Positions 1-64,000 of a stretch of 64,000 nucleotides of DNA are shown piece after piece. The stretch is from Sphingomonadaceae bacterium (lineage in GTDB: Bacteria; Pseudomonadota; Alphaproteobacteria; Sphingomonadales; Sphingomonadaceae). Each line of letters opens with the position of its first letter. Within the stretch, counting starts at the first letter, position 1. The notes under the pieces were generated by a model. It was not told the origin of the DNA and made no database searches. It saw nothing but the letters and a program-made list of their open reading frames with translations. Where the stretch lies: assembly GCA_029268145.1 (NCBI GenBank), contig JAJUHA010000004.1, positions 49,607 to 113,606 of the forward strand. The letters run 5' to 3'. The position numbers and the translations under genes are program-made.

Positions 1-285
1 CACCAGCTCCCTTTCCGGGCTGGCCATGACCGAGGGCCGGCCGGGAAAGCGCACCCTGACCGTCTGGCAGCCGGCCACCACGTGCCGCGCAGTCACCACC
101 CGCGCCTCGTCGGGCCAGACGAAGGCCGTGCCCGAGCGCGCTCCGCTGCCGCTGCATCCGGTCGCCTCGACCTGGCCGACGTCCCTCAGCGCGGCCTGCA
201 CCTGCGCCGGGGTCGGGCCCTGGGCCTGGCCGGCGGCGGCCGCGAGCAGGACCGCCGTGGCCGCTGCCAGGCCGGCACGCGTCAC
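1..285 (-). CDS. Secreted trypsin-like serine protease, N-terminal part
   Basis: The gene is cut by the window edge, and 95 codons are visible, read leftward from a GTG at 285. A short positive start followed by an alanine/leucine-rich stretch ending AAAGQAQG looks like a signal peptide, so the product is probably periplasmic or exported. Around residues 55-75 the protein reads GTAFVW then VVTARHVVAGC, the standard block around the catalytic histidine of trypsin-fold (S1/DegP-like) proteases. The aspartate and serine of the triad lie outside the window. The GTG overlaps the TGA of the upstream membrane-protein gene by four bases (GTGA), which indicates translational coupling. The family is fairly sure; substrate and exact subfamily cannot be judged from this fragment. 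Confidence 0.72.
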   Translation of the reverse strand, partial: MTRAGLAAATAVLLAAAAGQAQGPTPAQVQAALRDVGQVEATGCSGSGARSGTAFVWPDEARVVTARHVVAGCQTVRVRFPGRPSVMASPERELV

Positions 286-959
286 GGCCGCGCCCCGCAC
301 CCCAGCGCGTGGGCGGATTCGGCCAGCGCCTGCGCGTCGGCTTCGGGCAGGGTCGCGCCCAGCCTGCCGATGGTGGCCCAGGGCTCGCCGCGGCTGCGCA
401 TGTCCGCCAGCCGGTCGGCCACCGATGCGAACTGGTCCGCCTCCAGCGCGCCGCAGAGCTGCCTCTCGGCCTCGCTGAAGGCATAGGGGGAGGCTGGCGG
501 CGCCGCCTCCGGCGTCTCGACTGCTGCGAGCGTGCCGAGCCGGAGCCCCAGATGCTCATAGGCGGCCAGCTCGAGTGCCCGCTCGCGCGGCATGCCGTCC
601 ACTGCGAACCGGTCCACCCGGTCGGCAAAGCTGGGCCCCAGGCTGCCGTGGGCGCGCAGCGCGATCCCGCCGGCCAGCGCGACCGCCATCACCGCTCCGA
701 ACCCGGCAAAGCGCGCCGCGGCCGTCTCTGTCGCCAGTCGCCCCTCGGCGCGCGCCACGCCAAAGAAGGCGACCAGCAGCGCCAGCAGCGACGCCGCCGC
801 CGAGGCAATGACCGGCACCGCCGACAGGCCGAGCAGGAGCCCGACCAGTCCTCCGAGCGATGCTCCGGCAATGAGGTTCAGCCCCAGGCTGCCCTGCCGC
901 GCGGCTTGGCCCTTCTCCGGAGACGGCGCGCTGCTGTCCCACTCTGCTGGCTCGGTCAT
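282..959 (-). CDS. Inner-membrane protein of unknown function
   Basis: 225 residues. I chose the ATG at 959 (MTEPAEWDSS) because an AGGGGA ribosome-binding sequence lies about 8 bases upstream; an upstream in-frame start at 992 has no such site. Residues about 25-70 form a hydrophobic hairpin rich in Gly, Leu and Ala, and a further hydrophobic segment lies at about 80-100, suggesting two to three membrane spans. The rest is a soluble, alanine-rich alpha-helical tail of about 120 residues. I do not recognise the family. Its stop overlaps the start of a secreted serine protease gene by four bases, so the two are probably made together; one reading is that it anchors or regulates that protease, but nothing in the sequence proves it. 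Confidence 0.6.
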   Translation of the reverse strand: MTEPAEWDSSAPSPEKGQAARQGSLGLNLIAGASLGGLVGLLLGLSAVPVIASAAASLLALLVAFFGVARAEGRLATETAAARFAGFGAVMAVALAGGIALRAHGSLGPSFADRVDRFAVDGMPRERALELAAYEHLGLRLGTLAAVETPEAAPPASPYAFSEAERQLCGALEADQFASVADRLADMRSRGEPWATIGRLGATLPEADAQALAESAHALGCGARP

Positions 960-1037
960 GACCGGCGTCCCCTTCGCCCTGCAGCTGTGCACCCTGCCAT
1001 GCGGCTGCGCAAGGCCGCCATGCGGCCCCGAGGTTCG

Positions 1038-1066
1038 TTGACAGGGCGCCGCCCATTCCGCATGGC
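1038..1066 (+). promoter_or_regulatory. Possible promoter for etfBA
   Basis: TTGACA (1038-1043) is a perfect -35 hexamer. Seventeen bases further on the best -10 is a poor CATGGC (1061-1066). The element sits about 40 bases ahead of the etfB start codon. The -35 match and position support it; the weak -10 keeps confidence low. Confidence 0.33.
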
Positions 1067-1102
1067 GAGGCGCCAGAGACAGAGCGTCCAGGGAGCCCCG
1101 CG

Positions 1103-1852
1103 ATGAAAGTTCTCGTGCCCGTCAAGCGGGTGGTCGACTACAATGTGAAGGTCCGGGTGAAGTCCGACCAGAGCGGGGTCGAGCTCGCCAACGTCAAGAT
1201 GAGCATGAACCCGTTCGACGAGATCGCGGTCGAGGAAGCGGTGCGCCTGAAGGAGAAGGGCGTGGCCAGCGAGATCGTCGTGGTCTCGGTGGGTGTCCCG
1301 CAGTGCCAGGAAACCATCAGGACGGCGCTTGCCATGGGCGCCGACCGCGGCATCCTGGTCCAGACCGACGTGGTCACCGAGAGCCTGGGGGTTGCCAAGC
1401 TGCTGGCGAAGATCGCGGCAGAGGAGCAGCCCGGCCTCGTCATCCTCGGCAAGCAGGCCATCGACGATGACGCCAACCAGACCGGGCAGATGCTCGCCGC
1501 GCTGCTCGGCTGGCCGCAGGGCACCTTTGCCTCGAAGGTCGAGCCGGGCGAGGGCCATGTCGCCGTCACCCGGGAAGTCGACGGCGGCCTCGAGACGGTG
1601 GAGCTGAAGCTTCCCGCCATCGTCACGACCGACCTTCGCCTCAACGAGCCGCGCTACGCCTCGCTCCCCAACATCATGAAGGCGAAGTCCAAGCCGATCG
1701 CGATGAAGACCCCGGCGGACTATGGCGTCGATCTCACGCCGCGGCTTGCCGTGCTCAAGGTGACCGAGCCGCCCAGGCGCTCGGCGGGGATCAAGGTGAA
1801 GACCGTCGACGAACTCGTCACCAAGCTGAAGGAAGCCGGAGCGATCGCATGA
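1103..1852 (+). CDS. etfB: Electron transfer flavoprotein beta subunit
   Basis: 249 residues, the normal length for EtfB. It begins [17 protein letters not shown], the canonical N-terminus, followed by the conserved [11 protein letters not shown] block, and later carries the EtfB signature region around [16 protein letters not shown]. EtfB forms a heterodimer with EtfA and carries electrons from acyl-CoA dehydrogenases to ETF-ubiquinone oxidoreductase in fatty-acid and amino-acid oxidation; the beta subunit binds AMP. The stop overlaps the etfA start (ATGA, four bases), the usual arrangement for stoichiometric synthesis. A purine-rich ribosome-binding region (GGGAGCCCCGCG) precedes the ATG. 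Confidence 0.97.
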
Positions 1853-2793
1853 GCATCCTCGTCCTTGCCGAACACGACAATGCCCACCTGAAGGACGCAA
1901 CGCTCGCCGCCGTGACGGCGGCGCGCCAGCTCGCCGGCCACGCCGGGGGCGAGGTCCATCTGCTGGTGGCGGGCGAAGGCTGCCGCCCGGTCGCCGAAGC
2001 CGCAGCGAAGATCGAGGGCGTCGGGAAGGTGCTGCTGGCCGACGCGCCCGCCTATGGCCACGCGCTGCCCGAGAATGTGGCGCCCCTCGTCGCCGGGCTG
2101 ATGGCCGGTTACGACGCCTTCGTCGCGCCGGCCACGTCGCGCGGGAAGAACATCGCCCCGCGGGTTGCCGCGCTGCTCGACGTGGCGCAGGTGTCGGACA
2201 TCCTCTCGGTCGAGAGCGCCGACACCTTCACCCGCCCCATCTACGCAGGCAACGCGATTGCAACGGTGCGCTCGGCCGATGCGAAGAAGGTCATCACCGT
2301 GCGGGGCACCGCCTTCGCCAAGGCGGCAGCGAGCGGCGGGAACGCGACCATCGAGGACGTCTCCGGCCCGGGAGACTCGGGCCTTTCCGCCTTCAGGGGT
2401 GCCGAGCTGACCGCCTCCGAGCGGCCCGAGCTGACCTCCGCCAAGATCATCGTCTCGGGCGGGCGCGCGCTCGGCTCGAGCGAGGCCTTCCACACCACGA
2501 TCGAGCCGCTCGCCGACAAGCTCGGCGCAGCCGTGGGCGCATCGCGCGCGGCGGTTGATGCCGGCTATGTCCCCAACGACTATCAGGTCGGCCAGACCGG
2601 CAAAATCGTCGCGCCCGAACTCTATGTCGCGGTCGGCATCTCCGGGGCCATCCAGCACCTCGCCGGCATGAAGGATTCGAAGATCATCGTCGCCATCAAC
2701 AAGGACGAGGAAGCGCCCATCTTCCAGGTGGCCGACTTCGGGCTGGTCGGCGATCTGTTCCAGATCGTCCCCGAGCTGACCGCCAGGCTCTGA
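1849..2793 (+). CDS. etfA: Electron transfer flavoprotein alpha subunit
   Basis: 314 residues, full length. The N-terminal domain starts [15 protein letters not shown]. The C-terminal FAD-binding domain shows SGGRALGS, then [28 protein letters not shown] and [10 protein letters not shown], the classic EtfA signature, so the FAD site looks intact. It pairs with the EtfB encoded immediately upstream (four-base overlap) as soluble electron carrier between acyl-CoA dehydrogenases and the respiratory chain. A 3-hydroxyacyl-CoA dehydrogenase lies two genes downstream, consistent with a beta-oxidation context. Confidence 0.97.
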
Positions 2794-2804
2794 CGGAGCC
2801 GCGG

Positions 2805-3575
2805 TTGCGCCTCCTCCTGCTGCTGGCGCTGCTTCTCGCCGCGCCTGCCGCGGCCTGGGGGCCGACCGGGCACCGCATCACCGGTGACCTTGCCGAGCGC
2901 TACCTCTCGCCCCGGGCGCGCGCCGGCCTTCAGGAGATTCTCGGCACCGAGAGCCTCGAGGAAGCCTCGACCTGGCCCGATCACATGCGCTCGGCGCCCG
3001 GCCTGTTCTGGCGGGTCACGGCAAGCCCCTGGCACTATGTGACCGTGCCCGATGGCCGGCGCTGGCGCGACCAGCCGCCGCCTGCCGAAGGCGATGCGCT
3101 GACGGCCCTTCAGCGCTTCGCCGCCACCATCCGCGATCCCCAGGCGCCGCTGCCGGAGCGCCAGCTCGCGCTGCGCTTCGCCATCCACATCGTCGGCGAT
3201 CTCTCGCAGCCGCTCCATGTCGGCCGCCCCGGCGATCGCGGCGGCAATGATGTCAAGGTCCGCTTTTTCGGCCGCGAGACCAACCTCCACGCGGTGTGGG
3301 ACGGCGATCTCATCGACCATGAGCGGCTCGCCTTCAGCGAATGGGCTGCCCGGCTCCACCGGCGGCTCACGCCCGAGCAGCTCCGGGCCTGGTCGGATCC
3401 GGATCCCGAGCAGTGGGTGGATGATGGCGTCGCCGTCCGCGGCGCCCTCTATCCTCCCGGCCCCGACCTGTCCTGGGACTATGTCCGTGTCCATCGCGCC
3501 ACCCTCGATGCCCAGCTCGCCAAGGGGGGGCTCCGGCTCGCTGCCTGGCTCAACCGCCTGTTCGACCAGCCCTGA
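2805..3575 (+). CDS. Secreted S1/P1-type nuclease
   Basis: 256 residues from a TTG start with GGAG about 8 bases upstream, 11 bases after etfA. A strongly hydrophobic signal peptide ([16 protein letters not shown]) precedes Trp18, which would become residue 1 of the mature protein; in this family the mature N-terminal Trp and nearby His (WGPTGH) are zinc ligands. Further zinc-binding blocks are visible: [25 protein letters not shown] and [11 protein letters not shown]. All the His/Asp ligands expected for the tri-zinc centre of P1 nuclease appear present. The enzyme should degrade single-stranded nucleic acids and remove 3'-phosphates outside the cytoplasm, probably for phosphate or nucleotide scavenging. 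Confidence 0.9.
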
Positions 3576-3642
3576 CGCTTCGCCGCTTGCCCGGCCACGG
3601 CTGCTTGGCTAGCTGGCGCCGGGCAGGCGTAGGGGCTGGCGG

Positions 3643-4503
3643 ATGCGGATCGGGGTCATCGGGGCGGGTATCATGGGGGCAGGCATCGCCCAGGTGGCGG
3701 CTGCGGCCGGGCATGACGTCACGCTCACCGACATCGCGCTTGACCGGGCCGAGGCGGGCAAGGCGGGCATCGGCAAGGCGCTCGACCGTCTGGTCGCCAG
3801 GGGAAGCCTCGAGGCCAGCGCGGCCGCGGCGCTGGTCGGCCGGATCACGCCGGCCGGAGACACGGCGCCCCTGTCCGAGGTCGATGTGGTCATCGAGGCG
3901 GCGACCGAGAGCGAGGAGCTGAAGCGCCGGATCTTCGGCGGGCTCAGGCTTGCCCCGCACGCGCTGCTCGCCACGAACACCTCGTCCATCTCGATCACCC
4001 TGCTGGCGGCAGCGACCGACCGGCCCGACCGCTTCATCGGGCTCCACTTCTTCAACCCCGTCCCGGTCATGAAGCTGGTCGAGATCATCCCGGGTCTTGC
4101 CACCTCGGCAGACACGCAGGCAAGGGCCCGCGTCCTCGTCGAGGGGTTCGGCAAGACCGCGATCGTCTCGGCCGATTCCCCCTCCTTCATCGTCAACCGG
4201 GTGCTCTGCCCGATGCTGAACGAGGCGATCTTCGCGCTGGGCGAGGGCGTCGGCACCGTCGAGGACATCGACAAGGGGCTCCGCCTTGGCGCCAACCACC
4301 CGATGGGCCCGCTGACGCTGGCCGATTTCGTCGGGCTCGACACGCTGCACGCGATCATGCTCGTCATGCAGAAGGCCACCGGCGACCCCAAGTATCGCCC
4401 GGCGCCGCTTCTCACCAAATATGTCGAGGCCGGCTGGTATGGCCGCAAGTCGGGCCGGGGCTTCTACGACTATTCCGGCGAAACCCCGGTGCCGACCCGC
4501 TGA
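3643..4503 (+). CDS. 3-hydroxybutyryl/3-hydroxyacyl-CoA dehydrogenase
   Basis: 286 residues, the usual size for the single-function Hbd/PaaH enzyme. The NAD-binding [11 protein letters not shown] lies at about residues 7-17. The conserved NTSSISIT, the catalytic-His block [14 protein letters not shown], the [18 protein letters not shown] helix and the [16 protein letters not shown] dimerisation block all follow. It oxidises (S)-3-hydroxyacyl-CoA to 3-oxoacyl-CoA with NAD in beta-oxidation or PHB-related metabolism. It is the last rightward gene before the leftward TonB-receptor gene, whose end lies only 16 bases away. Confidence 0.94.
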
Positions 4504-4519
4504 CCTCCGCGCTCCGGCG

Positions 4520-7021
4520 CTAGAAGCGCAGGCTGCCCTCCACCCCGACAAGCCGCCGCGCGCCCGGCGAAATGAACGAGCCGCCGAACTCGATGGCCGG
4601 GATGACCTCGGCGACGAAGCGCTTGTCGGTGAGGTTTTCGGCAAAGCCGACGAGCGACCAGCGATCGGTCTCGATCCCGGCGCGCAGGGCAATGATGCCG
4701 AAGGCGTCGCGCCGGGTGATCCCGTAGTCGGCATTGCCGACGAACGCGGGAAGGCCCAGCGCCGAGCCCGGCAGCAGGCCGGAGAAGAGCGTCGGCTTCT
4801 CCTGGTCCTGCACGGTGTGGAACCAGGTCGGCCCGGTCAGCCGCCAGTCGAACCTCAGCAGCCCGGCCAGTCCGCGCGTGCCGATGGGCTGGCGGATCTG
4901 GGTGCCGAGGTTGACGGTATAGTCGGCGGTGTAGGGGGACTTGTTGCCGACCGTGTCGGGCCGCGAGCTGTTGGCGCGGATCTCGCTTTCGGTCACGTTG
5001 GCCGAGCCGAAGATGGTCCAGCCGTCGCGCAGCTCGGCCGAGACATTGACTTCGCCGCCGTAGAGGCGGACCTTGTCGATGTTGGAGACGACCCGCAGCA
5101 GGCCGAAGCCGCCGACGAAGAACTCGAAGAACTGCATGTCGGTGACGGAGGTGAAGTAGCCGGCAAGGTCGTAACGGACGCGCCCGCCGAACAGCGAGCC
5201 CTTGACGCCCGCCTCCACCGCGCTCGAGGTCTCCTTGTCGAAATCGTCCCGGATCCGGACGTCGGCGCCGATGAAGTCGACGAAGTTCTGCTGGACGATT
5301 GCCGCCGAGCCCTGGTTGTTGAACCCGCCCGACTTGAAGCCGATTCCCCAGTTCGCATAGATGTTGGTGGCCGGGTTGGGCCGGTAGCTGAGGCTCACCT
5401 TGGGCTGCACCTGCGACCAGCTGTCCCGCTTTTCCGTGAGCGGCCCGAAGGCCTGGCCGGGGTTGATCGGCCCTCCGGTGAAGGGGTCGGTCACGTTGGG
5501 CACCAGCGGGATCGCCCGCCGCTTCTCGATGTCGTAGCGGAGCGCGGCGCCGGCCGTGAACCGGTCGGAGAGCTTCCAGTCGGCCGCTCCGAACACGGCA
5601 TAGACGTTGGTGCGGAAATTGTCGGCGAGAAGCTGCGAGGTCGGGTTGGTCGAGCCCGGCGGGTTGTAGATCTCGCGGATGACGCCGTTGCCCGTTTCGC
5701 CGGCGAGGTTGATGGCCACCGTCCGGTCGATGTTGAGATAGTAGAAGCCCGCCTGCCAGGAGAGCGGCCCATCGGTGTTGGAGATGAGCCGGATCTCGGT
5801 GCTCACATCCTCCTGGTCGCGCTTCTGATACTGGGAGCCGTCGCAGGTGGTGGGCGAATAGGGCCCGAAGGTCGAGCCATTGGCGGGCGCGAAGATAAAG
5901 GGCACCGGGATCTGGCCGATGAAGGCCGGCGGGTTGAGCGGATAGCCGGTGAGCGCTGCCGTCGAGGCGAAGCAGGCATTGACCGTGGCCGCGCCCGCCG
6001 GGTCGACGGCGGCGATGTAGCGGGCGAAGTCGGCCGAGGTGCCGTCGGCGACGAGGTCCTGCTTGACGTTGGAGTAGAGGGCCCAGGCGACCAGCCGGAC
6101 GGCACCGAAATCATGGTCGATCTTGCCCGAGAACTCGAACGTGTCCTGGTCGTTGGTCGGCCGGATGTTCGAGTAGAAGTCGAACGGGTGATCGTTCACG
6201 TCCTCGAAGAAGGCCGGGTTGGCGGCCGCGAAGTTGGGGAGATGGAAGGCGGCGTTGAAGGCGATCGAGGCGCCCCGCAGCGTCAGGAACCGGCCCTTCA
6301 GGTCGATCTCGGTCGCGTCGCCCGCCGTGATGACGAAGCGGCCGTCGATCGCGAAGACCTCCTGGTCGTCGACCGTCTTCGACTCCAGAAAGCGGTTGGT
6401 CCACCAGCCGTCGGTCGTGCGATAATAAGCCGAAAGCACGGCTCCCACCCGGTCGTTCATGGGCGCGGCGACGAAGGCATCGCCCTCGAACGTGCGGTTG
6501 TTGGCGCCGAGCAGCCGCGCGCCCGCCTCGAGCGCATCGCCGGGCTTGGCCGTCGTCATCACGATGGCACCCGCAGCCGCGTTGCGGCCATAATAGGCCC
6601 CTTGCGGGCCTTTCAGCACCTCGATCTGCCGCAGCGTGCCCTGGCGCTGGTTGAGCTGGGCGGTGTTGGTCTTGAGGATGCCATCGACGACGAGCGCCAC
6701 CGAGCTTTCGGCGTCGCGCGCGCCATTGATCCCGCGGATGTTGATCTGGGTGTCCCCGGCCTCGGCCGTTCCGGTCACGATGGTGACGCCTGGCGTCAGC
6801 TGGATGAAGGCATCCGCCGTCTGGATGCCGGTCGTGCGGATGGTCTCGGCCGTCAGCACCGTGACCGAGGCCGGCACATCGGCCAGCCGCTCGTCGCGCC
6901 GCCGCGCCGTCACGATGATCTCGTCCCCGGCCGAGTCCGAGACCGTGGGTGCCGGCTGGGCCAGCGCCCCGCCCGGGACCATCGCCGCAGCCGCGGCGCC
7001 AAGCAGCAGGATCGTGCGCAT
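4520..7021 (-). CDS. TonB-dependent outer-membrane receptor
   Basis: 833 residues, full length. A signal peptide (RTILLLGAAAAAMVPGGALAQ) is followed by a TonB-box-like segment (DEIIVTARRRDE) and the plug domain (DVPASVTVLTAETI, YGRNAAAGAIVM). The remainder is a beta-barrel ending VGVEGSLRF with the C-terminal aromatic needed for outer-membrane insertion. Such receptors import scarce or bulky nutrients using TonB energy. It is the last gene of a leftward operon with two SnoaL-like proteins and a racemase-like protein (35-base gap to the SnoaL gene), so it probably imports the compound that the neighbouring enzymes degrade rather than iron. The substrate cannot be read from sequence. Confidence 0.93.
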   Translation of the reverse strand: MRTILLLGAAAAAMVPGGALAQPAPTVSDSAGDEIIVTARRRDERLADVPASVTVLTAETIRTTGIQTADAFIQLTPGVTIVTGTAEAGDTQINIRGINGARDAESSVALVVDGILKTNTAQLNQRQGTLRQIEVLKGPQGAYYGRNAAAGAIVMTTAKPGDALEAGARLLGANNRTFEGDAFVAAPMNDRVGAVLSAYYRTTDGWWTNRFLESKTVDDQEVFAIDGRFVITAGDATEIDLKGRFLTLRGASIAFNAAFHLPNFAAANPAFFEDVNDHPFDFYSNIRPTNDQDTFEFSGKIDHDFGAVRLVAWALYSNVKQDLVADGTSADFARYIAAVDPAGAATVNACFASTAALTGYPLNPPAFIGQIPVPFIFAPANGSTFGPYSPTTCDGSQYQKRDQEDVSTEIRLISNTDGPLSWQAGFYYLNIDRTVAINLAGETGNGVIREIYNPPGSTNPTSQLLADNFRTNVYAVFGAADWKLSDRFTAGAALRYDIEKRRAIPLVPNVTDPFTGGPINPGQAFGPLTEKRDSWSQVQPKVSLSYRPNPATNIYANWGIGFKSGGFNNQGSAAIVQQNFVDFIGADVRIRDDFDKETSSAVEAGVKGSLFGGRVRYDLAGYFTSVTDMQFFEFFVGGFGLLRVVSNIDKVRLYGGEVNVSAELRDGWTIFGSANVTESEIRANSSRPDTVGNKSPYTADYTVNLGTQIRQPIGTRGLAGLLRFDWRLTGPTWFHTVQDQEKPTLFSGLLPGSALGLPAFVGNADYGITRRDAFGIIALRAGIETDRWSLVGFAENLTDKRFVAEVIPAIEFGGSFISPGARRLVGVEGSLRF

Positions 7022-7056
7022 CGTCTCTCACCCCTTCAGCCTGCAGCGCTCGCCCT

Positions 7057-7455
7057 TCAGACGAGGACGTTCGCACCACTCATGTACACGAAGACCTCCT
7101 GGAAGCGGTCTCCCCGGATCCGCCAGAAGTTGGTGTTGAACAGCCGCGTGACCGAGCCGTCGGCCGCGGTCAGCACCGCCTCGAAGCTTGCCGCGATCCG
7201 CCCGTTGGCGGCATCGACGGTGGTCACGAAATCCCGGTGGACGATCCTCTCCCACGCACCGAAGAAGTCGGTGAACATGCGCTCCAGCTCCGCCCTGCCG
7301 GCGTGCGTGGTGAAGCTCGTCTGCACGGTGAAGATGGCCTCGTTGTGGAAGCAGGCGAGGGTTCCGGCCAGATCTTTCCGGTCGACCGCGGCGAAATAGC
7401 GGTGGAACGCCAGGTCGATGAGGCCAGCCCGGTCGAGCGTGCACGGATACTGCAT
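7057..7455 (-). CDS. SnoaL/NTF2-like protein (second copy)
   Basis: 132 residues from the ATG at 7455 (MQYPCTLDRA). It has the NTF2-fold SnoaL layout: an N-terminal helix with FHRYFAAVDRKDL, then a cavity-forming sheet (ACFHNEAIFTVQ, HAGRAELERMFTDFF, HRDFVTTVDAANGRI, ending VFVYMSGANVL). Family members are small dehydratases, isomerases or hydrolases acting on hydrophobic ring compounds, or ligand carriers. Its start shares one base with the stop of a sister gene (TGATG), and both end in a similar VYMSG(E/A)N(L/V)L motif, so the two are probably related by duplication and may form a heteromer. No specific reaction can be assigned. Confidence 0.82.
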   Translation of the reverse strand: MQYPCTLDRAGLIDLAFHRYFAAVDRKDLAGTLACFHNEAIFTVQTSFTTHAGRAELERMFTDFFGAWERIVHRDFVTTVDAANGRIAASFEAVLTAADGSVTRLFNTNFWRIRGDRFQEVFVYMSGANVLV

Positions 7456-7895
7456 CAGGCGTCTCCCGGCTTGAGGAGATTCTCGCCGCTCATGTAGACA
7501 TGAACGCGGTGGAACAGCCGGTCGCGCAGGTAGAAGCGGTTGGCATTCTCGTAGCGCAGCGGGCTTCCGCCGACAGGCGTGATCAGCACGGTGAACTGGG
7601 AGCAGATGGCGTTGGTCTCCGGGTCGGCGACATGGACGAAATTGCCGTGCCAGATCTCGGAGAAGTCGGCGAACAGCTTCTGGAACATGGCACGGATGGC
7701 GGTGTCCCGGCCGGCGTGGACCGTGTTCGAGGTGACCTCGGTGAGGATGGCATCCTCGGTGAAGCAGTCGAGCACCTGCTCGAGGTTCTTGTTGTCGACG
7801 CCGTCGAAATAGCGCTTGGTCACGATGTCGACATAGAAGGGGTAGGGCAAGGGGCGCTGCCCCGGCCCGCCCTCGGTCCACGCCGGCTGCGTCAT
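7455..7895 (-). CDS. SnoaL/NTF2-like protein (first copy)
   Basis: 146 residues from the ATG at 7895 (MTQPAWTEGG). The body matches the NTF2/SnoaL fold: VDIVTKRYFDGVDNKNLEQ, CFTEDAILTEV, HAGRDTAIRAMFQKLF, HGNFVHVADPETNA, then VHVYMSGENLL at the C-terminus. Its start overlaps the stop of the racemase-like gene (ATGA) and its stop touches the next SnoaL gene, so all three are translated as one unit. The conserved VD..N/D..L and YMSG.N blocks are shared with the downstream copy. Function within the island is unknown; a small-molecule dehydratase or isomerase on a bulky substrate is the family-level expectation. Confidence 0.82.
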   Translation of the reverse strand: MTQPAWTEGGPGQRPLPYPFYVDIVTKRYFDGVDNKNLEQVLDCFTEDAILTEVTSNTVHAGRDTAIRAMFQKLFADFSEIWHGNFVHVADPETNAICSQFTVLITPVGGSPLRYENANRFYLRDRLFHRVHVYMSGENLLKPGDA

Positions 7896-8644
7896 GGCAG
7901 GGCCCTCCGGATCTGTTCGGCCTTGTCCACCTCGGGTGCGGGGAAGGCGCGCTTGGAATGGCTGAGGCCGAGCGCGAGAAGAAGCTCGAGCTGCTTCCAC
8001 GCCACCTGGCCCGGATTGATCACCGGCACCGGCAGGTTGGCGGCAAGGAAGGCCGCCGACTGGTGCATGGTGGTCGACCCGAGGACGATCACGTCGGCGC
8101 CATCCTCGGCGATCGCCGCCTCGGCCTCGGCCTTGAGCTTCGCGAAGATCACCTCTTCCTTGCCGGCCAGCAGCTCGGTGACGTCCGGCCGGGTCTCGAT
8201 CGAGCGAAGCGAGGCGACCCGCTCCCAGAGGCCATATTCGGTCAGCGTCTTCTCATAGAGCGGGAACCACTGCGGCCACATGGTGAGCACGGTAAAGCGC
8301 TTGCCCAGCATCATCGCGGTGGCGAACGCTGCCTCGCCAGGTCCCACGACCGGGATCGACAGGGCCGACCGGAGCGCCCTGAGGCCGCTGTCGGACACGG
8401 TGTCGATGAGGACGCCGGAATAGCCCTCGCGCTCGGCATCGATCCCGGCCTGGAAGACCGTCCAGTCCATCAGCAGCATGTCGTGGTAGCTGTCGCCGAG
8501 CGCAGCGCCCCAGGGCACGGCCACGAACTCCGGCCGGAATCCCGGCGAGACCAGCGCGTCGGGCAGCTGCGCTGCCCGAGCCGCCACCCCAGCTGCATCC
8601 ATCGGGATGGGAACGATGACTTTCACGCGGCGAACTCCGGTCAT
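7892..8644 (-). CDS. Asp/Glu/hydantoin racemase-like protein lacking both catalytic cysteines
   Basis: 250 residues from the ATG at 8644 (MTGVRRVKVI), chosen because GGGAGA sits about 5 bases upstream; an in-frame ATG at 8656 would add four residues. The fold markers of the Asp/Glu racemase superfamily are present: VKVIVPIPMD at the start, GVLIDTVSDSGLRALR, IPVVGPGEAAFATAM, RFTVLTMW, and VIVLGSTTMHQSA. In true racemases the two blocks carry a catalytic cysteine each (C in the position of T in IDTVSD, and GC in place of GS in LGSTTM). Here both are replaced and the whole protein has no cysteine. It therefore cannot use the normal two-base mechanism; a lyase, decarboxylase, isomerase or binding role is possible. 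First gene of the leftward operon, preceded by a TGTATACA palindrome. Confidence 0.8.
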   Translation of the reverse strand: MTGVRRVKVIVPIPMDAAGVAARAAQLPDALVSPGFRPEFVAVPWGAALGDSYHDMLLMDWTVFQAGIDAEREGYSGVLIDTVSDSGLRALRSALSIPVVGPGEAAFATAMMLGKRFTVLTMWPQWFPLYEKTLTEYGLWERVASLRSIETRPDVTELLAGKEEVIFAKLKAEAEAAIAEDGADVIVLGSTTMHQSAAFLAANLPVPVINPGQVAWKQLELLLALGLSHSKRAFPAPEVDKAEQIRRALP

Positions 8645-8672
8645 CGTCTCTCCCATTGCCAGCGCTTCGTTC

Positions 8673-8682
8673 TTGTATACAG
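8673..8682. promoter_or_regulatory. Candidate GntR operator, site 1 (TTGTATACAG)
   Basis: TTGTATACAG, with the perfect palindrome TGTATACA at 8674-8681, lies between the racemase-like gene (leftward) and the GntR/FCD regulator gene (rightward). A nearly identical TTGTATACAA occurs at 10135-10144 in the other divergent gap of the island. Short palindromes of the GTATAC type are typical of FCD-subfamily GntR regulators. On the leftward strand TATACA could also serve as the -10 element, so binding would block that promoter. Confidence 0.6.
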
Positions 8683-8726
8683 AGGGCAACGTCAAGCCTT
8701 GCAGCCGGCGGTTTTGACAGGACGGT

Positions 8727-8786
8727 GAGGGAGAGGGAGAGGGAGAGGGGGAGAGGGGGAGAGGAAGGGAGAGAGGGAGGGGGAGA
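8727..8786 (+). repeat. 60-base pure purine tract with GGGAGA repeats
   Basis: Sixty consecutive purines run from 8727 to the A of the gntR start codon. The first part is an imperfect tandem array of GGGAGA units, then GGGGGAGA units, then a degenerate AGGAAGGGAGAG part. The tract contains many Shine-Dalgarno-like GGGAG cores, the last immediately before the ATG. A TTGACA (8714-8719) precedes it but there is no recognisable -10 because the tract occupies that place. Tandem-repeat length could vary by slippage and alter gntR expression. Confidence 0.9.
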
Positions 8787-9448
8787 TGGCGTCGCGCGCG
8801 GCCGACATCGCCTATGCCGAGATTCGCGGTCTCATCCTTTCGGGCGAGGCGCCGCCGGGCACGCGCCTCAAGGAGGAGGAGCTGGCCAGCCGCTGCGGGG
8901 TCTCGCGCACCCCGGTGCGGGACGCGCTCCGCCGGCTCGAAGGCGAGCTCTTCGTCGTAAGAAACGGCGCCAGCCGCATGTTCGTCGCCGACTGGCAGGC
9001 GGAGGATCTGGACGAACTGTTCGCGCTGCGCGGCATGATCGAGGCGCATGCCGCCGCCCGTGCCGCGCTGCGGATCGGGCCCGAGGCGCTCGCTGAGCTC
9101 GAGGCCGTGAACGCCAGGCTCGGCGAGGCCGTCGCCGGCCCCACGCCGGACATCGCCACCTTCCTCGAGGCAAATCGCCGCTTTCACGATCTCGTCATCG
9201 CCGCTGCCGAGTCGCCGCGGCTTCCGGCCGTGCTTGCACTCCTCGTCGAGCAGCCGATCGTGCGCCGCACCGCCCAGCACTATGGCCGCGAGGCGCTCGA
9301 GCGTTCCGCCGCCGAACATGCCGAGCTGGTGCGGGCGCTTGCCGCCCGCGACCCGGAATGGGCGCGCGGCGTGATGACCGGCCACATCCGCCGGGCCTAT
9401 CACGCCTTCGTCGAGGCCTCCCGGGTGGCTCCGGCGCGCGCGAGATAG
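8786..9448 (+). CDS. GntR-family transcriptional regulator, FCD subfamily
   Basis: 220 residues. The N-terminal winged helix (about residues 8-70) contains GEAPPGTRLKEEELASRCGV and SRTPVRDALRRLEGE, the standard GntR recognition-helix region. The C-terminal FCD domain is all-helical and has the expected metal-ligand histidines in NRRFHDLVIAA, AAEHAELVRAL and MTGHIRRAYHAF. FCD regulators bind a small organic-acid effector and usually repress a catabolic operon. It lies between the two operons of the island, and GTATAC palindromes occur in both divergent gaps, so it is the likely local repressor. Its 3' end overlaps the convergent cysteine-hydrolase gene by 49 bases. A long purine tract forms its leader. 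Confidence 0.92.
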   Translation: MASRAADIAYAEIRGLILSGEAPPGTRLKEEELASRCGVSRTPVRDALRRLEGELFVVRNGASRMFVADWQAEDLDELFALRGMIEAHAAARAALRIGPEALAELEAVNARLGEAVAGPTPDIATFLEANRRFHDLVIAAAESPRLPAVLALLVEQPIVRRTAQHYGREALERSAAEHAELVRALAARDPEWARGVMTGHIRRAYHAFVEASRVAPARAR

Positions 9449-10080
9449 GCCAGCGCCTCGTCGAGCCCGATGACATCGGCGGTCTTGGCGGCAAGGTCGA
9501 ACAGGTTGGCCGCGTGGACTCCGGCATCCCGGTCGCCGACTGCCTCGCGCACCACCAGCGGCACCAGGCCATGGCAGAGCGCGTCGACTGCGGTCGCGCG
9601 CACGCACCCCGAGGTAGAAAGGCCGGCGATGACGAGCGTGTCGACGCCCATGCCGCGCAGCATGGCGGCGAGACCGGTGGCGAAGAAGGCGCTCGGATAC
9701 TGCTTGGTCACCACGATGTCGCCCGGCTGCGGCGCGAGCTCGGGGGTGAAGTCGCCCAGCGGGTTGCCGGAATCGAAGCAGGCAAGTGCGGCGATCTTCC
9801 GGTAGAACATCCCCCCGTCGCGCGCCGGGTCGTCACGGACATATTCGACCCGGGTGAAGATGGCGGGCACGTCGGCCGCCCGCGCGGCCTCGGCCAGCCG
9901 CGCTGCCGCGGCGCGCGCCGCCTCGACCCCGGCGTAGAGGGGCGAGTCCGCCACGAAATAGGCGGCGGCGAAATCGATCAGCAGCAGCGCCGGCCGGCTG
10001 CCCCAGGGCAGGCTGCCGCCGAAGCCCGCGGCGCGATAGTCCGCCGCCACGTCCGCCACGTCTGCCTTTGCCATCTCCAT
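9400..10080 (-). CDS. Isochorismatase-fold cysteine hydrolase (N-carbamoylsarcosine amidase-like)
   Basis: 226 residues from the ATG at 10080. The Asp-Lys-Cys triad is visible: Asp36 in ALLLIDFAAAYF, Lys126 in VVTKQYPSAF and Cys159 in GLSTSGCVRATAVDA, with the cis-peptide region before the cysteine. The C-terminal block REAVGDRDAGVHAANLFDL resembles N-carbamoylsarcosine amidase and maleamate amidase, which hydrolyse C-N bonds of carbamoyl or amide compounds. In creatinine breakdown an N-carbamoylsarcosine amidase acts after an N-methylhydantoinase; here HyuA and HyuB are encoded nearby, so a similar sequence is possible but unproven. The gene is divergent from the HMG-CoA-lyase operon and the gap carries the second TTGTATACAA site. 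Confidence 0.87.
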   Translation of the reverse strand: MEMAKADVADVAADYRAAGFGGSLPWGSRPALLLIDFAAAYFVADSPLYAGVEAARAAAARLAEAARAADVPAIFTRVEYVRDDPARDGGMFYRKIAALACFDSGNPLGDFTPELAPQPGDIVVTKQYPSAFFATGLAAMLRGMGVDTLVIAGLSTSGCVRATAVDALCHGLVPLVVREAVGDRDAGVHAANLFDLAAKTADVIGLDEALAYLARAGATREASTKA

Positions 10081-10134
10081 GCCCTTTCCGCTTGCCCTCG
10101 GCGCCGCGGCGGCTATAGGCCCGATTCGCGAAGA

Positions 10135-10144
10135 TTGTATACAA
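10135..10144. promoter_or_regulatory. Candidate GntR operator, site 2 (TTGTATACAA)
   Basis: A perfect 10-base palindrome, TTGTATACAA, in the 103-base gap between the divergent cysteine-hydrolase gene and the HMG-CoA-lyase-like gene. Nine of its ten bases match the site at 8673-8682. Its place in the gap between two divergent transcription units of the same island suggests one GntR/FCD regulator controls both sides. Confidence 0.65.
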
Positions 10145-10183
10145 GACGTCGCCGCACGCCACCGCAAGGCAGGAGGAGCGCGC

Positions 10184-11170
10184 ATGGCAGGAGACCCGCA
10201 TCCCGATGCTCCGCAGCCGGACGCCGCGGCCGTTCGGGCCGAGGCGGTCACCATCGTCGAGGTGGGCCCGCGCGATGGGCTCCAGAACGAGCGCGAGATC
10301 CTCTCCACGGCCGACAAGGTCGCCCTCATCGCCCGCCTCGCCGGGTTCGGCGCCACCCGCATCGAGGTGGCGAGTTTCGTCAATCCGCGCCGCGTGCCGC
10401 AGATGGCCGATGCGGAGGAGGTGATCGCGGCGCTGCCGCCCCGCGCGGCCCGGGGCTACTCCGCCATCGGCCTCTGCCTCAATCTGCGCGGGGTCGAGCG
10501 GGCGCTGGCCACGCTCGCGCTTCCCAACGGCGGGCTCGACGAGGCCGGCTGCGTGCTGGTTGCCACCGACAGCTTTGGCATCCGCAACCAGGGCCAGACC
10601 ATCGCCGACGGCATCGCCGCCAACCGGGAGATGCTGAAGGCCGCGAAGGCAGGCGGTCTTCTGCCCCAGGTCACCATCTCGGCGGCCTTCGGCTGCCCGT
10701 TCGAGGGCGAGGTGCCGCCAGGCCGCGTCGTGGCGCTGGCCGAGGCCATGGCCGAGGCGGGAGCAGCCGAGATCGCCCTTGCCGACACGATCGGAGTCGC
10801 CGTCCCCGCCCAGGTCACCGACCTCGTCGGCAGGGTGCGCGAAGCGGTCGGCGCCGTGCCGCTGCGCATCCACCTCCACGACACCCGCGGCCTTGCCCCG
10901 GCCAATGCCTGGGCGGCGTTCGAGGCGGGCGTCAGGGTGTTCGATTCCGCGCTCGGCGGGCTGGGCGGCTGCCCCTTTGCACCCAGGGCGACCGGCAATG
11001 TCGCGACCGAGGAGCTCGTCTATCTCTTCGAGCGTTCCGGCGTCGCGACCGGCCTTTCGCTCGAGGAAGCGATCGCGGCCAATCACTGGTTCGCGGGCAT
11101 CATGGGCCGGCCGCTTCCCAGCCGGGTCGGCCGGGCCGGGGATTTCGTGGCACAGAAGGAGGCGGCATGA
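10184..11170 (+). CDS. HMG-CoA-lyase-like enzyme
   Basis: 328 residues from the ATG at 10184, which has an excellent AGGAGG ribosome-binding site; upstream in-frame starts lack one. It is a DRE-TIM metallolyase: VGPRDGLQNE supplies the catalytic Arg-Asp, IHLHDTRGL the metal-binding His pair, and GGLGGCPFAPRATGNVATE the active-site cysteine loop with the metal-ligand Asn. All catalytic residues of 3-hydroxy-3-methylglutaryl-CoA lyase are therefore kept. Family members cleave 3-hydroxy-3-alkyl-CoA esters by retro-Claisen reaction, giving acetyl-CoA or a longer acyl-CoA plus a keto acid. As first gene of an operon with HyuAB and a CoA transferase it may perform the last, carbon-carbon-cleaving step. 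True HMG-CoA lyase of leucine breakdown is an alternative, but no leucine-pathway genes are adjacent. Confidence 0.88.
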   Translation: MAGDPHPDAPQPDAAAVRAEAVTIVEVGPRDGLQNEREILSTADKVALIARLAGFGATRIEVASFVNPRRVPQMADAEEVIAALPPRAARGYSAIGLCLNLRGVERALATLALPNGGLDEAGCVLVATDSFGIRNQGQTIADGIAANREMLKAAKAGGLLPQVTISAAFGCPFEGEVPPGRVVALAEAMAEAGAAEIALADTIGVAVPAQVTDLVGRVREAVGAVPLRIHLHDTRGLAPANAWAAFEAGVRVFDSALGGLGGCPFAPRATGNVATEELVYLFERSGVATGLSLEEAIAANHWFAGIMGRPLPSRVGRAGDFVAQKEAA

Positions 11171-13203
11171 GCTATCGTCTGGGGGTGGATGTCGGCGGCA
11201 CCTTCACCGACCTCCTCGTCATCGACGAGGAAAGCGGCGAGACCTGGCGGGAGAAGGTGCCCTCCACCCCCGATGATCCCTCGCGCGCCGTCGTTGCCGG
11301 TTCGCGCGCGCTGTGTGCCAAGGCCGGCGTGGCGCCCGAGGCGCTCTCGCTCTTCCTCCACGGCACCACGGTTGCGACCAACGCGGTGCTCGAGGCCAAG
11401 ATCGCCCGGGTCGGCCTCGTCGTCACCGAAGGCTATCGCCACATCCTCCAGATCGCCCGCAGCCTGGTGCCGGGCGGGCTTGCCGCCTGGATCGTCTGGC
11501 CCAAGCCCGAGCCCATGGCCCCGCTCGAGGCGACCATCGAGGTCAGCGAGCGGATCGCTGCCGACGGCTCGGTCGTCCGCCCGGTCGATGTCGCCGCGCT
11601 GCGCAGGGCCTGCCAGCGCCTGCGGGACGAGAAGGTCGAGGCCGTCACGGTGTGCCTCATCAACGCCTATGTGAACCCGGCGCACGAGCGCGAGGTGGCC
11701 GCCGTCCTCGCCGAGGAGCTTCCCGGCGTGCCGGTCAGCCTCTCCTCCGAGATCCTGCCCGAGATGCAGGAATATGAGCGGGCGCTGACCACGGTCGCCA
11801 ATTCCGCCGTCCGCCCCACGGTTGCCCGCTATGTCGGCAATCTCGACCGCGAGCTGAAGGCCTGGGGGACACCCGCCAAGCTCCACCTGCTGCGGTCCGA
11901 CGGCGGCCTGATGACGGCCGAGAAGAGCGCCGAGGCGCCGGTCAACCTCCTCATGTCGGGCCCGGCCGGCGGTGTCGCCGGTGCCGTGTTCGTGGCGAGG
12001 AACGCCGGCTTTCCCAACGTGCTCACCCTCGACATGGGCGGCACCTCGACCGATGTCGCCCTCATCGAGAACTACGAACCCCGCCTCAGGCGCGAGACCA
12101 GCGTCGGCCACCTGACGGTCCGCGCCTCGTCGCTCGACGTGAAGACGGTGGGCGCGGGCGGCGGCTCGATCGCGAGCGTGCCGGAACTGACGAAGGCGCT
12201 GCGCGTCGGCCCGCAATCGGCCGGCGCGGTGCCCGGCCCCGCCGCCTACGGCCGTGGCGGCGAGCTCCCGACCGTCACCGATGCCAATGTCGTCCTTGGC
12301 TATCTCCCCGAGAATCTGCTGGGGGGGAGCTTCCGGCTCGACCGCGAGGCCTCGAAGCGCGCGGTCCAGACCATTGCCGATGCGCTCGGGCTCGGCCTGA
12401 TGGAGGCCGCCGCCGGCATCATCTCGATCGTCAACGAGACCATGTTCGGCGCGCTCCGCCTCGTCTCGGTCCAGCAGGGCTATGACCCGCGCGATTTCGC
12501 CCTCATGGCCTTCGGCGGTGCCGGGCCGCTCCATGGCAATGCCATGGGGATGCTCATGGGCTCCTGGCCGGTCATCATCCCGCCCTCGCCCGGCATTCTC
12601 TGCGCCTATGGCGATGCGACGACCCGCCTCAGGGTCGATGCCCAGCGGAGCTTCAACCGGCTGGTGACCGAGACGAACGAGGCCGAGGTCGGCGCGGTCA
12701 TCGACACCATCGTCGCCGAAGTCACCGCCGAGCTCGAGACGGAGGGTGTGGCGAGCGCCGACATCGAGCTCCGGGTCGAGATCGACGTCCGCTATAAGGG
12801 CCAGGCCTTCGAGCTGCCGCTGGTCATGCCGGCGGGCGCGACCATCGCCGAGCTCGCCGCCCGCTTCGATGCCGAGCATCTCCGGCTCTTCACCTTCAAT
12901 CTCCCAGTCCCGCAGGAGCTGGTGAACATCCGCGTGGTGGCGCTGGGGAAGGCCGCCAACGTCACCGCCGAGCGGATCGCCGAGGGCACCGGCGACCCCG
13001 CCGCGGCGAAGCTCCGGGATCACGAGCTGTGGATGGATGGCCGGGCGCAGGCCGCCGCCATCTACGACCGCGCGCGGCTCCGCGCCGGAGACCGGGTGCC
13101 GGGTCCGGCCATCATCTGCGAGATGGACTCGACCACGCTCGTCCACGCCGGCCACTTTGCGAGCGTCGACTCCTTCGGCAACATCCTGATCCGGCCCGAA
13201 TGA
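11167..13203 (+). CDS. HyuA-type subunit of N-methylhydantoinase/5-oxoprolinase/acetone-carboxylase family
   Basis: 678 residues, starting at an ATG that overlaps the preceding stop (ATGA). The ASKHA ATPase landmarks are present: VDVGGTFTDLLV at the N-terminus, HGTTVATNAVLE, SGPAGGVAGAVF, LDMGGTSTDVALI and TVGAGGGSIA. HyuA subunits use ATP to activate a carbonyl or lactam and work with HyuB to hydrolyse cyclic amides (hydantoins, 5-oxoproline) or carboxylate ketones (acetone, acetophenone). The subunits are separate here, unlike the fused eukaryotic 5-oxoprolinase, and no acetone-carboxylase gamma subunit is seen. The substrate is unresolved; the neighbouring cysteine hydrolase favours a C-N substrate, the CoA transferase and lyase favour a carboxylation route. 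Confidence 0.9.
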   Translation: MSYRLGVDVGGTFTDLLVIDEESGETWREKVPSTPDDPSRAVVAGSRALCAKAGVAPEALSLFLHGTTVATNAVLEAKIARVGLVVTEGYRHILQIARSLVPGGLAAWIVWPKPEPMAPLEATIEVSERIAADGSVVRPVDVAALRRACQRLRDEKVEAVTVCLINAYVNPAHEREVAAVLAEELPGVPVSLSSEILPEMQEYERALTTVANSAVRPTVARYVGNLDRELKAWGTPAKLHLLRSDGGLMTAEKSAEAPVNLLMSGPAGGVAGAVFVARNAGFPNVLTLDMGGTSTDVALIENYEPRLRRETSVGHLTVRASSLDVKTVGAGGGSIASVPELTKALRVGPQSAGAVPGPAAYGRGGELPTVTDANVVLGYLPENLLGGSFRLDREASKRAVQTIADALGLGLMEAAAGIISIVNETMFGALRLVSVQQGYDPRDFALMAFGGAGPLHGNAMGMLMGSWPVIIPPSPGILCAYGDATTRLRVDAQRSFNRLVTETNEAEVGAVIDTIVAEVTAELETEGVASADIELRVEIDVRYKGQAFELPLVMPAGATIAELAARFDAEHLRLFTFNLPVPQELVNIRVVALGKAANVTAERIAEGTGDPAAAKLRDHELWMDGRAQAAAIYDRARLRAGDRVPGPAIICEMDSTTLVHAGHFASVDSFGNILIRPE

Positions 13204-13748
13204 TGCGCAGCCTCCTCCTCGCCGCCCTGCTCGCGGCCCCCACCCCGGCCGGTGCCGAGATTGTCGCCTCGGCACCCGACGGCTTCACCCTGCGCTTCGA
13301 GGGCGTGGCGGCGCGCCCACCCGAAGACGCCTGGGCCGCGCTTGCCGACTGGAGCGGCTGGTGGCCCGACGCGCACAGCTATTCCGGCAAGGCGTCGAAC
13401 CTTTCCTTCGAGGCCGAGGCCGATGGCGAGCTCGAGGAGGCATGGGAGGGCGGCTCGGTGAGCCACGGCGAGGTCGTGCTTGCCATGCCGCCGAAGCTGC
13501 TGCGCATGCACGCCGGCTTCGGCCCGCTCCAGGCGCTCCCCGTTGCCGGCGTGCTCGAGTTCGCGCTTGCGCCCGAAGGGCAGGGCACCCGCCTCACCAT
13601 GACCTACCGCGTCGGCGGCCCGGCCTCGGCCAGACTCGACAGCCTCGCCGCGCCCGTCCACACCGTGTTCGCCGAGGCCTTCGCCCGGCTTCTTGCCCAC
13701 ACCCCGCCGCCGCCGGACGCCGCGGAGCCGTCGCAGAAGGAGCCCTGA
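13200..13748 (+). CDS. Exported SRPBCC (START-like) protein
   Basis: About 182 residues. Two adjacent ATGs (13200, overlapping the hyuA stop; and 13203) could start it. A short signal peptide (MRSLLLAALLAAPTPAGA) suggests export to the periplasm. The body follows the SRPBCC pattern: FEGVAARPPEDAWAALADWSGWWP, a central sheet and a long C-terminal helix (VHTVFAEAFARLLAH), ending in a proline-rich tail. SRPBCC proteins bind hydrophobic ligands in a deep pocket. It is odd that an apparently exported protein is sandwiched between, and overlaps, genes for two cytoplasmic enzyme subunits; it may bind the imported substrate in the periplasm. Confidence 0.75.
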   Translation: MMRSLLLAALLAAPTPAGAEIVASAPDGFTLRFEGVAARPPEDAWAALADWSGWWPDAHSYSGKASNLSFEAEADGELEEAWEGGSVSHGEVVLAMPPKLLRMHAGFGPLQALPVAGVLEFALAPEGQGTRLTMTYRVGGPASARLDSLAAPVHTVFAEAFARLLAHTPPPPDAAEPSQKEP

Positions 13749-13750
13749 CC

Positions 13751-15628
13751 ATGCCCGCCCGCATCGTCGAGACCAACCCCAAGCCCTTCGCCCCCGTCCC
13801 CATCGATCCCGTCACGCTCGACATCATCGAGAATGCCCTCCGGAACGCGCGCATCGAGATGGACGCGACGCTGACGCGGACCGCCATGTCGCCGGGCATC
13901 CGCGAGCAGGGCGATGCCTTCCCGCTGATTGCCGACCACAGGGGCCGCATGATCGTGGGCCAGTTCGGCAGCTTCATCGATGGCTTCCTGAAAGCCTATG
14001 ACGGCGAGATCGAGGACGGGGACATGATCTTCCTCTCCGATCCCTACAGCTGCGAGGGCGCCATCTCCCACTCCAACGACTGGCTGGTCCTCCTTCCCGT
14101 CTTCCGCTCCGGCCGCCTGGTCGCCTGGACCGCCATGTTCGGCCACCAGTCCGACATCGGCGGCAAGGTCGCCGGCTCGATGCCGATCGACGCCAGTTCG
14201 ATCTACGAGGAAGGCGTGCGCATCCCGCCGGTCAAGCTCTATGCGCGCGGGGTCTACAACGGCGAGCTCATCAAGCTCATCATGCACCAGACGCGCAAGC
14301 CCGACTGGTGCGCGGCCGACCTCAACGCCCTCATCGCCTCCTGCCGGGTCGCCGCCCGCCGGGTCCAGGAGATGTGCGACCGCTTCGGCGAGGATGCCTA
14401 TGTCTCGGCGACCGAGGCGCTCCTCCAGCGCAACTACCGCGCGATGAAGGCGCTCATCGAAAGCTCCGTCTCGACCGATCGCGTCACCTTCGAGGATTAT
14501 GTGTGCGACGATGGCGTGGGCTACGGGCCCTACCGCATCCGCTGCGCCATGTGGCGGGAGGGCTCGAGGGTCATCCTCGACTTCGACGGGACCGACCCGC
14601 AGTCGGAGGCCTCGATCAACTTTTATCTCAACGAGAACATGTTCAAGATGTTCTTCGGCATCTACATGATCATGGTCTTCGACCCGGCGATCATGTTCAA
14701 TGACGGATTCTATGATCTCATCGAGGTCCGCATCCCCGAAGGCTCGCTCCTGAAGCCCCGCTACCCGGCCGCGCTTTCGGGCCGCACCCACGCGCTCGGC
14801 CGCATCTTCGACATCCTCGGTGGCCTGCTTGGCCAGCGCACCCCCGAATTCCTCTGCGCGGCCGGCTTCTCCTCCTCGCCGCACCTCATGTACTCGGGCC
14901 GCGACCGCAAGGGCGAATGGTTCCAGCTGTTCCAGATCGGCTTTGGCGGAATTCCCGGCAAGCCCTTCGGCGACGGCCCCGACGGCCACTCGCTCTGGCC
15001 CGGCTTCACCAATGTTCCCAACGAGTTCCTCGAACGCTACTTCCCGCTGCGGATCGAGCGTTACGAGGCGCTCGCCGACAGCGGCGGCCCCGGCAGGTTC
15101 CGCGGCGGCAACGGCATCAAAATGAGCTACCGCTTCCTCGAGCCCGGCACGGTCTCGATCCACGATGACCGCTGGTTCACCTACCCCTGGGGCGTCAATG
15201 GCGGGAAGCCCGGCGCCCGGGCGCGGAAGATCCTCGAGAAGCCCGACGGCACCACGCGCATCCTCCCCAACAAGGCCGACAGCGTGAAGGTGGAGGAGGG
15301 GGACGTGCTCCACTTCATCACCTGGGGGGGCGGCGGCTGGGGCGACCCGCTCGAGCGCGACCCGGCGCTGGTTGCGAAGGAAGTCCGCCAGGGTCTCGTC
15401 ACCCCCGAGGGCGCGCGCCGCTACGGAGTCGTCTGCGATGCCGAGGGCGCGCTCGATGCAGCGGCGACCGAAGCGCTGCGGGCAGGGATGCGCGCTGCAG
15501 CCACCAGCAACGCCCTGTTCGACTTCGGCGGCACGATCGAGGAGCTGCGCGCGCGCTGCGAGGCCGAGACCGGCCTGCCCGCGCCGAAGCCGCCGGTGTG
15601 GCAGCATCTGAAGCAGGCCGCGGAATAA
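13751..15628 (+). CDS. HyuB-type subunit of N-methylhydantoinase/5-oxoprolinase/acetone-carboxylase family
   Basis: 625 residues from the ATG at 13751, two bases after the SRPBCC stop. Family landmarks are DPVTLDIIENALRNARIEMD at the start, then LIADHRGRMIVGQFGS, DGDMIFLSDPYSCEGAISHS, FGHQSDIGGKVAGSMP and EEGVRIPPVKLY, then the C-terminal GGPGRFRGGNGI and ITWGGGGWGDPLERDP. HyuB carries the metal-dependent half of the reaction; it acts with HyuA after ATP activation. Length is on the long side for HyuB (commonly about 520-590). With HyuA encoded one gene upstream the two almost certainly form one complex, whose substrate is unknown. Confidence 0.9.
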   Translation: MPARIVETNPKPFAPVPIDPVTLDIIENALRNARIEMDATLTRTAMSPGIREQGDAFPLIADHRGRMIVGQFGSFIDGFLKAYDGEIEDGDMIFLSDPYSCEGAISHSNDWLVLLPVFRSGRLVAWTAMFGHQSDIGGKVAGSMPIDASSIYEEGVRIPPVKLYARGVYNGELIKLIMHQTRKPDWCAADLNALIASCRVAARRVQEMCDRFGEDAYVSATEALLQRNYRAMKALIESSVSTDRVTFEDYVCDDGVGYGPYRIRCAMWREGSRVILDFDGTDPQSEASINFYLNENMFKMFFGIYMIMVFDPAIMFNDGFYDLIEVRIPEGSLLKPRYPAALSGRTHALGRIFDILGGLLGQRTPEFLCAAGFSSSPHLMYSGRDRKGEWFQLFQIGFGGIPGKPFGDGPDGHSLWPGFTNVPNEFLERYFPLRIERYEALADSGGPGRFRGGNGIKMSYRFLEPGTVSIHDDRWFTYPWGVNGGKPGARARKILEKPDGTTRILPNKADSVKVEEGDVLHFITWGGGGWGDPLERDPALVAKEVRQGLVTPEGARRYGVVCDAEGALDAAATEALRAGMRAAATSNALFDFGGTIEELRARCEAETGLPAPKPPVWQHLKQAAE

Positions 15629-15632
15629 TCCC

Positions 15633-16841
15633 ATGACAAAGGCCAATCCCGGCCCGCTCGCGGGCCTGCGCGTGGTCGAGATGGGCCAGCTCATCGCCGG
15701 CCCCTTCTGCGGCCAGCTCCTCGGCGACATGGGCGCCGATGTCATCAAGATCGAGCCGCCCGGCCAGGACGGCAAGCGCGGCGGGGACCCGATGCGCGAC
15801 TGGGGCCGCGGCGAGTATCCGCTGTGGTGGGAAGTCGTCGCCCGCAACAAGAAGTCGGTCTCGATCAACCTCCGCGTGCCCGAGGGGCAGGCCCTCGCCC
15901 GCCGCCTCATCCTTTCCGCCGACATCCTCATCGAGAATTTCCGGCCCGGCACGCTCGAGGGCTGGAATCTCGCGCCCGCCGACCTGCTGGCCGAGAAGCC
16001 CTCGCTCATCGTGGTGCGCGTCTCGGGCTATGGCCAGACGGGGCCCTATGCCGATCGCGCCGGCTTCGGTGGCATCGGCGAGGCCATGGGCGGCTGGCGC
16101 GCCATCGTCGGCGATCCGGATCGTCCGCCGGCGCGCATGGGCGTCTCCATCGGCGATTCGCTTGCCGCCACCTTCGGCTGCATGGGCGCGCTCGCCGCGC
16201 TGCGCCACCGCGACCGGACCGGCGAGGGCCAGGTCATCGACAGCGCCCTCTACGAGGCGGTGCTCCAGGTGATGGAGAGCCTGGTGCCCGAATACACGGT
16301 CTCCGGCTATCTGCGCGAACGCTCCGGCTCGGTCCTGCCCGGCGTTGCCCCCTCCAACGTCTATCCCTGCGCCGACGGCGAGTTCCTCATCGGCGCCAAC
16401 CAGGACACGGTGTTCGGCCGCTTGTGCGCGGCCATGGGCCGCCCCGAGCTCAAGGACGACCCGCGCTACGCAACCCACATCGCCCGGGGCAGGCACCAGA
16501 AGGAGCTGGACGACCTGATTGCCGAGTGGACGCGGACGCTGACGGTGGCCGAGCTCGAGGCGAAGATGGTGGAAGCCGGCGTGCCTGCCGGGCGCATCTA
16601 CCGCGCGCCCGACATGCTGGAGGATCCGCACTTCCGGGCCCGCGAGGCGCTCGTCGAACTCCCCCACCCGCGCTGGGGCACGATCACCATGCAGAACAGC
16701 TTCCCGAAATTCTCGAAGACGCCGGGCGGCATCCGCAGCCTCGCCCCCCAGCGGGTGGGCGAACACAATGCCGAGGTGCTCGGCGCGCTGGGCCTTGGCG
16801 AGTCCGAACGGGCCGCCCTTGCCGCGCGCGGCGTGATCTAG
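15633..16841 (+). CDS. Class III (CaiB/BaiF-type) CoA transferase
   Basis: 402 residues, four bases after hyuB. It has the family start (GPLAGLRVVEMGQLIAGPFCGQLLGDMGADVIKIE split over residues 7-41), NKKSVSINL, DILIENFRPGTLEGW, SGYGQTGPYADRAGF and, at about residue 175, the Asp of VSIGDSLAATFG, the position of the catalytic aspartate that forms the acyl-enzyme anhydride in formyl-CoA transferase. These enzymes move CoA between carboxylic acids. As last gene of the island operon it probably activates the acid made by the upstream enzymes, giving the CoA ester that the HMG-CoA-lyase-like enzyme could cleave. Confidence 0.92.
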   Translation: MTKANPGPLAGLRVVEMGQLIAGPFCGQLLGDMGADVIKIEPPGQDGKRGGDPMRDWGRGEYPLWWEVVARNKKSVSINLRVPEGQALARRLILSADILIENFRPGTLEGWNLAPADLLAEKPSLIVVRVSGYGQTGPYADRAGFGGIGEAMGGWRAIVGDPDRPPARMGVSIGDSLAATFGCMGALAALRHRDRTGEGQVIDSALYEAVLQVMESLVPEYTVSGYLRERSGSVLPGVAPSNVYPCADGEFLIGANQDTVFGRLCAAMGRPELKDDPRYATHIARGRHQKELDDLIAEWTRTLTVAELEAKMVEAGVPAGRIYRAPDMLEDPHFRAREALVELPHPRWGTITMQNSFPKFSKTPGGIRSLAPQRVGEHNAEVLGALGLGESERAALAARGVI

Positions 16842-16968
16842 CCGCCACGGCACGGGGTCCGTCGCCGCCTTCCCGCCGTGCGGCCTGGCGCCGGGGCCGG
16901 CTGCGCCGCGGGCGAGCCGGCGGACCGGCACGACGCCGGCCGCGGCCGCCTCTGGCAAGGGGTGAAAA

Positions 16969-17045
16969 TGGTCGGGGAAAGAGGATTCGAACCTCCGGCC
17001 CCCGCCTCCCGAAGACGGTGCTCTACCAGGCTGAGCTATTCCCCG
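16969..17045 (-). tRNA. tRNA-Pro (anticodon CGG)
   Basis: Read leftward, a full cloverleaf can be drawn: 7-base acceptor CGGGGAA/TTCCCCG, D arm GCTC...GAGC, anticodon stem CCGTC/GGCGG with loop TTCGGGA (anticodon CGG), and T arm GGAGG TTCGAAT CCTCT region, followed by discriminator A and an encoded CCA. This decodes CCG proline codons, heavily used in such a GC-rich genome. It sits between the CoA-transferase gene and a convergent ferredoxin reductase gene. No duplicated tRNA 3' end was noticed nearby, so there is no sign that it served as an attachment site for the island. Confidence 0.95.
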
Positions 17046-17103
17046 GACCGAGCGCCGCCAATAGGAGCGCCGGGCGCCGGGCGTCAACCCCGGAGCGCTC
17101 CCG

Positions 17104-18408
17104 TCACGCCCCGCACAGCGCGCGAAGCGCTGCCATCTCGACAATCTTTTCCCGCGGCGCCCCCGGCCGCGCCGCCGCCACCTCGGCCCGGTCGATCGCC
17201 TCCCAGTCGGCGAAGCTGGTGGGGCGAACCCCCCGCCCGGCGAGCGCCGCCAGCAGGCCCGCCCGGCCGGGCCGCCCCGCCGCCGGCGCCCCTTCCGCCC
17301 GGATGCGATCGATGACGGCGAAGCCGTCCGGCCGGTTGGTGCCAATGGTGCCCGAAGGTCCCCGCTTCGCCCAGCCGACGCACCACAGGCCCGCATCGAT
17401 CCGGCCATCGGCGTTGGCGAACCGCCCGGCGCGGGCATCGAAGGCCGCGCCTTCGAGCGGCAGCGTGCGATAGCCGATGGCGGCGATCACCAGGCCGCAG
17501 GGAAGGATGCGGGTCTCGCCGGTGTCGGTTGCGTTCCCGGCCTCGTCGACGCGGGTCAGCGCCACTTCCACCCCCTCGACCCGGTCGGTGCCGAGGATCC
17601 GGACGGGCCGGTGGAAGAAGGCGAAGTGGATCCGCACCGGTTTCTCGGGGTCGGGGCCGGCGGCCGCGAAGCGGCGCAGCACCTCGACGACGCGCCGATG
17701 CCCGGTCTCGAGCGCGGCATCTCCGGCCGGGTCGGGCAGGTCGGCGGGGCGGACCACCGGTGTCGCCCGCTCGAGTTCGCCAAGCTCCCCCACCTCCTTC
17801 AGCGTGAAGCTTGCCTGATAGGGTCCGCGCCGGCCGAGGATGTGGATGTCGCGGACGGCGGAGCGCTCGAGCGCCTTCAGGGCATGGCCGGCGATGTCGC
17901 TCTCGGCCAGTTCGGCGACCGTCTTGGCGAGCACCCGGGCGCAGTCGATGGCGACATTGCCGTTGCCGATCACGGCGACTCCTGCCGCATCGAGCGGCGG
18001 AGCAAGCCCGGCGCAATCGGGATGGCCATTGTACCAGCCGACGAAGGCGCCCGAGCCGAACACGCCCGGAAGCTCCTCGCCGGGGATGCCGAGCCTTCGG
18101 TCCTCCGGCGCGCCCACGGCGAGCACCACATCGTCATAGAGGGTGCGAAGCTCGGCAAGCCCGATGTCGCGGCCCACCTCGACATTGCCGATGAAGGCCA
18201 CCCGCGGGTCCCGGGCCACGGCCTCGTAGCGGCGGGAGACGGCCTTGATCGACTGGTGGTCGGGGGCGACGCCGGCGCGGATGAGGCCATAGGGGGTGGG
18301 CAGCCGATCGAGGATGTCAATGGCGACCTCGTCTCCGAAGGCCTTCAGCGCGGCCTCGGCTGCATAGAATCCGCTCGGTCCCGACCCGATGATGGCGATG
18401 TGGCGCAA
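17104..18408 (-). CDS. Ferredoxin--NADP+ reductase, adrenodoxin-reductase type (FprA-like)
   Basis: 434 residues. The FAD-binding IAIIGSGPSGFYAAEAAL is at the N-terminus, followed by the family-specific DRLPTPYGLIRAGVAPDH block. The NADP-binding domain shows VAVIGNGNVAIDCARVLA, and the C-terminal WCVGWAKRGPSGTIGTNR is the signature of mitochondrial adrenodoxin reductase and mycobacterial FprA. The enzyme transfers electrons from NADPH to a ferredoxin, for example for cytochrome P450s or iron-sulfur assembly. It is preceded by an operon-less gap of about 60 bases to a leftward regulator gene, and no P450 or ferredoxin gene is in the window. Confidence 0.93.
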   Translation of the reverse strand: MRHIAIIGSGPSGFYAAEAALKAFGDEVAIDILDRLPTPYGLIRAGVAPDHQSIKAVSRRYEAVARDPRVAFIGNVEVGRDIGLAELRTLYDDVVLAVGAPEDRRLGIPGEELPGVFGSGAFVGWYNGHPDCAGLAPPLDAAGVAVIGNGNVAIDCARVLAKTVAELAESDIAGHALKALERSAVRDIHILGRRGPYQASFTLKEVGELGELERATPVVRPADLPDPAGDAALETGHRRVVEVLRRFAAAGPDPEKPVRIHFAFFHRPVRILGTDRVEGVEVALTRVDEAGNATDTGETRILPCGLVIAAIGYRTLPLEGAAFDARAGRFANADGRIDAGLWCVGWAKRGPSGTIGTNRPDGFAVIDRIRAEGAPAAGRPGRAGLLAALAGRGVRPTSFADWEAIDRAEVAAARPGAPREKIVEMAALRALCGA

Positions 18409-18472
18409 TCCGCGTCTCCCTTGCCCTGGCGCATGCGCTCTAGCGCTCCGGGGCGAGGGGTCAAACCGGGTG

Positions 18473-19309
18473 TCAGAGGCCGGGCAGGTTGAAGGTGGCC
18501 TCGAGGCACTGGTCGAGCCGGTCGGACGTGGCCGGCGCCAGCTCGATGAAGGCGCGGCGCCCGTCGACCGTGTCGGGCCGGCGGATCAGCATGCCGCTGT
18601 CCACCATGGTCTTGATCCACCGGAGCGCCGTGGTGGTGGGGACGGCTGCGGCGATGCAGAGCGAGGAGACCGAGACCTGCCGGCCCTCGCGGCGGGCCGC
18701 GCCGAGGTCGAGCAGGATGTCCCACGCCGGGTCGGCGAACAGCCCGGCGGGGAAGAAGGTCTCGCGCAGCCGCCGGGCCTTGATGTGGGCCCGGATCCGG
18801 GCCGCGCTCACCGGGGGCGCCTCGAGCATGTCGCTGCCCCGGGCCATGGCGGCGATGGCCGCCGTCATCCGCTCGACCTCCTGCCGGATGGCCTCGAGCC
18901 GGGGGTCGAGGGGGCGGCTGGTGTCCGAGACCTCGAGGCGGCCCGGTTCGAGCAGGGGCTTCAGAAGGGCGTCGAGCTCGCTGTCGGCGAAGTCGGGCGG
19001 AAGGAAGCCTGCGACCGCAAAGGCCATGAGCGCGCCGGCCTGGTCGGCGGACTCCGCGTCGGCGATGACGATGACGGGCAGGTCCTGGCAGTCCGCCGAG
19101 GCGAGGAGCGCGAGGTCCGGCTGCTCGACCGCTCCCGCGCGCACGATCGCTGCATCGGGTCGGGCGGCAAGGCGCCCGCTGCCGTCGCTGCGGGCGATGC
19201 GGCAGCGCAGGGCGACCGCGTCCGGGAGCGGCACATCCCCCACCAGCAGCAGCAGGGGCGCGGCCTTGAGGGCAAAATCGTTCGAACTGGATGGAAACGG
19301 CCGGTTCAT
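18473..19309 (-). CDS. Winged-helix regulator with degenerate receiver-like domain
   Basis: 278 residues from the ATG at 19309, which has GAGGAG about 7 bases upstream. Residues about 15-130 look like a response-regulator receiver fold (APLLLLVGD, PDAAIVRAG, LPVIVIADAES, AVAGFLPPDF), but the phosphoacceptor Asp is absent (AIVRAG) and the conserved Lys near the end is replaced, so phosphorylation is unlikely. After a linker helix (ERMTAAIAAMARGSDM) comes a MarR-like winged helix (WDILLDLGAARREGRQVSVSSL then TTTALRWIKTMVDSGMLIRRPD and RRAFIELA). The combination is typical of a little-studied sphingomonad regulator family. It is divergent from the sigma-54 activator gene; two short palindromes lie near its start and may be autoregulatory sites. 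Confidence 0.75.
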   Translation of the reverse strand: MNRPFPSSSNDFALKAAPLLLLVGDVPLPDAVALRCRIARSDGSGRLAARPDAAIVRAGAVEQPDLALLASADCQDLPVIVIADAESADQAGALMAFAVAGFLPPDFADSELDALLKPLLEPGRLEVSDTSRPLDPRLEAIRQEVERMTAAIAAMARGSDMLEAPPVSAARIRAHIKARRLRETFFPAGLFADPAWDILLDLGAARREGRQVSVSSLCIAAAVPTTTALRWIKTMVDSGMLIRRPDTVDGRRAFIELAPATSDRLDQCLEATFNLPGL

Positions 19310-19324
19310 TGGCTCCTCGCGCAA

Positions 19325-19345
19325 CCAATTGGCGAACCGATGGTT
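19325..19345. promoter_or_regulatory. Twin short palindromes, possible operator
   Basis: CCAATTGG (19325-19332) and AACC-GAT-GGTT (19335-19345) lie two bases apart, 16 bases upstream of the winged-helix regulator start and in the gap shared with the divergent sigma-54 activator. MarR-type winged helices often bind such short dyads near their own promoter. No direct evidence links them. Confidence 0.35.
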
Positions 19346-19535
19346 TCCTTGATGCGCGGTCAGCATGCGCCCAGCGCGGCATCGCACATTCCACCGGTCC
19401 GGCAGCAGTTCGCAGCGACACGCACCGCGTCGCTGCTAGGCTGCAGGTCCGACCCTGGTGGGCACGATGCGCGGCTTCGGCGACGAGGTCAACGGCGTTC
19501 GGTTCGGGCGGGTCGGGCGAGGCGACAGGAGGGGT

Positions 19536-20663
19536 ATGCACCAGTCTTGCGAATGCGCCATCGCTGCCGGCGCGGGCCGGCATCGTCGCCGGGCGCCGGC
19601 ATCGGGGCGGTCCGCCGGCGCTGCGGCAGAAGGGGTCCTCGCCGACCTTCTCGTCGGTGACAGCGCACCCCTCCTCGCGCTTCGTGGGAAGGTCCGGCAG
19701 GTTGCGGCTTCGTCCGCGACCGTGCTGGTGACCGGCCCGACGGGATCGGGCAAGGACAATGTGGCGCGCGCGCTCCATGCCCTTTCGCCCCGTGGGGGCG
19801 GGCCGTTCGAGGCCGTGAACTGCGGCGCCGTTCCGACGCACCTTGCCGAAAGCGAGTTCTTCGGCGCCGAGGCGGGCGCCTACACGGGTGCGGCGCGCAC
19901 GCGCCGCGGGCGGATTGAGGCTGCCTCGGGCGGAACCCTGTTCCTCGACGAGGTCGGCGAACTGCCGCTCGAAATCCAGGTCAAGCTGCTCCGGGTGCTC
20001 GAGAGCCGCGAGGTGGAGCGGCTCGGCGGCACCGGCGCCATTCCCGTCGACGTCCGGATCGTCGCGGCCACCAACCGCGACCTCGAGGCGCTGGTGGCGG
20101 AGGGGCGGTTCCGCGCCGACCTCTACTGGCGCCTGGCGGTCGTCACGCTCGATGTTCCGCCGCTTGCCGACCGCCTCGCCGACCTTGGCGCGCTGGCGTC
20201 CCATTTCGCCCGCGCACGCGGGGCGGAGCTTTCCCTGGCGCCGGAGGCGCTCGCGGCGCTGGCGGCCCACGACTGGCCGGGGAATGTGCGGGAGCTGCGC
20301 AACTTCGTCGATCGCGCGCTCGCCTTCGGCGAGACCGCGCCGGACGCGGCCACGGTGCGCCGCCTGTTGCATCCCGCCCGCCGGAGCGTCGAGGGCTGGC
20401 TGGCGAGCGCTGCCCCTTCGGCTCCGGCGCGCGTGCGGGGGTGCCATCCGGCCACGCTTCCGCTCGTCGCCGAGGAGGAGCTGCGGCCGCTGGTCCTGAA
20501 GGCGCTGCTTGCCGAGGCCGAGGCGGCGATCATCCGCCAGGCCCTCGAGGCCAGCGGCGGGACGGTGGCGAAATCGGCGCGGATGCTTGGCCTCAAGCGG
20601 ACCACGCTGGTCGAGAAGATGAAGCGCATGGGCCTTGCAGGCGCTGCCGTCCCTGCGCGCTGA
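19536..20663 (+). CDS. Sigma-54-dependent transcriptional activator without receiver domain
   Basis: 375 residues from the ATG at 19536, which has a near-perfect AGGAGG four bases upstream; an upstream ATG at 19458 lacks one. After a short N-terminal region of about 50 residues comes the AAA+ domain: Walker A as GPTGSGKD (usual GESGTGKE), the sigma-54-contact loop GAYTGA (usual GAFTGA), Walker [11 protein letters not shown], the AATNRDL sensor and [10 protein letters not shown] Fis-type helix-turn-helix ([25 protein letters not shown]) ends the protein. Lacking a phosphoreceiver it should be regulated by partners or expression; members of this kind (FleQ/FlaM type) often control flagella or surface structures, but no such genes are here. 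Confidence 0.88.
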
Positions 20664-20789
20664 CGCCGGCAGTCGCAGCCGCTGGGCCGGCCGGCAGGGG
20701 AACGGGGACCAGGGGCGGACGAGGCGGGTGGCGTACCGACGCGAGGCCCGCGGCCGGGAGGCACCCTGGCTCGCGCCCTCGCTCGTGCC

Positions 20790-21962
20790 CTAGTTCGCGC
20801 CCTCGGCCGGGCCGTTCTGCTGCATGGCGAGCACGTAGCGCGCCGAATCGAGGAAGGGCCGCGGGTTGACCGGGCGGTCGTCGATCCGGACCTCGAAATG
20901 GAGGTGGGTGCCGGTCGACCGGCCGGTCGATCCCATTCCGCCGATGCGCTGGCCCATCCGCACCCTGTCGCCGACGTTCACGTCGATCCGCGAGAGATGG
21001 GCGTAGCGGGTGGTGATCCCGTGGCCATGATCGATGTCGACCGCGAGCCCGTAGGCGCCGAAGCGTTCGGCGCGGACCACGCGCCCCGCCGCGCTCGCGC
21101 GGATCGGCTCGCCGTGGCTCCCGGCAAGGTCGATGCCCGCGTGCATCGCGCCACGCCCGGAGAAGGGATCGTAGCGGAACCCGAAGCCCGACGTGTAGCT
21201 CAGGATGGCGGCAGGCGCGAAGACGGGAAGCGCGGCCATGGCCTCCTCGAGCTGCGAGACGCGCTGCCAGTTCATGTAGAGCTCGGCGAACCGCGGATCG
21301 GCGCCCTGGGCCTTGCCGCCGGCAAGCGTGCCGGCGACCGGCACGAAGGGGCCGCCAAGGGCGATGCGGTTGCTGCTCTGCGGGAGGAAGCGGGACTGGT
21401 CGAGCCCGAGCCTGCGGAGCAGGGCCTGGGCGTCGCGCAGCCGCGTCTGCGCGGTTGCCGACGCCTTCTCGAGCAGCGCATATTGCTGCGCTTCGAGCTC
21501 GGCGAAGGGCGCAAGCACGCCCGCTTCCTGCGCTGCGAGCCCGGTCAGCCGGTCCCGGCCTGCGGGCGGGACCAGCGCCGCCAGCTCCCTGCCCCTGGCC
21601 TTGCCGGTGAGCAGGGCATCGAGGAACCGCTGGCGGGCCTCGATCCGCTCGGCGGTGGTGAGGACCTGGCCCTTGAGTTCGGCCGTGTCGGCCTTGAGGG
21701 CCTCGACCTGCGCGGTCATGCGGGCCATCTGGGCCCGCTCCAGCTCATCCTGGCGGGCAGCGTCGGAGACCGAACTGACTGCTCCTAGTCCGATGAAGGC
21801 TGCCGCAAGTGCCGTGATGGAAGCTGCCATGATCTGCGTCCCAGTCCCGATCCGGAGTTGGAGCTGGCGCTCATGGGTTCGCAGCTCGACATGCCATTCC
21901 GGCACGTGTCGCTGGAGCCATGCCACCCACTCGCCCGGGGCTCGCGCCCTCTCTTGGTTCAT
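20790..21962 (-). CDS. M23-family peptidoglycan endopeptidase with membrane anchor and coiled coil
   Basis: 390 residues from ATG 21962 (MNQERARAPG). Residues about 45-70 form one membrane span (IMAASITALAAAFIGLGAV), residues 75-190 are helical and coiled-coil-like (ERAQMARMTAQVEALKADTAELKGQ), and the C-terminal 130 residues are the LytM domain. The zinc ligands are visible in MHAGIDLAG (HxxxD) and THLHFEVR (HxH), with the intervening YAHLSRIDVNVGDRV. All catalytic ligands are kept, so it should cut peptide cross-links in the cell wall rather than act as a degenerate activator. It is the distal gene of a leftward operon beginning at panC. Confidence 0.9.
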   Translation of the reverse strand: MNQERARAPGEWVAWLQRHVPEWHVELRTHERQLQLRIGTGTQIMAASITALAAAFIGLGAVSSVSDAARQDELERAQMARMTAQVEALKADTAELKGQVLTTAERIEARQRFLDALLTGKARGRELAALVPPAGRDRLTGLAAQEAGVLAPFAELEAQQYALLEKASATAQTRLRDAQALLRRLGLDQSRFLPQSSNRIALGGPFVPVAGTLAGGKAQGADPRFAELYMNWQRVSQLEEAMAALPVFAPAAILSYTSGFGFRYDPFSGRGAMHAGIDLAGSHGEPIRASAAGRVVRAERFGAYGLAVDIDHGHGITTRYAHLSRIDVNVGDRVRMGQRIGGMGSTGRSTGTHLHFEVRIDDRPVNPRPFLDSARYVLAMQQNGPAEGAN

Positions 21963-22027
21963 CCTCTGACCTTCGGGAGATTGCCCGTCGCCTTGGCGCC
22001 CCGGTCTTCCGCCAGGGCACCTCCGTC

Positions 22028-22861
22028 TCATGGCGAAGCGGGGGCGATGGCGCCAAGGGGGAGGTACCAGTCTGTCGTCAAACCGGCTTGAGCGCGCGCC
22101 GAATCGTTGAACGGCGGCTTCAGCGCTCCGCGGAAATGGGCACGGACGAGGTCATGAAAGCGCCGGGCGGCGGCGGCCGGTGATTCGCCCCGCGCTGCGA
22201 GGAGATGCCTGAACCAGCGATTGCCGGTCGCGACATGGCCCACCTCGTCGGCGAGGATGCGCGCGAGCACCGCGGCCGCCCGGTCGTCGCCGGCGGCGCG
22301 CAGCCGCGCGATCATGGCCGGCGTCACGTCGAGCCCGCGGGCCTCGAGCACCTGGGGCACCACCGCCAGGCGAGCGGCGGGATCGTGGGCGGTCGCCTCG
22401 GCGGCCTCCCAGAGACCGTCATGGGCCGGTAGGTCGCCGTAAGAGCCGCCGCGCGCGGCGAGCAGCTCGGCGAGCATCGCGAAATGCTCCGCCTCCTCGG
22501 CGGCAATCCGCAGCCAGTCGGCGGCGAACTCCGGCGGCATCAGGTGCCCGAAGCGGCCCGCCATGTCGGCGGCGAGGTCGATCGCGTTGAACTCGATGTG
22601 CGCGACCGCGTGGAGCAGGGCGAAGCGGGCGCGCGGGCTCCCTGCGCGGCCGCGCTTGGGCATCGCGGTCGGGGGAAGCAGAACCGGCCGGTCGGGGCGC
22701 GCCGGCCGGTCGGGCATGGCGGGCGCCGGATCCTTTGCCGGATCGGCAGCGCGCAGCCTGCCGGCGCGCGCATCGGCATGCGCGTCTCTCGCGGCGCGCA
22801 TCTTGGCATCCGGCTCGGCCGCCAGCAGCACGGCGACTGCGGCCTCCCGCACGGTCCGCAT
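22028..22861 (-). CDS. DUF455 ferritin-like protein
   Basis: 277 residues. The ferritin-like four-helix bundle has the metal-ligand pattern HIEFNAIDL, EEAEHFAML and DEVGHVATGNRW, each supplying Glu/Asp and His pairs for a di-iron site. An alanine- and proline-rich N-terminal segment of about 60 residues precedes the bundle. DUF455 proteins are broadly distributed and sometimes linked to tRNA hydroxylase-like enzymes (MiaE relatives), but no reaction has been assigned firmly. It lies 25 bases downstream of the bcp-type peroxiredoxin gene in the same operon, which may mean a role in oxidant or iron handling. Confidence 0.85.
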   Translation of the reverse strand: MRTVREAAVAVLLAAEPDAKMRAARDAHADARAGRLRAADPAKDPAPAMPDRPARPDRPVLLPPTAMPKRGRAGSPRARFALLHAVAHIEFNAIDLAADMAGRFGHLMPPEFAADWLRIAAEEAEHFAMLAELLAARGGSYGDLPAHDGLWEAAEATAHDPAARLAVVPQVLEARGLDVTPAMIARLRAAGDDRAAAVLARILADEVGHVATGNRWFRHLLAARGESPAAAARRFHDLVRAHFRGALKPPFNDSARAQAGLTTDWYLPLGAIAPASP

Positions 22862-22886
22862 CGCTGTGGCTCCAGCCGCCCGTTGC

Positions 22887-23348
<462 letters not shown>

Positions 23349-23382
23349 GATGCCTCCTCTCCGCGCGTTCCCGGCCGCAAGC

Positions 23383-26061
23383 TCAGCGCTTCTGGCCGAA
23401 TGTCTCTTCCCATGCCGCAAGGACGGTGCGTCTCGCCAGCCCGAGTTCGTGCCGAAGTTCGCCGATGCCGGATTTGCCGCAGGCGCGCGCGAGAAGCGCA
23501 GTCGCGGCGCGGTCGGGTGCGGCCGCGTCCCGGGCGGGGAGGATGAGGCGCAGGCCCATGAGCACCGACATGAACAGCCGGTGCGCGGGCACCAGCTCGG
23601 GCGCCACCAGCGCTGCCGCCGCCTCGAGCTCGGTCGGCACGCGCTGGCCCGCCATCAGGGCCCGGGCGCCCACGATGAACTCGAGATCGACGAGCCCGCC
23701 CTTCATGAGCTTCACGTCGAGCGGCCCCTGGGCAGGCTTGTGGGTCTCCATCAGCCGCCGCATTGCAAGCGCGCCCCGGCGCACGGCCTCGGCTGCGCGC
23801 GGCACGCCGAGGAGGCCGGCGATCGCCTCTTCCGCTTCGGCCCTCGCCTCCGGCGCGCCGGAGACGGTGCGGGCGCGGGTCAGCGCAAGCGCTTCCCAGA
23901 TCTCGGCCTCCTCCCGCTGGTAGCGCAGGAAGCTGTCGATGCTGACGGCGAGCAGCCCCTGCGCGCCGGAGGGCCGGAGCCGGGTGTCGACCTCGTAGAG
24001 CGGGCCGGACGCGGTCGGCGCCGTCAGCGCACCGATGAGGCGCTGGCCGAGGCGGTTGAAATAGCTGGCCGCGCCGAGCGGCGCCGGCCCGTCCGAGCGG
24101 CTTTCGTGGCTGCCCGAGAAGAGGAGGACGAGATCGAGGTCCGACTGGGCGGTCAGGGCCCGGCCGCCGAACCGGCCAAGCGCGAGGACGACGAGATCCT
24201 GGCCAGGCACCCGGCCGTGCTGCGCCGCAAAGGCCGCCGCGACCGCGTCCTTCAGAATGACGATGGCCGCCTCGGCCATGTCGGACAGCTCGGCCGCGGC
24301 GGCCAGCACCTCGCGCCGGTTCTCGAGGATGTCGACGCCGATCCGGAACCGGCGCTCGGCCGTCCAGCGCCGGGTCCGGTCGAGCAGGGTCTCGAGATCG
24401 GCCCGCCCCGCCCCGGCGAAGGCCGAAAGCTCCTCGACTGCCATGTCGACCGACGCGAGCGGCGGCGGCGGATCGATGACCACGTCGAACAGTTCCGGCC
24501 GCGCCGCCAGCGCATCGGCGAGAAGGGGTGTCTCGGTGAGCAGCCGGGCGAGGAGCGCGGCGAGCGGGGGGTGGGCCAGAAGCAGGCGCCAGAACTGGAC
24601 TCCCGAGGGCAGGGCGGCGATGAACCGGTCGAGCCGGACGAGCCCGGCGCGGCCGTCGCGGCCGGCGCCGACCGCGCGCACCAGCGCCGGCGCCAGCGCC
24701 TCGAAGGCGGCCCGCGACTCCGGCGCCCTGAGAGACCGTGGCCGGCCGCTGCGCCAGTGGCTGCTGGCCTGGACCAGCAGGTCCGGGTCGGCGATGCGGT
24801 TCGCCTTCGCCCACAGCCGGATGTCCTCCGCCCGGTCGGGCAGGCGATCGCGGGCGCGCGCTTCGCCCGCGCTCAGCAGGCCGTCGTAGAGCCGCGCCAC
24901 GGCGCGGACATGCCGCTCGGTCGCCCGCGCCAGCGCGGCCCAGCTGCCGGCTGCGGCGAGCCCGGCGACTCGCGCGCGCTCGCCGGCCTGCCGCGGGATC
25001 ATGTGGGTCTGCTGGTCATCGACCATCTGCAGCCGGTGCTCGAGCGTCCGCAGCGCGCGGTAGGCCTCCGCCAGGGTTGCGGCCGCGGGCTCGGCGATGC
25101 GACCGGCGGCAGCCAGGGCCGCCAGCGCGTCGAGGGTTGCGGGCGCGCGCAGCGCCGGGTCGCGCCCGCCGAAGATCATCTGGTGGACCTGGGCGAAGAA
25201 CTCGATCTCGCGGATCCCGCCGCGGCCGCGCTTCACGTCATAGCCCGGCCCGAAGGCCTGGCGCTCGTGGAAATGGTCCCGGATTCGGAAGGAGACGTCG
25301 CGGATCTCGGCCAGGGCCGAGTAGTCGAGGCTGCGCCGCCACACGAACGGCCGGATGGTCTCGAGAAACCTCTCCCCCATGGTGCGATCGCCGGCGACCG
25401 GGCGGGCGCGGATGAAGGCCGATCGCTCCCACGCCAGCGCCTGGCTCTGGTAATAGGCCTCGGCGGCGGCAAGCCGCAGCGACGGAGGAGTCGAATCCGG
25501 GTCGGGGCGGAGCCGCAGGTCGACCCGAAGCGCATAGCCATCGGCCGTCCGGTCCGACAGCAGCGCGCCAAGCCGCCGGACCAGCCGCACCGCCGCCTCG
25601 TCGGGGTCGTCCGCCCGCAGCCGCGGCAGCTGCGCCGGGTCGTGCAGGACGATGAGATCGACATCCGACGAATAGTTGAGCTCGCGGCTGCCCAGCTTGC
25701 CGAGGCCAAGGATGGTCATGCCCCGCCGCTCGCCCGGGGGCACCCCGGCGGCCGCGAAGGCGGCATCGAGCGCGCGGTCGATCGCGGCGTCGGCAAAGGC
25801 CGAAAGCGCGGCGGTGACCTGCTCGAGGCTCCACAGACCGGCGAGGTCGGCAAGCGCCACCACCAGCGCCACTCCGCCGCGGGCCCGGCGCAGCGCAGCC
25901 GGCGCCTCCTCCTCCGCGAGCCGACCCATGGCCTCGGCCAGCGCAGCATCCGCATCCCCGGCGCGGAGGCGATCGACGAGCCCTTCCTCGCGCCGCAGCA
26001 GCAGGCGCAGGAACGGGGAATGGCGCTCCGCGCTGGCAAGGGCCGACGCGATGTCGCTCAC
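23383..26061 (-). CDS. glnE: Bifunctional glutamine-synthetase adenylyltransferase/deadenylylase
   Basis: 892 residues, slightly shorter than E. coli GlnE (946). It has the two-domain layout: an N-terminal nucleotidyltransferase domain with GLGKLGSRELNYSSDVDLIV (adenylyl-removing half) and a C-terminal one with ALGRFGGRALTAQSDLDLVL (adenylylating half), both keeping the G-S/G...D-x-D metal motif, separated by a regulatory helical region. It switches glutamine synthetase off by AMP addition and on by phosphorolytic removal, in response to PII and glutamine. The start overlaps the phzF-like stop (ATGA), so it is co-translated in the panC operon; no glnA or glnB is in the window. Confidence 0.95.
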   Translation of the reverse strand: MSDIASALASAERHSPFLRLLLRREEGLVDRLRAGDADAALAEAMGRLAEEEAPAALRRARGGVALVVALADLAGLWSLEQVTAALSAFADAAIDRALDAAFAAAGVPPGERRGMTILGLGKLGSRELNYSSDVDLIVLHDPAQLPRLRADDPDEAAVRLVRRLGALLSDRTADGYALRVDLRLRPDPDSTPPSLRLAAAEAYYQSQALAWERSAFIRARPVAGDRTMGERFLETIRPFVWRRSLDYSALAEIRDVSFRIRDHFHERQAFGPGYDVKRGRGGIREIEFFAQVHQMIFGGRDPALRAPATLDALAALAAAGRIAEPAAATLAEAYRALRTLEHRLQMVDDQQTHMIPRQAGERARVAGLAAAGSWAALARATERHVRAVARLYDGLLSAGEARARDRLPDRAEDIRLWAKANRIADPDLLVQASSHWRSGRPRSLRAPESRAAFEALAPALVRAVGAGRDGRAGLVRLDRFIAALPSGVQFWRLLLAHPPLAALLARLLTETPLLADALAARPELFDVVIDPPPPLASVDMAVEELSAFAGAGRADLETLLDRTRRWTAERRFRIGVDILENRREVLAAAAELSDMAEAAIVILKDAVAAAFAAQHGRVPGQDLVVLALGRFGGRALTAQSDLDLVLLFSGSHESRSDGPAPLGAASYFNRLGQRLIGALTAPTASGPLYEVDTRLRPSGAQGLLAVSIDSFLRYQREEAEIWEALALTRARTVSGAPEARAEAEEAIAGLLGVPRAAEAVRRGALAMRRLMETHKPAQGPLDVKLMKGGLVDLEFIVGARALMAGQRVPTELEAAAALVAPELVPAHRLFMSVLMGLRLILPARDAAAPDRAATALLARACGKSGIGELRHELGLARRTVLAAWEETFGQKR

Positions 26062-26963
26062 ATGATCCGCCCCTCGAAGACGGGGACGCAGCGGCCGCTG
26101 ACGAAGGTGCCTTCGGCGCGGCTTTCCACGTCGAGGCGCGAGGGGCGGCCCATGCGCAGCCCCTGGCGGATGCTGAGCCGCTGCGCCACGCCCAGGCTGG
26201 CGAGAAGGGCGCCAAGCGCCGTTGCCGCGCTTCCCGTGGCGGGATCCTCCCTGATGCCCGAGAGCGGGGCGAACATGCGCGCCTCTATGGGCAGCGGGTC
26301 GCCTTCGCCCGCGCGGGCCCAGAGCAGCACAGCGGGCAGGCGCAGCGGGCCAGATTCGCCCGCCAGCCGCACCCGCTCGGCCAGGAAGGCGTCATGGCGG
26401 GGCTCTGCGCGCACGAGTGCCTCGGCCCGCACCTCGGCCAGCAGGAAGCCGGTGCCGGTGCCGGCGTAGCAGGGCGCATGGGTGGTGCAGAGGATGTCCT
26501 CCGGCGCCAGGCCGGCGAGGTTCGAAATGTCCCCGGCGGTCCGGCCCGCGCCAAGGGCGAGCGGGGCCGGCGCGCGCACCCGCGCGCCGACCGGCACGCC
26601 CTCCTCGCGCAGGATCTCCACCTCGACCAGGCCGGCCCCTTCCTCGAACCTCAGCCTGTCGCCGACGGGCCTGCCGAACAGCGTCCCCAGCCTGGCGAGG
26701 ACGAAGGCGGTGCCCACATTGGGGTGGCCGGCGAAGGGGAGCTCCTCGGCCGGCGTGAAGATGCGCACGCGCGCATCATGGGCCGGGTCCGCCGGCGGCA
26801 GGACGAAGCTCGTCTCGGAATAGGCGAACTCGCGGGCGAGCAGCTGGAAGGTCGCGGGATCGAGACCAGTCGCATCCGGGACGACGGCGAGCGGGTTCCC
26901 GGCAAAGCGGGTGTCGGTGAAGACGTCGACCGTCTGGAACGGCACGGGATCCCGCTCCGTCAT
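26058..26963 (-). CDS. PhzF-family isomerase
   Basis: 301 residues, typical for PhzF. The diaminopimelate-epimerase-like double fold shows [19 protein letters not shown] at the N-terminus and the catalytic glutamate in [28 protein letters not shown] and the C-terminal [17 protein letters not shown] match the second half. Family members isomerise small acids such as trans-2,3-dihydro-3-hydroxyanthranilate in phenazine synthesis, but most bacterial copies outside phenazine clusters have unknown substrates. Overlaps of four bases with panC upstream and glnE downstream place it in a tight operon. Confidence 0.9.
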
Positions 26964-27832
26964 CCGCCGAGCTCCCCGGTGGCCGGGACGACTTCGAGAT
27001 TGTCGAGCAGGCGGGTTGCGCCGATCCGCGCTGCGGCGAGGAGCCGGGCGGGCCGGTCGAGCGCGGCAAGCGGCGCCAGCGTGTCGGGCGCGACGAGCGC
27101 CACATAATCGACGGCATCGAAGCCGGCCGCGCGGATCGCGCGCTCCGCCGCGGCAAGCGAGGCGCCGACGTCCCGTCCTGCCGCCAGCGCGGCGGCGGCC
27201 TCCTGCAGCGCGCGCGGAAAGGCCGCAGCGACGGCCCGCTCCGCCGGCGAGAGATAGGCGTTGCGCGACGACAGGGCGAGCCCGTCCGGATCGCGGCGGG
27301 TGGGCCCGGCGAGGATGGTGACCGGCAGGTCGAGATCGGCCGTGAGCCGGCGGATGATGGCGAGCTGCTGCCAGTCCTTCTCGCCGAACACGGCGACATC
27401 GGGCTGGACCATGCCGAACAGCTTGGTGACGACGGTCGCGACTCCGGCGAAGTGGCCGGGCCGCGCGGCGCCCTCGAACGCCTCGGACAGGCCGGGGACG
27501 GTGACGCTGGTTCGAAAGCCCGGCGGATAGACGGTCTCCACCTCGGGCGCGAACAGCAGATCGCAGCCGGCGCCTGCCAGGAGCGCGCGGTCGCGCGCCT
27601 CGTCGCGGGGATAGCGGGCGAAATCCTCGCCGGGCGCGAACTGGGCCGGGTTGACGAAGAGCGAGGCGACCACGAAGCCGGCGTGGGCGCGGGCGATGTC
27701 GAGGAGGGAGAGATGGCCGGCGTGGAGCGCGCCCATCGTCGGCACCAGCGCGACCTGCCTGCCCTCGGCCCGGGCGGCCGCAACCTGGGCGCGCAGGCTG
27801 GCCACGTCCCTCACCGTCTGGATGGCGCTCAT
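26960..27832 (-). CDS. panC: Pantothenate synthetase
   Basis: 290 residues from ATG 27832 (MSAIQTVRDV). Active-site motifs are intact: PTMGALHAGHLSLL (HxGH nucleotide-binding), SLFVNPAQFAPGEDF, FGEKDWQQLAIIRR, and LALSSRNAYLS (the ATP-binding SSRN loop). The enzyme joins pantoate and beta-alanine with ATP in coenzyme A synthesis. It is the first gene of a leftward operon that continues with phzF, glnE, bcp, DUF455 and the M23 peptidase. It is divergent from mipZ (84-base gap). Confidence 0.96.
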   Translation of the reverse strand: MSAIQTVRDVASLRAQVAAARAEGRQVALVPTMGALHAGHLSLLDIARAHAGFVVASLFVNPAQFAPGEDFARYPRDEARDRALLAGAGCDLLFAPEVETVYPPGFRTSVTVPGLSEAFEGAARPGHFAGVATVVTKLFGMVQPDVAVFGEKDWQQLAIIRRLTADLDLPVTILAGPTRRDPDGLALSSRNAYLSPAERAVAAAFPRALQEAAAALAAGRDVGASLAAAERAIRAAGFDAVDYVALVAPDTLAPLAALDRPARLLAAARIGATRLLDNLEVVPATGELGG

Positions 27833-27916
27833 GCTCCGCCGTGCCGCAGCGCCATGATTGCGAATCCCCTCCCGCCTCGTCAAAGGAGCCGCCTCCTCAC
27901 CCGCAACGGGGGCAGC

Positions 27917-28690
27917 ATGTCAACGCGCCCGACCATCCTGGTCCTGGCGAACGAGAAGGGCGGAACCGGCAAGTCGACCGTGGCGGTGCACCTTGCGGTC
28001 GCGCTCGCCGCCCAGGGGCGGCGGGTGCATCTGCTCGATCTCGACCAGCGCCAGCGGACCTCGGCGCGCTATCTCGAGAACCGGGCGCGGCATGCGCGAC
28101 GCCAGGGGCTCGACCTGCCCCAGCCGGCCGCCGACGTGCTACCCGAGGGGGCCGATCCTGCCGGTGCGATCGAAGGCCTTGCAGCCGACATCGTCATCCT
28201 CGACACGCCCGGCCGGGATTTCGAGGAGGGGCGGCGCGCGCTCGCGCTTGCCGACACGCTGGTCACCCCCATCAACGACAGCTTCGTCGATTTCGACCTG
28301 ATCGGCCGGGTCCACCCCGAGACCTTCCGGGTGGAGCGGCCCTCCTTCTACGCCGAGACGGTGTGGAAGGCCCGCCAGGCACGGGCCCGCCGGGATGGCG
28401 GCACGGTCGACTGGGTGCTGCTGCGCAACCGCCTCTCGCCGCTCGAGGCCCGCAACCGGCGGCGGGTGGGCGCGGCGCTTGCCGAGCTGGCGCCGCGGGT
28501 CGGCTTCCGCATCGTTCCCGGGCTGTCCGAGCGGGTCATCTACCGGGAGCTGTTCCCAAGCGGGCTGACGCTTCTCGACCTTGCCCATCTTGGCGAGCCG
28601 TCGGTGAGCCATGTCGCCGCACGGGCCGAGCTGCGCGAGCTTCTCGCCGCGCTGTTCCCCGCGGAGGCGGGCCGGCCACCGCGATGCTGA
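27917..28690 (+). CDS. mipZ: MipZ-like division-plane ATPase (ParA/MinD superfamily)
   Basis: 257 residues from ATG 27917 with a GGGGG-type ribosome site. The deviant Walker A is NEKGGTGKST at residues 12-21, followed by LLDLDQRQRTSARYLENR, a hallmark of MipZ, and VILDTPGRDFEE. The long DSFVDFDLIGRVHPET segment is also MipZ-like. In alphaproteobacteria MipZ forms a gradient from the ParB-bound origins and blocks FtsZ assembly there, so the ring forms at midcell. The stop overlaps the start of a small J-domain protein gene by seven bases. Confidence 0.9.
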   Translation: MSTRPTILVLANEKGGTGKSTVAVHLAVALAAQGRRVHLLDLDQRQRTSARYLENRARHARRQGLDLPQPAADVLPEGADPAGAIEGLAADIVILDTPGRDFEEGRRALALADTLVTPINDSFVDFDLIGRVHPETFRVERPSFYAETVWKARQARARRDGGTVDWVLLRNRLSPLEARNRRRVGAALAELAPRVGFRIVPGLSERVIYRELFPSGLTLLDLAHLGEPSVSHVAARAELRELLAALFPAEAGRPPRC

Positions 28691-28965
28691 AGCTCCTTCT
28701 CGTCGCCGCGGTCATCGCGCTCGGCTGGTGGCTGCTCGTCCGCCAGCGGCGGACGGCGCGGCCGGAGACCCTCTCGGCCGAGGAGGCGCGGGCGCTCCTC
28801 GGCGTCGGCCCGGATGCCGATGCCGATGCGATCCGCCTTGCCCATCGGCGTCTCATTGCCCAGGTGCATCCCGACGCCGGCGGGACGGTCGAGCTGGCGC
28901 GACGCGTCAACCTCGCGCGCGATGTCGCGCTGGCGGCACTTTCCGGTGAGACTTCCAGGCGCTGA
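28684..28965 (+). CDS. Membrane-anchored J-domain protein
   Basis: 93 residues. Residues 1-19 are one membrane span (LKLLLVAAVIALGWWLLV) followed by a basic stretch, and the rest is a compact J domain: SAEEARALLGVGPDADADAI, HRRLIAQVHPDAGG with the HPD tripeptide, and a last helix. The layout resembles TIM14/Pam18 and bacterial DjlA-like co-chaperones that recruit DnaK to the membrane. Its start lies inside the mipZ coding sequence (seven-base overlap), so the two are translationally coupled. Role with MipZ is not known. Confidence 0.86.
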   Translation: MLKLLLVAAVIALGWWLLVRQRRTARPETLSAEEARALLGVGPDADADAIRLAHRRLIAQVHPDAGGTVELARRVNLARDVALAALSGETSRR

Positions 28966-28976
28966 AGGACGGATTG

Positions 28977-30362
28977 ATGGATCGACACCAGTTCCCGCGG
29001 ACGAGCCTGCGCGAATATGACATCCGCGGCATCGTCGGGGAGACGCTCTCGGAAGCGGATGCCCACGCCGTGGGCCGCGGCTTCGGCACCGTGGTGCGGC
29101 GCTCGGGCGGGCGGACCGTCGCCGTCGGCCGGGATGGCAGGCTGTCCTCGCCGGCGATGGAAGCCGCGCTGGTCGAGGGGCTGATGGCCTCGGGCTGCGA
29201 CGTGGTGCGGATCGGGCTGGGGCCGACGCCGATGCTCTACTATGCCGTCAAGGCGCTCGGCACCGACGGCGGCGTGATGGTGACCGGCAGCCACAATCCC
29301 GCCAACTACAACGGCTTCAAGATGACGCTCGCGGCCCGGCCGTTCTGGGGCGCGGACATCCGGGCGCTCGGCGCCGCGGCCGAGGCCGGCGACTGGGAGA
29401 CGGACTCCGGCGAAGTCCGCGACGAGGATGTGCAGCAGCGCTACATCGCCCGCCTGGTCGAGGATGTGCGCCTGCCCGCCCTGAAGGTCGGCTGGGACTG
29501 CGGCAATGGCGCAACCGGCCGGATCCTCGCCGACCTCGTGCGGCACCTGCCCGGCACCCACCATCTGCTGTTCACCGAGATCGATGGCCGCTTTCCCAAC
29601 CATCACCCGGACCCCACGGTCGAAGCCAATCTTGCGGACCTCAAGGCCCTGGTGCGCCGCGAGGGCCTCGATCTCGGGCTGGCCTTTGATGGCGATGGCG
29701 ACCGGATCGGCGCGGTCGACGGGGAGGGCAGGGTGGTCTGGGGTGACCAGCTGCTCCTCATCCTCGCGACCGCCCTGCTGAAGGAACTGCCCGGTGCGCC
29801 CATCATCGCCGACGTGAAGGCGAGCAAGGTCCTGTTCGACGGGGTCGCGGCGCAGGGCGGCAGGCCGGTCATGTGGAAGACTGGCCACTCGCTCATCAAG
29901 GCGAAGATGCTCGAGATCGGCGCGCCGCTCGCCGGCGAGATGAGCGGCCACATCTTCTTCGCCCATCGCTGGTACGGGTTCGACGATGCCGTCTATGCCG
30001 GCCTGCGCCTGCTCGAGGCGATCGGAGGCCTGGGGCGTCCGCTCGCCCGCCTGCGGGATGCGATGCCGGCGGTCGTCAACACGCCGGAGCTGCGCTTCCC
30101 CTGCGACGAGGACCGGAAGTTCCAGGTGGTGGAGGAGGTGCTCGCCCGCCTGCGCGCGGCCGGCGCGGAGGTCGATTCGACCGATGGGGCCCGGGTGACG
30201 ACGGCCGACGGCTGGTGGCTCCTGCGCGCCTCCAACACCCAGGCCGTGCTGGTGGCGCGGGCGGAATCGACCAGCGCGGCCGGGCTCGAACGGCTGGTTG
30301 GCGAAATCGATGCGCAGCTTGCCCTTGCGGGAATCGCGCGGGCGGAGGAGCCGGCGCACTAG
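28977..30362 (+). CDS. Phosphomannomutase/phosphoglucomutase
   Basis: 461 residues from ATG 28977, with AAGGA about 8 bases upstream (a TTG just before is also in frame). The alpha-D-phosphohexomutase markers are TSLREYDIRGIVG, the phosphoserine loop VTGSHNPANYNGFKM, the metal loop FDGDGDRIGAVD, the sugar-binding GEMSGHIFF and the phosphate-binding LLRASNTQAVLV. This is the PMM/PGM (AlgC-type) subgroup, which interconverts mannose or glucose 6- and 1-phosphates for nucleotide-sugar, LPS and exopolysaccharide synthesis. It follows the J-domain gene by 11 bases. Confidence 0.94.
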   Translation: MDRHQFPRTSLREYDIRGIVGETLSEADAHAVGRGFGTVVRRSGGRTVAVGRDGRLSSPAMEAALVEGLMASGCDVVRIGLGPTPMLYYAVKALGTDGGVMVTGSHNPANYNGFKMTLAARPFWGADIRALGAAAEAGDWETDSGEVRDEDVQQRYIARLVEDVRLPALKVGWDCGNGATGRILADLVRHLPGTHHLLFTEIDGRFPNHHPDPTVEANLADLKALVRREGLDLGLAFDGDGDRIGAVDGEGRVVWGDQLLLILATALLKELPGAPIIADVKASKVLFDGVAAQGGRPVMWKTGHSLIKAKMLEIGAPLAGEMSGHIFFAHRWYGFDDAVYAGLRLLEAIGGLGRPLARLRDAMPAVVNTPELRFPCDEDRKFQVVEEVLARLRAAGAEVDSTDGARVTTADGWWLLRASNTQAVLVARAESTSAAGLERLVGEIDAQLALAGIARAEEPAH

Positions 30363-30393
30363 GCCTCCCGGCAGGGGCCGGCGCAGTTTGCTC

Positions 30394-30422
30394 TTGCGCT
30401 TCCCGGTTCGAGCGGCTATGTT
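30394..30422 (+). promoter_or_regulatory. Phasin promoter
   Basis: TTGCGC (30394-30399), 17 bases, TATGTT (30417-30422). The spacing is ideal and the -10 is AT-rich in a GC-rich setting. Transcription would start at about 30429, inside the adjacent PhaR-like palindrome. Confidence 0.6.
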
Positions 30423-30431
30423 GCAGTGCAG
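30421..30431. promoter_or_regulatory. Candidate PhaR operator
   Basis: TTGC-AGT-GCAG, one base off the CTGC-N3-GCAG dyad reported for the PHB-sensing repressor PhaR in alphaproteobacteria. It overlaps the phasin -10 and the predicted transcription start, the position expected of a repressor site that is released when PhaR is titrated onto polymer granules. Confidence 0.5.
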
Positions 30432-30671
30432 CATGAGCGCCGGTGGAAAGCCGGCCGCCATGTCCCTGCAGGGTCGCCCTGCGCCAAGGCCGAGGAGTTC
30501 GGACTCGTGAAAGGCTCGCCCGACACGAAGGAGTTGCAGCGCACGCCGGTTGCCGTGCGCCGCGGCAAGGCATCGCGCAGCGCTTCCGCGGCGCGCGCGA
30601 CTGCCGCGCCAGCGGTTCCGACCGCGATCGATCTCGCGACCATCCCCGAAACCATCCGAAAGGAGATGTCC
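30432..30671 (+). other. Long leader or alternative N-terminal extension of the phasin gene
   Basis: About 240 bases between the predicted transcription start and the chosen phasin start. The phasin frame stays open throughout. A GTG at 30507 with GAGGAG about 9 bases upstream would add about 55 residues rich in Ala, Arg, Lys and Pro. Either this is an untranslated leader or a longer phasin form is made. No other gene was seen in 30363-30671. Confidence 0.4.
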
Positions 30672-31166
30672 ATGAACGCCGAAACCGTGCTGAAGTCGCT
30701 CGAAGCGATCACCCCCGCCGTCGAGAAGGTCACTGCCGATGCGCTCGCGCAGGGCAAGGCCAATCTCGAGACCGTGGTCGAGAAGGGCCAGGAAATGATG
30801 GGCACCGCCGTCAAGTCGGCGACCGAGATGTCCGAGTTCGCCAAGGGCAATGTCGATGCCATGATGGTGTCGGCCAAGGCCGCGACCACGGGCTTCGAGA
30901 CGCTCGCCAACATGATCGTCGAGCATTCGAAGAAGGGCTTCGAGGAAACCACCGCGGCGATGAAGTCGATGGCTGCCGCCAAGTCCCCTGCCGAGCTATT
31001 CCAGCTGCAGAATGACTTCGCCAAGGCCCGGTTCGACCATGCGGTGGCCATGTGGTCGGCCCTGTCGGAAACGATGCTGAAGGTCGCCGGCGACATCGCC
31101 CAGCCGGTCTCCACCCGGGTCGCCCTTGCCGGCGAGGCCATGAAGGGCCTGGTCGCGGTCAAATAA
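30672..31166 (+). CDS. Phasin-family polyhydroxyalkanoate granule protein
   Basis: 164 residues from ATG 30672, which has AGGAG six bases upstream. The protein is almost entirely amphipathic helix (KSLEAITPAVEKVTADALAQ, NLETVVEKGQEMMGTAVKS, KSPAELFQLQNDFAKARFD), low in aromatic residues, with the phasin core around ELFQLQNDFAKARFDHAV. Phasins coat PHB granules and control their size and number. A well-spaced promoter and PhaR-like dyad lie 240 bases upstream. A GTG start at 30507 giving a longer basic N-terminus is possible. No phaC or phaR gene is in the window. Confidence 0.85.
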   Translation: MNAETVLKSLEAITPAVEKVTADALAQGKANLETVVEKGQEMMGTAVKSATEMSEFAKGNVDAMMVSAKAATTGFETLANMIVEHSKKGFEETTAAMKSMAAAKSPAELFQLQNDFAKARFDHAVAMWSALSETMLKVAGDIAQPVSTRVALAGEAMKGLVAVK

Positions 31167-31210
31167 GGTCCGCGCCGGCACCTCGGCCCGGCAATGCCCT
31201 GGCCGGCGTC

Positions 31211-31990
31211 TCAGGCCGAAGGTGCAGGAGGCGGCGGAGATGGCTCCGCCGCCTCCTCGCGCTTTCGGGCGGCGAGCAGGAACTCGACATTGCCTTCCGG
31301 CCCGGTGATGGGGGATGGGGTCAGCCCGAGCACCTCCCAGCCGCGGGAGCGGAGGAAGGCTTCCGCTGCGGCGCACACGCGCTGGTGAACGGCCGGGTCG
31401 CGGACCACGCCGCCCTTGCCGATCTCGTGCCGCTCGGCCTCGAACTGCGGCTTGACGAGGGCGACGAGGTGCGCCCCGGGCCGGGCGAAGTCCAGGGGCC
31501 GCTCGAGCACCTTGGCAAGGCCGATGAAGCTCGCGTCGCAGGTGATGATGTCGACCGGCTCCGGCACGTGCTGGGGCCCGAGATGGCGGGCGTTCAGGCG
31601 TTCGAGGACCACCACGCGCGGATCCTGCCGGAGCTTCCACGCCAGCTGGTTGGTCCCGACGTCGACGGCGTGAACTCGGGCGGCGCCCCGCGCGAGCAGC
31701 ACGTCGACGAAGCCGCCGGTCGAACTGCCGATGTCGAGGGCGTTCGCGCCTGCCACGTCGAGCCCGAAATGGTCGAGCGCGTGGGCGAGCTTGATGCCCC
31801 CGCGCGACACCCACGGGTGATCGCGGCCCCGCACCTCGAGCGCGGCATCGGCGGGCAGGGTGTCTCCGGGCTTGGCGACCGGGCGACCGCCGGCAAGGAC
31901 GAGGCCGGCCATGACGAGGGCCTGCGCCCGCGCCCGGCTCTCCGCGAGGCCGCGGGCGACGAGAAGCTGGTCGACCCGGACCCTTGCCAT
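31211..31990 (-). CDS. tlyA: TlyA-family rRNA 2'-O-methyltransferase/hemolysin
   Basis: 259 residues. An N-terminal S4 RNA-binding domain (VRVDQLLVARGLAESRARAQ) is followed by an FtsJ-like Rossmann methyltransferase domain: WVSRGGIKLAHALDHF, ALDIGSSTGGFVDVLL (SAM-binding), HAVDVGTNQLAWKL, VDIITCDASFIGL and LVALVKPQFEA. TlyA methylates ribosomal RNA riboses (16S and 23S in mycobacteria); the haemolysin label is historical. The C-terminal tail (EEAAEPSPPPPAPSA) is encoded by a perfect 14-base hairpin and is probably under no constraint. Convergent with the phasin gene. Confidence 0.92.
   Translation of the reverse strand: MARVRVDQLLVARGLAESRARAQALVMAGLVLAGGRPVAKPGDTLPADAALEVRGRDHPWVSRGGIKLAHALDHFGLDVAGANALDIGSSTGGFVDVLLARGAARVHAVDVGTNQLAWKLRQDPRVVVLERLNARHLGPQHVPEPVDIITCDASFIGLAKVLERPLDFARPGAHLVALVKPQFEAERHEIGKGGVVRDPAVHQRVCAAAEAFLRSRGWEVLGLTPSPITGPEGNVEFLLAARKREEAAEPSPPPPAPSA
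31226..31257 (+). terminator. GC-rich hairpin, possible phasin terminator
   Basis: A perfect 14-base stem (left arm 31226-31239, right arm 31244-31257) with loop ATGG lies 60 bases after the phasin stop, inside the 3' end of the convergent tlyA gene. No T-run follows on the rightward strand (CGCGCTTTC), so termination is uncertain. Confidence 0.4.
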
Positions 31991-32087
31991 TCTCAGCCCG
32001 CCCGCATGTTCCTCGCGCCCGCTCGCCCGGCCCCCGCACGCCTGGCCCGCCTCGGTGCCTGGCCCGCCTGCCGGCGAGCCGCCGCGC

Positions 32088-34058
32088 TCACGCGCGCGCG
32101 CCCTCGCTCACTTCGACATTGTTGTGCCGCAGCGCGGTCAGCACCGTCCGGACGATCCCCGAGGCGTCGAGGCCCGCTTCGGCATACTGCTTCTCGGGCT
32201 TGTCATGCTCCTGGAACCGGTCGGGAAGGCGCATGGTGCGGATGCGGAGGCCGGAGTCGGTCCAGCCCTCGTCCGAGGCTATGGTCAGCACATGGGCGCC
32301 GAAGCCGCCGATCGCGCCCTCCTCGATGGTGACCACCACCTCATGCGTCGCGCACAGGCGCCGGATCAGCTCCTCGTCGAGGGGCTTTGCGAAGCGCATG
32401 TCGGCAACCGTCGTCGAGAGGCCCCTGGCGTCGAGTTCGTCGGCGGCCCGCAGCGCTTCCTGGAGACGCGTGCCGAGCGAGAGGATCGCGACCGTCTTGC
32501 CCTCGCGGACGATCCGGCCCTTGCCGATCTCGAGCCGCTGCGGCGTCTCGGGCAGCGGCACGCCCACCCCTTCGCCGCGCGGGTAGCGGAAGGCAATAGG
32601 CCCGCTGTCGTGGAGCGCGGCCGTGTGCGTCATGTGGACCAGCTCCGCCTCGTCGGCGGCGGCCATCACCACGAAGTTGGGCAGCGTCGCAAGATAGGTC
32701 ACGTCGAAGGCGCCGGCGTGGGTGCTGCCGTCGGCGCCGACCAGGCCGGCGCGGTCGATCGCGAACCTGACGGGCAGGTTCTGGATCGCGACGTCGTGGA
32801 CGACCTGGTCGTAGCCGCGCTGGAGGAAGGTGGAGTAGATGGCGCAGAAGGGCCGCATGCCCTGGGCCGCCAGCCCGGCGGCGAAGGTGACGGCGTGCTG
32901 CTCGGCGATGCCGACGTCGAAGCAGCGCTCCGGGAAGGCCTCGGCGAACTTGTCGAGCCCGGTGCCCGACGGCATCGCGGCGGTGATGGCCACGATGCTC
33001 TCGTCGCGGCGCGCCTCCGCGATCAGCGCCTTCGCGAAGACCGACGTGTAGCTCGGCGGGCCGCCGGGCGCGGGCTTGTGCTGCTTGCCGGTGACGACAT
33101 CGAACTTGACGACGCCGTGATACTTGTCGGCCGCGGCTTCGGCAGGCGCGTAGCCCTTGCCCTTCTTGGTCACGACATGGACGAGGCAGGGCCCCTCGGC
33201 GGCGTCCCGGATGTTCTCGAGGATCGGGACGAGGTGGGTGAGGTCATGCCCGTCGATCGGCCCGACATAGTAGAAGCCCAGCTCCTCGAAGAGCGTGCCG
33301 CCGGTGGCGAGCGTGCGGAAATATTCGTCGGCGCGCTTGGCGGGCTTCTTGAGCTGCTCGGGGAGCGCGCGCTTGGCGAGCTGGCGGACCGCGTCGCGGA
33401 ACTCGAGGAAGGTGTTCGACGAGTAGATCCGGGCGAGATAGGCGGAAAGCGCCCCGACCGGCGGCGCGATCGACATGTCATTGTCGTTGAGGATGACGAC
33501 AAGGCGATTGCCGGCCTCGCGCGCGTTGTTCATCGCCTCATAGGCCATGCCGGCCGACATCGCGCCATCGCCGATGACCGCGATGGCCTTGCCGGGCGCG
33601 CCCGTGAGCTTGTTGGCGATGGCAAAGCCGAGCGCGGCCGAGATCGAGGTCGAGGAATGGGCCGCGCCGAAGGGATCGTATTCGGATTCCGCGCGCTTGG
33701 TGAAGCCCGAGAGGCCGCCGCCCTGCCGCAGGGTCCGGATGCGGTCCCTCCGGCCGGTCAGGATCTTGTGGGGATAGGCCTGGTGCCCGACATCCCAGAT
33801 CAGCCGATCCTCCGGCGTGTTGAACACATAGTGCAGCGCGACGGTCAGCTCGACGACGCCAAGACCAGCCCCGAGGTGACCCCCGGTCACGCTCACGGCA
33901 TCGATCAATTCCGCACGCAGTTCGGTTGCCAGTTGAGGCAACTGGTCATGGCGAAGCTTGCGCAGATCTGCCGGAACCTTCACCTGATCCAGAAGCGGGG
34001 TCACGGGCCGGCCGGCTGGAGACTTGGGCGCCTCGGCGCCAGGGCTCGATGCTGTCAT
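32088..34058 (-). CDS. dxs: 1-deoxy-D-xylulose-5-phosphate synthase
   Basis: 656 residues, full length. Thiamine-diphosphate and metal motifs are visible: [20 protein letters not shown] near the N-terminus, [17 protein letters not shown] with NDNDMSI, and [10 protein letters not shown]; the central and C-terminal transketolase domains follow ([28 protein letters not shown]). It condenses pyruvate and glyceraldehyde 3-phosphate, the first step of the non-mevalonate isoprenoid pathway that supplies quinones and, in sphingomonads, carotenoids. It is preceded by a 66-base gap to a Zur-like gene on the same strand. Confidence 0.97.
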
Positions 34059-34124
34059 GCCTCGTGTCTAGCGGTCCGGAACGGAGGTGAAAAGGCGCAA
34101 ACCGTGCCGCCTGCCGGAGGGTGG

Positions 34125-34598
34125 TCAGCCGTTGCAGCGGCGGCACAGCCCCTCGAGTTCGAGGACGGTGCGCGTGGCGGCGAAGCCACGCGTTGCGGCG
34201 TGGGCGCGCATCGTGCGCGCGAGGCTGTCGTCATCGAGGTGATCGATGGCCCCGCAGCCGGAACAGACCAGGAAGATGCAGTCGTGGGCGCAGTCCGGGT
34301 GAACGTTGGCGACATAGGCGTTGCGGGATTCCACCCGCTTGGCGAGGTTGTGGGCGACGAAGAGGTCGAGGATCCGGTAGACGCTGTTGGCCGCGACCCT
34401 GCGGCCCATCCGGCGCGAGACCGCCTCGCTCACGTCATAGGCAGAGACCGGGCGGTCGGCCTCGGCGAGGCTTTCGAACACGCAGGCCCGGAGGTCCGTC
34501 CAGGCCACGCCCCGGCCTTCGAGCGCCGAAGTGGCCGCGACCCGCAGCCCGTCGGCGCCGGGATGGGCATGGCGATGTTCGGCCCCGGGCGTGGCCAT
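34125..34598 (-). CDS. Fur-family regulator, Zur-like
   Basis: 157 residues from ATG 34598. The N-terminal winged helix contains TDLRACVFESLAEADRPVSAYDVSEAV and the recognition helix with AANSVYRILDLFVAHNLAKRV. The C-terminal dimerisation domain has a CSGCG pair and a final CRRC pair for the structural zinc, plus HPDCAHDC as likely regulatory metal site. The extra histidines in the tail (GAEHRHAHPGADG at the start) also suit zinc sensing. Zur represses zinc uptake genes when zinc is sufficient. Nearest neighbours (dxs, a TPR gene) are not zinc genes, so its targets lie elsewhere. An iron- or peroxide-sensing Fur relative is less likely. Confidence 0.82.
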   Translation of the reverse strand: MATPGAEHRHAHPGADGLRVAATSALEGRGVAWTDLRACVFESLAEADRPVSAYDVSEAVSRRMGRRVAANSVYRILDLFVAHNLAKRVESRNAYVANVHPDCAHDCIFLVCSGCGAIDHLDDDSLARTMRAHAATRGFAATRTVLELEGLCRRCNG

Positions 34599-34605
34599 GC
34601 CAGGC

Positions 34606-35154
34606 TCAGGGCTTGCGCTGCGGCGCGGGCTGGGGGCGGGCTTCCGCCACTGCGGCGGGCGCTGGCGGCGGGGCCGCGAGCGCCGTCTGCAGCCGGCTGG
34701 CGGCGGGGCAGGGCGCGGCACAGACCTGCCGCAGCCGTTCGAGATTGGCCTCGGCACGGGCGCGCGCGCCACGCTCGATGAAGGCCATGCCCTGGCCTTC
34801 GAGCGCGGCCGTGCTGGAAGGGTCGATGGCCAGCGCCTCGCGGTAGAAGCGGGCCGCCTTGCCCGGCAGGCCCTGCGCCCGCGCGACCGCGGCGAGACCG
34901 AGATAGGCCGCGACATTGCGGGGATCGACTGCAAGCGCCGTCTCGAACCGGTCGGCCGCGGCCATGAGCTGCTTCTGGGCGAGCAGGCTCTCGCCCTTGG
35001 CGACCAGCTCGACCGACAGCGGGACCAGCTGTGAGTCCGCCGCGCCGCGCCCGCCAGATTCGGACCGCGCGGCCGTGGGGGCCGCCATGCCGGCAAGCAC
35101 GACAGCCAGGGCGGCCGGCAGCGCCAGGCCGCACGATCTTCTGCCCATGATCAT
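34606..35154 (-). CDS. Exported TPR protein
   Basis: 182 residues from ATG 35154 (GAGGGACGG just upstream; a second ATG at 35148 is possible). Signal peptide LALPAALAVVLAGMAAPTAA, then two to three tetratricopeptide repeats (GESLLAQKQLMAAADRFETALAVDPRN, YLGLAAVARAQGLPGKAARFYREALAIDPSS, EGQGMAFIERGARARAEANL given in pieces) and a proline/alanine-rich tail. A CAAPC pair lies near residue 145. TPRs mediate protein-protein contact; partner unknown. It lies seven bases upstream of the Zur-like gene on the same strand. Confidence 0.8.
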   Translation of the reverse strand: MIMGRRSCGLALPAALAVVLAGMAAPTAARSESGGRGAADSQLVPLSVELVAKGESLLAQKQLMAAADRFETALAVDPRNVAAYLGLAAVARAQGLPGKAARFYREALAIDPSSTAALEGQGMAFIERGARARAEANLERLRQVCAAPCPAASRLQTALAAPPPAPAAVAEARPQPAPQRKP

Positions 35155-35179
35155 CCGTCCCTCTCCATCCTGCCTCGTC

Positions 35180-36361
35180 CTAGCACGGCATTGCGAAGGT
35201 GGCGACGAAAAAGCCGTCGCACCCGTGAACATGGGGTGAAAGCGCGACCGTCCGATCCGGGACGATGCCGGTGTCCTGCGCGAAGGCCCGGACGATCGCC
35301 GGCCCTTCGGCATCGAGGACCGAGCAGACGGCGTAGGCGAGCCGGCCTCCCGGGCGCACCAGTGCGGCACCGAGGCGCAGCAGACGCGCCTGGAGGGCGA
35401 TCAGCCGGTCGAGACGGGCAGGGGTCAGCCGCCACCTGAGCTCGGGGTTGCGGCGCCAGGTCCCGCTTCCCGAGCAGGGGGCATCGACCAGCACGAGATC
35501 GGCCTTCCCCTCATGGTCGGCGAGCTGCGCCTGCTCGCGGCCGGGATCGAGCAGCCTGGTCTCGATCATCGCGTGCGCTCCGGCACGGCGGGCCCTGGGG
35601 ACGAGCGCGGAGAGCCGGGCGCGGTCGGTGTCGGTCGCGAGAATCCGGCCGGCGCCACCCATGGCGGCGGCGAGTGCCAGACTCTTGCCGCCCGCGCCGG
35701 CGCACAGATCGATGACTGACATGCCTGGCTGTGCGCCGGCGAGCGCGACGACGGCCTGGCTGCCGGCGTCCTGCACCGCGATCGTGCCCGACAGGAGGAG
35801 CGGATGCTGCTCGATCCGCGTGCCCGCGGGCAGGCGCAGCGCGTCGGGAAGGTCGAGGCCGGCGATGCGCACCGGCGCGGCCGGACCGGGCAGGCGGGCG
35901 GCCACGTCCTCGGGCGGGAGGCCCGCCAGCCGGTTGACCCGGATGTCGAGGGGCGCCCGCGCGCCAAGCGCGGCGAGCGCGGCTGCAAGCTCGGCGCCGA
36001 ACCGCTCCTCGAGCCGGGGCAGGAGCCAGGCGGGTGCGGCCGACCCGGGCGTGCGCGGTTCGGCAGGGTCCGGTGGCGCGGGTGCATGGGCCGACCCGTC
36101 GAACCCGGCCAGCCGCTCCGGACATGTCGCGGCCAGATGGCCGAGAAGCGCCGCCCGGCCCGAGGCGGGCCGCTCGCCGCTGTGGCGGATGGCGCCCCAG
36201 ACCAGTTCGCGGATCGCCGCGCGGTCCTTCGACCCGATGTAGCGCCGGGACCGGAAATGGGCCTCGAGGATCGTGTCGGCCGCAGCGCCGCCGTCGCGGG
36301 CGGCGCGGATGACGGAATCGAGGATGTCGATCGCGGCCTGCAGGCGCGCCGGTTCGCGCAT
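35180..36361 (-). CDS. RsmB/NOP-family RNA cytosine-5 methyltransferase
   Basis: 393 residues. The SAM-binding motif is VIDLCAGAGGKSLAL; the two catalytic cysteines are in VDAPCSGSGTWRRNPE (motif IV) and YAVCSVLDAEG (motif VI), both present. The N-terminal 150 residues form a helical RNA-binding domain (LDSVIRAARDGGAAADTILE, RSRRYIGSKDRAAIRELVWGA). The window contains a second family member at 50454-51707; that one has the typical NusB-like RsmB N-terminus, so this copy may methylate another rRNA position. It lies 25 bases upstream of the TPR gene, likely one operon. Confidence 0.9.
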   Translation of the reverse strand: MREPARLQAAIDILDSVIRAARDGGAAADTILEAHFRSRRYIGSKDRAAIRELVWGAIRHSGERPASGRAALLGHLAATCPERLAGFDGSAHAPAPPDPAEPRTPGSAAPAWLLPRLEERFGAELAAALAALGARAPLDIRVNRLAGLPPEDVAARLPGPAAPVRIAGLDLPDALRLPAGTRIEQHPLLLSGTIAVQDAGSQAVVALAGAQPGMSVIDLCAGAGGKSLALAAAMGGAGRILATDTDRARLSALVPRARRAGAHAMIETRLLDPGREQAQLADHEGKADLVLVDAPCSGSGTWRRNPELRWRLTPARLDRLIALQARLLRLGAALVRPGGRLAYAVCSVLDAEGPAIVRAFAQDTGIVPDRTVALSPHVHGCDGFFVATFAMPC

Positions 36362-36394
36362 CAGGCGGGACGCCCGGGCCTGCGGCGCGCGGCG

Positions 36395-37891
<1,497 letters not shown>

Positions 37892-39145
37892 TCAGCCGCG
37901 CTGGCTCGACCAGATCTGCCAGTAGCGGGCGAGCTGGTTGCGCGGCGCGCCCTTGACGGCGGCGAAGGCCGCCTCGGCGCCCGCCTTGTCACCCTTGCGC
38001 GCAAGCGCGATCCCGATGCGGGTGTTCACCACATCGGCGTCCACCCCGCCCTTCTGGAGCGCGAGCCGGTACATCTCGACCGCCTTGTCATACTGGCTGT
38101 AGCCGAGGAGCGCATCGCCGGTGCCAAGCGCAGCCCGCCCGGTCTTCGATGCGCGGGCTTCCTTCTCGGCCGCGGCGAGCCCGGCCCTGTCCTCGGCCGC
38201 GCGACTCGTGGCTGCGGTGTTGAGTTCCTTCACCACCGGCTTCGACAGCTGCAGCGCACCGGCGGCAACGCCCTCGTCGATCACCATCTTGGCCTCGCCG
38301 GGAAGCCCCCGCATCACGGCGGTTTCGGCGAACTCGAAATAGTCGCGCTCGCCGGCGAGCGCCTTGGCGGCCCGGGCCAGGCGCAGCGCATCGAGGCTCG
38401 TCTGGTCGTCGAGCCTCTGGGACTCGCGGAAGATGACGAGCACGTCGCGCCAGTTGGTCGGGCTGGGATAGGCCTTGACCAGCGCCTCGCTCGCCGAGAC
38501 GGTCTCGGCCGGGAGATTGCCGTCATAGGCGATGGCCAGCGCGCGCCGGTACCAGGTCTCGTCGGCCTTCGCACCGGACACGCGCTCCTTGGTGGCGATC
38601 GCCTGCTGGAGGGCGGCGACCGCCTTCCGGTTGTCGTTGGCCCGGCGATGCAGCTCGGCGGTCTCGGCCATGACGTCCGCGTCTTCGGGGTTGAGCGCCA
38701 GGTAGCGGTCGAACTGCTGGGCGGCCTTGGCGGTGTCGCCGCGCTGGAGCGCGAGGCTGCCGAGGTTGCGGATGAACTTCCCCTGGTCCTCGGGCGCGAC
38801 CCGGCCGGAGGCGAGCGCCTGCTCGATCCCCGCCTCGATCAGCGCATTGTCCTGGGTGCCGAGCCCCGAATTGATCCGCAGCATGCCGATCATGTAGCTG
38901 TCGTCGGAATTCTTGCTGGGGATGGCGTCGGCCTGGGCGAGCAGGCCGATGGCCGTGGCGTGATCATTGGCCTGCTGCGCCTGCTGGGCCTTGGCGAGCA
39001 GCGGCTGCACCTCCTTCGAGAACTTGAACTTCGGGGCGGCTGCCGCCCCTTTCTGCTGCCGCTGCGCCGCAACCGGCGCGATGGCCGCGCCCATGCTTGC
39101 CGCAAGCAGAAGCGCTGCTGCGGTCCGGCCGATCCAACGCGTCAT
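37892..39145 (-). CDS. Exported tetratricopeptide-repeat protein
   Basis: 417 residues from ATG 39145, with GGAGAGGA upstream. Signal peptide (TAAALLLAASMGAAIAPVAAQ) followed by multiple TPR-like helical pairs, for example GDTAKAAQQFDRYLALNPED and SQYDKAVEMYRLALQKGGVD, and a C-terminal repeat ending RYWQIWSSQRG. Such sphingomonad periplasmic TPR proteins have no assigned function; protein-protein scaffolding is likely. It is directly upstream of guaB (12 bases), an association of unclear meaning. Confidence 0.82.
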   Translation of the reverse strand: MTRWIGRTAAALLLAASMGAAIAPVAAQRQQKGAAAAPKFKFSKEVQPLLAKAQQAQQANDHATAIGLLAQADAIPSKNSDDSYMIGMLRINSGLGTQDNALIEAGIEQALASGRVAPEDQGKFIRNLGSLALQRGDTAKAAQQFDRYLALNPEDADVMAETAELHRRANDNRKAVAALQQAIATKERVSGAKADETWYRRALAIAYDGNLPAETVSASEALVKAYPSPTNWRDVLVIFRESQRLDDQTSLDALRLARAAKALAGERDYFEFAETAVMRGLPGEAKMVIDEGVAAGALQLSKPVVKELNTAATSRAAEDRAGLAAAEKEARASKTGRAALGTGDALLGYSQYDKAVEMYRLALQKGGVDADVVNTRIGIALARKGDKAGAEAAFAAVKGAPRNQLARYWQIWSSQRG

Positions 39146-39236
39146 CCTGTCCTCTCCCGACCTGCCGCGGCTCCGCCCGGAGCCCACCACGGCCGCGCCC
39201 TTTCCACTGCGGCCGGCGCCCGTCAAGCCGCGGGGG

Positions 39237-39659
39237 TCAGCCCGGAAGCCCGGGCGGGTCGAGCCGTTCGGCCGTTGCGAAATCGACGAGGAAGTCGAGA
39301 CAGCGGCGCGCCAGCTCGGGATCGTTGGCGTCGGCCCAGGCGTGCAGGGCCTCGAGCCCGCCCATGAGGTGGTCGAGCCGCTCGTCGAGCGGGACCGTCC
39401 CGATCTGGTCGAGCAGGGTGCGCAGATCGAGCCGCAGCGTCACATCGTCCGGCGCGGCGGCGGCGAGCAGGTCTTCCAGCCGCTGGCGGAAGCCCGACCG
39501 CCGCTCGGCATAGTGCACCACGTCGCTGGCGGCGAGGAGGAGAATGGCGGCGACCGTGCCTGCAGATTTCCCCGCATAGCTGTCCCCCAGCGCCGGGACC
39601 ACCAGCAGCGCCTGGGCGAGCGCGAGGTTGCGCAGCAGGTCGGCCGGGGGAAGGCTCAT
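39237..39659 (-). CDS. Small helical protein of unknown function
   Basis: 140 residues. The sequence is predicted helical throughout (LLRNLALAQALLVVPALGD, AGTVAAILLLAASDVVHYAERR, RLEDLLAAAAPDD, LDHLMGGLEALHAWADAND). There is no signal peptide and no clear membrane span, although 36-46 is hydrophobic. I do not recognise the family. The start overlaps the stop of the phosphotransferase gene (four bases), so it is translated with it and with the DUF7064-like gene upstream; these three probably serve one pathway. Confidence 0.6.
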   Translation of the reverse strand: MSLPPADLLRNLALAQALLVVPALGDSYAGKSAGTVAAILLLAASDVVHYAERRSGFRQRLEDLLAAAAPDDVTLRLDLRTLLDQIGTVPLDERLDHLMGGLEALHAWADANDPELARRCLDFLVDFATAERLDPPGLPG

Positions 39660-40678
39660 GCCGAGACCTCGCGCAGCAGGGCTGCGAGCTGGTGGTTGTG
39701 GAAGCGGTACGGATAATAGGCGGAGAAGGCGAGCACCGGGTCGACGGCGCGCAGGCTGGCGACCTCGAAGCCGCTGGTGAGCCAGATGGCGAGCCCCTGG
39801 AAGCCGGCGAACAGCCGCCACCAGGTCCAGGCAGCGCGGTCGAAGCGGCGCCCCGACGCCTCTTCCCAGGCGGCAACGGCGGCATCGAGCGGCAGCAGCG
39901 CGCCCACCCGCCCGCGGTCGGCGAGGCCCCGCTCGCCATGGCTCCACAGCGGGTCGGCCGCCCAGGCGAGATCCTCCATCGGGTCGCCGAGATGGGCCAT
40001 CTCCCAGTCGAGCAGTGCGACCAGCCGGCCGCCGTCGGTGAACAGGAAATTGCCCGAGCGGAAGTCGCCATGGACGAGCGCGAGAGGGCCCGACGGCTCC
40101 GGACAGTGCGCGCGCAGCCAGCGCAGGGCGGCGCGGGCGATCGGCTGGGGCCGCAGCGCATGGGCGTCGAGCTCGCGCGCCCAGTGCTCGAGCCGGGCGC
40201 GCGGATCCTGCACGGGCAGGAGGGCCTCGTCCTCGCGGCTCACGGGAAGCGCATGCAGGCGGCCGATGGCGTCGAACAGGGTGTGTCCCAGCCGCTCCGC
40301 GTGCGCGCCATAGGGCTCGGTCTCGAACAGGCTCGCCGCCCGCCCGCCCTCGACCAGGCGCATCAGGAACCCGGGCGTGCCGAGCCGTTCGCCCTCCGCG
40401 TCCAGCAGCAGCGGCTCGGGGACGGGAAGGCCGGCAGCAGACGCGCGGGCAAGCGCATGGAACTCGACTTCCCGTGAGGTTCGGATGAGGCTCGCGACCG
40501 GATCGCGCCGCATCACCAGCCATTCGCTGCGGCGCGCCCCCTCGGCGCAGAAGCGCCAGGTCTCGCGCGCGGCGCCGCCGTGGAAGCGGAACAGGTTGCG
40601 GATCCGGACATCCTCGTCCCACGCCGCCGAAAGCAGCGCGGCAAGACGGCCCTCGATCCCCTCCAGACCGTCAAGCAA
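39656..40678 (-). CDS. APH/ACAD10-type phosphotransferase family protein
   Basis: 340 residues from a TTG at 40678 that overlaps the upstream stop. The kinase-like fold shows FRFHGGAARETWRF (ATP loop), VHGDFRSGNFLF (catalytic HGDxxxxN) and LLDWEMAHLGDPMEDLAW (metal-binding D), all intact. Members of this branch resemble the kinase part of ACAD10/ACAD11, which phosphorylate 4-hydroxy fatty acyl-CoAs, rather than aminoglycoside-resistance enzymes. The neighbours (a DUF7064-like protein and a 140-residue unknown) do not disclose the substrate. A hydroxylated lipid or acyl-CoA is the best guess. Confidence 0.82.
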   Translation of the reverse strand: MLDGLEGIEGRLAALLSAAWDEDVRIRNLFRFHGGAARETWRFCAEGARRSEWLVMRRDPVASLIRTSREVEFHALARASAAGLPVPEPLLLDAEGERLGTPGFLMRLVEGGRAASLFETEPYGAHAERLGHTLFDAIGRLHALPVSREDEALLPVQDPRARLEHWARELDAHALRPQPIARAALRWLRAHCPEPSGPLALVHGDFRSGNFLFTDGGRLVALLDWEMAHLGDPMEDLAWAADPLWSHGERGLADRGRVGALLPLDAAVAAWEEASGRRFDRAAWTWWRLFAGFQGLAIWLTSGFEVASLRAVDPVLAFSAYYPYRFHNHQLAALLREVSA

Positions 40679-41765
40679 GATCGAACAGTCCCGAAAGGCC
40701 GCTCGGCCGGTGCGGGCCGATCATCAGCTGTTCGAGAACGCCGCGCCCGTGGAGCGCGGGCTGCCCCTCCCGCCTGAGCTCGGCGGAGACCAGCGCCTGG
40801 ACATGGGCATTCGCCGGCACGGCCGGGTCGATCGAGGCCAGCTCGACCGACTCCGAGACGACCGAGAGCGCGCCATGGAAGGCGCCGTGCCCGCGGGTCG
40901 GGTGCCCGTAGCCGAGACCCGACATCTGGAAATGGGTTTCGGGGACCATGCGGGCCTCGACTGCGCTGCCGTCGGCCAGGGTGGCGCGGAGGGTGCAGGC
41001 CGCTGCCCGGCGGGTGCCGGGTGCGAGCGTCACCGCGAACCGGGGGTCGCGGAGCCGGGTCTCGGCACCCGTTGCATGGTCGACGAGGACGGCAGAGCGG
41101 TTCCAGGGCTCGCCCTCGCCATCGTCGTTGGTGTGGGCGTAGAGCGAGAGCCCGTCGAACAGGAGGGGGGCCCAGAGCCAGTAGAACTGCGGGGCAGCCG
41201 GAGGCGCGGGCGGCTGCGGGTCGGCCGCGCCGACGGGACGGACGCCCCAGCTGCGATCGCGCGTGCCTCGCCCGCCGTCGAGGCTCGTCACGCGCCCGTC
41301 GACCGTGACTGCGCCCTTCCAGCCGACATTCTGGGTCATCCGCGTCACGTCCATGAGGGTGCGGCCGCCGATGCGGCGGACAAAGCGCGGCTCCTCGATC
41401 GGCGGGTGGAGGCCGGTTGCCTCCACGTCGGCGGCGAGCCCGTCGTGCAGCGCAAGGCGAACCCGCAGCCGCCTGAGCGGCTCGACCACTTCGACCGCGA
41501 GCGGCCCGACGGAGGTGGCCATCCGCTCGTGATGCATCACCTTCGAGGCGAACACCGAGCGCTGCACGCCATCGGCCAGCACGCTGAAGGCCGCATCCAT
41601 GATGTTGAGGTGCGGATAGACGCCGAGCGCGGCCGCGAAGAACAGGCGGCCGTCGGCGGACTGGCCGTTGAAGAAGTAGCGATCGTAGAAGTTCCGGTCG
41701 GTGCCGGCGAAGGCAATCGGCTCGCTGCGCTGGTGCAGCGGATAATCGTCCCCGGCCGTCAGCAC
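40671..41765 (-). CDS. DUF7064/DUF7065-like protein (carotenoid-hydratase/lipocalin-like fold suspected)
   Basis: 364 residues, cytoplasmic by absence of signal peptide. It begins DDYPLHQRSEPIAFAGTDRNFYDRYFFNG and has a beta-rich body with many Arg/Trp/Tyr landmarks: HHERMATSVGPL, WGVRPVG, FYWLWAPLLFDGLSLYAHTND, ETHFQMSGLGYGHPTRGHGAFHG. The pattern recalls proteins annotated as DUF7064/7065, which share the two-barrel fold of hydroxyneurosporene synthase (CrtC) and AttH. First gene of a leftward three-gene operon with the phosphotransferase (eight-base overlap). The family assignment is from memory of motif layout, so moderate. Confidence 0.6.
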   Translation of the reverse strand: MLTAGDDYPLHQRSEPIAFAGTDRNFYDRYFFNGQSADGRLFFAAALGVYPHLNIMDAAFSVLADGVQRSVFASKVMHHERMATSVGPLAVEVVEPLRRLRVRLALHDGLAADVEATGLHPPIEEPRFVRRIGGRTLMDVTRMTQNVGWKGAVTVDGRVTSLDGGRGTRDRSWGVRPVGAADPQPPAPPAAPQFYWLWAPLLFDGLSLYAHTNDDGEGEPWNRSAVLVDHATGAETRLRDPRFAVTLAPGTRRAAACTLRATLADGSAVEARMVPETHFQMSGLGYGHPTRGHGAFHGALSVVSESVELASIDPAVPANAHVQALVSAELRREGQPALHGRGVLEQLMIGPHRPSGLSGLFDLA

Positions 41766-41920
41766 GGCATCTGCTCCCGTCGCGAACTCACGCGCCCTCC
41801 CGCGCCGGCTCCGACCCCGGCGTGACCCGACCCGCTCTTGGCCCAGCGCCGCGGCTTCAGCAAGTCCCCGGATCGGCCCGTCGGGTGGCCCAAGCCTTGT
41901 GACGGCGGGGACGCCGGCCT

Positions 41921-42442
41921 ATGGCCGCCGGCACCATGTCCGAGACCCCCGCGCCCGTCGCCCCAGACCCGGTTCCGCTGCGCCAGCGCCGGTCCGTCGC
42001 GCGGCTGCGCGCCGTGCAGGCGCTCTATCAGCGGAGCATGGCGGCAACGCCGGTCGAGCAGCTGGTGGCCGAGTTCCACGCCCACCGCCTCGAGGCGGAG
42101 GGCGAGGGCGGGCCCGACGCGATCCCGGCAGCCGAGGTGCCCTTCTTCGACGATGTCGTGCGCGGCGTCGTCGCGCGGGAGGAGGAGCTGGATCGGCTCG
42201 TCGCCCGCTTCCTCGCGTCGGGCTGGACCCTGGCCAGGCTCGATCCGCTGCTGCTCCAGCTGCTGCGCGCCGGCGCCTACGAGCTGCTCGCCCGCCCCGA
42301 CGTGCCGCTGGCAGCGGTGATCACGGCCTATGTCGACATCGCCCATGCCTTCTTCCCACGGCAGGAGGTGGGATTCGTGAACGCCCTTCTGGACCGGATC
42401 GGTCACGCGGTCCGCGACGGGCCCCGGCAAGGCACGGCCTGA
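41921..42442 (+). CDS. nusB: Transcription antitermination factor NusB
   Basis: 173 residues from ATG 41921 (an ATG at 41936 would remove five residues). The all-helical fold shows RSVARLRAVQALYQRSM, PFFDDVVRGVVAREEEL, LDPLLLQLLRAGAYELLARPDVPLAAV (in parts) and YVDIAHAFFPRQEVGFVNALLDRIG, the conserved NusB C-terminus. With NusE it binds boxA RNA in antitermination of rRNA operons. It is followed after three bases by thiL, the usual alphaproteobacterial pairing. Confidence 0.94.
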   Translation: MAAGTMSETPAPVAPDPVPLRQRRSVARLRAVQALYQRSMAATPVEQLVAEFHAHRLEAEGEGGPDAIPAAEVPFFDDVVRGVVAREEELDRLVARFLASGWTLARLDPLLLQLLRAGAYELLARPDVPLAAVITAYVDIAHAFFPRQEVGFVNALLDRIGHAVRDGPRQGTA

Positions 42443-42445
42443 CGC

Positions 42446-43381
42446 GTGGAACACGCCGGCCTCGAGGCGGACCTGCTCCGGCGCCTGCGCGACGCCCTTC
42501 CGGATCCCGCCGCCCGCGGCTTTGCCGATGACGCAGCCGTCCTCTCCTGGCCGCTCGGCCTCGACCTCGTTGCCACCCACGACATGCTGGCCGAGGACGT
42601 CCATTTCACGCCTGCCTGCCCGGCGGCGGACATCGGCTGGAAGCTGGTGGCGGTCAACCTCTCCGATCTCGCCGCCATGGGCGCGAAGCCGGTCGCGCTC
42701 CTGCTGGGTGCGGGGATCGGCGCGGGGCGCGATCCCGGCTGGGCTGGGGCGCTGCTCGCGGGCATCCGCCAGGCGATCGAGCGGTTCGGCGGCGCGCTCG
42801 TCGGCGGAGACACCATCCGCAGCGGCCCGGCGAGCGTGCTGGCGCTGACCGCGATCGGCTCGGTGCCACCGGGCCGCGCGCTCGGCCGCGCGGGCGCCCG
42901 GCCGGGCGAGGATCTCTGGGTCTCGGGCACCATCGGCGATGCCGGGCTCGGGCTCGAGGTGGCGCTGGGCCGGCGGGCGGCAAACCCGCGTCTCCTGAAG
43001 CGCTACCGCCGGCCGACGCCGCGCCTGGCGCTCGGGCTTGCGCTGCGCGGGCTGGCCAGCGCCTGCCTCGATGTGTCCGACGGCCTCCTCCTCGATGCCG
43101 CGCGCCTCGCCGAGGCCTCCGGCGTCGCCCTCGAAATCCTTTCCGCGCGAATCCCGCTGTCCGAGGACGCCCGCTCCTCGGACGTGCCGGTGACCGACCT
43201 TGCCGCCATGGGCGATGACTATGAGCTGCTGTTCGCGGCGCCTGCATCCGCGCGGCCGCGCATCGAGGCAGCCGCGCGCGCGGCGGCAACGCCGGTCGCG
43301 CGGATCGGCCGGGTCGAGGCCGGCAGCGGTGTCAAGGTCGACGGCGCGCGGCCCGAGCGGCTGGGCCACATGCACCGGTAG
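42446..43381 (+). CDS. thiL: Thiamine-monophosphate kinase
   Basis: 311 residues from a GTG at 42446. Magnesium- and nucleotide-binding motifs are intact: FADDAAVLSW, VATHDMLAEDVHF, KLVAVNLSDLAAMGAKP, ALVGGDTIRSG, ACLDVSDGLLLDAARL and GDDYELLFA. It phosphorylates thiamine monophosphate to the active cofactor thiamine diphosphate, which Dxs encoded in this window needs. The nusB stop lies three bases upstream. Confidence 0.95.
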   Translation: MEHAGLEADLLRRLRDALPDPAARGFADDAAVLSWPLGLDLVATHDMLAEDVHFTPACPAADIGWKLVAVNLSDLAAMGAKPVALLLGAGIGAGRDPGWAGALLAGIRQAIERFGGALVGGDTIRSGPASVLALTAIGSVPPGRALGRAGARPGEDLWVSGTIGDAGLGLEVALGRRAANPRLLKRYRRPTPRLALGLALRGLASACLDVSDGLLLDAARLAEASGVALEILSARIPLSEDARSSDVPVTDLAAMGDDYELLFAAPASARPRIEAAARAAATPVARIGRVEAGSGVKVDGARPERLGHMHR

Positions 43382-43489
43382 GGCAGGGCGGCCCGGTCGG
43401 CTCCGGGGCTTGCACTCGCCCACCCACTTTGCCAAAGGCGCCGCCCGACCTTGCCGTTCATCGGCGCGCAACCAATCAAAGGGGTGAGC

Positions 43490-45586
43490 ATGGATTATGT
43501 GCTGGTGGCCATCGCGTGCGGCCTTGCGGCCGTCGTCTATGGCATCGTGACGTCACAGGCCGTCCTCAGGGCCTCTCCGGGCAACCAGCGCATGCAGCAG
43601 ATCGCCGCCGCCATCCAGGAAGGGGCGGAGGCCTATCTTGCCAAGCAATACACCACCATCGCCCTCGTCGGCGTGATCGTGGCGGCGCTCGTGTGGCTGT
43701 TCCTCGGCATGTGGCCGGCGCTGGCCTTCGTCGCGGGTGCGCTGCTGTCGGGCCTCACCGGCTTCATCGGCATGACGATCTCGGTCAGGGCCAATGTCCG
43801 GACGGCAGAGGCGGCCCGCTCCAGCCTGCAGTCGGGCCTCACCCTCGCCTTCCGCGCCGGTGCCGTGACCGGGCTCCTCGTCGCCGGCCTCGCGCTCCTC
43901 GCCATCGCCGGCTTCTACTTCTTCCTGACCCGCGCCGGGTTCGCGCCCGCGGGCGAGGACAGGGTCATCATCGACAGCCTCGTCGGCCTCGCCTTCGGCG
44001 CCTCGCTCATCTCGATCTTCGCCCGCCTGGGCGGCGGCATCTTCACCAAGGCGGCCGACGTCGGCGCCGACCTCGTCGGCAAGGTGGAAGCGGGCATTCC
44101 CGAGGATGACCCGCGCAATCCGGCGGTCATCGCCGACAATGTGGGGGACAATGTCGGCGACTGCGCCGGCATGGCCGCCGACCTGTTCGAGACCTATGTC
44201 GTGACGGTTGGCGCAACCATGGTGCTGACGGCGCTTCTCGTCGGCGGCGAGTTCCTCGGCAACCTCATGGTGCTCCCCATGCTCGCCGGCGGCTTCTGCA
44301 TCCTCGCCTCCATCATCGGCACCTTCTTCGTGAAGCTCGGCGCCTCGAACAGCATCATGGGGGCGCTCTACAAGGGCTTCATCGTGACCGCGCTCGCGGC
44401 GGTCCCGCTGCTCTATCTCGCGACCATGCTGCTCTTTCCCGACATGGGCGTCACGCTCGGTGCGGCCGGCGGCGTGTCCTTCACCGCGATGGATCTCTTC
44501 CTGTCCATGGTGGTCGGCCTGGTCGTCACGGGCGTCATCGTCTGGATCACCGAATACTATACCGGCACCGGCTATCGCCCGGTCCGCTCGATCGCCCAGG
44601 CCTCGGTGACGGGCCATGGCACCAACATCATCCAGGGCCTCGCGATCGGGCTCGAGGCAACCGCGCTTCCCACGCTCGTCATCTGCATCGGCATTGCCGT
44701 TGCCTATGGTCTTGCCGGGCTCATCGGCATCGGCTTTGCCGCCACCGCCATGCTGGCGCTGGCCGGCATGGTCGTCGCCCTCGATGCCTATGGCCCGGTG
44801 ACCGACAATGCCGGCGGAATCGCCGAGATGTCGGGGCTGGAGGGCGAAGTGCGCGAGCGCACCGATGCGCTCGACGCCGTCGGCAACACCACCAAGGCGG
44901 TGACCAAGGGCTATGCCATCGGCTCGGCGGGGCTTGGCGCGCTGGTGCTCTTCGGCGCCTACACGACCGACCTCGACACCTTCTTCGGGGACGTCGCGGT
45001 CGATTTCAGCCTTGCCAACCCCTATGTCGTCATCGGGCTGTTGCTGGGCGCGCTGCTTCCCAACCTGTTCGGCGCGCTCGGCATGACGGCGGTGGGCCGG
45101 GCCGCTGGCTCGGTGGTGGAAGAGGTCCGCAACCAGTTCCGCAACAACCCGGGCATCATGGAAGGCACCTCCAAGCCCGACTATGGGCGCACGGTCAGCC
45201 TGGTCACCGGTGCCGCGATCCGCGAGATGATCTTCCCCTCGCTCCTGCCGGTTCTAGCGCCGATCGCCGTCTATTTCGTGGTGGCGGCGGTCGCCGGCCA
45301 GGCCAATGCCTTCGCTGCACTCGGCGCGCTGCTGCTGGGCGTCATCGTCGGCGGCCTCTTCATCGCCATCTCGATGACCTCGGGCGGTGGCGCCTGGGAC
45401 AATGCCAAGAAGTACATCGAGGATGGCCACCATGGCGGCAAGGGGTCGGACGCGCACAAGGCCGCCGTCACGGGCGACACCGTGGGCGATCCCTACAAGG
45501 ACACCGCCGGGCCCGCGGTGAACCCGATGATCAAGATCACCAACATCGTCGCGCTCCTGCTGCTTGCGGCGCTCGCCGCGCACTGA
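43490..45586 (+). CDS. hppA: Membrane proton-pumping pyrophosphatase, K+-independent type
   Basis: 698 residues from ATG 43490 with AAAGGGG upstream. Numerous membrane spans (about 16 expected) carry the signature motifs: [38 protein letters not shown] (pyrophosphate/Mg site) and, near the C-terminus, [14 protein letters not shown] with [18 protein letters not shown]. The diagnostic block reads [10 protein letters not shown]; Lys where potassium-dependent enzymes have Ala marks the K+-independent class, which pumps protons. It couples pyrophosphate hydrolysis to proton export, saving energy from biosynthesis. A strong hairpin terminator follows 22 bases after the stop. Confidence 0.97.
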
Positions 45587-45608
45587 GGCGCCCGGTCGCG
45601 AGGGGAGG

Positions 45609-45645
45609 ACAGGCCCCGGCGCGCGGCGCCGGGGCCTGTTTCTAT
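45609..45645 (+). terminator. Rho-independent terminator of hppA
   Basis: A perfect 14-base stem, ACAGGCCCCGGCGC (45609-45622) and its complement (45626-45639), with a GCG loop, followed by TTCTAT. It lies just after hppA and touches the stop codon of the convergent bamE-type gene. The T-run is short, but stem strength and place make it convincing. Confidence 0.88.
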
Positions 45646-46100
45646 TGCGGCGGCCCGCCGCCCTGCGGCACGCCGCCGAAGCTGCCGATGTTGCCGAAGA
45701 TGTCCTCGAGGAGGGTGCGATCGCGCCCGAGCGTCGGGGTCTCGTCGGAACTGGGGCTGATGTCGGCCACCTTCTCCAGGCCGCGCCGCTCCACGCTCGC
45801 CACATTCCCCTTCGCGTCGAACCGCACGATCAGCACGGTCTGGGCCGTCGGCCTCGGGCGCAGGAAGGCCCGTTGGCCGGTGTTGCGCGAGATGTAATAC
45901 CAGACATCGTCGTCCCACTGCGTCACCGCGGTCGGCCGGCCGAGCGCCTTCGCGACCGAGTCGCGGTTGTCGACGCCGGGCTGCACGGCCGAGATCAGCT
46001 CGTCGTCGACGATGTAGCCCATGGCGTTGGGGATCCTGGCGCATCCTGTCGCAGCCAGGGCGAGAAGGGTGGCCGCGCCAAGGGCGGTCCAGCGGGTCAT
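45642..46100 (-). CDS. bamE: BamE/OmlA (SmpA) family outer-membrane lipoprotein
   Basis: 152 residues from the ATG at 46100; an ATG at 46106 sits too close to the GGAG. The lipoprotein signal peptide ends at the lipobox LAATGC. The BamE fold shows PGVDNRDSVAKALGRPTAVTQWDDDVWYYISR in pieces, then RPTAQTVLIVRFDAKGNV and LEKV; a tail rich in Gly and Pro follows. BamE stabilises the BamA-BamD complex that inserts outer-membrane beta-barrels such as the TonB receptor. It is convergent with hppA and divergent from the CBP3 gene, as usual in sphingomonads. Confidence 0.92.
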   Translation of the reverse strand: MTRWTALGAATLLALAATGCARIPNAMGYIVDDELISAVQPGVDNRDSVAKALGRPTAVTQWDDDVWYYISRNTGQRAFLRPRPTAQTVLIVRFDAKGNVASVERRGLEKVADISPSSDETPTLGRDRTLLEDIFGNIGSFGGVPQGGGPPQ

Positions 46101-46191
46101 GGTCATCTCTCCGGTGCGCCGCCCGCTTGCGGGGGTGGCTGGCGGCCGCCATATGCGGCGTGGTCGCCCCCGAGGCAAGCCAGAGGCACGA

Positions 46192-46701
46192 ATGTCGCTG
46201 CTGTCCCGCCTGCTCACCCCGAAGGAGCCGCCAATGGCGGCGCTCTGGCGCCGGATCACGGCGCTGGCGCGCACGCCGGAGATCTACGCGCACCACGGCG
46301 TTCCCGACACGGTCGACGGCCGGTTCGACATGGTGGCGCTGGTGGCCTCGCTCGTCATGCTGCGGTTCGAGGCGGCAGGCGCCTCGCGCGAGGGCGTGAT
46401 CCTGACCGAGCGGTTCGTCGATGACATGGATGCCTCGGTGCGCGAACTCGGCATCGGCGACATGGTGGTCGGCAAGCATGTCGGGAACATGATCGGCGCG
46501 CTCGGCGGCAGGCTCGGCGCCTACCGGGCGGCCCTGGCGTCGCCCGAACCGGACGCGGCGCTCGCCGCCGCGCTCGCCCGCAACCTGTTCCGCGGCACTG
46601 GCTCGGGCGATCCCGAGGGAGTGGCCCGCTGGGCGCTCGACCTCCACCGGAAGCTCGGCGAGGTGCCGGTGGCCGAGCTGGTCGAGGGACGCGGGCTGTG
46701 A
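46192..46701 (+). CDS. Ubiquinol-cytochrome c chaperone (CBP3-like) protein
   Basis: 169 residues from ATG 46192 (MSLLSRLLTPKEPP). The conserved region includes ARTPEIYAHHGVPDTVDGRFDMV, LRFEAAGASREGVIL, ERFVDDMDASVRELGIGDMVVGKHVG and AYRAAL. Mitochondrial CBP3 guides cytochrome b synthesis and assembly of complex III; bacterial homologues are presumed to assist bc1 maturation. Its stop overlaps the GTG start of the DUF177 gene. Confidence 0.9.
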   Translation: MSLLSRLLTPKEPPMAALWRRITALARTPEIYAHHGVPDTVDGRFDMVALVASLVMLRFEAAGASREGVILTERFVDDMDASVRELGIGDMVVGKHVGNMIGALGGRLGAYRAALASPEPDAALAAALARNLFRGTGSGDPEGVARWALDLHRKLGEVPVAELVEGRGL

Positions 46702-47231
46702 CGGGCCCGCGGCCGGAATTCAGCCATCGGGTGGCGGTCGAGAGGATCCCGGCTGCCGGGCTTTCCCTCCGCCTCGAGGCCGGCCCGGAGGCGCGCGCGA
46801 AGCTCGCCCGCCGGTTCGACCTCGTCGCGCTCGACCGGCTGGAGGGCGAGCTCAGGCTGACGCGCGATGCGCGGGGCGTGGGGCTCGCCGGAACCCTTCG
46901 CGCCGAGGTGATCCAGGCCTGCGTCGTCTCGGGCGAGCCGGTTGCGGGGCGGATAGCCGACGAGCTGGCGCTGCGGTTCGAACGGCTGGCCGACCCGGTT
47001 CCCGATTCCGAGGTCGAGCTGGCTGCCGAGGCGCTCGACCTGCTGCCCATCGAGGACGGCGCGATCGACCTCGGCGAAGCGCTGGCGCAGTCCCTGGCAC
47101 TTGCGCTCGATCCCTATCCCCGCGCCGGCCCGGAGGCGCTGGCCGCGGCGCGCAGGCGCCTCAGGAGCGAGGAGGAGATGGCCGAGGAGGCGCGCGGCTC
47201 GAGCCCCTTTGCCGCCCTGCGGCCGCAGTGA
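46698..47231 (+). CDS. DUF177 (YceD-like) protein
   Basis: 177 residues from a GTG that overlaps the CBP3 stop (GTGA). It contains FSHRVAVERIPAAGLSLRLEA, LEGELRLTRDARGVGLAGTLRAEV, QACVVSGEPVAGRI and the acidic EALDLLPIEDGAIDLGEAL block typical of YceD. YceD is a widely conserved protein usually encoded next to rpmF (ribosomal L32) and implicated in 23S rRNA handling. Here no rpmF follows; an aminotransferase gene begins 43 bases downstream. Confidence 0.9.
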   Translation: MTGPRPEFSHRVAVERIPAAGLSLRLEAGPEARAKLARRFDLVALDRLEGELRLTRDARGVGLAGTLRAEVIQACVVSGEPVAGRIADELALRFERLADPVPDSEVELAAEALDLLPIEDGAIDLGEALAQSLALALDPYPRAGPEALAAARRRLRSEEEMAEEARGSSPFAALRPQ

Positions 47232-47274
47232 GGCCCGCGCGTCCAGCCGGCGGCCGGGCGGGCTGGGGGGCCAG

Positions 47275-48489
47275 GTGAGCCGCCGGCCGGCCGGCGTGGC
47301 GGCCGCCCTGCCGGAGACGACCATCTTCGAGCAGATGTCGGCGCTCGCCCTTCGCCACGGCGCCATCAACCTCGGCCAGGGCTTCCCGGATTCCGCCGGG
47401 CCGGAGCGCGTGCGCGCGGCAGCCGCGCGGTTCGTCATCGAAGGGCCGCACCATTATCCGCGGATGCGCGGCGTGGAGCCGCTCAGGGAGGCGCTCGCCC
47501 GCTTCTGCGCGGCAAGCCGCGGCCTGTCTTACGATCCCGCGACCGAGATCGTGGTGACGAGCGGCGCGACCGAGGCGCTTGCTGCCTCCATCCTCGCCCT
47601 GGTCGCGCCCGGCGACGAGGTGCTGCTGCTGGCGCCCGCCTATGATGCCTATGCGCCGCTCGTCCGCCGGGCCGGCGGCCGGCCGGTCGAGATCGTCCTT
47701 CGCCCGCCGCGCTGGGAGATCCGGCCGGAGCTGCTGGCTGCGGCGGTGACGCCGGCGACGCGCGCCATCATCCTCAACGACCCGGTCAACCCGACCGGCC
47801 GGATGCTCGAGCCGGCCGAGCGGATGGCGATCGCCGACCTCGCCCGTGCCCGGGATCTCTGCGTTATCGCCGACGAGGTGTGGGAGGAAGTGCATGATCC
47901 GGCCCGGCCGCACCACTCGATCGCGGCCCTTCCCGGCATGCGTGCGCGCACCGTCAGGATCGGCTCGGCGGGCAAGATCTTCCAGGTCACCGGCTGGAAG
48001 GTCGGCTGGCTGATGGCCGATGCCGCGCGCGCGGCCGCCATCGCCGCGCTGCACCAGTATCTCACCTTCACCACGCCCCCGGCGCTCCAGCTCGCCGTGG
48101 CCGAGGGCCTCGATTGCGAGCGGGACTGGCTCGAGGGCATGCGCCGCGATCTCGTCGCCGGGCGCCAGCGCCTTGCCGATGGCCTGGCCCGGGCGGGCTG
48201 GTCGGTGCTTCCCTCCGAGGCGACCTGGTTCCTGTGCGTCGACCTTGCAGCCTCGGGCCTAGCGCTCGACGACAGGGCGGCTGCGATCGCGCTCGTGCGC
48301 GATCATGGTGTGGCGGCAATCCCGGTCTCGGCCTTCTACGAGGCGCCGGACGCGCCGCGCACCATTCTGCGCTTCTGCCATGCCAAGTCGCCGGAGACCA
48401 TCGACGCGGCCCTCGCCCGGCTCGGCCCGGCGCGCGCGGCGCTGGCTCAGAAGTCGGTGCAGATGCCGTTGACTTCCCAGTCGCCGTAG
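47275..48489 (+). CDS. Class I/II pyridoxal-phosphate aminotransferase
   Basis: 404 residues from a GTG at 47275 with GGGGG just upstream. Motifs: INLGQGFPDSAGPERV, HHYPRMRGVEPLREALARF, VTSGATEALAASILAL, NDPVNPTGRML, CVIADEVWEEV, and the Schiff-base lysine in IGSAGKIFQVTGWKVGW; the C-terminal arginine lies near TILRFCHAK. The best fit is the kynurenine/methionine aminotransferase group (YbdL-like). It moves an amino group from an amino acid to a 2-oxo acid; the particular substrate is open. Its last 43 bases overlap a short gene on the opposite strand. Confidence 0.92.
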   Translation: MSRRPAGVAAALPETTIFEQMSALALRHGAINLGQGFPDSAGPERVRAAAARFVIEGPHHYPRMRGVEPLREALARFCAASRGLSYDPATEIVVTSGATEALAASILALVAPGDEVLLLAPAYDAYAPLVRRAGGRPVEIVLRPPRWEIRPELLAAAVTPATRAIILNDPVNPTGRMLEPAERMAIADLARARDLCVIADEVWEEVHDPARPHHSIAALPGMRARTVRIGSAGKIFQVTGWKVGWLMADAARAAAIAALHQYLTFTTPPALQLAVAEGLDCERDWLEGMRRDLVAGRQRLADGLARAGWSVLPSEATWFLCVDLAASGLALDDRAAAIALVRDHGVAAIPVSAFYEAPDAPRTILRFCHAKSPETIDAALARLGPARAALAQKSVQMPLTSQSP

Positions 48490-48620
48490 CGGGTGGGCTC
48501 GGCCCCGCCGCGGCCGCCCACTTCGGGCGGCAGGGGCGCCGCCTTCTCCGATTCGCCGGCCTCCTCGCGGCCGGAGGGCAAGGGCGGGGTCTTCCCGCCC
48601 GGGGGGTTGCGCCTGTCCAT
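48447..48620 (-). CDS. DUF1674 protein, SdhAF4 homologue (succinate dehydrogenase assembly)
   Basis: 57 residues, read leftward from ATG 48620 and ending TGA at 48447. The N-terminal half is disordered and basic/proline-rich; the C-terminus GGRGGAEPTRYGDWEVNGIC, followed by TDF, is the nearly invariant DUF1674 signature. In yeast and humans SdhAF4 (Sdh8) binds the flavinylated SdhA subunit and protects it until assembly with SdhB; bacterial copies are taken to do the same. Its 3' end overlaps the convergent aminotransferase gene by 43 bases. No sdh genes are in the window. It is divergent from the SDR gene (53-base gap). Confidence 0.92.
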   Translation of the reverse strand: MDRRNPPGGKTPPLPSGREEAGESEKAAPLPPEVGGRGGAEPTRYGDWEVNGICTDF

Positions 48621-48673
48621 GGGCCCGACCTAGGTGCCGCAGGCGCGGGCTGCAAGACGGCGGGAGGACGGGG

Positions 48674-49501
48674 ATGGCAGAGCTCGAGGGCGCAGTGATC
48701 GCAGTGACCGGGGCCGCGAGCGGGATCGGCCGGGCGCTGGCGCTCGGGCTCGCGCGCCGGGGCGCCCGGCTGGCGCTCGCCGACCGCGACGCGGAGGGCC
48801 TTGCCGAGACCCTGCGGCTGCTCGGCAACTATCCGGCCATCAGCCGGACCTTCGACGTGACCGACCATGCCGCGCTCAAGGCCTTCGTCGACGATGCCGC
48901 CGGCGAATGGGGCGGGCTCGACGGCATCATCAACAATGCCGGGCTTTCGGTGGTGGCACCCTTCGCGGACTGCCCGCGCGCCGACTTCGACCGGGTGATG
49001 GCGGTCAACTTCGACGCCGTCGTCGAGGGAACCCGCCTGGCCCTGCCGCACCTGCGGGCGCGCGGGCGCGGCTGGATCGTCAACATCTCCTCGGTGTTCG
49101 GCATGATGGGCTACCCGACGCAGAGCGCCTACAATGCGTCCAAGTTCGCCGTGCGCGGCTTCACCGAGGCGCTCGGACTCGAGCTGGCCGCGACCGATCC
49201 GGGCATCTGCGTCATCCGGGTGCACCCCGGCGGGGTCAAGACCAACGTCGCCCGGAACGCCAAGCAGATCGCCCGGCTGCCCGGCACGCCGGTCGATCTC
49301 GACAGCGCCGCCGAGTTCGAGAAGGCCGCGCGCACCACGCCCGAGGCCGCTGCCGAGACGATTATCCGGGGCATGGAGAAGCGCCGCCACCGCATCCTCA
49401 TCGGCCCGGACGCGCGCTTCATCGACTGGATGGTCCGGCTCTTCCCCGAAACCCATTTCCGTCGCATCGGGCTGTTCCTCGGCGGCGGTTCGTCCCGTTG
49501 A
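48674..49501 (+). CDS. Short-chain dehydrogenase/reductase
   Basis: 275 residues. The cofactor-binding [16 protein letters not shown] is at residues about 12-27, with ADRDAE after the second strand (acidic residue favours NAD). [11 protein letters not shown] follows, and the catalytic set is Ser in VNISSVFG, Tyr and Lys in [11 protein letters not shown]. The C-terminal extension ([25 protein letters not shown], then [10 protein letters not shown]) matches the membrane-associated DHRS7/AcrR-like SDR subgroup that reduces lipids or retinal-like substrates. Substrate unknown. GGAGGACGGGG precedes the start. Confidence 0.92.
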
Positions 49502-49532
49502 AATCCGTGGCGCCGATGCCACATTTCCGGCC

Positions 49533-50447
49533 ATGAACCGGACCCGGACCTTCATGCTGATGGCAGCGCTGGTCGCGCTGTTCATGGGCCTTGGCTTCCT
49601 TCTCGGCGGCCGCAGCGGAGCGCTGGTGGCCCTGGTGATCGCCGCGGCCATGAACGCGTTTGCCTACTGGAATGCCGACAAGCTGGTCCTGCGGATGCAC
49701 GGCGCCCGCGAGGTTGGGCCCGACCATCCGCTCCACCGCATGGTGGCGGGGCTTGCCCGCTCTGCCGGCATGCCGGTGCCGAAGGTCTATCTGGTCGATC
49801 AGGCCCAGCCCAACGCCTTCGCGACCGGCCGCAATCCGGAAAACGCCGCAGTCGCGGCAACGACCGGTCTCCTCGAGATGCTGGACCGCGACGAGATCGA
49901 GGCGGTGATGGCGCATGAGCTCGGCCATATCCGCAACCGCGACACCCTCGTCATGACGGTGACGGCGACCATCGCGGGGGCCATCTCGATGCTCGGCAAC
50001 ATGGCCATGTTCTCGGGCGATCGCGAGAACCGCAACCCGATCGTGACGATCGCAGCCCTCGTGCTCGCGCCGCTCGCCGCCGCGCTGGTGCAGATGGCCA
50101 TCAGCCGGACCCGCGAATATGGTGCCGATGCGGCCGCCGCCGAAATCTCCGGCAAGCCGCTGAAGCTCGCCAGCGCCCTTGCCAAGCTGTCGCGCGCGGC
50201 GGAACGGATTCCCAACCCCGTGGCCCAGCGCAACCCGGCCACGTCGCATCTCTACATCGTGAAGCCCGGCGTCGGCGGCGTTGCCGACAGCCTGTTCTCG
50301 ACCCACCCGGCGCCGGCCAACCGGATCGCGGCGCTCGAGGCCATGGCGGACTCGGTGGGGCCGAGCCTCGATGCCCCGGCCGAGCCCTGGCCGCGGCGCC
50401 GCGCGCCCAGCGCCCTTGGCCTGCCGCGCTCCGGCACCGACATCTGA
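49533..50447 (+). CDS. htpX: HtpX-like membrane metalloprotease (M48)
   Basis: 304 residues from ATG 49533. Two membrane spans at the N-terminus ([36 protein letters not shown]), then the zinc motif [14 protein letters not shown] (HExxH), two more spans ([35 protein letters not shown]) and the third zinc ligand Glu in [32 protein letters not shown] near the end is the usual HtpX block. HtpX degrades misfolded membrane proteins together with FtsH. It precedes an rsmB gene by seven bases. Confidence 0.93.
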
Positions 50448-50453
50448 GCGTCC

Positions 50454-51707
50454 TTGGTTCGCGCCGGGCCTGAGCGGCCCCCTCCTTCCGAGCGCACAGG
50501 CAGCGCCCCCGGTCTCCCCGGGGTGGCCGCGCGCGCTGCCGCCGTTCGCCTGCTCCACGAGCTGCTGACCCTGGGGCGAAGCCTCGACGAGGTGTTCGAC
50601 CGCCATGTCCAGGGCCTGGCCGCCTCCGACCGGTCGCTCGTCCACGCCCTGGTCGCCCAGGCGCTGCGCTGGCGGGTCGACCTCGACCGGCTGATCGATG
50701 GCGCCTGCGGCCGCCCGCTCGCGGAAGACGCACGGGCCCGCCAGGTCCTCCGGATCGCGCTCGCCGGGCGGCTGCGGCTGGAGACGCCGATGCACGCGAC
50801 GGTTGCGACCGCCCTTGCCCTTCTCGACGGCGGGCCCCGGCGCCTCTGTCATGCCGTGCTGGCCCGCCTCGACCGCGAGCAGGCCGCGCTTCCGGCCGTG
50901 CCCAGCCTGCCCGAGGCGTGGGCCACGCGCTGGCAGCGGCTGTTCGGCGACGCGGCCGTCGCGGCGATGCGCGCGGCGCTGGGCGAAGTGCCGCCGACCG
51001 ACCTCTCGCTCCGCGACCCCGAGGACACGGCGGCCTGGGCAGCGCGCTTGGGCGGCCGGTCGCTCGAGCCGGGGCATGTGCGGATCGCCGGATCGCAGCG
51101 GGTGGACGCGCTCCCCGGTCTGGCGGAGGGCCGTATCTGGGTGCAGGATCTTGCCGCGCGGCAGGTGGTCCATCGGCTGGGCGATGTCGCCGGAGCCGAG
51201 GTTCTCGACCTCTGCGCCGCGCCGGGCGGCAAGACCCTTCAGCTTGCCGCCGCGGGCGCAAGGGTGACGGCGGTGGACCGCGCGCCGCAGCGCATGGCGC
51301 GGCTCGAGGCCCATCTCGCGCGGACGGGGCTCGCCGCCAGGACCATCCTCGCCGACCTGATGGACTGGCAGCCCGACCGGCGCTTCGACCGCATCCTGCT
51401 TGATGCGCCCTGCTCGGCGGCCGGCACCTTCCGCCGGCACCCGGAAGTGCTGGCCCGCCGCCATCCTTCCGATCTTGCCGCGCTCGCCGACACGCAGCGC
51501 CGGCTTCTGGCCCGCGCGGCTGGCTGGCTCGCGCCCGGCGGGCTCCTCGTCTACGCGGTGTGCTCGCTCGAGCCCGAGGAGGGGGAGGAGGTGCTTGCGG
51601 CCGCGGCAGGGCAGGGGCTGGCGCTGGTCCGCCTCGAGCGGCTCCTGCCCGGAGCCGGGCCGGGCGACGGCTTCCTCATCGCGACGCTGCGCAAGGCCGC
51701 GGCGTGA
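50454..51707 (+). CDS. rsmB: 16S rRNA (cytosine967-C5)-methyltransferase
   Basis: 417 residues if the TTG at 50454 is the start; a GTG at 50523 is an alternative. The N-terminal NusB-like domain is visible (AARAAAVRLLHELLTLGRSL, SDRSLVHALVAQALRW, ETPMHATVATALALL), as in RsmB. The Rossmann domain has VLDLCAAPGGKTLQLAA (SAM) and the two catalytic cysteines in LDAPCSAAGTFRRHPE and YAVCSLEPEEGEE. It methylates C967 of 16S rRNA. A second, shorter family member sits at 35180-36361. Its stop overlaps the next start (GTGA). Confidence 0.92.
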   Translation: MVRAGPERPPPSERTGSAPGLPGVAARAAAVRLLHELLTLGRSLDEVFDRHVQGLAASDRSLVHALVAQALRWRVDLDRLIDGACGRPLAEDARARQVLRIALAGRLRLETPMHATVATALALLDGGPRRLCHAVLARLDREQAALPAVPSLPEAWATRWQRLFGDAAVAAMRAALGEVPPTDLSLRDPEDTAAWAARLGGRSLEPGHVRIAGSQRVDALPGLAEGRIWVQDLAARQVVHRLGDVAGAEVLDLCAAPGGKTLQLAAAGARVTAVDRAPQRMARLEAHLARTGLAARTILADLMDWQPDRRFDRILLDAPCSAAGTFRRHPEVLARRHPSDLAALADTQRRLLARAAGWLAPGGLLVYAVCSLEPEEGEEVLAAAAGQGLALVRLERLLPGAGPGDGFLIATLRKAAA

Positions 51708-52729
51708 CCGGCCGGTGGCCCTTCGGCCTCCTCGCCGTGGTGGCGAGCCTCGCGGCCTTCGTCACCGGTGCGGCCTATGCCGCCTATCTGGTCGGTCCGC
51801 CGCTGGGCGCGGGGCCGGTGCGCCGGATTGCGGTCGAGGCGGTGCCCGTTCCCCTCGACCGATCCGATCCCGGGCGCAACAACGTCGGCCGCCTCCGCTA
51901 TCTCGGCGGGCTCGCGCTTGCATCGGCGGACCTGCGGTTCGGCGGGCTCTCGGACCTCCTGTTCGAGCCCGGCTGCGGTCGCCTGCTCGGCGTCACCGAT
52001 GCCGGGAGCTGGGTCATCCTCGACCCCGAAGAGGCGGGCGACCGGCTGACCGGCATCCGCGCCGCGTTTCTTGCCCCCCTGCTCGACGCTTCGGGGGCTC
52101 CGCCCGACCGGAAGCGGTTCGCCGACGCCGAGGCGCTGATGCGGGACCCGCGGTCCGGCGACACGCTGGTCTGGTTCGAGCTCGACCATCGCGCCCAGCG
52201 CTACCGCAAGGTTTCGGCCTGCCGGCCCGAAAGCCTTGCTGCGGCAGCCCATGCGGTCGACCGGCCGGAGGCAATCCGGCGCTGGCGGAGCAATGCCGCG
52301 GTCGAGGCCGCCGCGCCCGACGGTTCGGCGATCCTGCTGCTGGCCGAACGCGAGCCGGCGGGAGCAGGCCACATGGCCGCCGTGCGGCTCAGCGGCGCGC
52401 GCGTGGAGCGCGGGCGCTATCCGGCGCCCGACGAGCTTCTGGCCACCGCGGCCGCCGAGCTGGAACCCGGCGTCCATCTCGTGCTGCAGCGCCGGATGCC
52501 GCGCATGGGCGGCTTTGCCGCCACGCTCAGCCTGCTGCGGTTCGTGCCGGGCAATGCGGCGGAACGGACCGAGCTGGTCCGGTTCGGGGCTCCGCTCACC
52601 CTCGACAATTTCGAGGGGCTGGCCCTGCGCCGCGAGGGCGGGCGCACCTTCCTCTACCTTGTGTCCGACGACAATTTCCTGCCGGTGCAGCGCACGCTGC
52701 TCCTGAAGTTCGAGCTTCTGCCCGGCTGA
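51704..52729 (+). CDS. Esterase-like-activity-of-phytase (PF13449) family protein
   Basis: 341 residues from a GTG that overlaps the rsmB stop. An N-terminal membrane segment (PFGLLAVVASLAAFVTGAAYAAYLV) serves as signal anchor, so the main part is periplasmic. The rest is a beta-propeller-like domain: RLRYLGGLALASADLRFGGLSDLLFEPG, LLGVTDAGSWVIL, DAEALMRDPRSGDTLVWFE, TLDNFEGLALRREGGRTFLYLVSDDNF. These match the family described as esterase-like activity of phytase. Most members are uncharacterised; a phosphoester or ester hydrolase activity is the tentative role. Confidence 0.82.
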   Translation: MTGRWPFGLLAVVASLAAFVTGAAYAAYLVGPPLGAGPVRRIAVEAVPVPLDRSDPGRNNVGRLRYLGGLALASADLRFGGLSDLLFEPGCGRLLGVTDAGSWVILDPEEAGDRLTGIRAAFLAPLLDASGAPPDRKRFADAEALMRDPRSGDTLVWFELDHRAQRYRKVSACRPESLAAAAHAVDRPEAIRRWRSNAAVEAAAPDGSAILLLAEREPAGAGHMAAVRLSGARVERGRYPAPDELLATAAAELEPGVHLVLQRRMPRMGGFAATLSLLRFVPGNAAERTELVRFGAPLTLDNFEGLALRREGGRTFLYLVSDDNFLPVQRTLLLKFELLPG

Positions 52730-52749
52730 GGCCGGAGACGTGCCGCCAG

Positions 52750-53034
52750 TCAGGCGGCGATCGTCTTCTCCAGCTCGCGCTTCAGCCGGCGCGCCTTCGG
52801 CGAAAGCTCGGACTCGCGCGCCTTCAGCAGCCAGGCATCGAGGCCGCCGACATGCTCGACCGAGCGCAGGCCATGCATCGACACCCGCAGCCGGATCCGG
52901 CGGCCGAGCGCGTCCGACATCAGCGTCACATTCTGCAGGTTGGGCAGGAAGGTGCGCTTGGTCTTGTTGTTGGCGTGGCTGACATTGTGGCCGATCTGGC
53001 GGCCCTTGCCAGTCAGTTCGCAGATGCGCGACAT
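52750..53034 (-). CDS. rpmB: 50S ribosomal protein L28
   Basis: 94 residues, beginning [20 protein letters not shown] and containing [16 protein letters not shown], the bL28 core, and [18 protein letters not shown]. The zinc-binding CxxC pairs of C+ L28 proteins are absent (single Cys at residue 5), so it is the zinc-free form with the alphaproteobacterial C-terminal extension. A promoter-like TTGACC-17-TAGGGG lies about 100 bases upstream. Confidence 0.97.
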
Positions 53035-53106
53035 GGGGTGATCCTCGGTTGATCCTCGGTGCAGAAACGGGCCCGGCGCGCCGCAGGGGAGGCCGGGGAA
53101 GCGCGG

Positions 53107-53135
53107 CCCCTAGCGGCGCGCGGCACCGAGGTCAA
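53107..53135 (-). promoter_or_regulatory. rpmB promoter
   Basis: Reading leftward: TTGACC (53135-53130), 17 bases, TAGGGG (53112-53107). The start codon is about 73 bases beyond the -10. It has the same layout as the rpmJ promoter in this window. Confidence 0.55.
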
Positions 53136-53217
53136 GATTGGCGGGGTGGCGACGGCGCCGTCCGCCCGCGCGCATGGTTGCTGGACCGGGCGAGGGCCAG
53201 CGACTAGGTTCAGGGCC

Positions 53218-53520
53218 GTGCCGACCTATGCGATTCACTGCATCGACAAGCCCATGCAGCAGGCGCTGCGGGCCCGCACGCGCGAGGCGCATCTGGCCTA
53301 CGTGCGGCAGCGCATGTCGCAGGTCGTCGTCGCCGGCCCGCTGCTCGACGAGGCCGGCCAGCCCATCGGCTCGATGCTTCTGATGGAGTTCCCCGACTAT
53401 CGCTCGGCCGTCGCCTTCGCCGCCGACGATCCCTACGCCCGGGCCGGGCTGTTCGCGAGCGTCGCCGTCACGGCGTGGCGGCAGGTTCTGCCGCCTCCGG
53501 AAGAAGGCCGAGCCGGCTGA
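53218..53520 (+). CDS. YciI-like protein
   Basis: 100 residues from a GTG at 53218. The YciI fold shows YAIHCIDKPMQQALRARTREAHLAYV with the conserved histidine, VVVAGPLLDEAGQPIGSMLLME and the DDPYARAGLFASV block. The family has the ferredoxin-like fold of muconolactone isomerase and an uncertain, possibly dehydrochlorinase-like or hydrolytic, activity. Its 3' end overlaps the convergent HAD phosphatase gene by 53 bases. Confidence 0.88.
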   Translation: MPTYAIHCIDKPMQQALRARTREAHLAYVRQRMSQVVVAGPLLDEAGQPIGSMLLMEFPDYRSAVAFAADDPYARAGLFASVAVTAWRQVLPPPEEGRAG

Positions 53521-54109
53521 GCTGGGCCGCAAGGCTCGCCGGGCCGGTGAAGCGATGGCCGAGCCATCCGGCCGCCTCTGCCGCTGCGACGTTCGCGGGC
53601 TGGTCGTCGATGAAGAGGGCCTCGCCGGGTCCCAGCCCGAAGCGGGCCTGGGCGAGGGCGAAGATCATGGGATCGGGCTTCACCAGCTTCTCCTCGCCGG
53701 AGACGATGATGTCAACGAAAGGGTCGAACAGGGGTGCGGTGGGCCGGAACATCGCCCAGAACTCGGCCGAGAAGTTGGTGATCGCATAGAGCGGGATGCC
53801 GGCGCCGGCGAGCCTGCCGACCAGCTCCGGCATCCCCGGCACCGGGCCCGGTATCGTCTCGAGCCAGCGCGGCCCGTAGGCGCGGATGCGCTCGGCCTGT
53901 GCGGGGAACCGGTCGATCAGCTCGGCGCTGGTCTCGGCGAAGGGCCGGCCGGCGTCATGCTGGAAGTGCCAGTCCCGGGTGACCACATTGGCCAGGAACC
54001 AGTCGAGCTCGGCGGGGTCGGGGATCAGCTTCGCATAGAGGTGGCGGATGTCCCACTCGTAGAGGACATGGCCGACATCGAAGACGAGGGCGCGCGGTGT
54101 GCGCGTCAT
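53468..54109 (-). CDS. HAD-superfamily phosphatase
   Basis: 213 residues. The nucleophile motif is VFDVGHVLYEW (Asp11; the second catalytic Asp of DxD is replaced by Gly, as common in the YihX/haloacid branch). AITNFSAEFW supplies the Ser/Thr, KLVKPDPMIF the Lys and ALFIDDQPANVAAA the metal aspartates. A YihX/GS1-like sugar or alkyl phosphatase, or haloacid dehalogenase-like activity, are both possible. It reads leftward and lies just beyond rpmJ, perhaps in the same transcript (33-base gap). Confidence 0.9.
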   Translation of the reverse strand: MTRTPRALVFDVGHVLYEWDIRHLYAKLIPDPAELDWFLANVVTRDWHFQHDAGRPFAETSAELIDRFPAQAERIRAYGPRWLETIPGPVPGMPELVGRLAGAGIPLYAITNFSAEFWAMFRPTAPLFDPFVDIIVSGEEKLVKPDPMIFALAQARFGLGPGEALFIDDQPANVAAAEAAGWLGHRFTGPASLAAQLSRLGLLPEAAEPAATP

Positions 54110-54142
54110 GGCGCGAACCTTGCCCGGGGTGCGCCGCTGGCC

Positions 54143-54268
54143 TCAGCCCTGGCGCGCCTTGAACCGCTTGTTGGTCTTGTTGATCACATAGGTGCGGCCA
54201 CGGCGCCGGATGACGCGATTGTCGCGGTGCCGCCCCTTGAGCGACTTGAGGCTGTTGCGAATCTTCAT
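54143..54268 (-). CDS. rpmJ: 50S ribosomal protein L36
   Basis: 41 residues from ATG 54268. The sequence [20 protein letters not shown] then [21 protein letters not shown] is the long, cysteine-free (C-) L36, with Arg/Asn in place of the zinc-binding residues. Together with the zinc-free L28 it means these two ribosomal proteins do not bind zinc. A TTGACT-17-TAACGG promoter lies about 62 bases upstream. Confidence 0.97.
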
Positions 54269-54329
54269 GGCCTTGAACCCTTGGGGACCTGTGCGAAGCG
54301 CTGGAAGCCGGCGAGCCGGGAAGCGCGGC

Positions 54330-54358
54330 CCGTTACTTGTGCCCGGCGCGGAAGTCAA
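54330..54358 (-). promoter_or_regulatory. rpmJ promoter
   Basis: Reading leftward: TTGACT (54358-54353), 17 bases, TAACGG (54335-54330), in the gap divergent from the lipoprotein gene. Good -35 and spacing. Confidence 0.55.
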
Positions 54359-54402
54359 CGCCGGCGGATGACGCGCGCTTCCCTTCGGGCTATGGAGCGC
54401 CC

Positions 54403-54969
54403 ATGACCCGCGTCCTTGTCCTCCTCCTGCCGCTCCTCGCGGCCTGCGCGTCCAGCCGCTTCGAGGCGAGCGTGACCCGCTTCCACCTCGGCGCAGCGCC
54501 GGCCGGAACGACGGTTGCCGTCAGGGCGCTCGCTCCGGCCGAGGAGCAGAGCCTCGCGTTTCGCGCGCTTGCCGATGCCGTATCGCGCGAACTGGCCAGG
54601 GCCGGGTTCCGGCCGGCGCCGGCCGAGAGTGCCGACATTCTCGCCTTCGTCGGCGTGGGAAGCGAGGTGAGCGAGCGGGCGCGCCCGTCGCCGGTCTCGA
54701 TCGGGATCGGCGGCGCCACAGGGGGCAATGTCTCCGTCGGCGGCGCGATGCGGATCCCGGTCGGCAAGGGCGGCGTCACCCAGATCGTCTCGTCCGAGAT
54801 GCAGCTGGTGCTGCGCCGGCGGGCCGACAACGAGGTTCTCTGGGAAGGCCGGGCGCGGGCGAGCGGGGCGGGCCGCGGCGGCGAGCCGCCGGCGGCGCTC
54901 CTCGCCCGCGCGCTGCTCGATGGCTACCCCGGCCAGTCCGGACAGACGGTGCGCTGGGTGGCGAAGTAG
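54403..54969 (+). CDS. DUF4136-like lipoprotein
   Basis: 188 residues from ATG 54403. The signal peptide ends at the lipobox LLAAC. The mature part follows the DUF4136 pattern: [46 protein letters not shown], a glycine-rich middle and a C-terminal [14 protein letters not shown] plus [13 protein letters not shown] block, which is common to many outer-membrane lipoproteins of unknown function. GGAG lies about 6 bases before the start. Confidence 0.8.
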
Positions 54970-54993
54970 CGGCACGGCTGCTAGCCGCGCCGC

Positions 54994-56133
54994 ATGGGAG
55001 CCAGCATCTCGAGTGCCTTCGATTCGGGGAACATTCGTGTCGTCCGCCAGGATGGGCCAGCCGCGTTCACGCTCGCCATCGCGCGGGACGCCGGCGGCGA
55101 GTTCTTCCAGTGGTTCCATTTCCGCCTGGCGGGCGCCCGCGGGCAGGAGGCCGTGCTGCGGATTATCGGGCTCAACCGCTCGGCCTATCCGCTCGGCTGG
55201 CCCGGCTACGCTGCGCGCGTCTCGGCCGATCGGCAGCGCTGGCGCGCGGCGCCGACCGCGTTCGATCCCGGGGTGGAGGACGGCACGCTGACCATCCGGG
55301 TGGTGCCCGAGTCCGACCTCCTGTGGGTGGCCTATTTCGCGCCCTATTCGATCGAGCGCCACCATGATCTTGTCGCGCGGACCGCCCGGGCCGAGGGGGT
55401 GACGGCGCGGGTGCTGGGCACCAGCCTCGAGGGCCGGCCGATCGACTGTCTCGAGATGGGCGAGGGGCCGCGCGAGGTGTGGATCTATGCCCGCCAGCAC
55501 CCTGGCGAGACCATGGCCGAATGGTGGATGGAAGGCGCGCTCGAGGCGCTGGTCGATCCGGGCTTCGCGGCTGGGGCCCGGCTCAGGCACCTCGCCCGGC
55601 TCCACCTCGTGCCCAACATGAACCCCGACGGGGCCTGCCGCGGCTATCTGCGCACCAACGCCGCCGGCGCCAACCTCAACCGGGAATGGGCGAACCCGAC
55701 CGCTGCCCGCTCGCCCGAGGTGCTCGCAGTCCGCAACGCGATGGACGAGACCGGCGTGGACTTCGCGCTCGACGTGCACGGGGACGAGGCGCTGCCCCAT
55801 GTCTTCATCGCCGGCTTCGAGGGGGTGCCGGGGGTGACCGAGGCCCAGCTGCGCGGCCTCGAACGCTACAAGGCCCTGCTCGTCGCGCACAGTCCCGACT
55901 TCCAGACGCGGGTCGGCTATCCGCCTTCGGCGCCGGGCAAGGCCAATCTCGCCATGTCGACGAACCAGCTCGCCAGCCGCTTCGGCTGCATCGCCGCCAC
56001 GCTCGAGATGCCGTTCAAGGATTGCGACGACCGGCCGATGCCCGAGACCCAATGGTCTCCCGAGCGCTCGAAGGCGCTCGCCCGGGCCTGCCTCGCCGCG
56101 CTTGCCGACCTGTTCGATGCCCCCCGCGACTGA
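54994..56133 (+). CDS. M14-family carboxypeptidase, cytosolic-carboxypeptidase-like
   Basis: 379 residues, no signal peptide. An N-terminal beta domain of about 120 residues ([45 protein letters not shown]) precedes the catalytic domain. The zinc ligands are in [13 protein letters not shown] (HxxE) and [12 protein letters not shown] (His), with substrate residues in [20 protein letters not shown] and the general-base Glu in ATLEMPFKD. This N-domain plus M14 layout is that of eukaryotic CCP/Nna1 deglutamylases. It should remove C-terminal residues, perhaps glutamates, from cytoplasmic proteins or peptides; its bacterial substrate is unknown. Confidence 0.9.
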
Positions 56134-56143
56134 GGGAACGCCG

Positions 56144-56830
56144 ATGCCCCGACTCGTCCTGCTGCGCCACGGCCAGAGCCTGTGGAACCTCGAGAACCGC
56201 TTCACCGGCTGGTGGGATGTCGGCCTCTCCGACCGCGGCGTCGAGGAAGCGCGCGCGGCCGGCCGTGCGCTCGTCGCCGCCGGGCATGACTTCGACCGCT
56301 GCTTCACCAGCGTGCAGAGCCGGGCCATCCGCACCCTCCATCTGGTGCTCGAGGAGATGGACCGGCTCTGGCTTCCGGTCGAGAAGCACTGGCGGCTGAA
56401 CGAGCGCCACTATGGCGGCCTCACCGGCCTCGACAAGGCCGAGACCGCGGCCCGCCACGGCGAGGAGCAGGTGCGGATCTGGCGGCGCTCCTTCGACGTG
56501 CCACCGCCGCCGATGGCGCCCGGCAGTCCCTATGACGTGCGCGGCGACCGCCGCTATGCCGGTGTCGAGGTTCCGCGCGCCGAAAGCCTCCGGGACACGA
56601 TCGCCCGCGTGCTGCCCTTCTGGGACGCGGCCATCGCGCCTGCGCTTGCCTCGGGCCAGCGGGTGCTGGTCGCGGCCCATGGCAATTCGCTGCGCGGGCT
56701 GGTCAAGCATCTGTCCGGCCTGTCCGACGAGGAGATCCTCGGCTTCGAGATCCCGACCGGCACGCCGATCGTCTACGAGCTGGGCGCGGATCTTGCGCCC
56801 CTCTCGCGCGCCTTCCTCGACGTCGGCTGA
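56144..56830 (+). CDS. gpmA: 2,3-bisphosphoglycerate-dependent phosphoglycerate mutase
   Basis: 228 residues from ATG 56144 with GAGGGAA upstream. The phosphohistidine motif [19 protein letters not shown] is at residues 4-22 (His9), the second His in [18 protein letters not shown], and the dPGM-specific [17 protein letters not shown] and [12 protein letters not shown] blocks are intact. It interconverts 3- and 2-phosphoglycerate in glycolysis. It follows the M14 carboxypeptidase gene by 10 bases and precedes purE. Confidence 0.96.
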
Positions 56831-56888
56831 AGGGGCACGCGCTGCCGGCTTCCCATGGCGCCCGCTTGCCGCTAGGCGCCTCCGCTTC

Positions 56889-57362
56889 ATGGCACAGGTC
56901 GGCATCATCATGGGCTCGACGTCCGACTGGGAGACGATGCGCCATGCCGCCGAGACCCTCGCGGCGCTTGCCATCCCCCACGAGGTGCGGGTCGTCTCCG
57001 CCCACCGGACTCCGCGGCGCATGCTGGCCTATGCCGAAGGCGCGGCTGCGCGGGGGCTCAGGGTCATCATCGCCGGTGCCGGCGGGGCGGCGCATCTTCC
57101 GGGCATGGTCGCGAGCCTGACCCGCCTTCCGGTGCTCGGCGTTCCGGTCGAATCCCGGGCGCTCAGGGGGCTCGATTCGCTCCTCTCCATCGTCCAGATG
57201 CCGGGCGGCGTGCCAGTGGGGACGCTTGCCATCGGCGAGGCGGGCGCGCGCAACGCGGCGCTCCTCGCCGCGGCCATCCTCGCGCTTGGCGACGAGGCGC
57301 TCGCCGGGCGGCTCGAGGCCTTCCGCGCCGCCCAGACCGACGCGGTTCCCGAGGCGCCGTGA
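56889..57362 (+). CDS. purE: N5-carboxyaminoimidazole ribonucleotide mutase
   Basis: 157 residues from ATG 56889. It has the class I PurE motifs [51 protein letters not shown] and [14 protein letters not shown]. It moves the carboxylate of N5-CAIR to C4, making CAIR in purine synthesis. The stop overlaps the purK start (GTGA). Confidence 0.97.
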
Positions 57363-58423
57363 TCCCGCCGGGGGGCACGATCGGCATCCTCGGGGGCGGT
57401 CAGCTCGGGCGCATGCTCGCCCTGGCCGCCGCACAGCTGGGCTATCGCACCCATGTCTATGCGCCCGAGGCCGAGCAGCCGGCAGCCGATGTGGCCACCC
57501 TGGCGACGCGTGCCGGGTTCGAGGATGAAGCCGCGCTCGCGGCCTTCGCGGATGCCGTCGATGTCGTCACCTGCGAGTTCGAGAATGTGCCGGCCTCCTC
57601 GCTCGCCCTGCTCGCGGCGCGGGTGCCGGTGCGCCCCGGCGCGCGGGCCTTCGCCATCGCCCAGGACCGGCTCGCCGAGAAGGCGTTCGTCACCTCGCTC
57701 GGCGGCACGCCGGCGCCGCACGCGGCAGTCGACGATCGCGCGACGCTCGAGGCCGCACTGTCGGCCCTTGGCACGCCGGCCATCCTGAAGACCCGCCGGC
57801 TCGGCTATGACGGCAAGGGGCAGGTGCGGATCGCAACGCCGGCCGATGCGCCGGGGGCGCTCGCCGCGCTGGGCGGCACCGACCTGGTGCTCGAGGCGCT
57901 GGTGCCCTTCACGAGCGAATTCTCGATCCTGGTGGCGCGCGGGCTCGACGGGTCGGAAGCGCATTACCCGCCGATCGCCAATCGTCACGAGGGCGGGATC
58001 CTCGCCGAAAGCGTCGCCCCGGCGCTGGGGATCCCGACGGCGCATGTGGAGGAGGCGACCGCACTCGTCATCCGCATCGCCGACGCCCTCGACTATGTCG
58101 GCGTCCTTGCCTGCGAGTTCTTCGAGACCGCGCACGGGGCCCTGTTCAACGAGATGGCGCCCCGGGTCCACAACAGCGGCCACTGGACCATCGAGGGCGC
58201 CGAGACCTCGCAGTTCGAGCAGCACATCCGCGCCATCGCCGGGTTGCCGCTGGGCTCGCCCGCCATGCAGGCGCCGATGGCCATCATGCGCAACATCCTC
58301 GGCGCGAGCGTGCGCGACGCCCATGCCGTCCTCGCCGACCCGCATGCGCATCTCCACCTCTATGGCAAGCGCGAGGCAGCACCAGGGCGCAAGATGGGGC
58401 ATGTGACCTTCCTTCGCGCTTAA
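57359..58423 (+). CDS. purK: 5-(carboxyamino)imidazole ribonucleotide synthase
   Basis: 354 residues from a GTG overlapping purE. ATP-grasp fold: [21 protein letters not shown] at the start, [27 protein letters not shown] (ATP loop), [14 protein letters not shown] and [18 protein letters not shown] (metal site). It carboxylates AIR with bicarbonate and ATP, giving the substrate of PurE. The pair is a standard operon. Confidence 0.97.
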
Positions 58424-58477
58424 ATCGCCCGCGCGGCCATGCTAGGTTCCTGCCGTTTGGGGTTCCTGGAGGAAGGC

Positions 58478-59050
58478 ATGAGGAGGTGCAGTCTCGCGTT
58501 CGCACTCGTCGCGGCCCTCGGGCCGGCGGGAGCCGCGGACGCTGCGGTCACCATCATGGGCGGCGGGCTGGGGCGCGAATGCTATCTCGCCGCCGAGCTC
58601 AAGCGCGAGACCGGCATGAGCCTCGAGGTCTGCACGAGGGCCCTCCAGCAGGAGACGCTCGGCCGGCGCGACCGGGCGGCCACGCTCGTCAACCGGGGCA
58701 TCATCCACATGCAGGCCCGGGATCTCGACCGGGCGATCGCCGACTATGAGGCGGCGCTGCGGATCGATCCGCGCCTTGCCGAGGCGCATGTGAACCGGGG
58801 CATCGCGCTCCTCTATCGCGGCGGCGCCGACCGGGAGGCGGTGGAGGCCCTCTCGACCGGCCTGTCGCTCCGCCCGTCGCGTCCCGAGATCGCCTATTAT
58901 TCCCGCGCCGTTGCCAGCGAGATGCTGGGCAATGTGCGCGCCGCCTACGAGGATTATCAGGCGGCGGCAGCGGCCAGGCCGGGCTGGGAAGAGCCGATCG
59001 AGCAGCTGAAGCGCTTCTCGGTCGAGCGGCGCCCGGTGAGCCGCGGCTGA
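58478..59050 (+). CDS. Exported tetratricopeptide-repeat protein
   Basis: 190 residues from ATG 58478 with GGAGGAAGG upstream. Signal peptide (CSLAFALVAALGPAGAADA), then ECYLAAELKR and EVCTRALQQE with two cysteines, then three TPRs: VNRGIIHMQARDLDRAIADYE, VNRGIALLYRGGADREAVEAL and YYSRAVASEMLGNVRAAYEDY. This is a common sphingomonad periplasmic TPR protein with no assigned role. Confidence 0.85.
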   Translation: MRRCSLAFALVAALGPAGAADAAVTIMGGGLGRECYLAAELKRETGMSLEVCTRALQQETLGRRDRAATLVNRGIIHMQARDLDRAIADYEAALRIDPRLAEAHVNRGIALLYRGGADREAVEALSTGLSLRPSRPEIAYYSRAVASEMLGNVRAAYEDYQAAAAARPGWEEPIEQLKRFSVERRPVSRG

Positions 59051-59127
59051 GCCGCGCGGCCCAACGGGGGCCGTCATGTGATCGTCGCGACTCGCTGCCA
59101 GGGAGCCGTCTCCAGAGGGAGGGCGGC

Positions 59128-59331
59128 ATGGCCATTCACGGTCTCGCCGGGCATTTCACCGAGCCGTGCGCCTCCGGCAGGTCCGATGAGGCGGCCAAGA
59201 CCTACCGGGCCGACGACATCGCGACCTGCGAGGCCATGCCCGGCGAGCGCTCGGAAACCCACGGCAAGGCCGAGACCGTCTTCTACACCGTGCAGGACGG
59301 CAGGATCTTCGAGGAACGCGACTTCTGCTGA
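59128..59331 (+). CDS. Small protein of unknown function
   Basis: 67 residues from ATG 59128, with GAGGGAGGGCGGC as a good ribosome-binding site. The sequence is mildly acidic, has three cysteines (EPCASG, ATCEAM, and the last residue DFC) and no signal or membrane segment; FYTVQDGRIFEERDFC ends it. Codon third-position GC looks like that of real genes in the region. I do not recognise the family. The cysteines suggest metal or redox binding, but that is a guess. Confidence 0.5.
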   Translation: MAIHGLAGHFTEPCASGRSDEAAKTYRADDIATCEAMPGERSETHGKAETVFYTVQDGRIFEERDFC

Positions 59332-59334
59332 GGT

Positions 59335-60408
59335 CTAGGAGGGCCGCCAGACCGACGCCGTCGCGGGGTCGGCGCGGCCCGTGACAAGCGGGTCGAAGGC
59401 CGCCGCAAAGCCGTCCGGACCGTCGTGGTCCACGACCGTCAGCCAGTTCCTCGCATCGGCGAGGAAGCGCGCCATGCGCGTGGAAAGCGCGGACTGGAAC
59501 CCGGCCGGGCCCATACGGGCCGAAAGCTCGGCCATGGTTGCCGGCGCGAAGAAGAAGCTCGGCTTCGGCCCAGGCAGGTCGGCTGCCGCCGGGGCCTGCC
59601 AGTGGGTGTCGCCGACGATGTGGCTGGCCGCGAGCGCGCGGAGATGGCGATGAAGGCGCTGCATGGTTGCGCCATTGCCGGCGAAGTCGACGAGCACGAC
59701 GGGCCGCTCGGGCGGGAGCGCCTCGACCTCGTCATAGGCCAGCACCTCGTCGTAGAGGCCGGTCCGGGCGACGAAGGCGCGGTTTCGCGCCGAGGTCAGG
59801 CCGATGACCCGGTGGGTGCCACGCTGCTTCAGGCACCAGGCCGCGCCGAGCGCAGTCTTGGAGGAGGCGCTGGTGAAGAGGAGATGCTCGGCCCGCGCGG
59901 CCTCCTCCGGGTTGCCGGCAAGCGCGGCGTCGAGCGCGAAGCCAGTGCCGAACAGCGGGCGGAACAGCGCTGCGGCGGCCTCGTCCGCCGGGGATGGCGC
60001 CACCGAGCCGGCCGGCACATAGGCGTTGTAGACGGCGGCCATGGGCTGCCGGTGGGCGGCCATGTCCGAAAAGCCGCCTCCCGCGCGCGCCCTGGGCAGC
60101 AGCCGCAGGTGCGAGGCCGAGGGCCAGTAGCCATAGACCCGCTCGCCTTCCGCGACGCCCCCGGCGCGCGAGGCCGTGATGGTGGCAAAGCCCCAGAGCG
60201 GCACCACGAGCCACTCCGGCCCGGAGGCGGGAAAGAACGCCCCATAGTGGAGGGGAGGGCCGTGGTGCACCGCGTAGGTCACGTTGTTGGCCGTGACGGC
60301 GACCAGATCGACGCGGGCGATCGCCTCGCCCGGCGCCGGTTCCGGCGCCTCCTCCAGCACCCGGTGGCGGGTCAGCTCCGCCTTTTCCGTCTCGATGCGG
60401 TAGCCCAT
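59335..60408 (-). CDS. DUF2855 family protein
   Basis: 357 residues. It resembles a zinc-free medium-chain dehydrogenase/reductase: an N-terminal GroES-like domain (EAIARVDLVAVTANNVTYAV, YGAFFPASGPEWLVVPLWGFA, EGERVYGYWPSASHLRLLP) and a cofactor-like domain around LLFTSASSKTALGAAWCLKQ, HRVIGLTSARNRAFV and PVVLVDFAGNGATMQRLH. DUF2855 proteins are uncharacterised. A terminator-like hairpin between it and hsp20 suggests its own transcription. Confidence 0.88.
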   Translation of the reverse strand: MGYRIETEKAELTRHRVLEEAPEPAPGEAIARVDLVAVTANNVTYAVHHGPPLHYGAFFPASGPEWLVVPLWGFATITASRAGGVAEGERVYGYWPSASHLRLLPRARAGGGFSDMAAHRQPMAAVYNAYVPAGSVAPSPADEAAAALFRPLFGTGFALDAALAGNPEEAARAEHLLFTSASSKTALGAAWCLKQRGTHRVIGLTSARNRAFVARTGLYDEVLAYDEVEALPPERPVVLVDFAGNGATMQRLHRHLRALAASHIVGDTHWQAPAAADLPGPKPSFFFAPATMAELSARMGPAGFQSALSTRMARFLADARNWLTVVDHDGPDGFAAAFDPLVTGRADPATASVWRPS

Positions 60409-60456
60409 CCCCGTCTCCCTCGGCGCGAGGCCTAGCCGGAGCGCCGGGAAAGCGAA

Positions 60457-60482
60457 AGGGGCCGGCGCTGCCGCCGGCCCCT
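60457..60482 (-). terminator. Terminator of hsp20
   Basis: An 11-base perfect stem (60457-60467 with 60472-60482, four-base loop) lies 54 bases after the hsp20 stop. Read leftward it is followed by TTCGCTTTC, a T-rich tail, giving a plausible Rho-independent terminator that separates hsp20 from the DUF2855 gene. Confidence 0.7.
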
Positions 60483-60535
60483 CGATCAGGCTGCCCGCGC
60501 CAAGTCCATGGCGCGCGCAAGGTCCAGGGCGCGCG

Positions 60536-61003
60536 TCAGGCGGCGGCCTTCTCGCCCTCGATGGCGGGAGTGGCTTCGCCGATCTCCACCTTGCGCGGCT
60601 TCTTGTGCTCGGGCACCTCGCGCACGAGGTCGATGTTGAGCAGGCCGTTCTCGAAGGTCGCGCCCGTCACCTTGATGACATCGGCCAGCTGGAAGCGGCG
60701 CTCGAAGGCGCGCTTGGCGATGCCACGGTGCAGGAAGGTGCGGCCCTCCGTCTTGGTCTCCTCGGCAGCCCGGCCGGAGACGATCAGGCTGTTCTCCTGG
60801 ACGGTGATGTCGAGTTCGGATCGGTCGAAGCCGGCCACCGCCATGGTGATGCGGTAGCGGTCATCGCCGAGCTTCTCGATGTTGTACGGGGGGAACGCCG
60901 TGTCGGCGTCGGTCATCCGGGTCGCGAGATCGACGAGACGGTTGAGGTTCTCGAAGCCGATCGACGACCGGAGCAGCGGAGTGAAGTCGAAGGCGGTGCG
61001 CAT
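60536..61003 (-). CDS. Small heat-shock protein (Hsp20/IbpA family)
   Basis: 155 residues from ATG 61003 (MRTAFDFTPLLRSSIGFENL). The alpha-crystallin domain runs from about residue 35 to 130 with PPYNIEKLGDDRYRITMAVAGF, SELDITVQENSLIVSGRAA, the conserved FLHRGIAKRAFERRFQLADVI and FENGLLNIDLVREVPEH. The EETKTEGRTFLHRG stretch and the final KPRKVEIG are typical of rhizobial/sphingomonad class A Hsp20. It holds unfolding proteins for DnaK and ClpB. The leader carries a consensus RpoH promoter (61104-61131) and a hairpin that hides the Shine-Dalgarno site (61007-61027), so heat control should act at both transcription and translation. Confidence 0.96.
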   Translation of the reverse strand: MRTAFDFTPLLRSSIGFENLNRLVDLATRMTDADTAFPPYNIEKLGDDRYRITMAVAGFDRSELDITVQENSLIVSGRAAEETKTEGRTFLHRGIAKRAFERRFQLADVIKVTGATFENGLLNIDLVREVPEHKKPRKVEIGEATPAIEGEKAAA

Positions 61004-61006
61004 GAT

Positions 61007-61027
61007 CCATCCTTTCCCAAGCAATGG
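61007..61027 (-). promoter_or_regulatory. ROSE-like RNA thermometer hairpin of hsp20
   Basis: Just upstream of the hsp20 ATG the transcript can fold CCAUU-(G)-CUU against AAGGAUGG: eight pairs (one U-G), a bulged G and a loop GGGA. The right arm contains the Shine-Dalgarno AAGGA. The TTGCT core with a bulged G opposite the ribosome site is the hallmark of the ROSE thermometer found ahead of hsp20 genes in alphaproteobacteria. The predicted leader is about 94 bases, within the usual ROSE size. Structure drawn by hand. Confidence 0.7.
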
Positions 61028-61103
61028 TTCCCTTGTCCCGCCCATGTCCGGGCCGGGGCATCGTCCGCCGGCCCCCTCCGGGCACCGGCATCCGACACCT
61101 GCG

Positions 61104-61131
61104 AGATAGGAGAGGGTGGGGCTGCTTCAAG
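61104..61131 (-). promoter_or_regulatory. RpoH (sigma-32) promoter of hsp20
   Basis: Reading leftward: CTTG (61131-61128), exactly 17 bases, CCTATCT (61110-61104). This matches the alphaproteobacterial RpoH consensus CTTG-N17-CYTATNT in every specified position. Transcription should start near 61097. Confidence 0.85.
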
Positions 61132-61139
61132 GGGGTGCC

Positions 61140-61169
61140 TTGCAAGCGCTCGCGCCCCCGCCCTATGGA
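61140..61169 (+). promoter_or_regulatory. alaS promoter
   Basis: TTGCAA (61140-61145), 18 bases, TATGGA (61164-61169), with the alaS start codon about 29 bases downstream. It lies back to back with the RpoH promoter of hsp20. Confidence 0.5.
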
Positions 61170-61197
61170 ACGGAGGCTCTGGCTGGCTGGACATGCA

Positions 61198-63855
61198 ATG
61201 ACTTCCACCGACGACATCAGGCGGGCGTTCCTCGACCATTTCGCCCGCAATGGCCACGAGGTGGTGCCCTCGGCGCCGCTGGTGCCGCGCAACGATCCCA
61301 CCCTGATGTTCGTCAACGCCGGCATGGTGCCGTTCAAGAATGTCTTCACCGGGCTCGAGCAACGCCCCTACAAGACGGCGGCATCCGCCCAGAAGTGCGT
61401 GCGCGCGGGCGGCAAGCACAATGATCTCGACAATGTGGGCTACACGGCGCGCCACCACACCTTCTTCGAGATGCTGGGGAATTTCTCCTTCGGGGACTAT
61501 TTCAAGGAGCAGGCGATCCATCTCGCCTGGGATCTCCTCACCCGGACCTGGGGCATCCCCGCCGACCGGCTGACGGCGACCGTCTACCACGACGATGACG
61601 AGGCCTTCGCGCTGTGGCGGAAGATCTCCGGCCTGCCGGAGGCGCGGATCGTCCGCATCGCCACTTCGGACAATTTCTGGTCGATGGGCGAGACCGGCCC
61701 CTGCGGCCCCTGCTCCGAGATCTTCTACGACCATGGCGCCCACATTCCCGGCGGCCCGCCCGGCAGCCCGGACCAGGATGGCGACCGCTTCGTCGAGATC
61801 TGGAACCTCGTCTTCATGCAGTTCGACCAGCAGCCGGACGGCCGCCGCGTGCCGCTGCCGAGGCCGTCGATCGACACCGGCATGGGGCTCGAGCGCATCG
61901 CCGCGGTGCTTCAGGGCACGCACGACAATTTCGCCACCGACACCTTCCGGACGCTGATTGCCGCCTCCGAGGACCTGACCGGGGTCAGGGCCGACGATCC
62001 CGCCCACGCGGCCTCGCACCGGGTCATCGCCGATCACCTGCGCGCCAGCGGCTTCCTCATCGCCGATGGCGTGCTGCCGGCGAACGAGGGGCGGGGCTAT
62101 GTGCTCCGCCGGATCCTGCGCCGGGCGATGCGCCACGCCCATCTCCTCGGGGCAGGCGAGCCGCTGATGCACCGGCTGGTGCCGGCGCTGGTCCGGGCGA
62201 TGGGTGCGGCCTATCCGGAGCTGGCCCGCGCCCAGCCGCTCGTCGAGGAGACGCTGAAGCTCGAGGAAACCCGGTTCCGGCAGACGCTCGAGAAGGGCCT
62301 GAAGCTGCTCGACGAGGCCACGGCCGGGCTCGCGCCTGGCGGCGTGCTCCCTGGCGAAGTCGCCTTCCGCCTGTATGACACCTATGGTTTTCCCTTCGAC
62401 CTGACCGAGGATGCGCTGCGCGCCCAGGGCCTCCGGGTCGATCGGGCCGGGTTCGACACCGCGATGGCCGAGCAGCGGGCGCGCGCCCGGGCGGCCTGGG
62501 CCGGCTCGGGGGAACGGGGCTCGGACGCGCTGTGGTTCGACCTTGCCGAGCGGCTGGGCGCGACCGACTTCGTCGGCTACGCGACAACCGAGGCCGAGGC
62601 GGTCGTGACCGCCCTGCTGCGCGAGGGCGCGGAAGTGGCCGAGGCCGGGCCCGGGGAGCGGATCCAACTGCTGGTGAACCAGACGCCCTTCTACGGCGAG
62701 TCCGGCGGCCAGGTCGGCGATCGGGGCGTCGTCACGGCGGACGGCGGCCTCAGGATCCGCATCGAGGATACAGGGAAGCCGCTCGGCCGGCTCCATGTGC
62801 ACGAAGGCGTGGTCGAGGCGGGAAGCGTCAGGGTCGGCCAGCCGGTCCGGCTCGTGGTCGATGCCGAGCGCCGGGCCGCGGTCCGCGCCAACCATTCGGC
62901 AACGCATCTTCTTCACGCCGCGCTCCGCGAGGTGCTGGGGCCGCACGTCACCCAGAAGGGCTCGCTGGTGGCGCCCGACCGGCTGCGCTTCGACTTCTCG
63001 CACCCGAAGGCGCTGACGGCGCAGGAACTCGCCGCCATCGAGGACATGGTCAACGCCGAGATCCGGGCCAATGCGCCGGCGACGACCCGCCTGATGACGC
63101 CCGAGGCCGCTATTGAGGCTGGTGCGCTCGCCCTGTTCGGCGAGAAATATGGCGAGGAAGTGCGGGTGCTCGGCATGGGCCGCGCCCACCCCGGCACGGG
63201 CCGGCCCTTCTCGGTCGAGCTGTGCGGCGGCACCCATGTGGCAGCCACGGGCGAGATCGCCCTGTTCCGCATCGTCTCGGAGTCGGCCGTCGCCGCCGGA
63301 GTCCGGCGGATCGAGGCCATGACCGGGGAGGGCGCGCGGCGCCACCTGCTCGCCCGGGAGGAGGCGCTGAAGCGGGTCGCCGCCGCGCTCAGGGTCGCGC
63401 CCGAGGAGGCCGAGGCGCGCGCAGCGGCGCTGGCAGAGACCGTCCGCCGGCTCGAGCGCGAGCTGGCCGACGCCAGGACCGCGCTGGCCCTTGCCGGCCC
63501 GGCGCAGGGCGCGGCCGACCCGCTCGAGCGGATCGGATCCGCGGCCTTCCTCGGGCAGCTGCTCGAGGGCGTCGAGCCCCGCGCGCTCAAGGGCCTCGTC
63601 GACGAGGCGAAGGCCCGGGTCGGGTCCGGAGTCATTGCCTATGTTGCGACGGCCGAGGGCAAGGCGAGTGTCGTCGTCGGCGTGACCGATGACCTCGTCG
63701 GCGCGGTGTCGGCCGTGGAGCTTGCCCGTGCCGCCGCGGCCGCGCTGGGCGGGCAGGGCGGCGGTGGCCGTCCCGACATGGCTCAGGCCGGCGGACCGGA
63801 TGGTTCCAAGGCGGAGGATGCCTTGGCCGCCATTCGTGCTCTTCTGCGGAGCTGA
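61198..63855 (+). CDS. alaS: Alanyl-tRNA synthetase
   Basis: 885 residues from ATG 61198. Class II catalytic core: [56 protein letters not shown] and [15 protein letters not shown]. The editing domain carries the zinc ligands [11 protein letters not shown] (HxxxH) and [13 protein letters not shown] (CxxxH), so mischarged serine and glycine can be removed. A coiled coil ([17 protein letters not shown]) and C-Ala domain end the protein. It is divergent from hsp20, and an inverted repeat follows 121 bases after its stop. Confidence 0.97.
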
Positions 63856-63976
63856 AGGGCGCACCGTCGCGCGGCGCTTGCAAGTGTCGTGACCAGTTGT
63901 GCCCGGCCTGCATCAATGGCGGGCAGAATGAGAGCGTATCCCACAGCTTGTGGCCAACCAGACGCTGAAATGAAAA

Positions 63977-64000
63977 GGGCCGGAGCGTATGCTCCGGCCC
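63977..64000. terminator. Bidirectional terminator-like hairpin at window edge
   Basis: A perfect 10-base stem GGGCCGGAGC/GCTCCGGCCC with loop GTAT ends exactly at the window edge. Preceded by AAAA, it reads leftward as stem plus TTTTCA, a good terminator for a convergent gene lying beyond the window. Whether T residues follow on the rightward strand, making it also the alaS terminator, cannot be seen. The 121 bases between alaS and the stem hold no gene that I can support. Confidence 0.75.

Follow-up and report, generated by a model that had tools for sequence, protein, structure and literature searches.

A leftward four-gene operon and a rightward five-gene operon, with a GntR/FCD regulator gene and a cysteine hydrolase gene between them, constitute one conserved gene set in many sphingomonads and, judging by a shared upstream motif, are very likely one regulon. 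From the gene content, we consider it somewhat probable that this single regulon serves to degrade a small cyclic imide; the alkyl-maleimide/succinimide class is the likely one. The operons lie in the window, the whole 64,000-nucleotide stretch of Sphingomonadaceae DNA that was analysed. Every gene is where the original prediction had placed it, and searches with Pfam and NCBIfam profiles returned the families that it had named (Table 1). In the rightward operon, genes overlap by 4 bp (HMGL/HyuA and HyuA/SRPBCC) or are separated by 2 bp (SRPBCC-HyuB) and 4 bp (HyuB-CoAT).

Table 1. Genes and operator-like sites of the cluster, with window coordinates
Feature	Position	Strand	Basis
TonB-dependent outer-membrane receptor, uptake	4520..7021	-	PF00593/PF07715; neighbour in 78/80 loci
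SnoaL-like protein b	7057..7455	-	PF12680; 76/80 loci; paralogue of SnoaL a, 36% identical
SnoaL-like protein a	7455..7895	-	PF12680; 75/80 loci
Cysteine-free member of Asp/Glu/hydantoin racemase fold (Rac)	7892..8644	-	PF01177
Operator-like palindrome TTGTATACAG, ahead of the racemase-fold gene and gntR	8673..8682	+	Motif comparison
GntR/FCD regulator	8786..9448	+	PF00392 and PF07729; 79/80 loci
Isochorismatase-family cysteine hydrolase (CysH), predicted half-amide amidase	9400..10080	-	PF00857; 51/80 loci
Operator-like perfect palindrome TTGTATACAA, between cysteine hydrolase and HMGL	10135..10144	+	Motif comparison
HMG-CoA-lyase-family enzyme (HMGL), predicted alkylmalyl-CoA-type lyase	10184..11170	+	NF004283
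HyuA, ATP-binding subunit	11167..13203	+	PF01968/PF05378/PF19278
SRPBCC protein, lineage-specific insertion, non-core	13200..13748	+	PF10604; 1/80 loci
HyuB, metal-site subunit	13751..15628	+	PF02538
Class III (CaiB/BaiF) CoA transferase (CoAT)	15633..16841	+	NF052585, below cut-off; solved relatives

We assessed conservation in 80 loci fetched with Rac as the query. All ten families occurred together in 49/80 loci, and in 43 of the 59 loci with at least 20 kb of sequence. The co-occurrence that the original prediction had proposed to look for in other genomes therefore exists, although its gene list needs amending: the SRPBCC gene, with one 48% relative (in L204) beyond its single locus among the 80, is a local, lineage-specific addition, and the cysteine hydrolase, originally left out of both operons, is one of the conserved families even though it is present in only 51 loci. 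Two long loci, L093 and L100, retain HyuAB but have no HMGL; the genome of the latter (G075) has a 65% HMGL copy elsewhere. In L193, Rac, SnoaL b, CoAT, HMGL, HyuA, HyuB, CysH, LeuC and LeuD all lie within 17 kb. The cluster adjoins a tRNA-Pro gene (16969-17045), but this neighbour does not point to a recent island: a scan of the + strand detected no direct repeats of at least 13 bp, and Thermaurantiacus tibetensis (L036) has the same cluster adjoining the same HBD gene.

The genome contains the sequence TTGTATACA in just three places, one ahead of each operon and one elsewhere, whereas a reversed control motif has no match there. Across the 80 loci, comprising 1.49 Mb of related DNA, 141 of 141 motif sites are upstream of cluster genes. 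Sites precede Rac in 71/80 loci, GntR in 74/79 and HMGL in 61/71; the Rac and GntR counts overlap, since these genes are divergent and have sites in common. Each half of the set keeps the motif where the two operons are on different contigs (G001/G157) or several kb apart (Eilatimonas). The second LeuCD and the CoAT2-HMGL2 pair of the window's genome have no strict motif (L232, L233). Because the set is co-conserved and a rare motif is shared, the association of these genes is more than chance; because that motif precedes both operons and all 141 sites are upstream of cluster genes, both operons very likely form one regulon. The set has the arrangement expected of a GntR/FCD regulon, an FCD regulator gene accompanied by a conserved palindrome before the cluster genes. 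The GntR/FCD protein is the probable regulator of the set, and presumably binds TTGTATACAA.

HyuA carries the ATP motifs DVGGTFTD8, DMGGTSTD289 and GAVPGP353, and HyuB carries the metal-site residues Asp55, His107 and Asp110 (HSND) and His132 (FGHQ), the features by which the hydantoinase/oxoprolinase family is defined in the passages of PMC8453981 used here. Asp55, His107 and Asp110 are invariant in 18 rows; His132 is present in the window protein and is not on the invariant list. HyuA has N-methylhydantoinase as its best match among solved structures (445 bits, versus 154-285 for ketone carboxylase chains), and its closest NCBIfam model is the caprolactamase subunit CapA (521.8 bits, cut-off 1000). 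No gamma subunit gene lies between or beside hyuAB, the gene between them encoding the SRPBCC protein. By the criterion in the excerpted part of PMC5214803, two subunits without gamma indicate the hydrolase branch; thus, HyuAB has the two-gene alpha/beta form of the amidohydrolases rather than the gamma-containing form of acetone/acetophenone carboxylases. In the HyuB tree, twelve rows make up one side of a 100/100 branch, and this placement assigns the window HyuAB to a monophyletic clade.

The cysteine hydrolase, to which the original prediction had given no role, gives the best indication of the substrate class. Its motifs LLID33, TK125 and SGCV157 supply the Asp-Lys-Cys triad of isochorismatase-family amidases, and among solved relatives it scores best against N-carbamoylsarcosine amidohydrolase (147 bits), followed by 3ot4/3uao (133 bits), of which 3uao is the maleamate amidase NicF. 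HMGL scores 292.4 bits against NF004283 (cut-off 246), as expected of the HMG-CoA lyase family, and has the motifs PRDGLQNE, HLHDT and GGCP, matching the Arg/Asp, HxHD and Cys motifs with catalytic roles in that family. Since it is paired with a CoA transferase, its substrate may differ from HMG-CoA. CoAT was compared with succinyl-CoA-dependent class III enzymes (SUGCT/mesaconate type); its best model, NF052585 (270.9 bits, equivalog cut-off 750), places it in the family but assigns no exact acid. Its solved relatives include 4ed9 and formyl-CoA, succinate-HMG and benzylsuccinate CoA transferases.

Across other classes of Pseudomonadota, Geobacillus and haloarchaea, HyuAB of this clade usually occurs together with an isochorismatase-fold amidase and a module containing a malate-type lyase. 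The module is CoAT with an HMGL-like enzyme (often with LeuCD), CitE with MaoC, or a member of the ICL/PEP-mutase family. Ten loci from nine genomes outside the order include the cysteine hydrolase in eight, LeuCD in seven and CoAT with HMGL in seven; all ten have one module or the other. Among 11 annotated plasmid loci, nine have the amidase and eight a lyase; the HyuAB loci of JE1/TomTYG65 have neither. LeuCD is in the cluster or within ~6 kb of it in genomes of a different class of the same phylum, Geobacillus and Acidiphilium. The window's own genome has no hydratase in the cluster and has a second LeuCD elsewhere. The alternative lyases beside clade HyuAB (RipC-like CitE with MaoC, ICL/PEP-mutase family and LeuA/citramalate-synthase-like proteins) all come from families whose members form or cleave malate-type acids.

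We infer the following chemistry from the observed genes, families, motifs, co-conservation and swappable lyase modules. The compound would be imported by the TonB receptor, and HyuAB would use ATP in opening a C(O)-N ring, giving a half-amide from which the cysteine hydrolase would free NH3 to leave a branched dicarboxylate. A LeuCD-type hydratase could then yield a tertiary hydroxy acid (an alkylmalate), which the class III CoA transferase would convert to its CoA ester for cleavage by the HMGL-type lyase into a 2-oxo acid and an acyl-CoA, which would be acetyl-CoA where that carbon carries no substituent. Rac and the two SnoaL proteins are an add-on; our guess is that they isomerise or otherwise prepare the ring before HyuAB acts. 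The outline put forward originally, of uptake, ATP-dependent opening, CoA activation and C-C cleavage, fits the conserved families, but a bulky compound, terpenoid, aromatic ketone or lactone as the substrate finds no support.

Several of these proteins resemble hydantoin enzymes, and allantoin racemase is the closest structure to the predicted model of Rac (TM 0.80-0.89). A hydantoin or cyclic-ureide pathway, with a racemase-like step, opening of a substituted hydantoin by HyuAB, decarbamoylation by CysH and degradation of the carbon skeleton by CoAT and the lyase, would use all of these likenesses, and a ureide is possible because the best solved match of CysH, slightly above 3ot4/3uao, is a carbamoyl hydrolase. 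We nevertheless regard this pathway as rather unlikely. Asp/Glu/hydantoin racemases have two catalytic cysteines; Rac has the fold (PF01177) but, as originally described, no cysteine at all. Thr and Ser occupy the two catalytic positions, set by alignment with L052, in 80/80 orthologues, and Ser and Ser do so in two more distant relatives. Known hyuABCE hydantoin utilisation clusters resemble the window in combining HyuAB with a racemase-fold protein and with a hydrolase that releases nitrogen. However, their hydrolase is an M20-type carbamoylase adjoining HyuAB, whereas the window has an isochorismatase-fold amidase, has lost the racemase cysteines, and has gained a CoA transferase and a C-C lyase. 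As a control, we inspected eight less related HyuAB loci by annotation and the same tblastn: five have an M20 hydrolase, and none has the amidase, CoAT, LeuCD or a lyase. No M20 gene is present in the window cluster or adjoins HyuAB in 11 annotated in-clade loci; one is located ~10 kb from HyuAB in L158. Racemase-family genes and PuuE-fold "polysaccharide deacetylase" genes are annotated beside three and two of the eight control loci, respectively, and hence are not clade-specific. Moreover, an amino acid product would presumably need no LeuCD, CoAT or malate-type lyase. Thus, neither outcome named in advance as adverse, a set not conserved elsewhere or a plain hydantoinase, describes this locus: the set is co-conserved, and the genes found around its HyuAB clade differ from those around less related HyuAB.

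The similarity of HyuA to CapA raises the possibility of a lactam or oxindole pathway resembling the anaerobic auxin (iaa) route, which uses a CoA transferase. HyuAB would open a lactam, CoAT would activate an aryl dicarboxylate and the HMGL-like enzyme would cleave it; a hydantoinase-like hydrolase, IaaCE of Aromatoleum, is indeed named in the cited passages of PMC8453981. CapAB of Pseudomonas jessenii shares the ATP and metal motifs, but HyuA scores far below the equivalog cut-off, and a lactam requires no amidase step. We consider this pathway improbable, since a lactam leaves an amine rather than an amide, so that the amidase is unaccounted for, LeuCD has no explanation either, and neither an oxygenase nor a thiolase is among the conserved families.

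It is more improbable still that the operons are co-regulated for two separate substrates, with the left (Rac, SnoaL, TonB) and right (HyuAB core) acting independently. The core is often found without Rac/SnoaL (53 versus 15 of 148 genomes), and in the three loci examined among plasmid rows H1-H6, which contain more distant relatives of Rac (46-53%), no HyuAB lies within ~10 kb. However, Rac orthologues of at least 51% identity in the relatives set occur only where the HyuB clade does (15/15; hypergeometric P 4.8e-8), and the motif is common to both operons. SnoaL a has an AF2 model (pLDDT 92.9) whose nearest solved folds are limonene-epoxide hydrolases. Of the two roles first suggested for HyuAB, ATP-dependent ring opening fits, but ketone carboxylation followed by CoA transfer and lyase cleavage is very improbable: the superfamily is the same and the metal-site residues are common to carboxylases and hydrolases (PMC8453981, passages cited), yet there is no gamma subunit (the PMC5214803 criterion), HyuA is far closer to N-methylhydantoinase and caprolactamase, and an amidase accompanies HyuAB.

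The imide reading has partial precedents. Itaconate degradation, which uses a CoA transferase, a MaoC-type hydratase and the RipC/Ccl lyase, resembles the inferred route in that a branched C5-type dicarboxylate receives CoA and is cleaved; the window differs in its HMGL-type lyase and imide-opening front end. In L140, a RipC-like CitE (223 bits, cut-off 375) and MaoC adjoin a paralogous HyuAB; relatives occur in L207 and L208. The 2,3-dimethylmaleate branch of nicotinate fermentation pairs a hydratase with an ICL/PEPM lyase, and a LeuCD-type hydratase or ICL/PEPM-family lyase is found beside this HyuAB clade; that branch differs in being anaerobic and is not known to use HyuAB. In the nicotinate pathway of Aspergillus nidulans, the cyclic imidase HxnM and the amidase HxnN follow the same logic of imide to half-amide to dicarboxylate, although the imidase is of another fold, the imide is a six-membered hydroxy-imide and no CoA steps are reported in the sections of PMC9304392 consulted. 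In a companion operon, the same modules are beside PuuE-fold deacetylase-like genes, the fold group of HxnM; the scores of these imidase-like genes fall well short of the PuuE cut-off. Consistent with the original prediction that no described pathway has the whole set, we found no published description of such a route in open-licence PMC text.

Photosynthetic reaction-centre genes co-occur with this HyuB (49/71 versus 61/276 genomes), which hints at pigment-derived maleimides, with clear exceptions. A tentative extension, which we think unlikely as it stands, is a dedicated route, in bacteria of which many are phototrophs, by which the final monopyrrolic residues of chlorophyll, bacteriochlorophyll, heme and bilins are degraded. 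These alkylmaleimides and alkylsuccinimides would undergo ATP-dependent opening, ammonia loss, hydration to dialkylmalates and cleavage by interchangeable lyases, with the cysteine-free racemase-fold enzyme isomerising the imide ring. Rac, if an enzyme, would represent a racemase-fold family that functions although it lacks the cysteine pair present in known relatives. Our analysis suggests a testable function for a monophyletic clade of genes, spread over bacteria and haloarchaea and now named only "hydantoinase/oxoprolinase", and for the sphingomonad regulon. The smallest tetrapyrrole breakdown products have been reported in senescent leaves and lake sediments (cited in the part of PMC7318184 used here). 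If the substrates are maleimides, the fate of these products becomes directly testable, and a route for pigment remains, if true, would fill a gap at the end of the global pigment cycle.

All of the genes that the original prediction had assigned to a leftward and a rightward unit were found in the window, whose genome comprises 2.66 Mb in 82 contigs. The tRNA-Pro gene is the sole Rfam match in a scan of positions 1-20000. A recent genomic island at this tRNA gene was rejected: no flanking direct repeat of at least 13 bp was found there, and Thermaurantiacus tibetensis has the same HBD neighbour. A GAGGGA-type purine-rich simple repeat (8726-8785) abuts the gntR start codon.

Features of the HyuAB cluster, in window coordinates (Rac, racemase-fold protein; HMGL, HMG-CoA-lyase-family enzyme; HyuA and HyuB, hydantoinase/oxoprolinase-type subunits)
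Feature	Position	Strand	Location
Rac	7892-8644		leftward unit
SnoaL a	7455-7895		leftward unit
SnoaL b	7057-7455		leftward unit
TonB receptor	4520-7021		leftward unit
HMGL	10184-11170		rightward unit
HyuA	11167-13203		rightward unit
SRPBCC	13200-13748		rightward unit
HyuB	13751-15628		rightward unit
Class III CoA transferase (CoAT)	15633-16841		rightward unit
GntR/FCD gene	8786-9448	+	between both units
Isochorismatase-family hydrolase (CysH)	9400-10080	-	between both units
tRNA-Pro (CGG)	16969-17045		close 3' of CoAT gene

Against the caprolactamase alpha model HyuA reaches 522 bits (cut-off 1000), and acetophenone carboxylase models give it 287 bits at most. Its closest solved structure is N-methylhydantoinase (445 bits), followed by 5-oxoprolinase (368 bits); the solved carboxylases give 285 (acetophenone gamma), 247-248 (acetone beta) and 154 bits (acetophenone alpha). 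The ATP motifs of HyuA and the metal residues of HyuB, as defined in passages of PMC8453981, are intact, and HyuAB in the window has two subunits only, a make-up that a section of PMC5214803 gives as a mark of the hydrolase branch. Thus, judged by scores, motifs and subunits, HyuAB is built like an ATP-dependent cyclic amidohydrolase and not like a carboxylase. Carboxylation of ketones, one of two activities originally proposed, was rejected on subunit make-up and scores. In a HyuB tree, a 100/100 branch separates 12 proteins from six less related HyuB; the 12 come from sphingomonads and a further alphaproteobacterial order, from one other class of the phylum (presumably Gammaproteobacteria), and from Geobacillus, Rubrobacter and haloarchaea.

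The palindrome TTGTATACAG lies at 8673, between rac and gntR, and the perfect palindrome TTGTATACAA at 10135, between cysH and the HMGL gene. Across the 82 contigs, TTGTATACA occurs at three places, two of them in this cluster, and its reversed control gave no matches. The third TTGTATACAA site (G000:C14:37749-37758; position 9750 of locus L050) precedes a second TonB receptor gene on contig 14, with a divergent winged-helix regulator beside the same site; this receptor is 30% identical to that of the window, and the locus is possibly a further member of the regulon. Among 80 related loci, which total 1.49 Mb, 141 of 141 strict sites fall around the start (from 350 bp before it to 60 bp inside the gene) of one of seven cluster genes. 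A strict site precedes the genes for GntR (74/79), Rac (71/80), HMGL (61/71) and CoAT (29/69), and more rarely CysH (4/51), the TonB receptor (3/78) and HyuA (3/74), counts that overlap because divergent genes have sites in common. Each half keeps the site where the two operons are on separate contigs (genomes G001 and G157) and where they lie several kb apart (Eilatimonas milleporae). The two operons are very likely one regulon, and we infer that GntR binds the palindrome.

A search with a Rac alignment found 249 relatives. Among the best 80 of these 249 loci, GntR was present in 79, TonB in 78, SnoaL b in 76, SnoaL a in 75, HyuA in 74, HMGL in 71, CoAT in 69, HyuB in 68, CysH in 51 and SRPBCC in one. 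The ten families without SRPBCC occur together in 49 of the 80 loci; where at least 20 kb of sequence was available, the count is 43 of 59. The set minus CysH occurs in 63/80 and 55/59, respectively. Carriers include Blastomonas, Erythrobacter, Porphyrobacter, Parasphingorhabdus, Altererythrobacter and Novosphingobium. KstD-like, NmrA, GST and aldehyde dehydrogenase neighbours, found near a minority of loci, were left out of the set, and a possible molybdenum-hydroxylase link was set aside: the XdhC-like gene near 10/80 loci is distal to the cluster. Across 148 relatives, the HyuB clade is present in 53 genomes and a Rac orthologue (at least 51% identity) in 15, all 15 falling within the 53 (P 4.8e-8). 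The HyuAB core is therefore wider in distribution than Rac, and Rac and the SnoaL proteins look like an add-on to it. HyuAB was not in view beside more distant, plasmid-borne Rac relatives.

Outside the order, ten loci from nine genomes carry CysH (8), LeuCD (7) and CoAT with HMGL (7), and every one has LeuCD and/or CoAT with HMGL. Eleven annotated plasmid loci include an isochorismatase gene in nine and a lyase in eight; the JE1 and TomTYG65 loci have neither, and the Rubrobacter locus has CoAT and lacks the lyase. Geobacillus and Acidiphilium have CoAT and HMGL with LeuCD close by, two haloarchaeal loci (L161, L163) have CoAT and a LeuA/citramalate-synthase-like enzyme, and three others (L160, L162, L164) have an ICL/PEP-mutase-family lyase alone. 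The lyase module is swappable between HyuAB loci. One locus (L193) holds Rac, SnoaL b, CoAT, HMGL, HyuA, HyuB, CysH, LeuC and LeuD within 17 kb. The near-identical loci of pJE1 (L153) and pTomTYG65b (L165), without amidase or lyase, also carry two FAD enzymes, an alcohol dehydrogenase and a succinate-semialdehyde dehydrogenase; a literature search on pJE1 gave no paper. Locus L140 encodes MaoC and a CitE whose nearest match is RipC, the lyase of the itaconate pathway (223 bits, cut-off 375); L207 and L208 contain relatives of this CitE and MaoC. In all three clusters, TonB, CysH-like, CitE and MaoC genes accompany paralogous HyuAB, in what seems to be another version of the pathway that uses enzymes of the itaconate type.

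Two successive C-N hydrolases and enzymes for a branched, malate-type dicarboxylate fit one order of steps, and because of this we infer from the gene content that the HyuAB substrate is a cyclic imide. HyuAB would open the ring and CysH would hydrolyse the open amide (imide to half-amide to dicarboxylate); the resulting dicarboxylate would then pass to the enzymes for branched, malate-type acids. Ring opening of a lactam would give an amine, and that of a hydantoin an amino acid. An auxin/oxindole route is kept as a rival, for which a literature search gave no paper. A plain hydantoin pathway is likewise kept, and our controls speak against it: in eight less related HyuAB plasmid loci (32-35% identity; annotation and the same tblastn), isochorismatase, CoA transferase, HMGL, LeuCD and ICL/PEPM were nearby in none, and an M20 hydrolase was present in five. 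Look-alikes in these controls were an annotated racemase-family gene (3/8) and a polysaccharide-deacetylase gene (2/8). The cyclic-imide reading shares its logic with Aspergillus nidulans, in which, according to portions of PMC9304392, HxnM, a cyclic imidase and a relative of PuuE and HpPgdA, acts before the amidase HxnN. A full-text search on the gene set found no paper in open-licence PMC, and one on the petal death protein and dimethylmalate lyase yielded no usable material.

Several sphingomonads (L136, L234, L235) have a companion operon of two PuuE-fold genes with second copies of CysH, LeuCD, HMGL and CoAT; the PuuE-fold genes score 90-149 bits against the PuuE model (cut-off 425). Cyclic-imidase-like PuuE-fold genes, CysH2, LeuCD2, HMGL2 and CoAT2 were seen across these loci and L142 and L143, the complement in view varying by locus, and some also have a KstD-like FAD dehydrogenase and an NmrA-like reductase. 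A further LeuCD, 68/57% identical to its counterparts in the companion operon, and a CoAT2-HMGL2 pair (69/64%) lie elsewhere in the window's genome, both without the strict motif. HMGL2 is the sole other HMGL match in this genome at E 1e-30, so that each HMGL gene has a CoA transferase as its partner.

The nearest structure to the predicted Rac model (pLDDT 88.8) is allantoin racemase (TM 0.80-0.89), whose substrate is a cyclic ureide. Rac of the window is cysteine-free, as originally described, and in 80/80 orthologues Thr and Ser take the place of the two catalytic cysteines. Our guess is that Rac is a ring isomerase that works without cysteines. A Variovorax relative adjoins CysH and two PuuE-fold genes, and a Tistrella relative adjoins an ICL/PEPM lyase and MmgE/PrpD; each (L168, L157) also has a second racemase-fold gene adjoining. 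SnoaL a and SnoaL b are paralogues. The AlphaFold model of SnoaL a lies near limonene-epoxide hydrolases and its profile matches include a designed ketosteroid isomerase; as far as the model goes, its structural neighbours name no reaction.

The window's genome carries reaction-centre genes (PF00124). Among the relatives (HyuB called at E 1e-130), the HyuB clade is present in 16/20 reaction-centre genomes versus 37/128 others, and in 11/15 reaction-centre genomes without the window's genus (P 1.1e-3). Across the order (E 1e-200), the counts are 49/71 versus 61/276 (odds ratio 7.9, P 3e-13), or 19/22 versus 25/58 by genus (P 8e-4); the odds ratio is 4.4 minus the largest genus, whose unlisted members are still in the total. 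Some genomes belong to both sets, and related genomes do not count as independent observations. One genus (g114, 0/9) and the HyuB carriers of the other class of the phylum (reaction-centre genes in 0/5) count against the association; among HyuB carriers of the same class outside the order, reaction-centre genes occur in 3/4. The link is a correlation only, and a common sunlit habitat could account for it. Passages of PMC7318184 describe methyl-, methylethyl- and methylvinylmaleimide and hematinic acid as chlorophyll/heme breakdown products in senescent leaves and lake sediments; for that study's own leaves, they report hematinic acid and not the maleimides. Bacterial conversion of porphyrins to maleimides, described in part of PMC8669743, was not counted as evidence. 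Hence, the reaction-centre co-occurrence and the known pigment-derived maleimides raise the hypothesis, one we think rather unlikely, that the imide comes from the breakdown of chlorophyll or heme pigments.
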